Source: an uncultured Opitutia bacterium
GTDB lineage: Bacteria; Verrucomicrobiota; Verrucomicrobiia; Opitutales; Opitutaceae
DNA: 38,414 bases
Direction of reading: 5' to 3'
Assembly (NCBI GenBank): GCA_903859715.1
Contig: CAIONS010000017.1
Location: 1-38,414 of the forward strand
The notes under the pieces are model-generated. The model had not been told where the DNA came from. It saw nothing but the letters and a program-made list of their open reading frames with translations, and made no database searches. Positions 1-38,414 of this stretch are shown one piece after another (position 1 is the first letter of the stretch; each line of letters starts with the position of its first letter). The translations under genes and the position numbers were made by a program.

Positions 1-75
1 CATCCGTCCGACCACGGGCCGACTCCTGCGGCAAGCTCTTCGGCTCCTGTCCTCGGAGTCGGCCAAGGCATCCAA
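1..75. repeat. Palindromic repeat at left window edge
   Basis: Arms ggccgactcc (17-26) and ggagtcggcc (55-64) are exact inverted copies. They enclose a 28-base core (27-54) that also occurs, on the other strand and with different arms, at 38361-38388. This looks like a dispersed palindromic element. The position at the very edge suggests an assembly break in a repeat, which is inference. Confidence 0.6.
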
Positions 76-287
76 AGCGCCTTTGTCTCTCATAACTTAA
101 TTTACCCGATCCGCTGTCCAACGATCGGGGTCCACTTCACTGTTACTTCAGGGACTGAAGACGCCGACATTTCGGAGAGCGAAACAGCTAGAGCGATAGA
201 GAGGTAAAAGAGGCGGCACATTTTCGAAACCAAACGTTTCAGTGAACCGCGCTCGGTGTCGGTTCCGGAGAGTGGTTCGCCATAGAA

Positions 288-698
288 TTAAGGGAATTTA
301 TCGTAACCGCTGGCCAGTATCTTCCTATTATCGATCAGCTCGTGGTAGTGCGCAGGGCCGCCTTCAACTGTTTGTTCGACGAATGATTTGGTACCGGCGA
401 CATATACAAGCATAACCAACGCCCCTTGGCTCAGACTGGGTGGACCGAGTATATCGCATGAGTCGGCTACAAGGCCACGTGACCGCAGCCTCTCGAGAAC
501 AAACGTTCTCCCTGGGCCTACGAATTCGTTGGCCCAATTGGGGTTCGAATATTTGCCTTCGTCTGTTCGAGCTGCCAGCACCACCGTATAGCCGCCTTGC
601 GAGTCGTATGCATTCCACTGACACTTACCTTGGGTGATGCAGCCCGTGAAGGTTCCTACGGCTAATACCGCCGTAATAACGAGAAATGCTCGGTTCAT
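288..698 (-). CDS. Small putative lipoprotein, unknown function
   Basis: A 136-residue protein with an N-terminal hydrophobic signal segment (residues 4-19) followed by a lipobox-like FTGC, so Cys20 would be the lipidated residue. The Phe at -3 is atypical for a lipobox, so type II signal peptidase processing is likely but not certain. The mature part has no domain I recognise. It contains several Gly and Tyr residues and a further Cys in the middle (SCDILG). Local base composition is noticeably less GC-rich than the operons to the right, which could mean recent acquisition or weak constraint. It stands alone, with no same-strand partner nearby. Existence as a gene is likely from the signal peptide; no function is assigned. 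Confidence 0.6.
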   Translation of the reverse strand: MNRAFLVITAVLAVGTFTGCITQGKCQWNAYDSQGGYTVVLAARTDEGKYSNPNWANEFVGPGRTFVLERLRSRGLVADSCDILGPPSLSQGALVMLVYVAGTKSFVEQTVEGGPAHYHELIDNRKILASGYDKFP

Positions 699-895
699 TG
701 TCTAGTATTCTCCGCCGGATTTTGCCGCAGAAGGTGCCACGGGGTCATGAGTAAACAATGGACAAAATCTTCTGAAACGCACGAATTTTGCTCTGCGCTC
801 ACCATCTGAAGCTGACCTGTCGATACCTTATTTCCGATCTGCGCCTTTGCCCTTGTCGCGTTTGGTCTGCGCCGCTACCCGTGGATTGATCCAAC

Positions 896-972
896 GCAGT
901 GGTAGCTCAGCTGGATAGAGCAGCGGTTTTCTAAACCGCCGGTCGGGTGTTCGAGTCACCTCCACTGCGCCA
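896..972 (+). tRNA. tRNA-Arg (anticodon TCT)
   Basis: A full cloverleaf is visible. The acceptor stem gcagtgg/ccactgc is 7 bp perfect, with discriminator G and an encoded CCA (970-972). The D stem is GCTC/GAGC with GG in the loop. The anticodon stem GCGGT/ACCGC carries loop TTTCTAA, giving anticodon TCT. The T stem GGGTG/CACCT carries loop TTCGAGT. The length is 77 nt. It reads AGA codons. Confidence 0.95.
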
Positions 973-1048
973 ATTTTCAATCTCGGTCGCCCGATGGGTC
1001 TTCGAACTCCCATCTCCGAGCTACGATCTCCTACGGCAACGCCGTTTC

Positions 1049-1855
1049 CTATTCGCGGCGGACCAGCATGGCGCCGCCGTCGATGATTACGCTCGTGCCG
1101 GTGATGTAGGCGGCGTCCTCGCTCGCGAGGTGCAGGAAGCTGCCGGCCACTTCCTCCGCGCTGCACATGCGGAGCAGCGGCACGGTCTTGTCCACCAGCT
1201 TCGCAAACCGCCGGTCCCGGTCGTAGATCGCCTTCGTCAGGCCGGCGTACACCATGCCGGGCGCCACGATGTTCGCCGTGATGCCGTGCGGGGCGAGTTC
1301 CTGCGCGATGATCTTCATCAGCATCAGCTGCCCGCCCTTGCTCGCGCAGTAGCTGCCACCGTGCGGCCAGGGCATCTCCTGCACCCAGCTCCCCGTGAAC
1401 AGGATCACACCCCGGCGCTCCTTGCCACGCCGCGGGTTCTTCACCATCAGCCGCGCCGCCTGCTGCGCCACGCGGAAACTGCCCGTGAGATTGACCTCCA
1501 GCGTGCGGTGCCAGGCCTCCTCCGTGAGTTCGAGGAACGGCTGGTTGGTCACCGTGCCGGCATTGGAAATGGCGACATCGATCCGGCCGAGCCAGACGGC
1601 GGCCTGGCGGACCGCGCGCGCCACCGACGCCGCCGACGTCACGTCGCAGCGCACATAATGCGCCGCGTCCGCGCTCAGCTTCTTCGCCACAGCCTGGCCC
1701 GCCTTGACCGGCAAAAGGTCGCCGAGCACGACCCGCGCGCCCGCCGCGAGGAACCGGGTGGCAACCGCGCGACCGATGTCGCCGCAGCCGCCGGAAATGA
1801 ACACGCCTTTGCCAGTAATGCCTTTCATAAAATTGAATTTTGGGACTGCGGACAA
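1049..1855 (-). CDS. SDR-family NAD(P)-dependent oxidoreductase
   Basis: A 268-residue classical short-chain dehydrogenase/reductase. The nucleotide-binding glycine motif (SGGCGDIG) lies near residues 20-27. The NAG motif (SNAGT) is near residue 95, and the active-site YxxxK sits in SYCASKG, preceded by a Ser in FTGSW. The C-terminus TGTSVIIDGGAML is typical of the family. It probably oxidises or reduces a sugar, sugar acid or polyol hydroxyl in the cytoplasm, but SDR sequence does not fix the substrate. It is the last same-strand gene after the UlaG-like lactonase and dehydratases. A 231-bp gap holding a long inverted repeat (1868-2071) separates it from them, so it may be transcribed with that operon or separately. 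The start ATG at 1855 gives the usual SDR N-terminus. Confidence 0.9.
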   Translation of the reverse strand: MSAVPKFNFMKGITGKGVFISGGCGDIGRAVATRFLAAGARVVLGDLLPVKAGQAVAKKLSADAAHYVRCDVTSAASVARAVRQAAVWLGRIDVAISNAGTVTNQPFLELTEEAWHRTLEVNLTGSFRVAQQAARLMVKNPRRGKERRGVILFTGSWVQEMPWPHGGSYCASKGGQLMLMKIIAQELAPHGITANIVAPGMVYAGLTKAIYDRDRRFAKLVDKTVPLLRMCSAEEVAGSFLHLASEDAAYITGTSVIIDGGAMLVRRE

Positions 1856-1867
1856 AAACTTGGATTG

Positions 1868-2071
1868 TTTTACATGAGAGAACGGAGGGAATGGAGATAC
1901 GGATTAAGGCATTTTTAACCACGGATTACACGGATTCGATCTGGATAATACCTGCCGGACCAGAAGGTTGATGGTTCAGATCCCAATCTATTTTCAGGGA
2001 GCCTTTATCCGGATCGAATCCGTGTAATCCGTGGTTAAAACCCTCTGTTTTCTCCGTTACCTCCTGTAAAA
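1868..2071. repeat. Large imperfect inverted repeat
   Basis: The left half (1868 to about 1945) and the right half (about 1998 to 2071) are inverted copies. They share blocks such as ttaaccacggattacacgga with its complement, and the outer ttttacatgag/ctcctgtaaaa. The outer block resembles the repeat at 16384-16464 (aacggagg and tctcctgtaaa tracts), so both probably belong to one dispersed family. It fills the gap between the two genes. It could fold into a long RNA hairpin in the operon transcript. Confidence 0.8.
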
Positions 2072-2086
2072 TCCGGATCGATGCGT

Positions 2087-2929
2087 TCATGGCACCGTCA
2101 GTCCGTCCGCCGTGATCGTCATATCGCGGCCGACTTCGGGGATGATGACCTCGGCCGTGCCACCCAGCTTGCGGTAGGTTTCCTCGAAGAGCTTTGGGTC
2201 GAGCGTCTCGCAGGCCGGGATTTTCTCCTTCGGACGCGACCAGAGATAATGATGGTGCGGCATGAGCGTTCGCGCGTCGAGCTGCCAGGCCAACAGCGCC
2301 GCCTCGTGGGCGTTCATATTGCCGACGGAACCGTTTATGCAGAGCGTCGCGAAGGCGAAGGACGTGCCCTTCAGCGCCCGGTGAATGCGCGCATCGTAGT
2401 CCGTGTCGCCCGTGTGAAATAGCCGCAGTCCGTCAAAATCAAAGACCACGCCCAGGGCATCGGGCACTTCCCAACCCAGGATCCCCGCCTCATGCCGAGC
2501 CACGATCGCGGTCAGCTTCACGTCGCCCAGCTCAAGCACCTGCCCATGTACGAAAGGTACGACCTGTGACGGCAGAAGTCCCCACGACAGCGCATGGGCC
2601 ATCGCGGTCGGCGGCATGATGAACTTCGCCTGCGGCCGGCGCCGGGCCAGCTCGGGAATGCAGCCGGGGTCCAGATGATCCTCGTGCCAGTGGGTGCTGA
2701 TGACGATGTCCGGCTCCGCCTCACCGGCAGTGATCGGCGCGGGAAACGCCCGCGCCACGCCAAACATCGTCTCCACCGCATCGGAAAGATACGGGTCAAT
2801 CCAGACCTGCCTGCCGGCCGGGGTCTTAAAAATAAAGCCGGAGCCGCCGAGCCACCATGCGCCCAGCGAACCAGGTGCAACGTTCCGACGGGCGATGCGC
2901 TGGGCCAAAGCGTGAGCCTGCGCGCTCAT
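2087..2929 (-). CDS. UlaG-like MBL-fold metal-dependent hydrolase (probable lactonase)
   Basis: A 280-residue metallo-beta-lactamase-fold hydrolase. The metal motif HxHxDH is HWHEDH at residues 80-85. Further ligands are probably the Asp in FHTGDTDYD and the His cluster in LMPHHHYLW. The overall plan resembles UlaG (L-ascorbate-6-phosphate lactonase) and relatives, though shorter than the roughly 350-residue E. coli enzyme. In this context it would open a sugar lactone to the aldonic acid upstream of a dehydratase; this is an inference from neighbours. Its ATG overlaps the stop of the preceding dehydratase gene by 4 nt (ATGA), so the two are translationally coupled. It is cytoplasmic, with no signal peptide. 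Confidence 0.85.
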   Translation of the reverse strand: MSAQAHALAQRIARRNVAPGSLGAWWLGGSGFIFKTPAGRQVWIDPYLSDAVETMFGVARAFPAPITAGEAEPDIVISTHWHEDHLDPGCIPELARRRPQAKFIMPPTAMAHALSWGLLPSQVVPFVHGQVLELGDVKLTAIVARHEAGILGWEVPDALGVVFDFDGLRLFHTGDTDYDARIHRALKGTSFAFATLCINGSVGNMNAHEAALLAWQLDARTLMPHHHYLWSRPKEKIPACETLDPKLFEETYRKLGGTAEVIIPEVGRDMTITADGLTVP

Positions 2930-4125
2930 GATTTTTTCTCCTCCGAAACCCGCCGCGTCACTCCCGGGCGCGCCAGGAACTCCGGCCTCAGCGACACGCC
3001 CAGCCCCGCGCCAAAACCGGTCAGCACCGCCCGGCCTTCCCGCAGTGGCACGGGCTCAGCCACGACGTCGCGGTAGTAGCCTTCGCAGAAACCGCGGACG
3101 GTTTCCATGATCATGGCGTTTGGCATCGCCGCGCAGAGATGCAGGCAGGCAAAGAGGTTCACCGGCCCGGTGCAGTCGTGCGGCGCGATCGGCAGATGGT
3201 GCGTGTCAGCGAGCGTGGCAATCTTGACGGCCTCGCTCAGGCCGCCGGTCCAGATGACGTCCGGCATCACGATGTGCGCCGCACCCGCATCGAGCACGCG
3301 CCGGTAGGCGTGGCGCGTGAACAGCCGCTCGCTCACGCACTGCGGCACGCGGGTCTCTTTCACCAGCCGCGCCAGATCCACCGCGCTCTCCGGCTGGATG
3401 ATGTCCTCCATCCACATCACGTCGTAAGGCTCGAGCGCCTTGGCGATGCGGAGCGCACAGTTCACGTCCCAGCGCGAGTGGCCCTCAATCGCGATCTGCA
3501 TCCGGTCGCCCACGGCCTTACGGATCTCCTGCACCGTCCACAGTCCGCGCGCGAGATCAGCCGGGGAAAGATCGTGGCCCACGGGCCCGACCGCCGACCA
3601 GCCGGCCGGACCGGTCACCGCGCCGACATTGAGCTGCGGCGCGAACTGGTCCCACGGCCAGACCTTCATCGCGGTGATGCCCTGCGCCAGCAGCGACTGC
3701 GCGAGTTCGCCGGGGTTCTTGAGGAAGCCATCCTGGTCCGCATAGCGCGGCGTGTTTACGCAGGTGTTGTAGATGCGGATCGTCTCGCGCGTCTGGCCAC
3801 CGAGGAGATTGAGTACCGGCTGGCCCGTGTGCTTGCCGAGCAGGTCCCAGAGGGCGAGGTCGATGGCCGATACCGCGCGCATCTCGGCGCCGGCAAAGCC
3901 GAAGAAATTCGCATACGAAAACAGCGCCTGCCAGTGCCGCTCGCGGTCAAACGCCGATTGTCCGACCAGCAGCGGCGCGGCAAAATCGTGGATCACCGAC
4001 TCGACCGCCGCTGGGATATAGAACGTCTCGCCGAGTCCCACGAGCCCGTCGTCCGTGTGAATGTGCAGCCAGAGAATGTTCGGATGCTCGGCCGAGCGGA
4101 AGGTCTCGAGACGCTTGATTTTCAT
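2926..4125 (-). CDS. Mandelate racemase/muconate lactonizing-family acid-sugar dehydratase (copy 1)
   Basis: A 399-residue enolase-superfamily protein with an N-terminal capping domain (about 1-125) and a TIM barrel. Likely catalytic residues are Lys154 (MKVW), metal ligands Glu214 (EGHSR), Glu240 (MWMED) and Glu266 (VSERL), and His316 (IAPHD). Most acid-sugar dehydratases have Asp at the first ligand; here it is Glu, with a Glu-x-His arrangement. The expected reaction is dehydration of an aldonate or similar acid to a 2-keto-3-deoxy acid. The exact sugar cannot be read from sequence. It lies between dehydratase copy 2, from which an 89-bp palindromic element separates it, and the UlaG-like gene, which it overlaps by 4 nt. 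Confidence 0.9.
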   Translation of the reverse strand: MKIKRLETFRSAEHPNILWLHIHTDDGLVGLGETFYIPAAVESVIHDFAAPLLVGQSAFDRERHWQALFSYANFFGFAGAEMRAVSAIDLALWDLLGKHTGQPVLNLLGGQTRETIRIYNTCVNTPRYADQDGFLKNPGELAQSLLAQGITAMKVWPWDQFAPQLNVGAVTGPAGWSAVGPVGHDLSPADLARGLWTVQEIRKAVGDRMQIAIEGHSRWDVNCALRIAKALEPYDVMWMEDIIQPESAVDLARLVKETRVPQCVSERLFTRHAYRRVLDAGAAHIVMPDVIWTGGLSEAVKIATLADTHHLPIAPHDCTGPVNLFACLHLCAAMPNAMIMETVRGFCEGYYRDVVAEPVPLREGRAVLTGFGAGLGVSLRPEFLARPGVTRRVSEEKKS

Positions 4126-4140
4126 GGGTGGCTCAAGTCT

Positions 4141-4229
4141 GTCATTTTGAGCGCAGCGAAAAATCCAGTGGGAATCCGTCGCGAGCTTCGATGATATCCA
4201 ACTGGATTCTTCACTTCGTTCAGAATGAC
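4141..4229. repeat. 89-bp palindromic element, family A copy 1
   Basis: Ends gtcattttgagcgcagcg (4141) and cttcgttcagaatgac (to 4229) are inverted copies with arms of about 29 bp. A second copy of identical length lies at 19556-19644. The element sits inside an operon, between two dehydratase genes. It could therefore act on mRNA stability or differential expression. Confidence 0.9.
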
Positions 4230-4260
4230 AAGGCAGGTTGGCGATGTGGACGGGGTGCCC

Positions 4261-5469
4261 TCACCCCGTTGATTTCCTGCCCTTCGCGCCCGGCTTCGCT
4301 GCCCCGCCCTTCACCGGCTGCTGGCCCAGCCGCTTTTCCCAGCCTTCCTGGTGAACGTTGAGGTAGGCCTTGGGATCGTAGGGATGCGCACGCACAACCT
4401 CGAGGTTGAGATCGAGGCCGAGCCCGGGCGCGGTCGGCAGCGAAAGGTGGCCGTTGGCCGGATCCAACGTCGGTGTCCACGTCACCAAGTCGTGGGTCCA
4501 CGGGTCATTGAACGGATCGAAGTGCTCCTGGATCAGGAAATTCGGCACGCAGGCCGCCAGCTGGAGACAGACCGCCGTGGCGACCGGGCCGCCACTCTGG
4601 TGCGGCGCGATGTAGCTGCCGTGCGCCTGCGCGAGCCCCGCCACCGCGAGCGTGGGTCCGATGCCGCCGAGCGACATCGGTTCGGGTTGGAAAATGTTCA
4701 CGCCCCCGCCCGCCGCCAGGGTGTAGAACTGGCCGACGGTGTCATACATCTCGCCCGTCGCGACACGGATGGGACTCTGCGCGCCGACCGCGTTGGCCGG
4801 CTGCTCGCGCTCGCGCGTGGTCGGCTCCTCCCACCAGTACAGGTCGAGCGGCGCCAGCTTGCGCGCGGCACGGAGGGCATCGGCCTCCGTGAAGCGCGCA
4901 TGAACGTCGATCAGGATCCGGAGTTCGGGAAACTTCGCCCGCAGGGCGGCGATGATGTCGTAGGACAGCTGGAGTTCCCGGTCCTCGATGAAACCCTGCG
5001 CCGTGCCGAACGGATCGACCTTGAGCGCGTGAAAGCCCTTCGCGACCACCGCCTTCGCGGCCTGCACGAAATGCTCCGGCGTGCGCTCCGTGCGGTACCA
5101 GCCGTTGGCGTAGCCGAGAACGGTGTCACGCACGCGTCCACCGAGCAGCTGGTAAATCGGCACGCCCAACGATTTCCCAAGGATATCCCAGCATGCCACC
5201 TCGATCGCCGCGATGGCCGTGCGATGAATGTGGCCACCGTCGAGCGAAACACTCTCAAACAGCCGTTTTGCCAGCCGCGTGATCTGCGTCGGGGCCTGGC
5301 CGAGGGCGAGGTGCGCGAGTTCGTGCACGGCCGCCTCGGTGGTTTTGATGAAGCCGTTCAGCGTGCCCTCGCCGATGCCGTACAGGCCGGAATCGGTGTG
5401 CACCTTGACGAAGAGCCAGTTTTTCCAGCCGGCGCCGACGGTGAAGGTCTCGATTTTCGTGATACGCAT
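4261..5469 (-). CDS. Galactonate-dehydratase-like enolase-superfamily enzyme (copy 2)
   Basis: A 402-residue mandelate-racemase-type enzyme. It has an N-terminal cap and a barrel with Lys150 (LKVDP), Asp188 and His190 (IDVHAR), Glu214 (WWEEP), Glu240 (ATGEM) and His290 (APHQSGG). The Asp-x-His plus late His pattern matches the D-galactonate dehydratase (DgoD) type more closely than copy 1 does. Expected product is a 2-keto-3-deoxy aldonate; D-galactonate itself is only one candidate. The C-terminus is a lysine- and glycine-rich tail (residues about 385-402). The gene follows the transketolase C subunit by 10 bp, so it is operonic. A short palindrome (cggggtg/caccccg, 4251-4268) overlaps the stop codon. 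Confidence 0.9.
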   Translation of the reverse strand: MRITKIETFTVGAGWKNWLFVKVHTDSGLYGIGEGTLNGFIKTTEAAVHELAHLALGQAPTQITRLAKRLFESVSLDGGHIHRTAIAAIEVACWDILGKSLGVPIYQLLGGRVRDTVLGYANGWYRTERTPEHFVQAAKAVVAKGFHALKVDPFGTAQGFIEDRELQLSYDIIAALRAKFPELRILIDVHARFTEADALRAARKLAPLDLYWWEEPTTREREQPANAVGAQSPIRVATGEMYDTVGQFYTLAAGGGVNIFQPEPMSLGGIGPTLAVAGLAQAHGSYIAPHQSGGPVATAVCLQLAACVPNFLIQEHFDPFNDPWTHDLVTWTPTLDPANGHLSLPTAPGLGLDLNLEVVRAHPYDPKAYLNVHQEGWEKRLGQQPVKGGAAKPGAKGRKSTG

Positions 5470-5479
5470 GGGGTAAAAA

Positions 5480-6463
5480 TCAGCGAAGCACCTCGCGCGC
5501 CGCAGCCGCGATGTCGGGCGCGCCCATCTGGTAGTGTTTCACGAGGTAGGGAATCGATCCGCTTTCGCAGAAAACATCCGGAATGCCGACCTTGCGCAGG
5601 CGGACCTTGAGCCCGGCCTCCACGGCGAGATCGGCGACGGCACTGCCGAGTCCGCCCGTTACGACGTGGTTCTCGGCCGTCACGACGCGGGGGAAGCGCG
5701 CGAGCAAGGCCGACACGGTGTCGCGGTCGAACGGCTTGATCGTCGCCACATGGAGCACCGCGGCGCTCACCCCGGTCGCAGCCAGCTCGGTCGCGGCCTC
5801 GAGCGCGCGGCCGGTCATGAGGCCGGTGCTGATGATCGCGACATCCGTGCCGTCACGAAGGAGCTTGGCGCGGCCGATTTCGAAGCGGTGCGTCTTCTCA
5901 TCCAGCACGACCGGCACCACGCCGCGCAGCAGGCGCATGTAAACCGGGCCGTCATGATCCGCGATGACCTGCGTGGCCTGCGCGACCTCGGTGGCGTCGC
6001 AGGGGTCGATGACAGTGAGATTCGGAATGGACCGCATGAGCGCGAGGTCCTCGATGCCCTGGTGCGTGCCGCCGTAGCCGGTGGTGAGGCCGGGCAGGCC
6101 GGCGATGATCTTGACGTTGGCCCGGCCCAACGCGGCGCCGATGGCGATGAAGTCATAGGCCCGGCGCGTGGCAAAGACCGCGTAGGTCGTGGCAAACGGC
6201 ACGTAGCCGGTGCGCGCCAGCCCGCAGGCGCAGCCCACGAGGCTCTGCTCGGCCATGCCCATCTGGAAGAAACGCGCGGGAAACTTGTCCGCGAACACGT
6301 GGATGTCCGTGTATTTGCCGAGGTCGGCGGTCAAGCCGACGATCCGCGGGTTTTTCTCGGCGGCGCGCACTAGCGCGTGGCCGAAGGGCGCGGTGGCGGT
6401 CTGGGCCGCGCCGTCCGTGGACGAAGTGAGGATGCTGCCGGTGACTCCGCGGGGCGTGCTCAT
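5480..6463 (-). CDS. Transketolase, C-terminal subunit
   Basis: A 327-residue protein with the Pyr-type TPP-binding domain and the C-terminal transketolase domain. The catalytic Glu is in QMGMAEQSL, which activates the TPP of the partner subunit. The C domain begins near residue 190. The start at 6463 is chosen because its ATG overlaps the stop of the N subunit (ATGA); a longer open frame would begin inside that gene. With its partner it forms a split transketolase moving two-carbon ketol units between sugar phosphates or related acceptors. In a sugar-acid operon a dedicated substrate is more likely than the general pentose phosphate role, but this is inference. Confidence 0.92.
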   Translation of the reverse strand: MSTPRGVTGSILTSSTDGAAQTATAPFGHALVRAAEKNPRIVGLTADLGKYTDIHVFADKFPARFFQMGMAEQSLVGCACGLARTGYVPFATTYAVFATRRAYDFIAIGAALGRANVKIIAGLPGLTTGYGGTHQGIEDLALMRSIPNLTVIDPCDATEVAQATQVIADHDGPVYMRLLRGVVPVVLDEKTHRFEIGRAKLLRDGTDVAIISTGLMTGRALEAATELAATGVSAAVLHVATIKPFDRDTVSALLARFPRVVTAENHVVTGGLGSAVADLAVEAGLKVRLRKVGIPDVFCESGSIPYLVKHYQMGAPDIAAAAREVLR

Positions 6464-7299
6464 GGCGCGGCCTCCCCGAGCTGGCTGCGCGCAATGGCCC
6501 ATTCCTCGGGCGCCACGCGGATGAAATGGTTTTTCTCACGCTGCTCGAAGAGCGGGACGCCCCGCCCCATCAGCGTGTCGAGTACGATCGCGTGCGGCCG
6601 GCCGGGCACGGTCTTCGCGGCGGCGAGCGCGGCGAGGATGGCGGCGGGGTCGTTGCCGTTGATCCGCTGCGTGTGCCAGCCGAAGGCCTCCCATTTCTTA
6701 TGGAGGGGCTCGAGACCCATCACCTTGGACGGCGGACCGTCGGCCTGCTGGTTGTTGCAGTCGATGAAGGCGAAAAGATTTTCCAGCCCGTGGTGCGCGC
6801 CGGCCATCGCGGCTTCCCATGTCGAACCTTCCTGGCACTCGCCGTCGGAGAGCAGGTTGAACACGCGGGCGGATTTTCCGTCGAGGCGCAGGCCCAGCGC
6901 CATGCCGACGGACTGCGTGAGCCCGTGGCCGAGCGAGCCGCCGGTGAGTTCGACCCCTGGGGTCGTCTCAGGCGCGGACATTTCCAGCCGCGATCCGTCA
7001 GCGCCGTACGTGTCGAGTTCCGCCAGCGGAATAATCCCGGCCTCGGCGAGCGCAGCGTAGAGCCCGATGGCGTAATGGCCGATCGAGAGCACAAACCGGT
7101 CGCGGTCGGGCCACGCGGGATTTTTAGGATCGTGGCGCAGTTCACCGAAATAAACCGTCGCGAGCAGGTCGGCGATGCCGAGCCCCTGCCCCACGTAACC
7201 TTGGCCGACGATCTCCGCCATGTGGAGCACATGGCGCCGCATCGTGTGGGCGCGTTGCTGGATCTGCCGGAGGTCGGCGGCGGGCGTAAGGGTGGTCAT
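6460..7299 (-). CDS. Transketolase, N-terminal (TPP-binding) subunit
   Basis: A 279-residue N-terminal half of transketolase. It carries the TPP/Mg motif LSDGECQEGSTWEAAM ending in CNNQQADG, and the family patterns GSLGHGLTQSVGMALG and SIGHYAIGLYAAL. The first Gly of the usual GDG is Ser here, as in some split transketolases. It overlaps the preceding SDR gene by 4 nt and the C subunit by 4 nt, so the SDR and both subunits are coupled. This coupling and the separate start signals argue for a true two-subunit enzyme rather than a frameshifted single gene. It acts in the cytoplasm, and the active site forms at the interface with the C subunit. Confidence 0.92.
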   Translation of the reverse strand: MTTLTPAADLRQIQQRAHTMRRHVLHMAEIVGQGYVGQGLGIADLLATVYFGELRHDPKNPAWPDRDRFVLSIGHYAIGLYAALAEAGIIPLAELDTYGADGSRLEMSAPETTPGVELTGGSLGHGLTQSVGMALGLRLDGKSARVFNLLSDGECQEGSTWEAAMAGAHHGLENLFAFIDCNNQQADGPPSKVMGLEPLHKKWEAFGWHTQRINGNDPAAILAALAAAKTVPGRPHAIVLDTLMGRGVPLFEQREKNHFIRVAPEEWAIARSQLGEAAP

Positions 7300-8072
7300 T
7301 GGAGTTCCTGCCCACCGGTGAAGTTGAACCTCTCGCCCGTGACATAGGCGGCCTCGTCGCTGGCGAGCCAGATGACGGCCTGCGCCACCTCGGAGGGTTC
7401 GACGCGGCGGCCCATCGGCAGGGTCTTCGTGCGCGAGGCGATGAGTTCGTCGAGATTCTGGCCGGTCACCTTTGCGAGGTCGCGGTCGAGGGCGTCGACC
7501 ATGCCGCCGGTCATGCGGCCGGGCGCGATGGTATTGACGGTGATCCCGTGCGGCGCCCAGGCGAGGGCGGCGGACTTGGAGAGGCTGTCGACGGCCGCCT
7601 TGCTCGCGCCATAGGTGGCGAACAGCGGCACGCTCAGCTTCGAGGCCGGGGTCGAGATCGTAATGATGCGGCCGAATTTATTCGGCATCATCGCCTGCGC
7701 CGCGGCCTGCATGACGAAGAACGCGCCGCGGGCGTTGATGGAGAAAACCCGGTCGAAGCGCTCGGGCGTGAGCTCGTGCAACGGGTCGACGAGGCAGATG
7801 GCGGCGCAGTTCACCAGGATGTCGAGCCGGCCGAATTGCTCCACGACAGCCTGAACGGCGGCCTTGACCGCCGCGGGCTGCGCGATGTCGAGCGCCAGCG
7901 CGAGGCCATGGCCCTTGCCAGGAGCAGCCAGGGCGAGCGTTTCCTTCGCCGCGGCGAGATTGAGGTCGGCGACGATGACCGTCGCACCCTGCTGCGCACA
8001 GGCCAGGGCGACCGCACGGCCGAGGCCGTTGCCTCCACCCACGATCAAGGTGATGCGTTTGGACAGCTTCAT
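7296..8072 (-). CDS. SDR-family oxidoreductase, first gene of sugar-acid operon
   Basis: A 258-residue classical SDR. The glycine motif is VGGGNGLG (residues about 11-18), acidic Asp (VIVADL) suggests NAD preference, NCAAI replaces the NNAG motif, and the active site is YGASK with Ser in ISTPAS. The ending TGERFNFTGGQEL is unusual in lacking the common DGG. It probably oxidises a sugar or sugar acid, giving the lactone or keto acid used by the downstream enzymes. It is the promoter-proximal gene of the run 8072 to 2087, with ATGA overlaps to transketolase. Upstream lies a 248-bp gap with a palindromic repeat; no regulator gene is adjacent. Confidence 0.9.
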   Translation of the reverse strand: MKLSKRITLIVGGGNGLGRAVALACAQQGATVIVADLNLAAAKETLALAAPGKGHGLALALDIAQPAAVKAAVQAVVEQFGRLDILVNCAAICLVDPLHELTPERFDRVFSINARGAFFVMQAAAQAMMPNKFGRIITISTPASKLSVPLFATYGASKAAVDSLSKSAALAWAPHGITVNTIAPGRMTGGMVDALDRDLAKVTGQNLDELIASRTKTLPMGRRVEPSEVAQAVIWLASDEAAYVTGERFNFTGGQELQ

Positions 8073-8231
8073 GGCAGGAAAACTTCGGGGTACTTCATAT
8101 TCAGCGGGGTGGCCGGACGTGACCGCACAGGGGCGGGGGTAAATTCACGGCAGACAGTCATGGCCACGCCCCGGAGCGCGCTCAAGCGCGGCGTGACTTT
8201 ATTTTTGATTTTTCTTTGGGCGGGTTGGAAC

Positions 8232-8319
8232 GGTGGGCGGGCACGTCCCCGTGCCCGCATAGATGTCGGCCAGTAGATGACGTCGCTCCCATGCAGGCAC
8301 GGGGACGTGCCTGCCCACC
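8232..8319. repeat. Inverted repeat with 29-bp arms
   Basis: Arms 8232-8260 (begins ggtgggcgggcacgtcc) and 8291-8319 (ends gtgcctgcccacc) are inverted copies with few mismatches, each containing its own small palindrome. It lies between the stop of the 8321 gene and the start of the sugar-acid operon, in the region expected to hold the operon promoter. Promoter elements are not recognisable. Confidence 0.85.
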
Positions 8320-8320
8320 T

Positions 8321-8863
8321 TCACTCCGGCCCCATGCAGTCCGCCAAAACCGTCCGCCAGAGTTCCGCTTCCCCAGTTACGCCGTGCTCCCGAAGCTGCG
8401 CCTCGATCATCGCCAGCGACGGCTCCTCGATCTGATGCCGGGGATCGCCCGGCAGTTCCGGTCGCACTGCCCGCGCCAGCGCCCAGCAGGCCCACGCCCG
8501 CCAGCGGCGCTGCTCGCGGCGCGGGGCGTTCATCCGGCCGGCGTAATGCTGAAAATGCACCCGCGGATTGCCGATAAAGACCCCCGGCGGGGTTTGCGCA
8601 ATGAGCCAGGCCATCGCCGCATACGGCAGCGGCCAGCCCTGCAGGACCGGTTCGTCACCCCGGAGATCGGCGCCCAGCGCCCGGTCGAGGCAGAGCAGCG
8701 AGCGCGCGGCGAAGCCCCGCGTCCACAACACCTGACCGTATTCGAGACAGGCGAAATAAAAATCGGCCCCGCGCTCATCCTCCCGGAAGCGGTGCAGGGC
8801 ACGCCAGTCGAGCCCGACGCGCAGCGCGGGAAGATACGGACAAGGCGGCAGCACGGTGGCCAT
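8321..8863 (-). CDS. Conserved-looking hypothetical protein
   Basis: About 180 residues, rich in Arg, Trp and Ala, predicted soluble and helical. It shows a central YFACLEYGQVLW segment and the C-terminal pattern LREHGVTGEAELWRTVLADC. I recognise no domain or catalytic motif. The frame opens at 8947, but that start lies inside the 153-bp palindromic element and the first 28 residues look non-coding. ATG at 8863 is preferred, though neither start has a clear ribosome binding site. The strong third-position GC bias of the frame supports coding. It is same-strand with the sugar-acid operon but separated from it by a repeat, so a joint role is not supported. Confidence 0.6.
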   Translation of the reverse strand: MATVLPPCPYLPALRVGLDWRALHRFREDERGADFYFACLEYGQVLWTRGFAARSLLCLDRALGADLRGDEPVLQGWPLPYAAMAWLIAQTPPGVFIGNPRVHFQHYAGRMNAPRREQRRWRAWACWALARAVRPELPGDPRHQIEEPSLAMIEAQLREHGVTGEAELWRTVLADCMGPE

Positions 8864-8942
8864 GGGCCGGTTGGTGGCGGGGAACGCACCGGGCGTCAAT
8901 CCCGGGCCCAGATTGGGCCCGTAACACTGCCCCACCACTCCC

Positions 8943-9095
8943 GTCATCCTGAGCGAAGCCGAAGGATCGCTGTGAACCGTACCGGTGATTCCACCTTTGA
9001 TCCCGACACCCCAGCAACGTCGTGGGAGTGTCTGTGACTGAAAGCGGGCTTGATAGAAATAATAACAGAGATCCTTCGACTTCGCTCAGGATGAC
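8943..9095. repeat. 153-bp palindromic element, family B copy 1
   Basis: Terminal inverted repeats of 26 bp: gtcatcctgagcgaagccga at the left and its complement at 9070-9095, with one mismatch. Copy 2, of exactly the same length, is at 13509-13661. The interior shares patches such as the nearby gggagtgtctgt/ggagtgtctgtt. The termini resemble those of family A. The element has no coding capacity. Confidence 0.9.
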
Positions 9096-9119
9096 GAGGG
9101 GGGTTGAGCTACTCTTCGC

Positions 9120-9845
9120 TTGGCGCGCGCGCCTGTTTCGTGGACAACACCCGCACTGAATCCGCCCGCTCCAGCCTCCCCTCCTTCCCCCGACCCAACG
9201 GTGCATGGCATCCCCGGCGGGATCCGGCTGCTGCTGTGGCCGCTGGCGATCCTGGTGCGGTGGTGGGGCATGACGCTGCGGTTTGAGACGCCGCCCCAGG
9301 ATGTGATCAACTACACCCGGCGCGACGTGCCGGTCGCGATGATCCTGTGGCACAACCGGCTGTTCCTCGCGACGGAGATCTACCGGCGCTACCGCCGGCC
9401 GCGTCCGCTCTACGCGCTCATCAGTGCCAGCAAGGATGGGGCGTGGCTCGTGGCGTTTTTCGAGATGGTGGGCGGCATGCGGGCCGCCCGCGGTTCCAGC
9501 AGCCGTTTGGGCCGCGAGGCCGTCAGCGCCCTCCTCGATGTGCAGCGTGCCGGCCACGACATCGGCATCACTCCCGACGGCCCGCGCGGGCCCTGCTACG
9601 ACTTCAAGCCGGGCGCCGTCATCGTGCCGCGCCGCACGGGCGCGCCGCTGCTGCTCGTCGGCGGGGAGTTCACCGCGGCGTGGCGGCTGAACAGCTGGGA
9701 CCGCTTTTATCTGCCCCTGCCCTTTTCCCGCGTGAAGATGCGCTGTGAAGTAATCGAAAACGACCAGTTGACGGACCGGGATGCGGCGGCCGCCCTGATT
9801 CAGACGCGGCTGCGCGCGATCAACCCGGACCGGACGGAGCGTTGA
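9120..9845 (+). CDS. DUF374/LPLAT-family lysophospholipid acyltransferase
   Basis: Up to 241 residues. It has a hydrophobic segment near residues 34-46 (IRLLLWPLAILV) that probably anchors it to the inner membrane. The acyltransferase signature is WHNRLF (HN replacing HX4D as in DUF374 members), followed by SASKDG, a GGMRAARGSSSR stretch and TPDGPRGP. DUF374 proteins are related to lipid A and phospholipid acyltransferases, but the acceptor is uncertain. The start is unclear: TTG at 9120 gives a proline-rich leader, while an in-frame GTG at 9201 starts just before the conserved part. No convincing Shine-Dalgarno was seen for either. The gene is monocistronic, flanked by palindromic repeats on both sides. 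Confidence 0.85.
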   Translation: MARAPVSWTTPALNPPAPASPPSPDPTVHGIPGGIRLLLWPLAILVRWWGMTLRFETPPQDVINYTRRDVPVAMILWHNRLFLATEIYRRYRRPRPLYALISASKDGAWLVAFFEMVGGMRAARGSSSRLGREAVSALLDVQRAGHDIGITPDGPRGPCYDFKPGAVIVPRRTGAPLLLVGGEFTAAWRLNSWDRFYLPLPFSRVKMRCEVIENDQLTDRDAAAALIQTRLRAINPDRTER

Positions 9846-9886
9846 AGCGCCAAGAGGCGAAAGTTCTCAGCTGGAGTCGGACGATT

Positions 9887-9984
9887 GAGGGTGGAACGCG
9901 TTGCCCCAACGCGTTGTTTGGCTCCTCGCACGACTAAACTCTGGCGGAGCCGATCAGCGCGTTGGGGACAACACGCTCCATCTT
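9887..9984. repeat. Large imperfect inverted repeat
   Basis: The left half (gggtggaacgcgttgcccca) and the right half (cgcgttggggacaacacgct, near 9957-9976) are inverted copies, extended by ggctcct/cggagcc. It lies between the convergent acyltransferase and CBM-like genes, where it could serve as a bidirectional transcription stop. There is no T-run typical of intrinsic terminators. Confidence 0.75.
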
Positions 9985-10031
9985 ACAGCCGCAAGGCCAC
10001 CCTTCGCGCCTTTGCGCTTCACCCAACCCGC

Positions 10032-10397
10032 TCAGAACACCGGCGTGAACACCACGCTGGTGCCGGAGGGCGTCTTGTAATCCTCGCCCGTGCTCCAGAC
10101 CTCGTCGTTGATGAGGAACTTGAACACAAACGGGCGCGCCGACTCGCCGAGGACGAGCGTCCAGCGGTCATCGGCGACGCATTCCATGAGGAGGCCTTTT
10201 TCCCAGCTGAGGCCGGGACCTTCGCCGCGGACATGGAGCGTGTTGCCGAACCCGACATCGAGGTGGGCGGAGAGGGTGGTGACAGCTGACTTGGGCGCGG
10301 TCTTTTTGACCGCGGGAACGACCGGGGCCTTGCGGGCGGCCGGCTTGGCTTTCTTGGCCGGGGCGGGCGTCTTGGAGGTTTTGGATGATTTTTTCAT
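10032..10397 (-). CDS. Small protein with basic H1-like tail and glycogen/starch-binding-like domain
   Basis: A 121-residue protein in two parts. Residues 1-40 are Lys/Ala/Pro-rich (KKAKPAARKAP, VKKTAPKSA), resembling histone H1-like tails. Residues about 41-121 look like a CBM20/CBM48-type beta-sandwich: LHVRGEGPGLSWEKG, then WTLVLGE, FKFLINDEVWSTGEDY and a final VVFTPVF. Conserved Trp residues at LSW and EVW would be carbohydrate contacts. Such domains bind alpha-glucans, so a role in glycogen metabolism or granule association is possible. The basic tail could contact nucleic acid or polyphosphate. Both functions are inference from resemblance. The gene is upstream of tRNA-Ala on the same strand, convergent with the acyltransferase, and not part of an obvious operon. 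Confidence 0.7.
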   Translation of the reverse strand: MKKSSKTSKTPAPAKKAKPAARKAPVVPAVKKTAPKSAVTTLSAHLDVGFGNTLHVRGEGPGLSWEKGLLMECVADDRWTLVLGESARPFVFKFLINDEVWSTGEDYKTPSGTSVVFTPVF

Positions 10398-10562
10398 GGC
10401 ATTTCCGGGTTACCGGGAATTTCCGGCACGTTGTTTCACCCCTTGAAAATAGCAACTACGAGGCCAAATCGCGCGATATGCCAATATTTACCCGGGCGTA
10501 ACCCGGGGAAACCCACCGGCACCCACGCTTCGGCGGGCAATTTCCGGCCCTAGCCGGGAAAT

Positions 10563-10638
10563 TGGTGGAGCAGATCGGGATCAAACCGACGACCTCGTCG
10601 TTGCGAACGACGCGCTCTATCAACTGAGCTACTGCCCC
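10563..10638 (-). tRNA. tRNA-Ala (anticodon CGC) with A19-U56
   Basis: A 76-nt cloverleaf on the minus strand. The acceptor GGGGCAG/CTGCTCC contains the G3:U70 wobble that marks alanine tRNAs, followed by A and an encoded CCA. The anticodon stem CGTCG/CGACG carries loop TTCGCAA, giving CGC, which reads GCG codons. The D loop reads AGTTGATA, giving G18-A19. The T loop reads TTTGATC, giving U56. The normally invariant G19-C56 pair is thus replaced by A19-U56. Confidence 0.93.
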
Positions 10639-10721
10639 GAAAGGGAGGGGAGGTTTTGCGCAATCGCCCGGCGCGAGTAAACACCAATTTTCCGGCCTCT
10701 TCCGGAACGGGGCCCTATTTA

Positions 10722-10780
10722 TGTGGGGCGGGTGCCCTCACCCGCCTTCGTTCCAGCGGGGTGAGGGCACCCCGCCTACA
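10722..10780. repeat. Short inverted repeat
   Basis: Arms around gggtgccctcaccc and gggtgagggcacccc form a palindrome of about 59 bp with a small loop. The same gggtgccctcaccc motif occurs as a short palindrome at 4251-4268. It lies between the PIN/TRAM gene stop and tRNA-Ala. Confidence 0.75.
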
Positions 10781-10817
10781 TCAGACTCCTCAGCCAGAGC
10801 CGAAAACAGGCCCTATC

Positions 10818-11825
10818 CTACGGGGCCGCGGTCAGCAGCTTGGCAAAGATCATCTTCCCGCCCGCGGTCGGCAGGATGCTGATGATCTCGGCGCTGACCC
10901 GGCGGCCCAGGTACGCCCGCGAGGAGTTGACGACGACCATGGAGCCGTCCTCCAAGAATCCCACGGTCTGCCCTTCGTCCTTGCCGGCTTTCACAAGTTC
11001 GACCTCGACGGTCTCACCCAGCATGAATTCAGGCCGCAGCGAGCGGGCCAGCTCGTTCAGGTTCAGCCAGGGCACGCCCTGAAACTCGGCCATCTTCGCC
11101 AGGTTGTAATCGGTCGTGAGCAGTTTCGCGCGCATGGTCTGCGCGAGGAAGACGAGCTTGGCCTCCACATCCTCCTGTTTCGTGACTTCGCTCTCCGAGA
11201 TGCGGATATCCAGCCGCTTGATGCGGCGGAGCTCATTGAGGATCTCCAGGCCATGCCGGCCGCGCGCCTGCTTGTGGGGATCGCCCGAGTCGGCCACGGC
11301 CTGAAGCTCGTTGAGCACGAAGCGCGGGATGATCAGCGCCGCGTTCAGAAACCCGGCCTCGCACACCCGCGCGATGCGGCCGTCGATCAGCACGCTCGTG
11401 TCCACGACGACCAGCGGCACCTCGACGTCATGCGGCACGAACCGCACGTAGGGAATCACGAGGTTGAACTCGTCCTTCCCGCGCAGCACGATGACCGTGC
11501 AAAGGTAGGTGGAGATGATGAACAGCCCCAGCTGCGACAAATAGATGATCTGTGGCTCGCCGAACCGGAACAGGGGCGAGGTGCTGATGAAGTACGCGAT
11601 GAGCGTGCCCATGCCCAGGCCGAAGGTGATGGCGGACAGCCCGCGCAGTGAAAACCCCTTGAGCAGGACATCCACCAGGATGACCAGCGCGCCCAGCAGC
11701 AGGCCGATCATCACGGCCAGACGCCGGTGGGAGTCCCATTCCTCGATCGCATAGCACACCAGCCATCCGCACGCGCCGCACAGCACGAAGAAGACCGAGC
11801 GGATGGCGATGAGGGTTTTGTTCAT
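10818..11825 (-). CDS. PIN/TRAM domain integral membrane protein (YacL-like)
   Basis: A 335-residue protein. The N-terminal 130 residues hold about four transmembrane helices (for example IRSVFFVLCGACGWLVCYAI and LAVMIGLLLGALVILVDVLL). A PIN nuclease-fold domain follows (VVVDTSVLIDGRI, then FVLNELQAVAD and a late LLTTDYNL), carrying the acidic residues expected for Mg-dependent RNase activity. A C-terminal TRAM domain follows (LGETVEVELVKAGKDEGQTVGFLEDGSMVVV). This is the conserved YacL/PIN-TRAM family of many bacteria. It is probably a membrane-tethered RNA-binding nuclease, with substrate unknown. A 38-codon membrane peptide gene lies 6 bp upstream on the same strand. Confidence 0.93.
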   Translation of the reverse strand: MNKTLIAIRSVFFVLCGACGWLVCYAIEEWDSHRRLAVMIGLLLGALVILVDVLLKGFSLRGLSAITFGLGMGTLIAYFISTSPLFRFGEPQIIYLSQLGLFIISTYLCTVIVLRGKDEFNLVIPYVRFVPHDVEVPLVVVDTSVLIDGRIARVCEAGFLNAALIIPRFVLNELQAVADSGDPHKQARGRHGLEILNELRRIKRLDIRISESEVTKQEDVEAKLVFLAQTMRAKLLTTDYNLAKMAEFQGVPWLNLNELARSLRPEFMLGETVEVELVKAGKDEGQTVGFLEDGSMVVVNSSRAYLGRRVSAEIISILPTAGGKMIFAKLLTAAP

Positions 11826-11831
11826 GGTCGG

Positions 11832-11948
11832 TTAGCGGCGGAAAAGATAGAAGAGCGCCAGCGGCATAAACGTGCCCACGGCCATGAGTACGAAAAGAAT
11901 CCGGATGGTGCGCTCGGCTTTTGCCTTTTCAGGAGTGTCCTCGTCCAT
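11832..11948 (-). CDS. 38-residue single-pass membrane peptide
   Basis: A short frame reading MDEDTPEKAKAERTIR, then a hydrophobic helix (ILFVLMAVGTFMPLALFYLF) and a final RR before TAA. The layout is one transmembrane segment with an acidic/basic N-terminus and a positive C-terminal end. It ends 6 bp before the ATG of the PIN/TRAM gene, so the two are probably co-transcribed. The neat charge and hydrophobic pattern and the spacing make it a credible gene; no family is recognised. It could be a small partner of the PIN/TRAM membrane protein. Confidence 0.6.
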   Translation of the reverse strand: MDEDTPEKAKAERTIRILFVLMAVGTFMPLALFYLFRR

Positions 11949-11979
11949 TTCAGTCCCAGCGCACCAAACCCCGCTCCGC

Positions 11980-12390
11980 ATGACAACGCAATACTGGCTG
12001 GTTAAATCGGAACCCGAGGCCTACGGATGGGCCGATCTCGTCCGCGACGGCCGCACCGCGTGGACCGGCGTCCGCAATTACCAGGCGCGCATCCATCTCA
12101 ACGCCATGCAGCGCGGCGACCGCGTGATGTTCTACGAGAGCGTCACCACCAAGGCCGTGGTCGGCCTCACCGAGGTGACCAAGACCGCCTTTCCCGACAC
12201 GACGGCCGACGAACCCGGCTGGGTCGCCGTCGAGCTCAAGGCCCTCACGCCGCTGGCCCGCCCCGTCACGCTCGCGGAAATCAAGGCCGATGCGTCGCTC
12301 GCCAAGGTCGCGCTCCTGCGCCAGAGCCGCCTGTCGGTGATGCCGCTGGCGCGCGCCGAATTTGAGCGCATCGTAAAGCTCGGGGGCTAA
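11980..12390 (+). CDS. EVE domain-containing protein
   Basis: A 136-residue EVE (PUA-like) protein. It starts MTTQYWLVKSEPEAYGW, the hallmark N-terminus, followed by WTGVRNYQARIHL, GDRVMFYES and the conserved TTKAVVGLTEV strand, ending with LLRQSRLSVMPL. EVE domains bind modified bases in DNA or RNA; the cellular role of stand-alone members is not settled. ATG 11980 is used because the family motif begins immediately; the frame is open further upstream but overlaps the divergent small-peptide region. It is divergent from the 38-aa peptide/PIN-TRAM pair with only 31 bp between starts, so promoters must overlap. It precedes tyrA by about 210 bp including an inverted repeat. Confidence 0.92.
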   Translation: MTTQYWLVKSEPEAYGWADLVRDGRTAWTGVRNYQARIHLNAMQRGDRVMFYESVTTKAVVGLTEVTKTAFPDTTADEPGWVAVELKALTPLARPVTLAEIKADASLAKVALLRQSRLSVMPLARAEFERIVKLGG

Positions 12391-12432
12391 GGTGCCGGCA
12401 TTGCTGGTCGGTAGGAGGCGCGGAGTGCGCGC

Positions 12433-12552
12433 GATTTCGGATTGCGGATACCGGAACCCGGATAGTCAGAAATGAGCGCGGCCGATAAATGACCGGCTCG
12501 GGAATTCCGCTCGCTCGAACTATCTGGTTTCCGGCATCCGCAATCCGAAATC
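12433..12552. repeat. Inverted repeat with 34-bp arms
   Basis: Arms 12433-12466 (gatttcggattgcggatacc...) and 12519-12552 (...catccgcaatccgaaatc) are inverted copies with a few mismatches. The 52-bp loop contains no recognisable motif. The repeat occupies the gap between the EVE gene and tyrA. Confidence 0.85.
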
Positions 12553-12601
12553 CCAAATCGCCGGGCTCGACACTCCCGGCCATTTGCCTTTCCAAGGAGC
12601 C

Positions 12602-13456
12602 GTGTCCGTCTCTCTCACCATCCTCGCACCCGGCCTGCTCGGCGGCTCCGTCGCCAAGGCGGCGCGGACCCGCGGTACTGCATCACGCATCGTGGTCTGG
12701 GCCCGCCGGGCGGAATCCCGGCTGAAGCTGCGTGACGAGCCGTGGTGCGACGCCGTCCCGGACACCGCCGAGGAGGCTGTGCGCGGCGCCCAACTCGTAG
12801 TGATCGCCGCGCCCGTCGACCGCATTGTACCGATCACCCAGCAGATCGCATCGCATCTCGCCCCCGGCGCGATCGTCACGGATGTCGGCAGCGTGAAAGG
12901 CGAGATCGCCCGGCTCGGCCACGCCACGCTGGGGGAACGCGCGCATTTCGTCGGCTCCCATCCCATGGCTGGCTCCGAAAAGACCGGCTGGGAACACGGC
13001 AGCTCCGACCTTTTTCTTCATCGCACCTGCTTCGTAACTCCCCTGCCCGGCAGCCATGAGCCGGCGGTGGAAGCCGTGGTGCGCTTCTGGCGCGATCTCG
13101 GCGGCGAACCCGTCACCGTCTCGCCCGACCAGCACGATGAGATCGTGGCCCACATCAGCCATCTGCCTCAGGTGCTCGCGTCGGCGCTCTGCGCCTTCCT
13201 GGCCAAGAAGGACCCGGCGTGGCGCAACTACGCCGGCGGCGGCCTGCGTGACACCACGCGGATCGCCGCGAGCGATCCCCAGCTCTGGCGCACCATCATC
13301 GAGCAGAACCGCGATGAAATCCTGCGCGCCCTGCGCCAGTACCAGGACGAGCTGCAGACCCTGCACGCTGCGATTTCCAACCGGGATTGGCCCGAGGTGA
13401 CCGCCCGGCTCGAGCGCGGCAAGGCCTACCGCGACCAGTTCCGCCCGCTGGCATGA
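12602..13456 (+). CDS. tyrA: Prephenate dehydrogenase
   Basis: A 284-residue TyrA-type enzyme that converts prephenate to 4-hydroxyphenylpyruvate in tyrosine synthesis. The NAD site is LAPGLLGGSVAKA near the N-terminus (Ala replaces the usual first Gly). Signature segments are DVGSVKG, SHPMAGSEKTGWEHGSSDLF, HISHLPQVLASAL and GGLRDTTRIAASDP, which together identify the family. The start is taken as GTG 12602, just before the Rossmann strand. An AAGGAG lies upstream with a very short 2-nt spacer. A TTG at 12584 would add six residues. No ACT domain is present. It heads a same-strand run with aroA, cmk and plsC after a repeat-filled gap. Confidence 0.93.
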   Translation: MSVSLTILAPGLLGGSVAKAARTRGTASRIVVWARRAESRLKLRDEPWCDAVPDTAEEAVRGAQLVVIAAPVDRIVPITQQIASHLAPGAIVTDVGSVKGEIARLGHATLGERAHFVGSHPMAGSEKTGWEHGSSDLFLHRTCFVTPLPGSHEPAVEAVVRFWRDLGGEPVTVSPDQHDEIVAHISHLPQVLASALCAFLAKKDPAWRNYAGGGLRDTTRIAASDPQLWRTIIEQNRDEILRALRQYQDELQTLHAAISNRDWPEVTARLERGKAYRDQFRPLA

Positions 13457-13508
13457 GGTAAAAGATGAAGCCGGGACGCCATCAAAAGGCCGCCCCCCTA
13501 TTTTGACC

Positions 13509-13661
13509 GTCATCCTGAGCGAAGCCGAAGGATCTCTGCTATCTCTATCGGCGATTCTGCGTTGGATTCAGACACTTGAGCGTCGTCACAGGAGTGTCTG
13601 TTGCCGCAAGTGGGCTAGAGGAAAATAATAAAAGAGATCCTTCGGCTTCGCTCAGGATGAC
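13509..13661. repeat. 153-bp palindromic element, family B copy 2
   Basis: Terminal inverted repeats of 26 bp are perfect: 13509-13534 (gtcatcctgagcgaagccga...) and 13636-13661. Length equals copy 1 at 8943-9095, while the interior has diverged. It lies between tyrA and aroA. Confidence 0.92.
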
Positions 13662-13744
13662 GAAAGAAAGGAATGGGAAAAAACCAGCCCACCCCAAATG
13701 CAGGCTGGAAGCCGGCGCACCTTTTCCCGACGCTGAGCCCCTCC

Positions 13745-15037
13745 ATGCCGCTGCCCGACTTGCTGCCCATCACTCCCTTCACGCGCCCCGTGCGTGGCGC
13801 GGTGACGCTGCCCGGTTCGAAGAGCCTCACGAACCGAGCGCTCCTGCTCGCCGCGCTGAGTGACCGGCCCGTGACCCTGACCGGGGCGCTGTTCAGCGAG
13901 GATACGCACCTGATGGCTGCGGCATTGCGGAGCATCGGCTTCACCGTGGAGGCCGATCCGTCAGCGCTCACGCTGCGCGTAGCCGGCCAGGACCGGGGCT
14001 TCACCGTTGGCAAAGCCGACCTGTCTGTCGGTCTCGCCGGCACCGCCGCGCGTTTTCTTACCGCCCTTTGCGCGGCGGCTCCCCGCGGCGTCTACCGCCT
14101 CGATGGCGTGCCGCAGATGCGGAAGCGTCCGATGAAGGGATTGATCGAAGCGCTGCGGCAGCTCGGCGCGGACATCCGCTGCCCGGGCGAGGAGGGATTT
14201 TTCCCGCTCGAGATCCACGCGCGGGGTCTGCGTGGCGGCACCGTGAGCCTCGATGCCAGTGAAAGCAGCCAGCTGCTGTCCGCCCTGCTGATGGTGGCGC
14301 CGCTGGCCGGCGGCCCCATCGAGGTGAATCTCACCGGCAATGTGCGTCGGACGTATGTCGACATGACGGTGCGCCTCATGGCGGAGTTTGGCCTTAAAAT
14401 TCCTGTCGAGTCCGACCCGGCGCGCTTCAGCCTGCTGCCGGCCCGTTATGTCGCTCCGGACCACTACCCGATCGAACCCGACGCCTCCGCCGCGAGTTAT
14501 TTCCTAGCGCTGCCCCTCGTGGCCGGCGGGACCCTCGCGCTGCCGGGATTGCGGCCGCCGGGCGCAGGCCTGCAAGGCGACTCAGCCTTTGCCGAGGTAC
14601 TCGCCCGCGTGCGTCGGCGGACAGTCGGGAGCCTGCTGAAGGAGGATTTCCACGAAATTTCCGACACATTCCTGACCCTTGCCGCCATCGCGCCGCTGCT
14701 CGCCGGGCCAACTCGCATCACCGGCATTGCGCATACGCGCAAGCAGGAGACCGACCGGGTGGCGGGCATGGCGCGCGAGTTGAAGAAACTCGGCCAGCAC
14801 GTCATCGAGACCGAAGATGCACTCGAAATCCACCCGCGCCCGCTGCTCACCGGCCAGGTCATTGAGACCTACCACGACCACCGGTTCGCCATGAGCTTCG
14901 GGATCCTCGGCTGCCATGACCTGCACCGCGACGGCCGGTCCTGGCTCTCGATCCGCGATCCCGGCTGCTGCGCCAAGACCTTTCCGCATTTTTTTGAGTT
15001 GCTGGAGGCGCTGCGCCAAAAATCGTTGTCCGCCTGA
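13745..15037 (+). CDS. aroA: 3-phosphoshikimate 1-carboxyvinyltransferase (EPSP synthase)
   Basis: A 430-residue enzyme, the normal length. It joins shikimate-3-phosphate and phosphoenolpyruvate on the way to chorismate. Visible motifs are LPGSKSLTNRALLLAAL at the N-terminus, the AGTAARFLTAL phosphate loop (Phe where Pro is common), DGVPQMRKRPM, DASESSQLLSALL and the late ETDRVAGMARELKKLG and DHRFAMSFGILG. ATG 13745 is chosen because it leads directly into the family N-terminus; the frame is open upstream into a repeat. The stop codon shares one base with the cmk start (TGATGG), indicating translational coupling. It acts in the cytoplasm. Confidence 0.96.
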   Translation: MPLPDLLPITPFTRPVRGAVTLPGSKSLTNRALLLAALSDRPVTLTGALFSEDTHLMAAALRSIGFTVEADPSALTLRVAGQDRGFTVGKADLSVGLAGTAARFLTALCAAAPRGVYRLDGVPQMRKRPMKGLIEALRQLGADIRCPGEEGFFPLEIHARGLRGGTVSLDASESSQLLSALLMVAPLAGGPIEVNLTGNVRRTYVDMTVRLMAEFGLKIPVESDPARFSLLPARYVAPDHYPIEPDASAASYFLALPLVAGGTLALPGLRPPGAGLQGDSAFAEVLARVRRRTVGSLLKEDFHEISDTFLTLAAIAPLLAGPTRITGIAHTRKQETDRVAGMARELKKLGQHVIETEDALEIHPRPLLTGQVIETYHDHRFAMSFGILGCHDLHRDGRSWLSIRDPGCCAKTFPHFFELLEALRQKSLSA

Positions 15038-15708
15038 TGGCCTCCACCCCCTTCATCATTGTCGCCATCGACGGCGGCGCGGCCTCGGGCAAGTCCTCCT
15101 CGTCGCGCACGCTGAGCGAGCGCTTCGATCTGCTGCACGTCGACACCGGCTCCTACTACCGCGCGCTCACGGCGGAATTGCTGCGGCTCGGCCTGAAGCC
15201 GGACAACCTGCCGGCCATCCTCGCCGCCCTGCCCGGCCTGCAGTTCGGTACGCGGCTCAACGGCCGCTCCGCCGAGATGGAGATCGGCGGCCGCGTGGCG
15301 GGCGAGGAAATCCGCAGCCGGGAGGTCAACGACCAGGTCTCACATTTTGCCGCCATCCCCGAGCTGCGCGCCGCCCTGCTCGCCTACCAGCGCGGCCTGG
15401 CCGGCGTGGCCCGCGAGCATCATTACCGCGGCCTCGTGATGGAAGGCCGGGACATCGGCTCCGTAATTTTTCCGCAAGCCGACCTGCGGTTTTTCCTATT
15501 TGCCGATGCCGGCGAACGCGAACGGCGCCGCGCCGGCCAGGGCCTGCAGGACCAGATCCGCGAGCGCGACCGCATCGATTCGTCGCGCAAGACCTCGCCC
15601 CTGACGTGTCCGCCGGGCGCGATCGCGATCGACACCACGCACGCCTCGCTCGACCAGGTCGTCGAGCAGATGGCCGCTGCGATTGCCGCCAAACTCGGCG
15701 CGTCATGA
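15037..15708 (+). CDS. cmk: (d)CMP kinase
   Basis: A 223-residue cytidylate kinase that phosphorylates CMP/dCMP with ATP. The P-loop is DGGAASGKSSSSRTL (residues about 9-23). DTGSYYRALT is the NMP-binding signature, with EGRDIGSVIFPQADLRFFL and the lid-like DAGERERRRAGQ. Length fits the family. It is coupled to aroA by a one-base overlap and to plsC by an ATGA overlap. The aroA-cmk grouping is widespread in bacteria. Rare Ser repeats in the P-loop (KSSSS) are a mild oddity that does not remove the Lys-Ser pair. Confidence 0.95.
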   Translation: MASTPFIIVAIDGGAASGKSSSSRTLSERFDLLHVDTGSYYRALTAELLRLGLKPDNLPAILAALPGLQFGTRLNGRSAEMEIGGRVAGEEIRSREVNDQVSHFAAIPELRAALLAYQRGLAGVAREHHYRGLVMEGRDIGSVIFPQADLRFFLFADAGERERRRAGQGLQDQIRERDRIDSSRKTSPLTCPPGAIAIDTTHASLDQVVEQMAAAIAAKLGAS

Positions 15709-16364
15709 GCCGGCTTTACACCCAGGCGGAGATGGAGCCGGCCTACGGTTTTTTCCATTACCTCGCGATCGTCACCTACGATATCTTCTTTCGAGGCGAA
15801 GTCACCGGGTTGGAAAACCTGCCGACCGAGGGTTCATTCCTGATCGCCGCCAACCACGCGAGTTTTCTTGATCCGCCGCTGATCGGAAGCCAGGTCCAGC
15901 GCCAGATCGCCTATTTTGCCCGCAAGACCCTGTGGAAACCCGGCGTCGCCGCCTGGTGGCTCGACAAGGTCGGCACGATCCCGGTGGACCGCGACGGCGG
16001 GCAGGATGTGAGTGCGATCAAGCGCGTGCTGCGCGCGCTGAAGGACGATAAAGGCCTGATTCTTTTTCCCGAGGGTACGCGCTCGCCGGACGGCGGACTG
16101 CAGGCGCCCAAGGCAGGCGTGGGACTGATTTGCTGCCGCGCCCAAGTGCCGGTCGTGCCGGTGCGGATTTTCGGGTCGTTCGACGCCTTCGGCAAAGGCC
16201 GCGGACTGAGACTCGGGACCCCGGTATCGATTGTCTTTGGCCGGCCGATCCCGCCGTCAGACTATGATGAGCCGGGCGCCGGCAAGGAACGCTACCAGAT
16301 CGCGAGTGATCGGATCATGGAACGGATCGCGGCGCTGCGGAAGCCGGAGCCGGTGGTGATCTGA
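15705..16364 (+). CDS. plsC: 1-acyl-sn-glycerol-3-phosphate acyltransferase
   Basis: A 219-residue PlsC-type acyltransferase that makes phosphatidic acid at the inner membrane. Box I is NHASFLD (HX4D). FARKTLWKPG and VDRDGG mark the middle, box III is ILFPEGTRSPDG, and VPVVPVRIFG is the terminal block. ATG 15705 overlaps the cmk stop by 4 nt. It ends the tyrA-aroA-cmk-plsC run; a palindromic repeat follows before the convergent trpS. Confidence 0.93.
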   Translation: MSRLYTQAEMEPAYGFFHYLAIVTYDIFFRGEVTGLENLPTEGSFLIAANHASFLDPPLIGSQVQRQIAYFARKTLWKPGVAAWWLDKVGTIPVDRDGGQDVSAIKRVLRALKDDKGLILFPEGTRSPDGGLQAPKAGVGLICCRAQVPVVPVRIFGSFDAFGKGRGLRLGTPVSIVFGRPIPPSDYDEPGAGKERYQIASDRIMERIAALRKPEPVVI

Positions 16365-16383
16365 ACTAAGTCGATCACCGGAT

Positions 16384-16464
16384 TTTTTAGAGGAGGTAAC
16401 GGAGGGAACAGAGAGTTCTGATTCCGGAGCTTTTCTCGGTTTCCTCCGTTATCTCCTGTAAAGA
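16384..16464. repeat. Inverted repeat between plsC and trpS
   Basis: The left arm (gaggaggtaacggagggaa) and right arm (ttcctccgttatctcctgta) are inverted copies around a short loop. The motif also forms the outer part of the repeat at 1868-2071. It sits between convergent genes and could stop transcription from both sides. Confidence 0.85.
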
Positions 16465-16497
16465 GCCCGGGAAATCGCAGGCCTTGTCCACCCGGCC

Positions 16498-17463
16498 TTA
16501 CTCCAGCCCCGAAGCCTTGCGGGCGCGCTGCAGGACCACGCTGGCCACGGCGCGGGCGCGCAGGGCGCCTTCCCGAAGGACATTTTCCACGTAGTCGGGA
16601 TTTGCCGCCAGCTCGGCGCGGCGCGCGCGGGCGATGGCGAAGTAGGTCCAGTAGTGCTCGAACAGCGCCTTCTTCAGGTCGCCGTAGCCAAGGCCGCCGG
16701 CGCGGAGGCGGTTCTCGTAGTCGAGCGCGACGTTGGCCGGGGCGAACAAGCGCAGCAGCTGGATGGCGAGGTTCTTGTCGGCATCGGGCTTGGGCTCCGC
16801 CGGCGTGCGGCTGTCCATCTTGATGCCCATGATTTTTTTCCGGAGCACCGCCTCATCTCCAAAGATCTCCACGGTGTTGCCGTAGCTCTTGCTCATCTTC
16901 TGGCCATCGAGACCCGGGATCACGGCGACCTCGTCGCGAATCTCCGACTCGGGCACGACAAACGTCTCGCCGTAGGTCTCGTTGAACTTGATCGCGATGT
17001 CGCGTGTCATCTCGACGTGCTGCTTCTGGTCGCGACCAACCGGCACACGCTGGGTGTCGTAAAGGAGGATGTCAGCGGCCATGAGCACCGGGTAGGCGAA
17101 CAGGCCGAAGTTGGCGGCAATGCCCTTGGCCGTCTTGTCCTTGTAGCTGTGGGCGCGCTCAAGCAGGCCCATCGGCGTGAGCGAGCCGATCATCCAGGTG
17201 AGTTCACAAACCTCGGGCACATCGCTCTGGCGCCAGAAAACGCTCGACTGCGGGTCGAGGCCGCAGGCGAGCCAGTCGAGCGCGATGCCGCGGGTATGGG
17301 CGCGGCGTTCCACCGGGTTCGTGACCGACGTCATCGAGTGGTAGTCGGCGATGAAATAGAAGCAGTCACCGCGCACCTGGGCCTCGATGGCGGGGCGCAT
17401 CGCGCCAAAATAATTGCCGATATGGAGCGAGCCGGAAGGCGTGATGCCGGTGAGGGTGCGCAT
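16498..17463 (-). CDS. trpS: Tryptophan--tRNA ligase
   Basis: A 321-residue class I aminoacyl-tRNA synthetase charging tRNA-Trp. The HIGH-type motif is PSGSLHIGNYFGA near residues 9-21, and the KMSKS motif is intact (GQKMSKSYGN). ADYHSMT, VGRDQKQHVEMTRDIA and VPVGRDQ are typical of the TrpRS subfamily. Length is normal for bacterial TrpRS. The nearby minus-strand beta-helix gene begins 36 bp upstream of its start region and may be co-transcribed. It is an essential cytoplasmic enzyme with no sign of damage. Confidence 0.96.
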   Translation of the reverse strand: MRTLTGITPSGSLHIGNYFGAMRPAIEAQVRGDCFYFIADYHSMTSVTNPVERRAHTRGIALDWLACGLDPQSSVFWRQSDVPEVCELTWMIGSLTPMGLLERAHSYKDKTAKGIAANFGLFAYPVLMAADILLYDTQRVPVGRDQKQHVEMTRDIAIKFNETYGETFVVPESEIRDEVAVIPGLDGQKMSKSYGNTVEIFGDEAVLRKKIMGIKMDSRTPAEPKPDADKNLAIQLLRLFAPANVALDYENRLRAGGLGYGDLKKALFEHYWTYFAIARARRAELAANPDYVENVLREGALRARAVASVVLQRARKASGLE

Positions 17464-17499
17464 GGGAACGGCGAGCTTCGCGGAAAGCGCGGGCGGGCG

Positions 17500-18183
17500 T
17501 CAATCCCGGCGCGGCAGGGTCGTGAGCTGCTGCCGGGTGTGGGCGATCGTCGCGGGCGGCAGGTAGCCGCCAAAGGCGGTGAGCGGCATCACCAGTGCGC
17601 GCGGTCCGAGCAGCGTGCCGGGCTGGAGCACAGCGTTGCAGCCGACCTCGGCACGGTCGCCCACGATGGCGCCGAATTTCCGCAGGCCGGTGTCAGCCAC
17701 GGCGCCGCCCGGCAGGTGGATGATCACGTTTTTCTGGTCGAGCCGGACATTGGAGCAGATCACGCCCGCGCCAAAATGCGCGCCGTTGCCGAGGATCGAG
17801 TCGCCCACGTAGTTGAAATGCGGCGTCTGCACGCGGTTCATGAGGAGGCAGTTCTTGAACTCGCAGGCGTTCCCGAGGACGCAGTGCTCGCCGACGATCA
17901 CATTGCCCCGGATGAAGGCGCCCGGCCGGATCTCGGTGTTCGCCCCGATCCAGGCCGGGCCAATGATCGTGGCCGTCGGCGGCAGCTTGACGGTGGGATG
18001 CAGATAAACGTGCCCCTCGACGTGCACCCCGGGCGGCAGCTTCGGCAGCGGCTGGTCCAAGCGGTGGGCCGCCAGTGCCGGGCTGATTCCCTTGATCCAT
18101 TCCCATGGCGCGGCCTCAGCAGGGAAAAACGCGGCAAACGGCGCCAGCGATGCAGGCAGGGCGAAGAAATCAGAGGCTTTCAC
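17500..18183 (-). CDS. Left-handed beta-helix (hexapeptide) protein, nucleotidyltransferase-like
   Basis: About 227 residues. After an N-terminal segment of 60 residues comes a run of hexapeptide turns (VHVEGHVYLHPTVKL, PTATIIGPAWIGANTEIRPGAFI, NVIVGEHCVLG), followed by a second set ending AVLQPGTLLGPRALVMPL. This matches the C-terminal beta-helix of GlmU-like and sugar-1-phosphate nucleotidyltransferases, without their N-terminal catalytic domain. MNRVQTPHFNYVGDSILG resembles the GlmU acetyltransferase region, so an acyltransferase role is possible. The start is taken as GTG 18183. The frame is open to 18312, but that part overlaps a palindromic repeat and looks non-native. It is upstream of trpS on the same strand with a 36-bp gap. 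Confidence 0.8.
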   Translation of the reverse strand: MKASDFFALPASLAPFAAFFPAEAAPWEWIKGISPALAAHRLDQPLPKLPPGVHVEGHVYLHPTVKLPPTATIIGPAWIGANTEIRPGAFIRGNVIVGEHCVLGNACEFKNCLLMNRVQTPHFNYVGDSILGNGAHFGAGVICSNVRLDQKNVIIHLPGGAVADTGLRKFGAIVGDRAEVGCNAVLQPGTLLGPRALVMPLTAFGGYLPPATIAHTRQQLTTLPRRD

Positions 18184-18278
18184 CCGGCCAGCGTGCACAA
18201 AAAAGCCGGCGAGGAACAGCGGCTTTTTGCGGGGCGCAGTAACTCGTGCGATCGCCCGCCGCCCATGGGGATATCTCG

Positions 18279-18357
18279 GCGAGTAGCAGCCGACGTGAGG
18301 AGGCTGGTTCACATTGGGAGGCCAAGCCCAGCCTCCTTACGTCGGCTGCTACTAGCC
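18279..18357. repeat. Inverted repeat with about 27-bp arms
   Basis: Arms ggcgagtagcagccgacgtg (18279) and cgtcggctgctactagcc (ending 18357) are inverted copies continuing into gaggaggct/agcctcc. It lies between the mutarotase-like gene and the beta-helix gene. Confidence 0.88.
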
Positions 18358-18365
18358 AGCGCACT

Positions 18366-19502
18366 TCATCCGCGCACAAAATCCAAATCGAGTGACGTGA
18401 TGATGGTGCGGCCGCTGCGCGACGTGAGTTTCACCCCACCCTGGTGCGGCACGATCGACGCCACCTCATCAAAATCACGCGGGATCGCAGCGACAGCGAG
18501 AATGTGCGCAACGCGCAGAGGTTTGTCGGGCGACAAAGTCACCGCCGTGGGAGCGCCCGTGCGGTTCAGGGAATTGGCCTTCGCCGACTCGGCGAGGCCG
18601 AGATGGAAAAACGCGGTCACGTCCTCGACGCCGAGCACATTCACATGCCGGCCGTTCCACGGCGGATAATGACGGCCGCCGTTGGAAAACCAGAGGACCG
18701 TTTCGCGCAGGACGCGCGGATTTTTGATCGCGAAGAACACATAGCCGGCACTGGGCAAGGAGACCGCGCTCCAGGCGAAAGGGAGTTTTTCATCGCTGAC
18801 GAGCTCCACCAATTCCTCATAGCCGCGGCGCACCGGAAACCGGCTGAGGTCTGCCATGCTGCCATCGCGGGCGGGCACGCGCTTCAGCGAGGAGAACGTG
18901 GCCCCGGTCTTGAGATGGGAGTAACCCCTTGCCTCGGGCTGCTCCCACGCCATCGGCACCACGTGGCCGCGCTTGAACGCGCTCGTCGAAATATACCCGG
19001 CGCCCGGCTCGTCCGGAAAACTCAGCATCGGGTGCGTGCCAATCGGCATCGGTCCGCGAAAGCCGGACAACACATGCTCACAGTAAACCGCCGTATGGCC
19101 GTCACGCAGGATCAGCCGCTTGTCCACCCGGCCGCGACGCGCCCGCACCTGCATCGAGGCGTGAAGGCACAGCGCATCACCCTCACGTTTCAGTGACCGG
19201 AAGGTCCAGTCGCGATTGGCCGTCTCGCCATGCGGCGGATGGCGCTCGCCGCGGTACGGCGCGGCATTCCCGCCAAACGGCGCACAAAAGAAATCCCCAC
19301 GCAGGACTTTCAGCATGGTGGGCGTGTCTTGCAGCGGCTCTTTCAACCACGGAGCAATCGAGAAAGGCTGCACCGATTTGCGCCCGAGCTTGAACACCAC
19401 CGGCGCCAGCTGCCCGCCCGTCCGGGTGAGAAAGGCCTTCACCCGGTTGCTCGTGAAGCTCCAGCCGGGCTGGCCGGCTTGGGTTTTGAGGGAGGGTTTC
19501 AT
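18366..19502 (-). CDS. Hypothetical protein, possible mutarotase-like fold
   Basis: About 378 residues without signal peptide. The middle (DGHTAVYCEHVLSG, then GPMPIGTHPMLSFPDEP) resembles the beta-supersandwich of aldose-1-epimerase-like proteins, where a His after a Gly-rich turn contacts sugar. VLWFSNGGRHYPPWNGRHVNVLGVEDVTAF near the end also fits that superfamily. The similarity is to a fold pattern only, so no substrate or reaction is claimed. ATG 19502 is preferred over an upstream start at 19550, because residues before it look non-native and run towards the 89-bp repeat. It follows the BMC operon on the same strand, separated from its last gene by that repeat, so it could be a read-through member of the pathway (for example sugar anomer handling). 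Confidence 0.7.
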   Translation of the reverse strand: MKPSLKTQAGQPGWSFTSNRVKAFLTRTGGQLAPVVFKLGRKSVQPFSIAPWLKEPLQDTPTMLKVLRGDFFCAPFGGNAAPYRGERHPPHGETANRDWTFRSLKREGDALCLHASMQVRARRGRVDKRLILRDGHTAVYCEHVLSGFRGPMPIGTHPMLSFPDEPGAGYISTSAFKRGHVVPMAWEQPEARGYSHLKTGATFSSLKRVPARDGSMADLSRFPVRRGYEELVELVSDEKLPFAWSAVSLPSAGYVFFAIKNPRVLRETVLWFSNGGRHYPPWNGRHVNVLGVEDVTAFFHLGLAESAKANSLNRTGAPTAVTLSPDKPLRVAHILAVAAIPRDFDEVASIVPHQGGVKLTSRSGRTIITSLDLDFVRG

Positions 19503-19555
19503 GGAGAAGGATGCGAAGGGGCTGGAGGTATTTTCAAAACCAGGGTCCAACGTTT

Positions 19556-19644
19556 GTCATTCTGAGCGCAGCGAAGAATCCAGTATGATTTCGCGGCAAG
19601 CTTCGATCCTAGCCAACTGGATTCTTCACTGCGTTCAGAATGAC
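19556..19644. repeat. 89-bp palindromic element, family A copy 2
   Basis: Ends gtcattctgagcgcagcgaa and the complement ending cgttcagaatgac are inverted with arms of about 29 bp. Length is identical to copy 1 at 4141-4229, and the interior shares gcttcgat. It lies directly after the last BMC gene, where it may cap the 3' end of the operon transcript. Confidence 0.92.
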
Positions 19645-19665
19645 AATCCGCAGGGATAATCCGCC

Positions 19666-20619
19666 CTACCCTTTCGCCGGCGCGTTCACCGCGGCGGCGC
19701 GGAAGTCGCCGGGCGCGCACAGGTCGCAGTCCTTCGTGCCCAATCGAGCATCGTCCATGCCGAGTTTCTGGCGGATGGCGATCAGCTCCTTGAGCTTCGC
19801 CGGGCCGAACGAATGCAGGCCGCTGCCCAGCTGCGAGGCGATCCAGACGGTTTTGCAGTAGGCGTCGATGTTCTCCATCTTCCAGTGCGCATCCTCGACG
19901 TCGCTGCCCCAGGCGATCACGCCGTGGTTCTGCATGAGGACGACCTGGTGATCGACGCCGACATGGCCAACGGCGTTCGCGTTCTCCGGCGTGCCGGGCG
20001 TTTGATACTCGGCCAGGCCGATCTTCCCGATGAAAACCTCCGCTTCAGGAATCAGGCACGGCGGCGGCACGACCGAGGCCACGGCAAACGCCGTCGCGTG
20101 CGGCGGGTGCGCATGCACGCAGGCGCGGGCCTTCGGCTGGCGCTTCATGATGCCGAGATGGGTCAGCGCCTCGCTCGTCCGCTTCTTCGTGCCCGCGACT
20201 TGCCGGCCCTCCAAATCGATCAGGCACATGTCGGAGGGCTTCATGAAGCCCTTGGAGATCAGCGTCGGCGTGCAAAGCACAAGCTCGTCGCTGACGCGCA
20301 CGGTAATGTTGCCGCCATTGCCGTCGACGTAGTCCTTTTCCCACATCCGCCGGCCGATGTCGCACATCTTGGCCTTGATCGCCTCCAGGGCGGGCGAATT
20401 GAAAAACTTCTCGATTGAAGCGGGATCCTTCAGGTCCACCGCATGGGCGCAGCCGCAGTCGGCCTGGGGAGCGGCGGACGCTGGCCGGGCCGGAAGGCGG
20501 CGGCTGCGCAGGAGGTCGCGCGCCGACGGCGTGAGAATCGCATCGGCCGGAATGGAGTCGGGACTGGCGCCAGAGCGCAGCAGGTGTTCGACATCCGCGG
20601 CAGTGATAACCTTTCGCAT
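19666..20619 (-). CDS. BMC-associated class II aldolase (fuculose-phosphate-aldolase family) with N-terminal module
   Basis: A 317-residue protein. Residues about 75-270 are a class II aldolase/adducin domain with the zinc site Glu150 (TSEALTH), His169 and His171 (VHAHPPHAT) and His232 (QNHGVIAWG), plus GNGGNITVR. The family cleaves L-fuculose- or rhamnulose-1-phosphate to DHAP and lactaldehyde. Residues 1-42 (VITAADVEHLLRSG, then ILTPSARDLLRSRRL) resemble the N-terminal module of BMC proteins such as EutT and may aid encapsulation. A linker holds Cys55-x-Cys57-x-His59, and the C-terminus holds Cys298-x2-Cys301, possibly an extra metal site. It ends the BMC operon, 7 bp after the preceding BMC-P stop. 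Kinase and isomerase genes for a phosphorylated route are not in the window. Confidence 0.9.
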   Translation of the reverse strand: MRKVITAADVEHLLRSGASPDSIPADAILTPSARDLLRSRRLPARPASAAPQADCGCAHAVDLKDPASIEKFFNSPALEAIKAKMCDIGRRMWEKDYVDGNGGNITVRVSDELVLCTPTLISKGFMKPSDMCLIDLEGRQVAGTKKRTSEALTHLGIMKRQPKARACVHAHPPHATAFAVASVVPPPCLIPEAEVFIGKIGLAEYQTPGTPENANAVGHVGVDHQVVLMQNHGVIAWGSDVEDAHWKMENIDAYCKTVWIASQLGSGLHSFGPAKLKELIAIRQKLGMDDARLGTKDCDLCAPGDFRAAAVNAPAKG

Positions 20620-20626
20620 GGGAAAT

Positions 20627-20920
20627 TTATTGGGGCGGTTGATGAAAGACTTCGTCGATGATGGCGGCGCAGTAGGCGTCCACTGGCGTCAGACCGGCAA
20701 ACGGCTTCGAGGCTTCCGAGCCTTCCGTGAAACCCACGATGCTTCCCACCCCGGCGCCGAGCGAATCGTAGACCACGAGGCCGGCATTGGAGGCCAGCGG
20801 TGCAGCCGGCTTGGCGTACTTTGCCGCGCTCCACGGCTGCACGAGCAGGAAACGTCCGCCGAGGTAGGCGGGATCCTGCCGGCTAAGGGTGACTTTGCCA
20901 ATGACGTGGCCGAGGCGCAT
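20627..20920 (-). CDS. BMC-P shell vertex protein (EutN/CcmL family), copy 1
   Basis: A 97-residue pentameric vertex-type shell protein. It starts MRLGHVIGKVTLSRQDP and contains GGRFLLVQPW, YDSLGAGVGSIVGFTEGSEA and a C-terminal DAYCAAIIDEV. This is the EutN/CcmL pattern of an N-terminal GxV strand, then VxVDSLGAG, then G-x-x-V. Relative to classic members it has a longer middle loop (AAKYAKPAAPLASNAG). Pentamers cap the twelve vertices of the polyhedral shell. It lies between the aldolase (7 bp) and BMC-P copy 2 (3 bp). Confidence 0.93.
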   Translation of the reverse strand: MRLGHVIGKVTLSRQDPAYLGGRFLLVQPWSAAKYAKPAAPLASNAGLVVYDSLGAGVGSIVGFTEGSEASKPFAGLTPVDAYCAAIIDEVFHQPPQ

Positions 20921-20923
20921 GGT

Positions 20924-21187
20924 TCAGGAGGAGTCGTCCAAGATGGCGATGACCGAGTTGCGGAGCGGCGACTTGGGGTCGCCCACCAGGGTGCGAGTCG
21001 CGGCGCCGTCGGAGGAGACGAGCACGCGCTGGTGCTGGCCGGCGCCATGCGAGTCGACCGCGAGGACCGGAGCACCGTCCGCCTCGCCGCGCTCATTGAG
21101 CGGCTGGCAGATGACCGTGCGACAACCGTGCATGCTGGGATGGCACACGGTGGAAACGATCACTCCGTCAATGCGGGCGAGGAGCAT
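20924..21187 (-). CDS. BMC-P shell vertex protein, copy 2
   Basis: An 87-residue EutN/CcmL protein. MLLARIDGVIVSTVCHPSMHG leads into PVLAVDSHGAGQHQRVLVSSDG, then a short NSVIAILDDSS tail. The HGAG instead of LGAG at the turn and the short C-terminus set it apart from the other two. It probably contributes a distinct pentamer, or a distinct vertex type, to the shell. Spacing of 3-5 bp on both sides shows it is operonic. Confidence 0.92.
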   Translation of the reverse strand: MLLARIDGVIVSTVCHPSMHGCRTVICQPLNERGEADGAPVLAVDSHGAGQHQRVLVSSDGAATRTLVGDPKSPLRNSVIAILDDSS

Positions 21188-21192
21188 GGTGA

Positions 21193-21516
21193 CTATTTCT
21201 TCGCCGGCTTGGCTTCGGGATAGATCGTCCGGTTGAGCACATCGACGGCGTCGACGATGCCCACGACCACGGCGTCCACCGGCAGCGTTTGCATGCCGGC
21301 GGCCTGGCGCGCGGAGCTGCCCTGGCAGAACAGGACGGTCTCGCCCTGCCCCGCGCCGAGCGAGTCCACGGCCACAATGGTGTTGGCGCCCGGGCGGAAC
21401 TGGGTGGGATTGGCTTCGTCCACGAGCAGCGGACGCAGCAGCAGGAGCTTCCGCCCCTGCATCGCCTCGTCCTTCTTGGTCGAGACGACATGGCCGATGA
21501 CACGTGCGAGGAGCAT
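21193..21516 (-). CDS. BMC-P shell vertex protein, copy 3
   Basis: A 107-residue EutN/CcmL protein. MLLARVIGHVVSTKKDEAMQ is followed by GRKLLLLRPLLVDE, VAVDSLGAGQGETVLFCQGSSAR and the C-terminal extension DAVDVLNRTIYPEAKPAKK. The frame is open upstream to 21630, but ATG 21516 matches the N-terminus shared with copy 2 and avoids overlap with BMC-H1. The Cys in FCQGSS is at the position where many vertex proteins have one. It sits 7 bp after BMC-H1. Confidence 0.93.
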   Translation of the reverse strand: MLLARVIGHVVSTKKDEAMQGRKLLLLRPLLVDEANPTQFRPGANTIVAVDSLGAGQGETVLFCQGSSARQAAGMQTLPVDAVVVGIVDAVDVLNRTIYPEAKPAKK

Positions 21517-21523
21517 GGCGGGG

Positions 21524-21808
21524 TTATTTGGCTGACTTGGACAGGGCGGCGGCGACGTCGTCGTGCGGGCGGGCGATGACCTGCACGCTGACCACTTCAC
21601 CGGCGAGGCGGGCGGCCTGGGCGCCGGCATCGGTGGCGGCCTTCACGGCGGCGACGTCACCGGTGACGACCGCGCTGACCAGCGCGTGGCCGACCTGGCG
21701 GATGGGACCGGCGAGGGTGACGTTGGCTGACTTCAGCATGGCGTCGGTGCCGGCGATAAGGGCTGCAAGGCCCCGGGTTTCGAGGAGACCAATGGCTTTC
21801 TGGGACAT
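21524..21808 (-). CDS. BMC-H hexameric shell protein, copy 1
   Basis: A 94-residue Pfam BMC-type protein. The pattern is AIGLLETRGLAALIAGTDAML, then [27 protein letters not shown] and VVSVQVIARPHDD. Hexamers tile shell facets; the pore-loop segment would be near RQVGHALV. This copy shows the pore/loop region differently (PIRQVGHALVSAV) from copies 2 and 3. It is separated from copy 2 by 45 bp. Confidence 0.95.
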   Translation of the reverse strand: MSQKAIGLLETRGLAALIAGTDAMLKSANVTLAGPIRQVGHALVSAVVTGDVAAVKAATDAGAQAARLAGEVVSVQVIARPHDDVAAALSKSAK

Positions 21809-21853
21809 GGGAAGAATGATTTGGAGTTGGTAGATCGGAGATGGGAGATGGAA

Positions 21854-22144
21854 TCAGGCCGTGGTGGCGCCGATCCATTTGCCGAGCTGGCCGAGGTCCT
21901 CATGCGGGCGAGGGATAACCTGCACGCTGATGACCTCGCCGACCTTGGCGGCGGCCTCGGCGCCGGCGTCGAGGGCGGCCTTCACGGCGGCGACATCGCC
22001 GCGGAAAAAGGCGGTGACGTAGCCGGAGCCGATCTGCTCCCAGCCCGTCATGGTGACGCTGGCGGCCTTGAGAGCCGCGTCGGACGCTTCGAGAAGGGCG
22101 CAAAAGCCCTTCGTTTCAATCATGCCTAGTGCTGCTTGGCTCAT
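21854..22144 (-). CDS. BMC-H hexameric shell protein, copy 2
   Basis: A 96-residue BMC-domain protein: [52 protein letters not shown] and [13 protein letters not shown]. The GSGYV stretch is the pore loop and FFRGDV is the common strand. A C-terminal [10 protein letters not shown] tail extends past the core. ATG 22144 is used; the open frame begins earlier at 22201 but would add non-native residues. It lies 53 bp from copy 3. Confidence 0.95.
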
Positions 22145-22197
22145 GGTAGTGGGTGTTTCGGAAGTGGTGGGTTTGAGTGGGGTGCTTTTCGAATTCC

Positions 22198-22467
22198 TCA
22201 CAGGCCGACCTGCTTGAGCAGTTCGGCGTGAGGACGGGCGATGACGTGCGAGCAGACAAGCTCGCCGACACGCTTGGCGGCGTCGGCGCCGGCATCGACG
22301 GCGGCCTTGACGCTGCCGACATCGCCCTTGACGACGACGGTGATGAAGCCGCCGCCGATCTGGATCTGGCGGCCGAGGGTGACGTTGGCCGCCTTGACCA
22401 TGGCGTCGCTGGCTTCGACGCTGCCGACATAGCCGCGGGTTTCTACCATTCCGATGGAATCATTCAT
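22198..22467 (-). CDS. BMC-H hexameric shell protein, copy 3
   Basis: An 89-residue BMC-domain protein. [54 protein letters not shown] and [14 protein letters not shown] are visible. The pore loop GGGF is glycine-rich, suggesting a passage for small polar metabolites by analogy with other BMC-H pores. It is the first of three single-domain hexamer genes in transcription order, 53 bp after the tandem-domain gene. Confidence 0.95.
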
Positions 22468-22520
22468 ATTTTTGGGTGTTAAAGTGACGGGTGATGAGGA
22501 GTGAGAAGTGGGCAGGCCGG

Positions 22521-23162
22521 TCAGATCCGGCTGAGGATTTTGCCGACGCCCTCGCTGGGACGGGCGATGACATGGGCGGAGACAAGCTTGCCGACGGACT
22601 CGGCGGCGGCGCGACCGGCCGCGACCGCGGCGGTGACGGCGGCGACATCGCCCTCGAAAATCACGGTGATGTAGCCACCGCCGAGTTTCTCCTTGGCGAT
22701 GACGCGCACGCCGGCGGCCTTGCAGGCGGCATCGGTGGCGGCGGTGACGGCGGTGAAGCCCTGCGTCTCGATCAAGCCGAGCGCCTCGGGAGTTTTGGTT
22801 TTATCAGTCATGGGATGAGCCCGGGGTCCGGGGATGAAGACGACTTCCTGTTCGAGCAAAGGCTGGTACTCCGGCGGACTCTCGATCACGCCCCACGCGC
22901 CCGCATCGGGCGAGTCGAGGACTTCCCCCGTGAAGGAGACCTTCATTTCCTCCGCCTGCTGCCGTGCCGACGCGACCGCAATGGCCACCGAGGCGGAGTC
23001 GCCCGTCAGCTTGAGGAAGAGTCCGTAGTAATCGTTGAGTTCCGCCTGCAACACCTGGACAAGCGCGGCCTTCTCCACGCGGTCGAGCACCACCAAGGCG
23101 GCGCCCAGCGAGTGAATCTCGAGCAGGGCGACGGCGGGTTGCCTGAGCGTGGTGGCGGACAT
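22521..23162 (-). CDS. BMC-T tandem-domain trimeric shell protein
   Basis: A 213-residue protein with two BMC domains. The C-terminal half (from about residue 118, EALGLIETQGFTAVTAATDA, then GGGYITVIFEGDV and SAHVIARPSEG) is a canonical BMC-H-like domain. The N-terminal half (PAVALLEIHSLGAALVVLD, then LNDYYGLFLKLTGDSASVAIAVASARQQAEE, WGVIESPP) is strongly diverged, keeping only the length and some signatures. The frame is continuous with no stop, so this is one polypeptide even though an internal Met sits at the junction. Trimers of such proteins occupy facets as pseudohexamers and often have larger gated pores. It is 9 bp after the TIM-barrel gene. Confidence 0.88.
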   Translation of the reverse strand: MSATTLRQPAVALLEIHSLGAALVVLDRVEKAALVQVLQAELNDYYGLFLKLTGDSASVAIAVASARQQAEEMKVSFTGEVLDSPDAGAWGVIESPPEYQPLLEQEVVFIPGPRAHPMTDKTKTPEALGLIETQGFTAVTAATDAACKAAGVRVIAKEKLGGGYITVIFEGDVAAVTAAVAAGRAAAESVGKLVSAHVIARPSEGVGKILSRI

Positions 23163-23171
23163 GGGGCATGG

Positions 23172-24017
23172 TCAGAGCTTCGCGGCGGTCGCGCGGAGAA
23201 AATCGCGGAGCCCGAGCGTCTCGGAGACGTTGTCGCTTTCGTTGCAGTGCTCCCAGTCGATCCAGATGTACTCGACGCCGATCCAGCCGCGGTAGCCGGC
23301 CTTTGCCATGGCCGCCAGCATCCGGGGATAATCGATCGTGTTCTGCTGGAAGTTGCACTGCAGGCGGCCGCGGCAGGCGCCGCGCATGTGGAAGTGGCTC
23401 GCGTGTTTGACCAGCGGCTCGACGCTGCGGTCGGAAATGCCCGCGCGGGTGAAATGCGTGTAGTCGAGCGTGAGCGTCAGGCCTGGCACGCGGCGCACAA
23501 GGTCGGCGGTCTCCTCGGGCGTGGTGACGATGGAGCCGACATGCGCCTCGGTGCCAAAGACCAGCCCGGCGGCCCGGCTCTGCTCGACGCGCCAGGCAAG
23601 CTCGGTAGCGGAACGCGCGAGCGAGGCGTCGCGGCCCTCCTCGGCGAATACAACACCGGGGAGCGTCGTGACATGGCGGGAACCGACGGCCTCGGCATAC
23701 TCGAGTGTGCGCAGGAACCAATCGCGCGCCTTACGGCGACGGCGGGCATCGGGCTGGTTGATGGCAAAGGGCGTGAAGTCGGGCGCCATCTGCAGGAACA
23801 CATCGGCGGCCACGAGGCCGCGGTCAGCTAGGGCGCGCTTCAGCTTGCGGGCGCTGACGGCCGGACGCTTGTACTCGTTGGAGGGCCAGAGATGGGAACG
23901 CTGCTCAAACAGGCCGAGGTCGACGCCAGTGAAGCCGAGGATGGCGATGAGGTCCAGCGCGTGGGCGTGGCTCAGCCGCGGAAAGGTAAAATCGGCGCAG
24001 GCAAATTTCGCTTTCAT
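23172..24017 (-). CDS. TIM-barrel sugar isomerase/epimerase (AP-endonuclease 2 family)
   Basis: A 281-residue xylose-isomerase-like TIM barrel. Likely metal ligands are Glu in GTEAHVGS, Asp and His in LDYTHFT, His in SHFHMRG and Glu in GVEYIW. Family members include sugar isomerases, epimerases, ketosugar-acid enzymes and hydroxypyruvate isomerase, so the exact reaction is open. The start ATG 24017 overlaps the SDR stop by 4 nt (coupled). It belongs to the BMC operon between the dehydrogenases and the shell genes. Encapsulation is uncertain because no obvious signal helix is seen. Confidence 0.9.
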   Translation of the reverse strand: MKAKFACADFTFPRLSHAHALDLIAILGFTGVDLGLFEQRSHLWPSNEYKRPAVSARKLKRALADRGLVAADVFLQMAPDFTPFAINQPDARRRRKARDWFLRTLEYAEAVGSRHVTTLPGVVFAEEGRDASLARSATELAWRVEQSRAAGLVFGTEAHVGSIVTTPEETADLVRRVPGLTLTLDYTHFTRAGISDRSVEPLVKHASHFHMRGACRGRLQCNFQQNTIDYPRMLAAMAKAGYRGWIGVEYIWIDWEHCNESDNVSETLGLRDFLRATAAKL

Positions 24018-24859
24018 GGGGTTGGGGAATTTTTCTGAAACGCGGTCGGCCCGGTGCACTGCCATTCCGCTGCCGTGAGGTAACCGCAGTCGATGGTGAG
24101 CGAGGTGCCGGTCACGCCGGCGGAGTCCTCGCAGCTGAAGTAGAGGATCGATTTCGCCACATCGAGCGGCGAGAGCGAGACCCCCATCGGCACGCGCTGC
24201 AGGCGGGCGTCGAGCGCCGCCTGCGGGTCGGGGCGGACGTTGAGGTGCTCCCACAGCATCGGGGTCTCCGTGATGCCGGGGCAGACGCAATTGCAGCGGA
24301 TGCCATGGGCCGCGTAGTCGAGCGCGATCGAGCGCGTGAGGCCCAGGATGGCGTGCTTCGTCGTCGTGTAGACGGGAGTGCGCGCCTGGCCAACGAAACT
24401 GCTGATCGAGCCGACGTTGACGACGTAGCCGCGCCGGGCCGCACGCAGGAGTGGAAAGCCGTGTTTGAAGGCAAAGAACATGGACTTCAGGTTGACGCCC
24501 ATGACGCGGTCCCACTGCGCCTCGGAATAGGTGTGCAGGTCGCCGATCTCCACCATGCCCGCGTTGTTGACCAGGATATCGAGGCGGCCGAACGCCTTCA
24601 CAGTGGAGGCGATGGACTGAGCCACCTCCGCCTCGGAGCTGACGTCGCACGCCAGCGCGAGTGCAGCGCCGGGGGTCCGGCGGTTGATGCGGGCGGCGAT
24701 CTTGCGGCCAAGCTCGAGCCGGCGGCCCACGACCGCAACCTGGGCGCCTTCCTGCGCGAAGAGTTCCGCCGCCGCCTCGCCGATGCCCGAAGTGGCTCCG
24801 CTGATCCAGGCCACGCGGCCGGCCAGCCGGCCGGGAGCTTTGGAAGATTTGGTTTTCAT
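24014..24859 (-). CDS. SDR-family oxidoreductase in BMC operon
   Basis: A 281-residue classical SDR. The glycine motif is SGATSGIGEAAAELF (near residue 20), NNAGM is intact, and the active site is YTTTK with Ser in VGSISS. The C-terminal TIDCGYLT replaces the usual DGG, then a short tail follows. The N-terminal stretch KTKSSKAPGRLAGRV is basic. It probably oxidises or reduces a sugar, sugar acid or aldehyde of the pathway and could recycle NAD(H) for a compartment. Overlap of 4 nt with the TIM-barrel gene and a 12-bp gap to the preceding dehydrogenase put it in the operon. Confidence 0.9.
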   Translation of the reverse strand: MKTKSSKAPGRLAGRVAWISGATSGIGEAAAELFAQEGAQVAVVGRRLELGRKIAARINRRTPGAALALACDVSSEAEVAQSIASTVKAFGRLDILVNNAGMVEIGDLHTYSEAQWDRVMGVNLKSMFFAFKHGFPLLRAARRGYVVNVGSISSFVGQARTPVYTTTKHAILGLTRSIALDYAAHGIRCNCVCPGITETPMLWEHLNVRPDPQAALDARLQRVPMGVSLSPLDVAKSILYFSCEDSAGVTGTSLTIDCGYLTAAEWQCTGPTAFQKNSPTP

Positions 24860-24871
24860 TTGGGCTGGGGT

Positions 24872-25912
24872 TTAAAGCCGGCAGACACGCCGCCATTTTT
24901 CCTGGAAGGATGGTTTCTCAAACACGGCCGGGTTCACCACGCCGCGCGGCTTCTTCCCAAGTGATAGATCGATCATGCCCTGACAGGCCGCACGGCCGAT
25001 GTCGCGGAACAGCTCGTTCGTCCACGCGATGCAGTGCGGGGCGAATAGCACGTTGTCCAACTCCGCCAGCCGGGGCGGCGTGTGCACCGGCTCCTGCGCA
25101 AAACAGTCCAGCGCGGCTCCCGCCAACTGGCCGGCCTTCAGCGCGGCGTACAACGCATCCTCGTCCACGATCCCGCCGCGGGCCGTGTTCAGCAGGTAGG
25201 CCGTGGGGCGCATGCGCGCCAGTTGGGCTGCGCCGATGAGGCCGCGAGTCTGCTCGGTCAAGGGACAGTGGATCGACACGAAGTCCGATCCGCTCATCAG
25301 CTCATCGAGCGTGACCTTCCGCACGCCGGCCTGGGCCGCGGCCGCCTCGTCCACGAAGGGATCGAACACCAGCGGCTGTTTCATGCCCCAGTTGGCCAGC
25401 AGCTGCAGCACGGTGCGCGCAATGCCGCCAAGCCCGATCAGGCCCAGCGTCCGGTCGCGCAATTCACTGCCCATGTAACGTGAGCGGGTGTCCCACCCTC
25501 CTGTGCGAATGAGTTTGTCCTTCACGCGCACATTATGGCTCAGCGCGATAATCCAGCCGACCGTCGCCTCCGCCACCGGACGATCGACGGCGCCCGAGGT
25601 GATATAAACCGCCACGTCCGCCGCGGTGCAGGCCGGCACGTCCACCGAATCGTAGCCCACGCCAAAACGCCCGACCGCGACGAGATCCCGGGCCTGCGAA
25701 ACCGATTGCGCCGTGACCTTGGGCGTCAGCACGATCACGCCGTTCGCGCCTGTGAGTTGATCCGAGGCAATCTCCGGACGATGGTCGGCAAAGGCCGCCT
25801 GCCGGATATGCGGCGCCGTCCCGAACACCGACAGCCCGATGTCGTCATATTTCGCGCGCCCGGTGGCATCGAAGAAATCGGCCGTGAGCCTGACGTTGAA
25901 AGGAGCGGGCAT
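24872..25912 (-). CDS. D-2-hydroxyacid dehydrogenase (SerA-like) in BMC operon
   Basis: A 346-residue NAD-dependent D-isomer 2-hydroxyacid dehydrogenase. The Rossmann motif is LGLIGLGGIARTVLQ, in which the last Gly of GxGxxG is Ala. The catalytic Arg (NTARGGIVDE), Glu (DCFAQEP) and His (FAPHCIAWT) are all present. The first 100 residues show a weak catalytic-domain half. It is related to phosphoglycerate and glyoxylate/hydroxypyruvate reductases. Here it may reduce a 2-keto acid or oxidise a 2-hydroxy acid made by the neighbouring aldolase, and cycle NAD. ATG 25912 is chosen; a GTG at 25939 would overlap the upstream gene. It follows that gene by 14 bp. Confidence 0.9.
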   Translation of the reverse strand: MPAPFNVRLTADFFDATGRAKYDDIGLSVFGTAPHIRQAAFADHRPEIASDQLTGANGVIVLTPKVTAQSVSQARDLVAVGRFGVGYDSVDVPACTAADVAVYITSGAVDRPVAEATVGWIIALSHNVRVKDKLIRTGGWDTRSRYMGSELRDRTLGLIGLGGIARTVLQLLANWGMKQPLVFDPFVDEAAAAQAGVRKVTLDELMSGSDFVSIHCPLTEQTRGLIGAAQLARMRPTAYLLNTARGGIVDEDALYAALKAGQLAGAALDCFAQEPVHTPPRLAELDNVLFAPHCIAWTNELFRDIGRAACQGMIDLSLGKKPRGVVNPAVFEKPSFQEKWRRVCRL

Positions 25913-25926
25913 GGGTACGGGAATTT

Positions 25927-27594
25927 TCAGGCGCTCCACGCCATGGCGGGCTCAACCGCGCAGGCTTCCTCGACGACGATGCGCTCGGGTTTCGGGCCAG
26001 CATAGACCCAGATCATGCCCATGGGGGCGCCGCTCTCGTTGATGAAATAATGCACGCGCCCGCGCGGCTGCAGCGCCGTGGCCTGCTGATCCATCGTGTA
26101 GCGCCGGCCCTCGACGATGCAGGTGGCCTGACCCTCGACGATGCAGATGGATTCGTCGAAATCGTGCAGATGCGCCGGGAGCCGGCCCCCGTGCTGGAAC
26201 AGCCCGTAGCCGCCGCTCATTTCCAAGCCAGGCACGAGGTCGGCATTGAAATAGTCGACGAACGCCGCGTTGTTGCCCGGCGAGTAGCGCTCGACCTTCT
26301 TCACATAGGTCACGCGCTCGGCGCCGGGCTGCGTCTGCGTGACCTCGGGCATCGTGCGGCGAGGGAAAAACTCCTTCACCAGCTCGCGCGCCGGAGCCGA
26401 TGAGGCCAGGGCGATGTGAAACACGGCCAGCTTCGATCGGGAAAGATTGGTGACGCGGTGCGCAATGCCGCGCGGGATCGTGACATTGTCGAGCGGCCCG
26501 AGCTCGTACATCCGGCCCTCGACATCGACCAGCGCGCGACCCTGCAGGAGCGTGATCGACTCGGCGAAAGTGTGCCGGTGACAGGGCAGCACGCCGCCGG
26601 GCTGGAAGGTGACGAGACCGGTGGTAAGGTTGCGCGCCTGGTTGTGCGCACCGACCATGCAGTCGAAGGTGATGCCGGGAGCGATTTCGAGCTGCGGGCC
26701 GCTGCCGCGTGCGTTCATCACCTCGTTGCGATCCGGCCGGAATTCAGGCGGAGCACACTTGACGGCTTTTTCCACTGCGAGGGAGGCCGGGCTGTTTTCC
26801 AAAGTGAAGCTCGCGCGGATCTGGCGATCGCGGCCCTGGGAGCCGAGCATCTTGTGCAGGCTGCGCAGCATGAGGCTGGCATCGAGGCCAAGGCCCAGCA
26901 TGGAAAAACCCTGTTCGCGCCGGTGGGCGAGATTGGCCTCGTCCGTGGCGATAATGCCACAGTGCTTGCCCGCTTGGCAGAGGGCGTCCTTCGCCTGCAC
27001 GATCAGCTCGGCCACGCCTGGACCTTCCCATTTTCCGGGAAAGCCGGCGGTGGAGGAAAGATCGGCGGGACCGAAGAAGAAAAGATCCGAGCCCTTCACC
27101 TTCGCGAGCTGGTCGATTGCCTGCACCGCGCGCACGGTCTCGATGATCGGCACCACGAGCACATGGGCATCGGCCTCGCCCGCGTGCTCGACAAAGCACT
27201 GGCCCCAGCAGGTCGCGCGCTCGGCGCCGATGCCACGGATGCCGGCCGGCGGGTACGTGGCGGCGGCGATGGCGGCTTCCAGCTGCAGCGGCGTCTCGAT
27301 CCAGGGGATGACCACGCCATCGGCGCCAATGTCGAGGGCGCGCTTGATCAAGGCCGGGGAATTTTCGGCCAGGCGCACGAGGACGACAGTGTCGCTGCGC
27401 ACGGCGGCGCGGATGTGCTCGACGATCTCCTTCCAGTCGAGGTGCCCGTGCTCCGCGTCGATGGTCACCCAGTCGAGCCCGAGTGACACCGCCATCTCGC
27501 AAATGCTCGCCGACTCCAGCGTGATCCACAGCCCGTAGACGGGCTGACGGGACTGCAGTTTCGCGCGCAGACGCTGGATGGCGGTGACTTTCAT
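25927..27594 (-). CDS. HpcH/HpaI-type aldolase fused to two cupin domains
   Basis: A 555-residue fusion. Residues 1-260 are a class II HpcH/HpaI aldolase with the known catalytic set: His49 (DAEHGH), Arg74 (VRLAEN), Glu in PIIET, and Asp in FGPADLS. It shows PPAGIRGIGAERA as in HpaI/RhmA. These enzymes split 2-keto-3-deoxy acids to pyruvate and an aldehyde. Residues about 285-400 form cupin 1 (LPCHRHTFAES, later PRGIAHRV) and about 420-540 cupin 2 (LPAHLHDFDESICI, later GRVHYFIN), both with HxH, Glu and late His metal ligands. Cupins could bind sugar or metal, isomerise, or sense substrate. The start ATG 27594 is chosen over the open frame to 27648. It is the first gene of the BMC operon, divergent from the AraC gene. 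Confidence 0.9.
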   Translation of the reverse strand: MKVTAIQRLRAKLQSRQPVYGLWITLESASICEMAVSLGLDWVTIDAEHGHLDWKEIVEHIRAAVRSDTVVLVRLAENSPALIKRALDIGADGVVIPWIETPLQLEAAIAAATYPPAGIRGIGAERATCWGQCFVEHAGEADAHVLVVPIIETVRAVQAIDQLAKVKGSDLFFFGPADLSSTAGFPGKWEGPGVAELIVQAKDALCQAGKHCGIIATDEANLAHRREQGFSMLGLGLDASLMLRSLHKMLGSQGRDRQIRASFTLENSPASLAVEKAVKCAPPEFRPDRNEVMNARGSGPQLEIAPGITFDCMVGAHNQARNLTTGLVTFQPGGVLPCHRHTFAESITLLQGRALVDVEGRMYELGPLDNVTIPRGIAHRVTNLSRSKLAVFHIALASSAPARELVKEFFPRRTMPEVTQTQPGAERVTYVKKVERYSPGNNAAFVDYFNADLVPGLEMSGGYGLFQHGGRLPAHLHDFDESICIVEGQATCIVEGRRYTMDQQATALQPRGRVHYFINESGAPMGMIWVYAGPKPERIVVEEACAVEPAMAWSA

Positions 27595-27719
27595 GAAAGC
27601 AAAACGATACGACGAGGGGACGCCGTGGGGTTGGGGTGACGCTGACACTAGCGCATTGCCTCGCTGGCGGACATGGGCACTCTGAGCGTTTTACTGAGTT
27701 TTTTGAGCAACCCCACTCA
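27595..27719. promoter_or_regulatory. Divergent BMC-operon/AraC regulator intergenic region with direct repeats
   Basis: This 125-bp space must carry the promoters of both the BMC operon and the AraC-type gene. Two near-identical tracts, CTGAGCGTTTT (27682-27692) and CTGAGTTTTTT (27694-27704), followed by another TTGAGC, recur with 12-bp spacing. Such phased direct repeats are plausible AraC-family half-sites. No strong sigma-70 boxes are obvious. The region function is inferred. Confidence 0.45.
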
Positions 27720-28628
27720 ATGAGCGAAGACCTCAAAAGCTTTCACCGTTACCTGCTGGCCGACTCGAAAGACCGCGACTGGGGCATCTACGCGACCTCC
27801 GCCGGCTATGTGGCCATCGAGCCCGGGAAGCCCTACCCTCCGCCGGGACATCCGAAGAGCCACACGTTCAACTGGGAGGAGGGCCGGAAACTCGATGAGC
27901 TGCAGATCCATTTTATCACCCGCGGCAGCGGGGTCTTCGAGTCGTCCGCCGAAGTCGGGCGCAGCCGGCGGATCACACCGGGCAGCGCTTTCATCCTGTT
28001 TCCCGGCGTCTGGCACCGCTATGCGCCGCTGCCGCAGACCGGCTGGTTCGAGTACTGGATCGCCTTGAAAGGCGACTATGTGGACCAGCTCCTGAGGAAG
28101 AAACTATTCGGGCCGGGCCATCCGGTGTTCGCTCCGTCCGACAGCAGCTCCCTGCTCCGGTTGTTCACGGAAGTCGTGGCCTGCCTGCGCCATCATCCGG
28201 TGGGCACGTCGCGTGTGCTGGGCTCGCTCGGCGGGCTGATCCTGGCCGAGGTGCAAACCGGCACGGTCGCCGTGCCTCCGGCGGAAAACCGCACGGAGCA
28301 TCTCGTGCATGAGGCCAAGCTGATGCTGGCCCAGCACCTCGAGCAGGAAGTCGACCTCGAGGTCATGGCGAAAAAACTGAGCGTGGGCTACCACTGGCTG
28401 CGCCGGGCCTTCAAGCAGGAGACCGGGCAGTCGCTGCACCAGTACCGGCTGCAGCTCCGGCTGAGCTGCGCGAAGGTGCTGCTCAAGAACTCCGACGCGA
28501 CCGTGGAGCGGATCGCCCAGCAGACCGGGTTCACCGATCCGTATTATTTCTCGCAGATCTTCAAGCGGAAGACCGGCTGCTCGCCCACGAGTTGGCGGAA
28601 GGCGGAGACCTCCGCCATTCCGATCTGA
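27720..28628 (+). CDS. AraC-family transcriptional regulator of the BMC locus
   Basis: A 302-residue AraC/XylS regulator. The N-terminal half is a cupin-like sensor (LQIHFITRGSGVFES, ITPGSAFILFPGVWHRYAP, GWFEYWIAL) that should bind a small sugar or sugar acid. The C-terminal 100 residues hold the two helix-turn-helix motifs: LEVMAKKLSVGYHWLRRAFK and VERIAQQTGFTDPYYFSQIF, ending KTGCSPTSWRK. Divergent placement beside the BMC operon makes it the likely activator, with repeats at 27682-27704 as candidate sites. ATG 27720 avoids a longer low-quality N-terminus. It is convergent with rpoZ, 17 bp between stops. Confidence 0.93.
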   Translation: MSEDLKSFHRYLLADSKDRDWGIYATSAGYVAIEPGKPYPPPGHPKSHTFNWEEGRKLDELQIHFITRGSGVFESSAEVGRSRRITPGSAFILFPGVWHRYAPLPQTGWFEYWIALKGDYVDQLLRKKLFGPGHPVFAPSDSSSLLRLFTEVVACLRHHPVGTSRVLGSLGGLILAEVQTGTVAVPPAENRTEHLVHEAKLMLAQHLEQEVDLEVMAKKLSVGYHWLRRAFKQETGQSLHQYRLQLRLSCAKVLLKNSDATVERIAQQTGFTDPYYFSQIFKRKTGCSPTSWRKAETSAIPI

Positions 28629-28645
28629 TTCCGCCGCGGGGAAAA

Positions 28646-28867
28646 CTACAGCAACTTCGCCAGCATCTCGGGAGTGGCGAGTTCGTAACTGATCTTACCC
28701 TCCATGATCTCGCGCAGCGCGGTGTCCTCGGCCGAGAGTTTCTCGAGCGATTCCACGAGCGGACGATGGCCGCGGCGCAGCTGCTTCACGCGGCGCGAGA
28801 CCACGTTCACCAGGATGTTCGGGTCATCGATCAGCTTGAGTGCGGCCTTCAGGTATTCGTCTCTCAT
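28646..28867 (-). CDS. rpoZ: DNA-directed RNA polymerase subunit omega
   Basis: A 73-residue omega subunit that aids assembly of the beta-prime subunit in RNA polymerase. MRDEYLKAALKLI leads into the conserved DPNILVNVVSRRVKQLRRG stretch, then ALREIMEGKISYEL, close to the family plan but shorter than the 91 residues of E. coli. The Verrucomicrobia-like start MRDEYLKAA replaces the common MARVTVEDC. It is a stand-alone gene, converging on the AraC gene. Confidence 0.85.
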   Translation of the reverse strand: MRDEYLKAALKLIDDPNILVNVVSRRVKQLRRGHRPLVESLEKLSAEDTALREIMEGKISYELATPEMLAKLL

Positions 28868-29094
28868 GGTTGGGAATTCGCCCCGACGGCGGCACGGTTC
28901 AGGAAGTGGATAATGTTCATGGCTGAGTTCGTCATTTTACAAACCAGCCCGCCCGAACACGACTTATAACCCCGGCCCGCCGCAGCCGCCCGGTGAAATC
29001 ATTCGGGGGCCATCCGCTTAGGACGATTATAGACCCTCGGAGCGAAGCACGCGTCGTCCCGAAATTCCGGCGATGACCGCAACGAAGCAGCCGC

Positions 29095-32000
29095 TCAGCG
29101 GCGCCGGCGACGCACCACGGCACCAAGGGTCAGCAGGCCGGTCGCCATCAAGGCCCACGTCGAGGGCTCGGGCACCGGCGTGAAGTTCAGCATCAGGTCA
29201 TTACCGCTCTGGGAAACAGAGAACTGTCCGGCGCCGGTCGAATTGGTGAAATTTGACTGGTCGATGATGAAGGCGCTGGAGCTGAAGTTGCTGACGCCCG
29301 ATCCGGTCGAGACCAGCAGCCAGGAATAACCCTGGCCTCCGTTGAAGTTCGCGGCATTGCCCGCCTGATTGGTGCCGGGATCGAACGAGTAGAGGTGGAT
29401 GTAGAATTCGCTGCCCGCCGTCGCCGTGATGGTGAGACTGCCGCTGATATTGAGCAGGCTGAACCCGCTGCCGGACGTTCCATTGGCATCCGCGATGGAA
29501 AAATTCAGGCCGCCGGTGTTGAGGGTATGCGCAAAGGTGAGCGAAGTGCCGCCGCCAAAGGTCAGCGTGCCGACCGCCGGCACGTTGGTTCCGCCCGCGT
29601 CGACCGCCACGGTCGCGATGCCCGGGGCCAGCAACGAACCGCCCTGAATGGTGAGATTGCCGCCCGGGGAAAACGTGCCGTAGCCGGCGAGCGTGCCACC
29701 GGTGAGAGTAATGGGATTGGTGAGCGTGACGCCGGTGTTGAGGGCCAGACCGCCACTGACGGTCACGCCCGCAATGCCCAGGGCGGAACTGTTGCTCGCG
29801 GTGATCGAGCCTGTGGAGGTGATCGTGGTTCCACCAGAATAGGTGTTCACGCCCCGGAGATTCAGATTGTCGCCGTCGACCACCAAGGCGCCATTGCCGG
29901 CAATCGTGCCGTTATAATCGGGGTCGACGCCGAGTTCAAAGGTGAGCACCGCGCCCGTGCCGATGTTGATGATGTTGCCCGAATTGGGCTCGTCGCTGTT
30001 GAAACCGTTGATCGTCGGGGTCGAATTGTTGGCAAACGTGAGCGTCGAGCCGGCCGAGAGGAGCACATCGGACAGGGACGGACTGCCTCCGGCATACGAG
30101 AAGTCCGCGCTTGCCCCGGTGAGTGAGAGCTGCGTGACCACGGGACTCACGGCGGTGAAATGAATCGTGCTCCCGGCGGTGGCGACCAACGCGCTTTGGC
30201 CCAAGCCGTTGGCACTTCCGACCGTCAGGGTCGTGTCGTTGACGGTGGTCGTCCCGGAGTAAGTGCTGTTGCCCGAAAGAGTCACGGGACCGTTGATGTA
30301 CAACTGGCCGGCGCCATATGCGTCACTGATCGCTCCCGCCAAGGTAAGAGTATACGGAGAGCCCGTGTAGTTGAGTTGGAGACCTGTATAGGGCACGGCA
30401 ACATTGTTGGGCAGCGTCACGCTGCCGCCAAAAGGCATTAGTCCAACCGCGGCATTGGTCGTCGACACCAAGAGTGTGCCGCTGCCGAGCGAATCGTTAT
30501 TCCCGACGTAGAGGTAGCCGCTATTCAGGGTCGTACCGCTGGAATAGGTGTTAGCATTGGGCAGGATGACCGAGGAGATGCTGCCATAACTTTCAAGCGG
30601 GCTGGAGAGACCGATGACGACGGAATTGACTCCGGTGAGTGACGCTGACGTCACCGTCACCTGGCCGCCTTTCACTCCGGAAAACTGAAAGGTGTTGGCG
30701 AAGGGCGTAATTGTTCCCGAGTAGGTAGCGGCGGTCGCGGTGCCGAGGAAAACGTCCGCGCCATTCGTCGAAAGATCGATCGCTCCGCTGATGTTTCGCG
30801 CCGAATTCGGTGAGAAATAATCGAAGCCAAGCACGATGGAGGAGGTCGGCGATCCCGCGACGGTCATCAGATTGATGAAATTCTGCGGACCGGAGCCTGT
30901 GTCCGTGATCGTTGAATTCACCGTGTTGCCGACATAGCCGCCGCCAGAGTCCTGCCCGATGTAGAAGCTCGAGGAAGGCAACGGGGTGTCAAAGATCAGC
31001 GCCGCGCCGTCCAAATGAGTACCACTCGTGTAGCTGAGGCTACCGCTCAAGATCAGGGTCAGCGGTGCATTGCCGGGAAGAACCAGCAGCTGGTTGGCCT
31101 GCGGGAGGGAAGCATAGGTGTCGTTCACGAGCGCACTCGTTACGGTCAGCGTGCCGCCGCCGCCGCCGAAGAAATATGCCGTGCCGTACTGCTTGTTCAG
31201 ACCGCCCGGGGGAATGATCTGACCCGAAAGGATCGCCTTCGTCGCGGAGCCCAGCCCGACAAAAGTACCATAGGTCGTCTGGAAATTAGTGAGATCGATG
31301 GTATCGGTAAAAGTAATCACAGAACCTGACGTGGTATCGAAACCCAGCGTGCCGTTGAAGCTGCCCGGCGAAATCAGGCCCGACGAAGTAATGAACGCGG
31401 CCACGTGGGTATCGTAGCTGCCGCCCAGGCCCAGATAGTTGCTGTAGCCCGTGCCGATGTCCGACACTCCGGAAAGCTGCGTCGGACCTGCGCCGTCGAA
31501 AATCACCGACACATTGTCCTCCAGGTCGATCCGGGAGACGTTCGTGATCGAACCTTGGATGATCACCAGCGAATTGCCGCCGTTCGGGCTGCCCAGATCG
31601 AGGCAAACTCCCGGCGCGCTGCCCGCCAGATTGCCCGCAAAGGTGACGGTCGTGTTGGGATTGAGATCGATGTCCAGATCCGACGTCCCGCTGTTCGCGA
31701 CCAAAGTCGCGTTCCCGCCGAACTTCAGGCTGGCTTGGGGCGAGTAGCCGTAATTGGGGATGGTTGCACCAACGGTCACCGGATACCCGGAGGTGTTATC
31801 ACCGAAGACCAAGGCGTTCCCGAGCACGATCGAACTACCTGTCGGGATCAAAAGTGTGGTCCAATCGCCCAAGGTCAGCGTCCCGGTTCCCACCGGCGTG
31901 CCGGTGGCACCGAGCATCAAGGTAGCGTCACCCGAAACCGTCACCCCGCCGCTGAAGGTGCTCGCTCCGTTGTTCAGGGTGTAAGCGTAGCCGTAGCCAT

Positions 32001-32463
32001 TCGCCAAGAGGAGTGTGCTCGTGTTTCCGCCGGAAATTGCCCCGTTCACCGTGATGGGGCCACCCGCCCAGGTTTGGGTCGCGGACAAGGTCACCGGCGC
32101 GGTGATGACCAGCGAACTGACTCCATCGCCGTTCCCTGCGAGCATGATGCCATTGGCGCCCAGTGTCAGTGTCTGGGTCCCGTAAATGACCGGCGAAACG
32201 CTGCTGGTCGCGGACGACGCCTGCAGCCCGAGGAAATTCGCCGTCACATCCAGATGGAGATTCGTCTCGCTGGTGTCGTTGAAGACCAGTGTGCGGGTCC
32301 CATCCACCACCGGTACCGTGCCACTGGCCCAGTTCGTGGCGCTGCTGAAATTATCGTCCGGGAATCCCCCCTCCCAAATCGCCGTCTGGGCGCGGGCGGC
32401 TGCGGCAAAAAACAGGAGCGCTATCAAAGAGATCGCACAAGAAACTAACTTGGGGCGGAACAT
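29095..32463 (-). CDS. PEP-CTERM surface protein with autotransporter-associated beta-strand repeats
   Basis: A 1122-residue secreted protein. The signal peptide is residues 1-26 (LVSCAISLIALLFFAAAARA, cleavage after the last Ala). The body is made of repeated autotransporter-associated beta-strand blocks (for example LTLSGNSTYSGTTTVND, NLRGVNTYSGGTTITSTGS) rich in Gly, Ser, Thr and Asn, expected to form a long beta-helix. The C-terminus is a canonical PEP-CTERM signal: PVPEPSTWALMATGLLTL, hydrophobic, then RRRRR. Such tails are cleaved by exosortase, linking the protein to exopolysaccharide export; a Wzc-like gene lies 3 kb away. ATG 32463 is preferred; a TTG at 32481 would add MHKKFG. No passenger enzyme domain is seen, and function is probably adhesion or matrix. 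Confidence 0.92.
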   Translation of the reverse strand: MFRPKLVSCAISLIALLFFAAAARAQTAIWEGGFPDDNFSSATNWASGTVPVVDGTRTLVFNDTSETNLHLDVTANFLGLQASSATSSVSPVIYGTQTLTLGANGIMLAGNGDGVSSLVITAPVTLSATQTWAGGPITVNGAISGGNTSTLLLANGYGYAYTLNNGASTFSGGVTVSGDATLMLGATGTPVGTGTLTLGDWTTLLIPTGSSIVLGNALVFGDNTSGYPVTVGATIPNYGYSPQASLKFGGNATLVANSGTSDLDIDLNPNTTVTFAGNLAGSAPGVCLDLGSPNGGNSLVIIQGSITNVSRIDLEDNVSVIFDGAGPTQLSGVSDIGTGYSNYLGLGGSYDTHVAAFITSSGLISPGSFNGTLGFDTTSGSVITFTDTIDLTNFQTTYGTFVGLGSATKAILSGQIIPPGGLNKQYGTAYFFGGGGGTLTVTSALVNDTYASLPQANQLLVLPGNAPLTLILSGSLSYTSGTHLDGAALIFDTPLPSSSFYIGQDSGGGYVGNTVNSTITDTGSGPQNFINLMTVAGSPTSSIVLGFDYFSPNSARNISGAIDLSTNGADVFLGTATAATYSGTITPFANTFQFSGVKGGQVTVTSASLTGVNSVVIGLSSPLESYGSISSVILPNANTYSSGTTLNSGYLYVGNNDSLGSGTLLVSTTNAAVGLMPFGGSVTLPNNVAVPYTGLQLNYTGSPYTLTLAGAISDAYGAGQLYINGPVTLSGNSTYSGTTTVNDTTLTVGSANGLGQSALVATAGSTIHFTAVSPVVTQLSLTGASADFSYAGGSPSLSDVLLSAGSTLTFANNSTPTINGFNSDEPNSGNIINIGTGAVLTFELGVDPDYNGTIAGNGALVVDGDNLNLRGVNTYSGGTTITSTGSITASNSSALGIAGVTVSGGLALNTGVTLTNPITLTGGTLAGYGTFSPGGNLTIQGGSLLAPGIATVAVDAGGTNVPAVGTLTFGGGTSLTFAHTLNTGGLNFSIADANGTSGSGFSLLNISGSLTITATAGSEFYIHLYSFDPGTNQAGNAANFNGGQGYSWLLVSTGSGVSNFSSSAFIIDQSNFTNSTGAGQFSVSQSGNDLMLNFTPVPEPSTWALMATGLLTLGAVVRRRRR

Positions 32464-32718
32464 CCCAAACTTCTTATGCAAGCCACTTGCGAGATCAAGA
32501 TTGGATTTTCTGCCCTATACGCCGGCGAGCAGCCCTTTGGCTTTGCCAGCATGACGCCTTTAGGAAAATCCGATGCGCGCGGGATCGTCCGAGTACGCCG
32601 CAGACCTCTGCAAAGGCGGACGGCGCCGGCTGATATCGGTTCAATTCCGCAGCTCAATTGTACGATGTGCATCACATGATTTTTCGGAAAATTACTCCGC
32701 TACAAGGAACCGCTTGCG
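32464..32718. promoter_or_regulatory. 255-bp divergent intergenic region with possible structured leader
   Basis: It separates the PEP-CTERM gene (minus) from the Ig/repeat gene (plus) and should hold both promoters. In the minus-strand leader, gccggc at 32521-32526 can pair with 32625-32630, enclosing a hairpin CGTCCG/CGGACG at 32586-32622. A tract CAAAGCCAAAGGGCT sits near the 3' side. It resembles no riboswitch closely enough for a call. For the plus gene, AAGGA at 32704-32708 is a fair Shine-Dalgarno. Confidence 0.35.
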
Positions 32719-34809
32719 ATGGAACCCAGACGTAGTGAACGTTTGCCACTCCCACTCCCTACCCTTGCCCATCAGATCCCTTTGCCTGTGAACTCCTCCC
32801 CCGCCCGTTCCATCCTTAAGCTTGCCTCGGTTCTCGCATGGGCGCTCGCCGCGACCGCCAGCCAGGCCCAAACCCATACAGCGTCCGTGACGCTCGATTG
32901 TCAGTCAATCGACCTATATCCCTCCGCTGCGGCGCCGGCGGCCGGCAGCACGAATGTTGTCACCTATTTCTCCACCTTTAACGGCACTTACGGGGGTTTC
33001 CTCACCGATCCCAACACCGGATTTGTCAGCGGTGAATTGCGCCCCCGCAGCGGCTCCCCGGGAGTCTATGAGGGCGCCTATTCATTCGTGGGCTCGAGCG
33101 GCACGCTGATCGACTACGGCTCTTACACGGTCACGCTCCCGACAACGGATGCCGACGGCAATGGCGTACCTGATGTGCTTCAGTATAATCGCACCGGGAC
33201 AGTGTCGGGCACCGGCACCGGCCAGAGCGCCGTACCCAACGGACCGGCTTTCACGGACACGCTCCAACTGACCCGCGCCACCAATTCGGAAACCGGCACC
33301 TATACGTTCACCACGCAAAACAGCGCGGGCGTGACCAATGTCGCCACCGGCACCTTCAGCCTTGTGACCTATCAGGGCACAGTCACCTACACCCGCGGCA
33401 CCACGAATTCGATGACCGTTTCGGTGACCGGCGTCATCACCGGGGGCAACACCCTGACTGGAACCACCACTTACACCACCTCCGGCACTGACCAATTGTC
33501 CTATGCTGCTTTCACTCTAACTAGTTCATCCGGTGACATCTTCTCGGCCCAGGCTGGAACCATGGTCCGCAACGGATCCACGTATGTCGGAGCCCTGAAC
33601 CTCGCTGACGGGTGGGATGAAACCTACTGGCCGGACTACGCCACCTACTCCTTTCAAATCACTGATCCCAACGATTCAAACGGCAATGGCATCCCTGATC
33701 TGACTGACTCGCTGGCGCCCACGACGGCACCGGTCATCACCGTCCAGCCTCAGGGTCACACCATGTCGGCCGGGGACAGTGTGGTCTTCGGCGTCACAGC
33801 GTCGGGCGGAACCCTCTCCTATCAATGGGCGGTGGGCGGCGTGCCCATCGCCGGGGCCACATCGTCGCAGCTGCTGATTTCCAATGTGCAGGCGAGCAAT
33901 GCCGGAACGTATACCGTGGCCGTCACCAATGCGATCGGGACAACCACGAGCCAGACGGCGACCCTCGCGGTGATACCAGCGACGAATCCCGGGCGCCTGA
34001 TCAACGTCTCGGTCCGCATCGTCTCGGGCACGGGTGCCAACGTGCTGTTCGTGGGCTTTGTGACGGGTGGCACCGGCACCGCGGGCAGCAAGCAGTTGCT
34101 AATTCGCGGGGTCGGCCCGACCCTGGCCAATTACGGCGTTCCCGGAGTGATGGCGGATCCGATCCTCAACATCATCCCCGCAGGCACGACGGTGCCGCTC
34201 CTGACCAACGACAACTGGAGCGGCGACCCCACCGTCACGAGCGTGGGGGCAGCCGTGGGCGCCTTTCCGCTGCCCAGCGCCACCAGCAAGGACGCGGCCC
34301 TCGTCGCGACGCTGCCCGCCGGCGTGTATTCGGCGAGTGTGAGCGGAGTAAACAGCACGACCGGGACGGTGCTGGCGGAAATCTACGATGCCAATCCCTC
34401 GGTGTTCAGCCCGATAACCCCGCGGCTCATTAATCTCTCGGCTCGGGCCACCATGACCAACGACAACCCGCTGATCGCGGGGTTTGTCATCGGCGGCTCC
34501 ACCGCCAAAACGCTGCTGATCCGCGCGGTGGGCCCGACCCTCGCCACCACCTACGGCGTCACCGGCGCGATGTCCGATCCGCAGATCCAGCTCAATCTCC
34601 CGCAGGGAACCACGCTGACCAACGACAATTGGGGCGGATCAACCCTGATCAGTACGACAGCGGCCAGTCTGGGGGCTTTTTCACTGGATCCGGCCAGCAA
34701 GGACGCCGTGCTCCTCGTGACGCTCGACCCGGGGGTTTATTCCGCGGAAGCCCTCGGCGTGGGCGGGTCCTCGGGTGTCGTGCTCGTGGAGATCTATGCC
34801 GTCCCTTAA
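32719..34809 (+). CDS. Large secreted Ig-domain protein with two C-terminal RLIN-type repeats
   Basis: A 696-residue exported protein. A long N-terminus (49 residues) contains the signal segment ILKLASVLAWALAATASQAQ. Residues 50-330 are Thr/Ser/Gly-rich beta structure without a known name. About 338-418 is an Ig-like domain (VITVQPQGHTMSAGDSVVFG to AGTYTVAVTNAIG). Two tandem repeats of about 130 residues follow (about 424-560 and 568-696), each starting RLIN(V/L)S and containing LLIR(G/A)VGPTLA, LTNDNW and KDA-L-TL-PGVYSA, ending VLAEIYD/VLVEIYA. Such repeats end many Opitutaceae surface proteins. There is no PEP-CTERM tail. The start ATG 32719 has an AAGGA 10 nt upstream; GTG 32788 is the alternative. 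Confidence 0.85.
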   Translation: MEPRRSERLPLPLPTLAHQIPLPVNSSPARSILKLASVLAWALAATASQAQTHTASVTLDCQSIDLYPSAAAPAAGSTNVVTYFSTFNGTYGGFLTDPNTGFVSGELRPRSGSPGVYEGAYSFVGSSGTLIDYGSYTVTLPTTDADGNGVPDVLQYNRTGTVSGTGTGQSAVPNGPAFTDTLQLTRATNSETGTYTFTTQNSAGVTNVATGTFSLVTYQGTVTYTRGTTNSMTVSVTGVITGGNTLTGTTTYTTSGTDQLSYAAFTLTSSSGDIFSAQAGTMVRNGSTYVGALNLADGWDETYWPDYATYSFQITDPNDSNGNGIPDLTDSLAPTTAPVITVQPQGHTMSAGDSVVFGVTASGGTLSYQWAVGGVPIAGATSSQLLISNVQASNAGTYTVAVTNAIGTTTSQTATLAVIPATNPGRLINVSVRIVSGTGANVLFVGFVTGGTGTAGSKQLLIRGVGPTLANYGVPGVMADPILNIIPAGTTVPLLTNDNWSGDPTVTSVGAAVGAFPLPSATSKDAALVATLPAGVYSASVSGVNSTTGTVLAEIYDANPSVFSPITPRLINLSARATMTNDNPLIAGFVIGGSTAKTLLIRAVGPTLATTYGVTGAMSDPQIQLNLPQGTTLTNDNWGGSTLISTTAASLGAFSLDPASKDAVLLVTLDPGVYSAEALGVGGSSGVVLVEIYAVP

Positions 34810-34917
34810 CGGATTGATGCAAGGCGAGCCGTGCTCGACGGACCGCGCTATTGATCAATACCTCCCGGGGAACTCCCCAACGGATGCAAGCCGCTTAAAA
34901 GTCGCAGTTAGACGCAA

Positions 34918-34949
34918 AAAGACCCCCGGAGTCGCCTCCGGGGGTCTTT
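34918..34949. terminator. Bidirectional intrinsic terminator
   Basis: A 14-bp perfect stem: aaagacccccggag (34918-34931) pairs with ctccgggggtcttt (34936-34949) around a TCGC tetraloop. It is the strongest terminator-like hairpin I saw in the window. It lies after the stop of the Ig/repeat gene (109 bp downstream) and directly after the tRNA-Gly 3' end, so it can serve both. The T/A flanks are short. Confidence 0.9.
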
Positions 34950-34954
34950 CGAAA

Positions 34955-35030
<76 letters not shown>

Positions 35031-35175
35031 AAAAACAGGGTGTCAGAACTAGGCCGCACGCCGGCTTCGTCAACAGCTATTTTGGCGGTGGATCAACCTG
35101 ATGCGGGCGAAGTCTCCTCACCTCGCTGGCCAAAGTCAAAAGGCGGGTGCGGGTAGCTCGCCCGCAACCTCCAAG

Positions 35176-37323
35176 CTACTTCAACTCCAGTCGGTCGCCG
35201 CTATCAGCTGACTTTCCCGCGCCCTTGGCCGAGGCACTCCGCCGGCGCTTGCCGCCGCCTTCACTGTAGTAGGAGTAGTTGTTCGTGTAGTAGCCGTAAT
35301 CCTCGCCGGAATTCAACGGCACCTGGTTGAGGACCACCCCGAGCAGCGGGGTCTTCAGGCCTTCCACGATCTGCTGCGCGCGGATCACCATGCTCTGCGG
35401 ATTGCGGCGGTGCTGGATCAGCAGCACGGCGCCATCCACTGCGCTCGCCAGCACGCTGGCATCGCTCACGCCGATGATCGGCGGGGAATCGAACACGATC
35501 TTGTCATAGCGGCCGCGCAGCGTGGCGATGAGGTCCTTCAGTCGGTTGAGATGCAGCAGGCCGAGCGTGAAGCCGGGAGCGCCACCGCTGGAGATAAAAT
35601 CGAGGTTGGGTGCGATGGATTTCTGGATGACGGCATCCAGCGGCTGCCGGTTCAGCAGGTACTCCGAAAGTCCCGGCTCCCGGGGACGGCCCGCCAGATG
35701 ATGCTGCGTCGGGCGGCGCACGTCGGAATCGATCAGGATGACGCGCTCGCCGGCGGCGGCCATGAGGCGGACGAGATGGTGGAGCGTGGTGGACTTGCCC
35801 TCGCCCGGTCCGGCGGAAAACAGCACAAGACTCGCCGGCTGGCCGGGCTTGAGCGCGAGGTTCAGGTTGGTGTGCAGCACGCGGTAAGGCTCGGCCTCGG
35901 AAGGATCCGAGTCATCATCCATCGGATCGCGGTGAAACGGGATGACCCCGAGCACGCCCAGTTTCAGACGCGTCTCGACATCGGCCACGTTGCGGAAGCT
36001 CGTGTCGAAATACTCGAGCAGCACAGCCACGCCGATGCCGAGGAGCGCCCCAAAGAGAAACGCGAAGGAGATGTTCAGCGGCCAGCTCGGCCGGCTCGGC
36101 CGGCGGGCCGCCTCCGCGGTGTTGAGAATCTCGATGGTGTGCTTCGGCACCTGGAAATCGATCTCCCGCTGGCGGAGCGTGAGCTTGAGCGTGGTCATGA
36201 GGCGCGTCTCATCGTCGAGTTTTTGCGCGGCCTCCTCGAACGGCCGCATGCGGTCGCGGGCCGAAAGGATCTGGTCGATCTTGGCCTGCCCGAGCTGCTG
36301 CTTGAGCTCGGTGACGCGGGACTCCGCCTCCTTGTAGGCGATCTCCAGCGCGCTTTCGTAGCCGCGCAGCTGGCCGTCGAGCTGCTCCTTGATCTTGGCG
36401 CGGTTCTCGACCGCCGAGACGAGGTCCGGGTGCGCCTCGCCGAGGCGGGCCTTGAGCTTCGTGACGTTTTGGTCGGCGAGCAGGTAGGCCTGCAGCAGGT
36501 TCTGGATGTTCGGGTCCTGGATCAGCTCGGAGTTGACCAGACTCAGGCGGTCCTCAAACGGGATGCTCCGGAAGCGCTCCCAGCGCGTCTTGCGGCCAAT
36601 GGCGTCGACGCTGAGCGCGATCAGCGAATTCTGCATCTGGCGCAGGGTCTCGATCTCCATGTCGGAGTAGCGGGCATTGAGATCGACGCCGGAAATGTTC
36701 AGGTCCTTGCGGAGTTTTTCCACGCTGTCGCGCTGCGCGGAGACGATGCGCTCCTGCGAGGCAAGTTCGTCGCTCAGCTTCGCGAGCCCCTCGCGCTGCT
36801 CGGACGTGGCGAGGTAGATGCGGTCATCCGAGTAGACGCGGGCAATTTCATTGGCGATGGCGGCGCCCAGATCCGCGTCCTGAGCGTAGACATTGATCTC
36901 GATCAACGACGAGCTGCGCTGCGACTCAACCCGGAGCATCTTGTCGGTGAGGTAGCGATACGTGACCGCGGACGGGAGCGCCCCGGTGACTCCCAGCGTG
37001 GCAGCCAGACGGTTGTTGAGCCCGAGGTTCGTGATCACCGGGTAGAGGATCTTCTCGGACTGCAGGATCTTGAACTGGTCCTGCAGGAAATACGGATCGT
37101 AGCTGCCGCTGCTCTGCGCCTGAAAGAGCCGCACCTCGCCCTCGGGTTTCTCGACCCGGATCTTCGTCGTCGCGAGGTACCAGCGCGGCAGAAAGGCGGT
37201 GACTACAACCGTGGTGATGACCACCAGGGTCAGGATCAGAAAAATGAGCGCCTGGCGCAACCGGAGCAGGCGCAGGAAATCGGCGAGCGTCGCGCTGTCC
37301 TTGCTGACGGGGGAATGGGCCAT
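35176..37323 (-). CDS. Wzc-like polysaccharide chain-length/tyrosine autokinase
   Basis: A 715-residue inner-membrane protein joining a Wzz-type chain-length domain to a bacterial tyrosine kinase. Transmembrane helix 1 is near residues 28-46 (LIFLILTLVVITTVVVTAFL). Residues about 180-400 are a periplasmic coiled-coil region. The second helix ISFAFLFGALLGIGVAVLL is followed by the cytoplasmic kinase. The kinase has Walker A SAGPGEGKSTTLHHL, A' VILIDSDVRRP and B KIVFDSPPIIG, and ends in a tyrosine cluster (DYGYYTNNYSYYSE) for autophosphorylation. It should control the length and export of an exopolysaccharide. ATG 37323 is preferred over the longer frame to 37407. It follows the beta-barrel gene on the same strand. 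Confidence 0.95.
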   Translation of the reverse strand: MAHSPVSKDSATLADFLRLLRLRQALIFLILTLVVITTVVVTAFLPRWYLATTKIRVEKPEGEVRLFQAQSSGSYDPYFLQDQFKILQSEKILYPVITNLGLNNRLAATLGVTGALPSAVTYRYLTDKMLRVESQRSSSLIEINVYAQDADLGAAIANEIARVYSDDRIYLATSEQREGLAKLSDELASQERIVSAQRDSVEKLRKDLNISGVDLNARYSDMEIETLRQMQNSLIALSVDAIGRKTRWERFRSIPFEDRLSLVNSELIQDPNIQNLLQAYLLADQNVTKLKARLGEAHPDLVSAVENRAKIKEQLDGQLRGYESALEIAYKEAESRVTELKQQLGQAKIDQILSARDRMRPFEEAAQKLDDETRLMTTLKLTLRQREIDFQVPKHTIEILNTAEAARRPSRPSWPLNISFAFLFGALLGIGVAVLLEYFDTSFRNVADVETRLKLGVLGVIPFHRDPMDDDSDPSEAEPYRVLHTNLNLALKPGQPASLVLFSAGPGEGKSTTLHHLVRLMAAAGERVILIDSDVRRPTQHHLAGRPREPGLSEYLLNRQPLDAVIQKSIAPNLDFISSGGAPGFTLGLLHLNRLKDLIATLRGRYDKIVFDSPPIIGVSDASVLASAVDGAVLLIQHRRNPQSMVIRAQQIVEGLKTPLLGVVLNQVPLNSGEDYGYYTNNYSYYSEGGGKRRRSASAKGAGKSADSGDRLELK

Positions 37324-37403
37324 GAAGTGGTGGAGAACGAACGCCCCGGCAGGAAATCCGGCAAGCTCATTGTACCCGGGCGCCGCGCAGCCGCGGCGCC
37401 GGG

Positions 37404-38321
37404 TCAAAAGGCATAGCTGGCACCCAGGCCGACCCGATCCCGGTTCTGCCCGCGGGACGGGTCATCCGAATCAACGTGGTCGTAGTCGAAGTGGGCGGTG
37501 ACCGTCCAGTTCTTGGTCGGGATATAGGACAGCGCCAGACCCAGGCGGGTCGTGGTTTCATTGCGGTCGGGCGAGCCGATGACGCCCTGCAACTGCGAGG
37601 GTTCGTAGTCGATGGAGCCGGAGGCGACAAAGAGGGCGCTCAGCGCGTGCTGCACGTTGACGAAGAAACGGTTCACCTTCGTGTCGGTGTAGAGGACGAC
37701 ATTCGAGGTTTCCTCGAGCGTGTGGACGTAGCCGGCGCTGATGAACGAGCCCTCGTTGTAATCGTACTTGAGGGACATCTCGGCATAGGGCGCCGTGGTG
37801 TTGTCCTGGTCGTCGCGCTGGCGCCACTCGGCACCCACGCGGACCGTGGCGGTGATTTTCTTCGCCACCGCGTAATCGAAGCCGCCCAGCAGGAAGTCGG
37901 AATGCTTGTCCTTGTCATCGCCGGACACGCGGTAGAGCACGTCCTCGTGGCGGTATTCGGCCGAGAGCTTCAGCTCGGGCACCAGATCGTAGTTGCCGGC
38001 GAGCCCGTAGAGATTCTCCGTGCGGTCGATGCTGGCGCCGAGCGTGGCGTTGTCGTAGCTGTAATTCATGCTGCGGAACTTCACGGTCATGCCCGTCTGG
38101 GGCGCGAAGCTCGTGGTGAAGCGGCCATTGAACTCGTTGCTCTTGTAAGACTGGTCGGTGTTGATCGTGACGCCGGAAAGGAGCGACTGGGGATTCCGCA
38201 CAATCGAGTAATCGTCACTCAGATCGACCGTGGTATCAGGTGAAAAGGCATGGGCCAGCCGGGCGTTGAGATCATGGCTGTCGAGGTTCTTGGAATGAGA
38301 TTGCCTCGATTTAGTGGACAC
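37404..38321 (-). CDS. Outer-membrane beta-barrel protein, 5' end incomplete
   Basis: A 305-residue C-terminal part of an exopolysaccharide-associated beta-barrel. It consists of alternating amphipathic strands (for example LKLSAEYRHEDVLYRVSG, ITATVRVGAEWRQRDDQ, NRFFVNVQHALSALFVASGSIDYEP) and ends with Phe (GLGASYAF), as outer-membrane proteins do. There is no signal peptide. The apparent start is GTG 38321, but the frame stays open to the window edge through a palindromic repeat. The native N-terminus is therefore missing, replaced or off-window. It lies 80 bp upstream of the Wzc-like kinase on the same strand and probably acts in the same export system as the outer-membrane part. Confidence 0.8.
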   Translation of the reverse strand: MSTKSRQSHSKNLDSHDLNARLAHAFSPDTTVDLSDDYSIVRNPQSLLSGVTINTDQSYKSNEFNGRFTTSFAPQTGMTVKFRSMNYSYDNATLGASIDRTENLYGLAGNYDLVPELKLSAEYRHEDVLYRVSGDDKDKHSDFLLGGFDYAVAKKITATVRVGAEWRQRDDQDNTTAPYAEMSLKYDYNEGSFISAGYVHTLEETSNVVLYTDTKVNRFFVNVQHALSALFVASGSIDYEPSQLQGVIGSPDRNETTTRLGLALSYIPTKNWTVTAHFDYDHVDSDDPSRGQNRDRVGLGASYAF

Positions 38322-38342
38322 CCGACCAGCGCATGAAACGTG

Positions 38343-38406
38343 CGCTGTTTGGTCGCTTCCGAGGACAGGAGCCCCAAGGCTTGCCGCAGGAAGCGACCAA
38401 ACAGCG
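38343..38406. repeat. Palindromic repeat at right window edge
   Basis: Arms cgctgtttggtcgcttcc (38343-38360) and ggaagcgaccaaacagcg (38389-38406) are perfect inverted copies, 18 bp each. The 28-base interior 38361-38388 is the reverse complement of the left-edge repeat core (27-54) with a few changes. The two copies share the core but not the arms. Confidence 0.85.
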
Positions 38407-38414
38407 CGCGGACG

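Follow-up and report, generated by a model that had tools for sequence, protein, structure and literature searches.

A fused aldolase-bicupin gene and its operon

We analyzed a window of 38,414 nucleotides from the genome of an uncultured Opitutaceae bacterium. It contains a tight run of 12 genes on the same strand (spacings of -13 to 53 bases), which we infer to be co-transcribed. The first gene encodes an HpcH/HpaI aldolase fused to a bicupin, followed in order by genes for a hydroxyacid dehydrogenase (HADH), an SDR oxidoreductase, a TIM-barrel protein, a BMC-T shell protein, three BMC-H and three BMC-P proteins, and a class II aldolase; a regulator gene diverges from the operon (Table 1). 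The seven shell genes bear out the initial annotation, which had placed the fusion at the head of a microcompartment (BMC) operon.

Table 1. Genes and domains of the operon, with positions in the window
Feature	Position	Strand	Remarks
HpcH/HpaI aldolase-bicupin fusion	25927..27594	minus (27594..25927)	ATG start, 555 aa, no internal stop
HpcH_HpaI domain, residues 20-243	26866..27537	minus	Pfam E 2.6e-31; H49, R74, E152, D178
First Cupin_2 domain, residues 327-393	26416..26616	minus	H339, H341, E345, H379
Second cupin metal site, residues 475-515	26050..26172	minus	H475, H477, E481, H515
D-isomer-specific 2-hydroxyacid dehydrogenase (HADH)	24872..25939	minus	PF02826, PF00389; GTG start uncertain
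SDR oxidoreductase	24014..24859	minus	profile match
AP_endonuc_2 / xylose-isomerase-like TIM barrel	23172..24017	minus	PF01261
BMC-T shell protein	22521..23162	minus	profile match
BMC-H 1	22198..22467	minus	
BMC-H 2	21854..22144	minus	internal ATG chosen
BMC-H 3	21524..21808	minus	
BMC-P 1	21193..21516	minus	PF03319
BMC-P 2	20924..21187	minus	
BMC-P 3	20627..20920	minus	
Class II (AraD/FucA-like) aldolase, PVM signature enzyme	19666..20619	minus	PF00596 E 1.2e-45
AraC-family regulator (AraC_binding + HTH), divergent from operon	27720..28628	plus	

The fusion protein contains the PF03328 domain with the H/R/E/D active site of the HpcH/HpaI family, and a Cupin_2 Pfam match in two stretches (E 5.9e-25). 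An alternative GTG start, 18 codons upstream of the ATG, would lengthen it to 573 amino acids. The 12 expected positions (four HpaI and eight cupin) are invariant in all 33 aligned fused proteins, 16 from Opitutaceae and 17 from other groups. We take H49, R74, E152, and D178 to be catalytic and the cupin positions to be metal ligands, as in these families generally. Coordinates, Pfam domains, and invariant positions agree with the earlier claim of an intact aldolase and double cupin in one 555-residue frame.

The aldolase half is matched best by the NCBIfam models HpaI (179.5 bits, cut-off 368.8), GarL, and RhmA, and it stays far below the cut-off of each; against the RhmA equivalog NF007521, the fusion scores 120.5 bits (cut-off 441). 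It shares the fold family and all four active-site residues with the pyruvate aldolases HpaI and RhmA (YfaU), but it is fused to a bicupin and scores below both cut-offs. Its PDB sequence relatives (21 at E 0.001) cover the aldolase half only. The HADH has broad phosphoglycerate-dehydrogenase-like PDB matches, and no PDB relative of the TIM-barrel protein was found at E 0.001. The class II aldolase has one Glu and three His, invariant in 15/15, which presumably form its zinc/catalytic site. No rhamnose gene was identified beside the operon among the window ORFs scanned (part of all).

Distribution of the fusion and its link to shell genes

At E 1e-45, 17 of 252 Opitutaceae genomes match the fusion; 16 of these, including the window's own genome, encode it in one frame and one (G602) encodes it as two genes. 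The 16 proteins are full length or nearly so, with 77-100% identity over residues 1-549 or more. A sequencing frameshift joining two genes had been named as a possible artifact, and this, like a chance fusion, is excluded by the 33 fused homologues. The two-part gene is real.

Across 387 genomes sampled evenly from the phylum, full-length matches occur in 5, all of them Opitutaceae. A Planctomycetota sample (294 genomes) contains three full-length fusions and two further genomes with an aldolase match only. A species-wide scan with the bicupin alignment found 56 loci, of which 31 are one-frame fusions, 6 have the aldolase as its own gene, and 19 show no aldolase (14 of the 31 fusions are on contigs of the same Opitutaceae genomes as in the family search). 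Among the 31 fused loci, homologues of HADH occur in 29, of the SDR in 22 (distant paralogues included), and of the TIM-barrel protein in 20. Fused loci outside Opitutaceae include those of Aquisphaera insulae, a Phycisphaerae genome, Akkermansiaceae, and, in Bacteroidota, Agriterribacter humi, and the cassette of fusion, HADH, SDR, and TIM barrel is known from at least three phyla (Verrucomicrobiota, Planctomycetota, and Bacteroidota). At one locus (L111), the aldolase and bicupin halves are in overlapping frames, a split that may be an assembly frameshift.

In the bicupin tree, the Opitutaceae fusions are nested in a mainly Planctomycetota group and the unfused G602 bicupin is in a separate group that is entirely unfused (split 100/99). 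The fused state needs three changes on this tree, two of them forced by well-supported branches. The G602 aldolase groups with the fused aldolases (100/99), although its branch is long and its exact place unsure.

Shell genes are present in the fetched stretch of 12 of the 31 fusions, all in Opitutaceae, and absent from that of the other 19. Two of the latter (L079 and L086) are Opitutaceae contigs that end early, and the remaining 17 are loci outside the family, with no shell gene in the flank (at most 10 kb, often cut by contig ends). The initial annotation had named a fusion common outside BMC loci as an outcome that would refute it, and the suggested search by domain architecture and gene neighborhood gives that outcome in part: the 17 shell-less loci exclude a fusion unique to BMC loci, but 19 of the 21 non-Opitutaceae genomes with these loci (17 fused, 4 unfused) carry BMC genes (PF00936 matches) elsewhere. 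The sole PF00936 match of G616 and of G617 is one lone BMC-T, and G620 (Agriterribacter) and G622 have no match genome-wide.

Locus-bearing Planctomycetota genomes have a PF00936 match in 15/15 cases versus 94/291 of the other sampled genomes (Fisher p 1e-7), and BMC genes are present in 15/16 Opitutaceae fusion genomes versus 103/236 others (p 6.5e-5), with both p values inflated by relatedness, genome size, and incomplete assemblies. One of the three fusion genomes of the Planctomycetota sample (G756) has no PF00936 match; the other two have BMC genes. The association is not chance, given the BMC genes elsewhere in 19/21 genomes and the unfused pair of G602, which lies in a PVM (Planctomycetes-Verrucomicrobia) microcompartment locus. 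An aldehyde dehydrogenase (AldDH) gene is at the locus in both BMC-less genomes (L109 and L111) versus 1 of 19 with BMC genes (L126, where both are present), a comparison chosen after seeing the data (Fisher p 0.014). In two of these genomes, a BMC-T gene adjoins a DHDPS-family aldolase (L138 by Pfam, L134 by reading), which hints that a dedicated BMC-T may accompany further pyruvate-type aldolases as well.

We favor a fusion enzyme that serves a shell. A somewhat unlikely alternative is that the cassette acts on its sugar acid in the cytosol and the fusion is never inside a shell, the BMC linkage reflecting co-regulation of two lactaldehyde-forming pathways. The 17 shell-less loci fit a cytosolic cassette, as do the Agriterribacter genome, which has the operon and no PF00936 match, and the fusion itself, on which no encapsulation-peptide-like extension is evident. 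Against it, in 14 of the 16 Opitutaceae genomes with the fusion the cassette is followed on its contig by a BMC-T gene, and in the other two (G524 and G527) the contig ends first. The separate G602 aldolase is also extended at its N terminus, by about 40 residues. Within this extension, a moderately amphipathic stretch resembles encapsulation peptides, by eye only (moment 0.47, compared with 0.69 for the PVM AldDH and 0.32 for PduL, in an illustrative scan in which several other segments are also high).

Predicted substrate and the role of the bicupin

We compared neighboring genes at 31 of the 56 loci (14 Opitutaceae and 11 other loci were left out), counting families found in at least three loci. 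Rhamnose genes are near 8 of the 31: RhaT (L095, L111, and L114) and RhaM (rhaM; L092, L102, and L104), each Pfam-confirmed in 3/3, and GH78 (L095 and L109 by Pfam, L096 by similarity). Outside Opitutaceae, such a marker is present at only 4 of the 17 fused loci (L092, L102, L104, and L109). Genes for AldDH occur at L109, L111, and L127 (Pfam) and L126 (similarity), and the L109 protein is above the PRK10090 cut-off (726.3 versus 500), a family that we take to be AldA. SGL lactonase-family genes are found in L116, after the aldolase, and in L117.

Together the neighbors favor L-rhamnose and lactaldehyde, with the Apiosidase-like genes below as a contrary hint. Among the substrates named in the initial annotation (2-keto-3-deoxy-rhamnonate, -fuconate, and -galactonate), the rhamnonate type would be the leading candidate, based on RhaT, RhaM, GH78, and an AldA-like gene beside relatives. 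In the non-phosphorylative L-rhamnose route, as outlined in PMC3870299, the last enzyme is L-2-keto-3-deoxyrhamnonate aldolase, which forms pyruvate and L-lactaldehyde. Some fusion-type loci resemble that pathway in their dehydrogenase and lactonase-family neighbors; the cassette differs in having no rhamnonate dehydratase and in adding the bicupin, HADH, and TIM barrel. Since no sugar-acid dehydratase is found in the cassette, the locus lacks part of the classical rhamnonate route.

We consider it improbable that the substrate is another sugar acid (branched or uronic, freed by apiosidase-like enzymes) that yields formaldehyde, glycolaldehyde, or some other aldehyde. Apiosidase-like genes are at 4 of the 31 loci (L109 by Pfam; L090, L114, and L127 by similarity), more than RhaT or RhaM singly (three each), PhyH dioxygenase-family genes are at five (L102, L111, L109, and L090 by Pfam, L119 by similarity), and the aldolase is far below the RhmA cut-off. 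On the side of rhamnose, the L111 RhaT is above its equivalog cut-off (502.8 versus 468 bits) and its gene overlaps the aldolase start by 4 bases, and RhaM and GH78 occur at further loci. PVM compartments also have a known lactaldehyde role (text of PMC4207490) and process lactaldehyde from fucose and rhamnose (text of PMC8857213).

The bicupin half has a two-cupin fold with 3His-1Glu sites, based on an AF2 model from 42 sequences (pLDDT 94.2, pTM 0.92) and ligands placed by alignment. Across these 42 bicupins, which include stand-alone ones (L108, with a stop codon, was left out), the second metal site is invariant in 42/42 and the first in at least 90%. A VIA structural match to 1y3t has Z 25.9 and rmsd 2.5 over 249 residues at 17% identity, among many near-tied rows. 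Among solved structures, the nearest folds are quercetinase-like, and oxalate decarboxylases and others score equally or almost as well; quercetinase, oxalate decarboxylase, DUF861, and seed-globulin bicupins are not told apart by fold. KduI and IolB are not among the best 50 structural matches listed in either search, and the best profile match (E 1.3e-4) covers about 60 residues. A fold model built for the complete fusion with 16 close homologues was poor (pLDDT 57, pTM 0.44) and was set aside.

A role as isomerase or dehydratase is our guess, from the missing step and from the fusion itself. We give little probability to a bicupin that is a ligand-binding sensor or structural part and no enzyme. 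A match to AraC_binding, a sugar-sensing cupin family (E 6.1e-9), is consistent with a sensor, but both 3-His/1-Glu sites are invariant in 33/33 fusions and in Acidobacteria (L114, L116, and L127) bicupin genes that stand alone have HADH and HpaI-family genes as neighbors.

Opitutaceae locus classes and a shell lacking the PVM core

Of the 16 Opitutaceae fusion genomes, 15 could be typed, nine as class A and six as class B. In G524, the contig ends after the TIM gene and the genome has no match to PF00936, PduL, or the PVM AldDH. Class B genomes (G060, G525, G526, G522, G528, and G283) carry fusion-HADH-SDR-TIM-BMC-T as a satellite, and all six have PduL, AckA, and the PVM AldDH elsewhere, with BMC-H and BMC-P genes. 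Class A genomes (G000, the window, with G529, G369, G521, G527, G590, G395, G018, and G404) join the cassette to the PVM shell gene order and class II aldolase. Eight of the nine have the full set of seven shell genes plus this aldolase; the G404 contig ends in BMC-P 1, and the G527 parts are on two contigs. G602 has the unfused aldolase, bicupin, and BMC-T, then a complete PVM run.

Neither CoA-acylating AldDH (E 1e-60) nor PduL (PF06130, genome-wide) has a match in any of the nine class A genomes or in G524; each is present in 7 of the 17 genomes searched. For AckA, LDH-type dehydrogenase, DeoR, and PduS, the class A stretches retrieved gave no match (locus only). The absences in G018, a one-contig assembly with a listed completeness of 100%, are firm; those in G404 (89% complete) and G590 (81%) are weaker.

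The class A shell genes and class II aldolase form one clade across five genera (SH-aLRT 100, stem 0.32), and the cassette tree mixes classes A and B (three changes forced); both are quick trees without bootstrap, in which G404 is only 42% filled. Together, the single shell clade and the mixed cassette tree suggest that the core-less shell arose once and that shell or cassette was then exchanged. Values of dN/dS are 0.05-0.22 in 27/27 comparisons (9 of the 12 operon genes, including five of the seven shell genes and the class II aldolase, with three partners; dS is about 1 for the most distant), and the five tested shell genes are under purifying selection. A decaying PVM remnant is very unlikely. 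In its favor, AldDH, PduL, and AckA are gone from the locus (AldDH and PduL from the genome) and the shell clade has a long stem; against it, the shell genes and class II aldolase are complete in eight of nine genomes, the genes tested have low dN/dS, and the clade is a single one in five genera.

With CoA-acylating AldDH and PduL missing from the genome and AckA from the locus, the toxic aldehyde would have to be handled differently. A bifunctional rhamnulose-1-phosphate aldolase/dehydrogenase is encoded in 14 of the 17 genomes searched (83-100% identity to the query), including 8 of the 9 class A genomes (not G404). The copy in the window genome passes TIGR02632 (975 versus 568 bits) and has a rhamnulokinase-like gene nearby that scores below cut-off. 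We take TIGR02632 and RhaEW to be the same family. RhaEW of other bacteria converts lactaldehyde to lactate, according to the text of PMC3870299. Such an enzyme could explain a dispensable CoA route. A search for an AldA-like replacement gave matches of only 31-36% identity in 15 of the 17 genomes (E 1e-60), and no orthologue is claimed.

Our best explanation, to which we give about an even chance, is that the fusion is a catabolic enzyme with two functions in a non-phosphorylative pathway for a 6-deoxyhexose, L-rhamnose being the likeliest, and that it serves a PVM-type shell in Opitutaceae. From 2-keto-3-deoxy-L-rhamnonate, or a closely similar 6-deoxy compound, the HpaI-type half would release pyruvate and L-lactaldehyde. 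The bicupin half, with its intact two-metal-site fold, may act on the adjacent step, perhaps making the aldolase substrate, and the HADH, SDR, and TIM-barrel protein would carry out the preceding oxidation and isomerization steps. In Opitutaceae the cassette may have gained a dedicated BMC-T and become a second source of lactaldehyde for the PVM-type microcompartment. In the window's group, it would then have been combined with a shell of PVM origin in which the class II aldolase was retained and AldDH, PduL, and AckA are no longer encoded, the aldehyde perhaps passing to the rhamnulose-phosphate aldolase/dehydrogenase, whose gene is at another place in the genome. More tentatively, at somewhat less than an even chance, we propose a core-less microcompartment in which the fusion aldolase serves the shell and lactaldehyde is released or oxidized without CoA, derived from a single merger in Opitutaceae of the cassette-plus-BMC-T satellite with a stripped PVM shell.

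The window locus has the PVM signature enzyme (PF00596) and BMC-H and BMC-P shell genes, in the same order as PVM loci (H1 H2 H3 P1 P2 P3, then the class II aldolase), and its BMC-H and BMC-P proteins are 53-93% identical to those of PVM loci in the same family. It differs in lacking AldDH, PduL, AckA, LDH-type dehydrogenase, and DeoR, and in adding fusion-HADH-SDR-TIM-BMC-T and the AraC regulator. The 2021 catalogue (PMC8217296) names BMCs without AldDH BUF in its main text. The window locus likewise has no AldDH, but unlike BUF as described there it is recognizably PVM-derived and has a predicted substrate. The group is formally of this AldDH-less kind and is a variant of the PVM compartment that we did not find described in the open-licence literature.

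The ACI loci of Acidobacteria (PMC8217296, main text) similarly combine a class II aldolase, hydroxyacid dehydrogenase, and BMC-P triplet with an AldDH outside the main locus. That AldDH is on a satellite, whereas the window genome has no PVM-type AldDH, and the phylum is another; no HpaI-bicupin was found in the ACI description as given in that text. The SPU6-to-EUT3 integration outlined in the same text is alike in that a main locus took up a satellite carrying BMC-T and new signature enzymes, but the enzymes differ and the window's group also lost the AldDH/PTAC core. The terms pfam03328, pfam07883, and "cupin" are absent from the main text of PMC8217296 (supplementary locus tables apart), and we found no paper on an HpcH-cupin aldolase fusion in the open-licence literature. 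In the available text of PMC4207490, the sole cupin mention is EutQ; that of PMC13274419 refers to cupins for KdgF/KdgR alone and includes a BMC locus that has a PduP-type dehydrogenase; and that of PMC12388122 describes an Opitutaceae isolate whose PVM-like locus is complete and reports no cupin.

At least one AldDH-less (BUF-like) compartment thereby gains a candidate origin and substrate, and the fused bicupin is an uncharacterized protein in a partly rhamnose-linked cassette. In the current understanding, metabolosomes have in common a core of aldehyde dehydrogenase and phosphotransacylase. Close relatives in this one family have a full PVM locus plus satellite, a PVM locus with the unfused pair, or a core-less shell with the aldolase, and these three states make the usefulness of a core-less catabolic shell testable.

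Shell protein genes in other genomes

A solitary gene for the shell protein BMC-T occurs amid apparently unrelated genes in Planctomycetota genomes (loci L133, L135, L136, and L137; 36-39% identity). At L138 and L134, BMC-T is immediately next to a DHDPS-family aldolase and has 49% and 39% identity, respectively, to the BMC-T of the window. Both genomes also encode the HpaI aldolase-bicupin fusion, at another site. The L138 pair also has, in its vicinity, one gene that is SDR-like and one of the MR_MLE dehydratase family.

The Opitutaceae genome G602 contains a full Planctomycetes-Verrucomicrobia microcompartment (PVM) locus, with an unfused HpaI aldolase and bicupin at its head. In the bicupin tree, this bicupin is on a branch separate from that of the Opitutaceae fusion.

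Other genes of the window

A large repeat protein and a Wzc-like protein, both assigned by reading of the window, have no relation to the fusion.

Coordinates of the features discussed
Location	Strand	Feature	Basis
Window 1049-8072	minus	sugar-acid-like gene cluster	
within 1049-8072	minus	two SDRs	reading
within 1049-8072	minus	MBL-fold lactonase-like gene	weak match
within 1049-8072	minus	two MR_MLE dehydratase-family genes	profile match
within 1049-8072	minus	split transketolase halves	reading
Window 29095-32481		large autotransporter-like repeat protein, PEP-CTERM-like end	reading
Window 35176-37407		Wzc-like chain-length/tyrosine-kinase protein	reading
L124 (G602) 8996-19008		PVM locus	
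L138 7338-8989		BMC-T and aldolase	
L134 9452-11148		BMC-T and aldolase	

The sugar-acid-like cluster

The sugar-acid-like cluster is apart from the fusion operon, ~12 kb from the operon end. The nearest models for its two MR_MLE genes are galactonate and gluconate/galactonate dehydratases, with scores below the cut-off. The cluster could supply the sugar-acid dehydratase missing from the cassette for the proposed non-phosphorylative rhamnose route, though it would do so from that distance.
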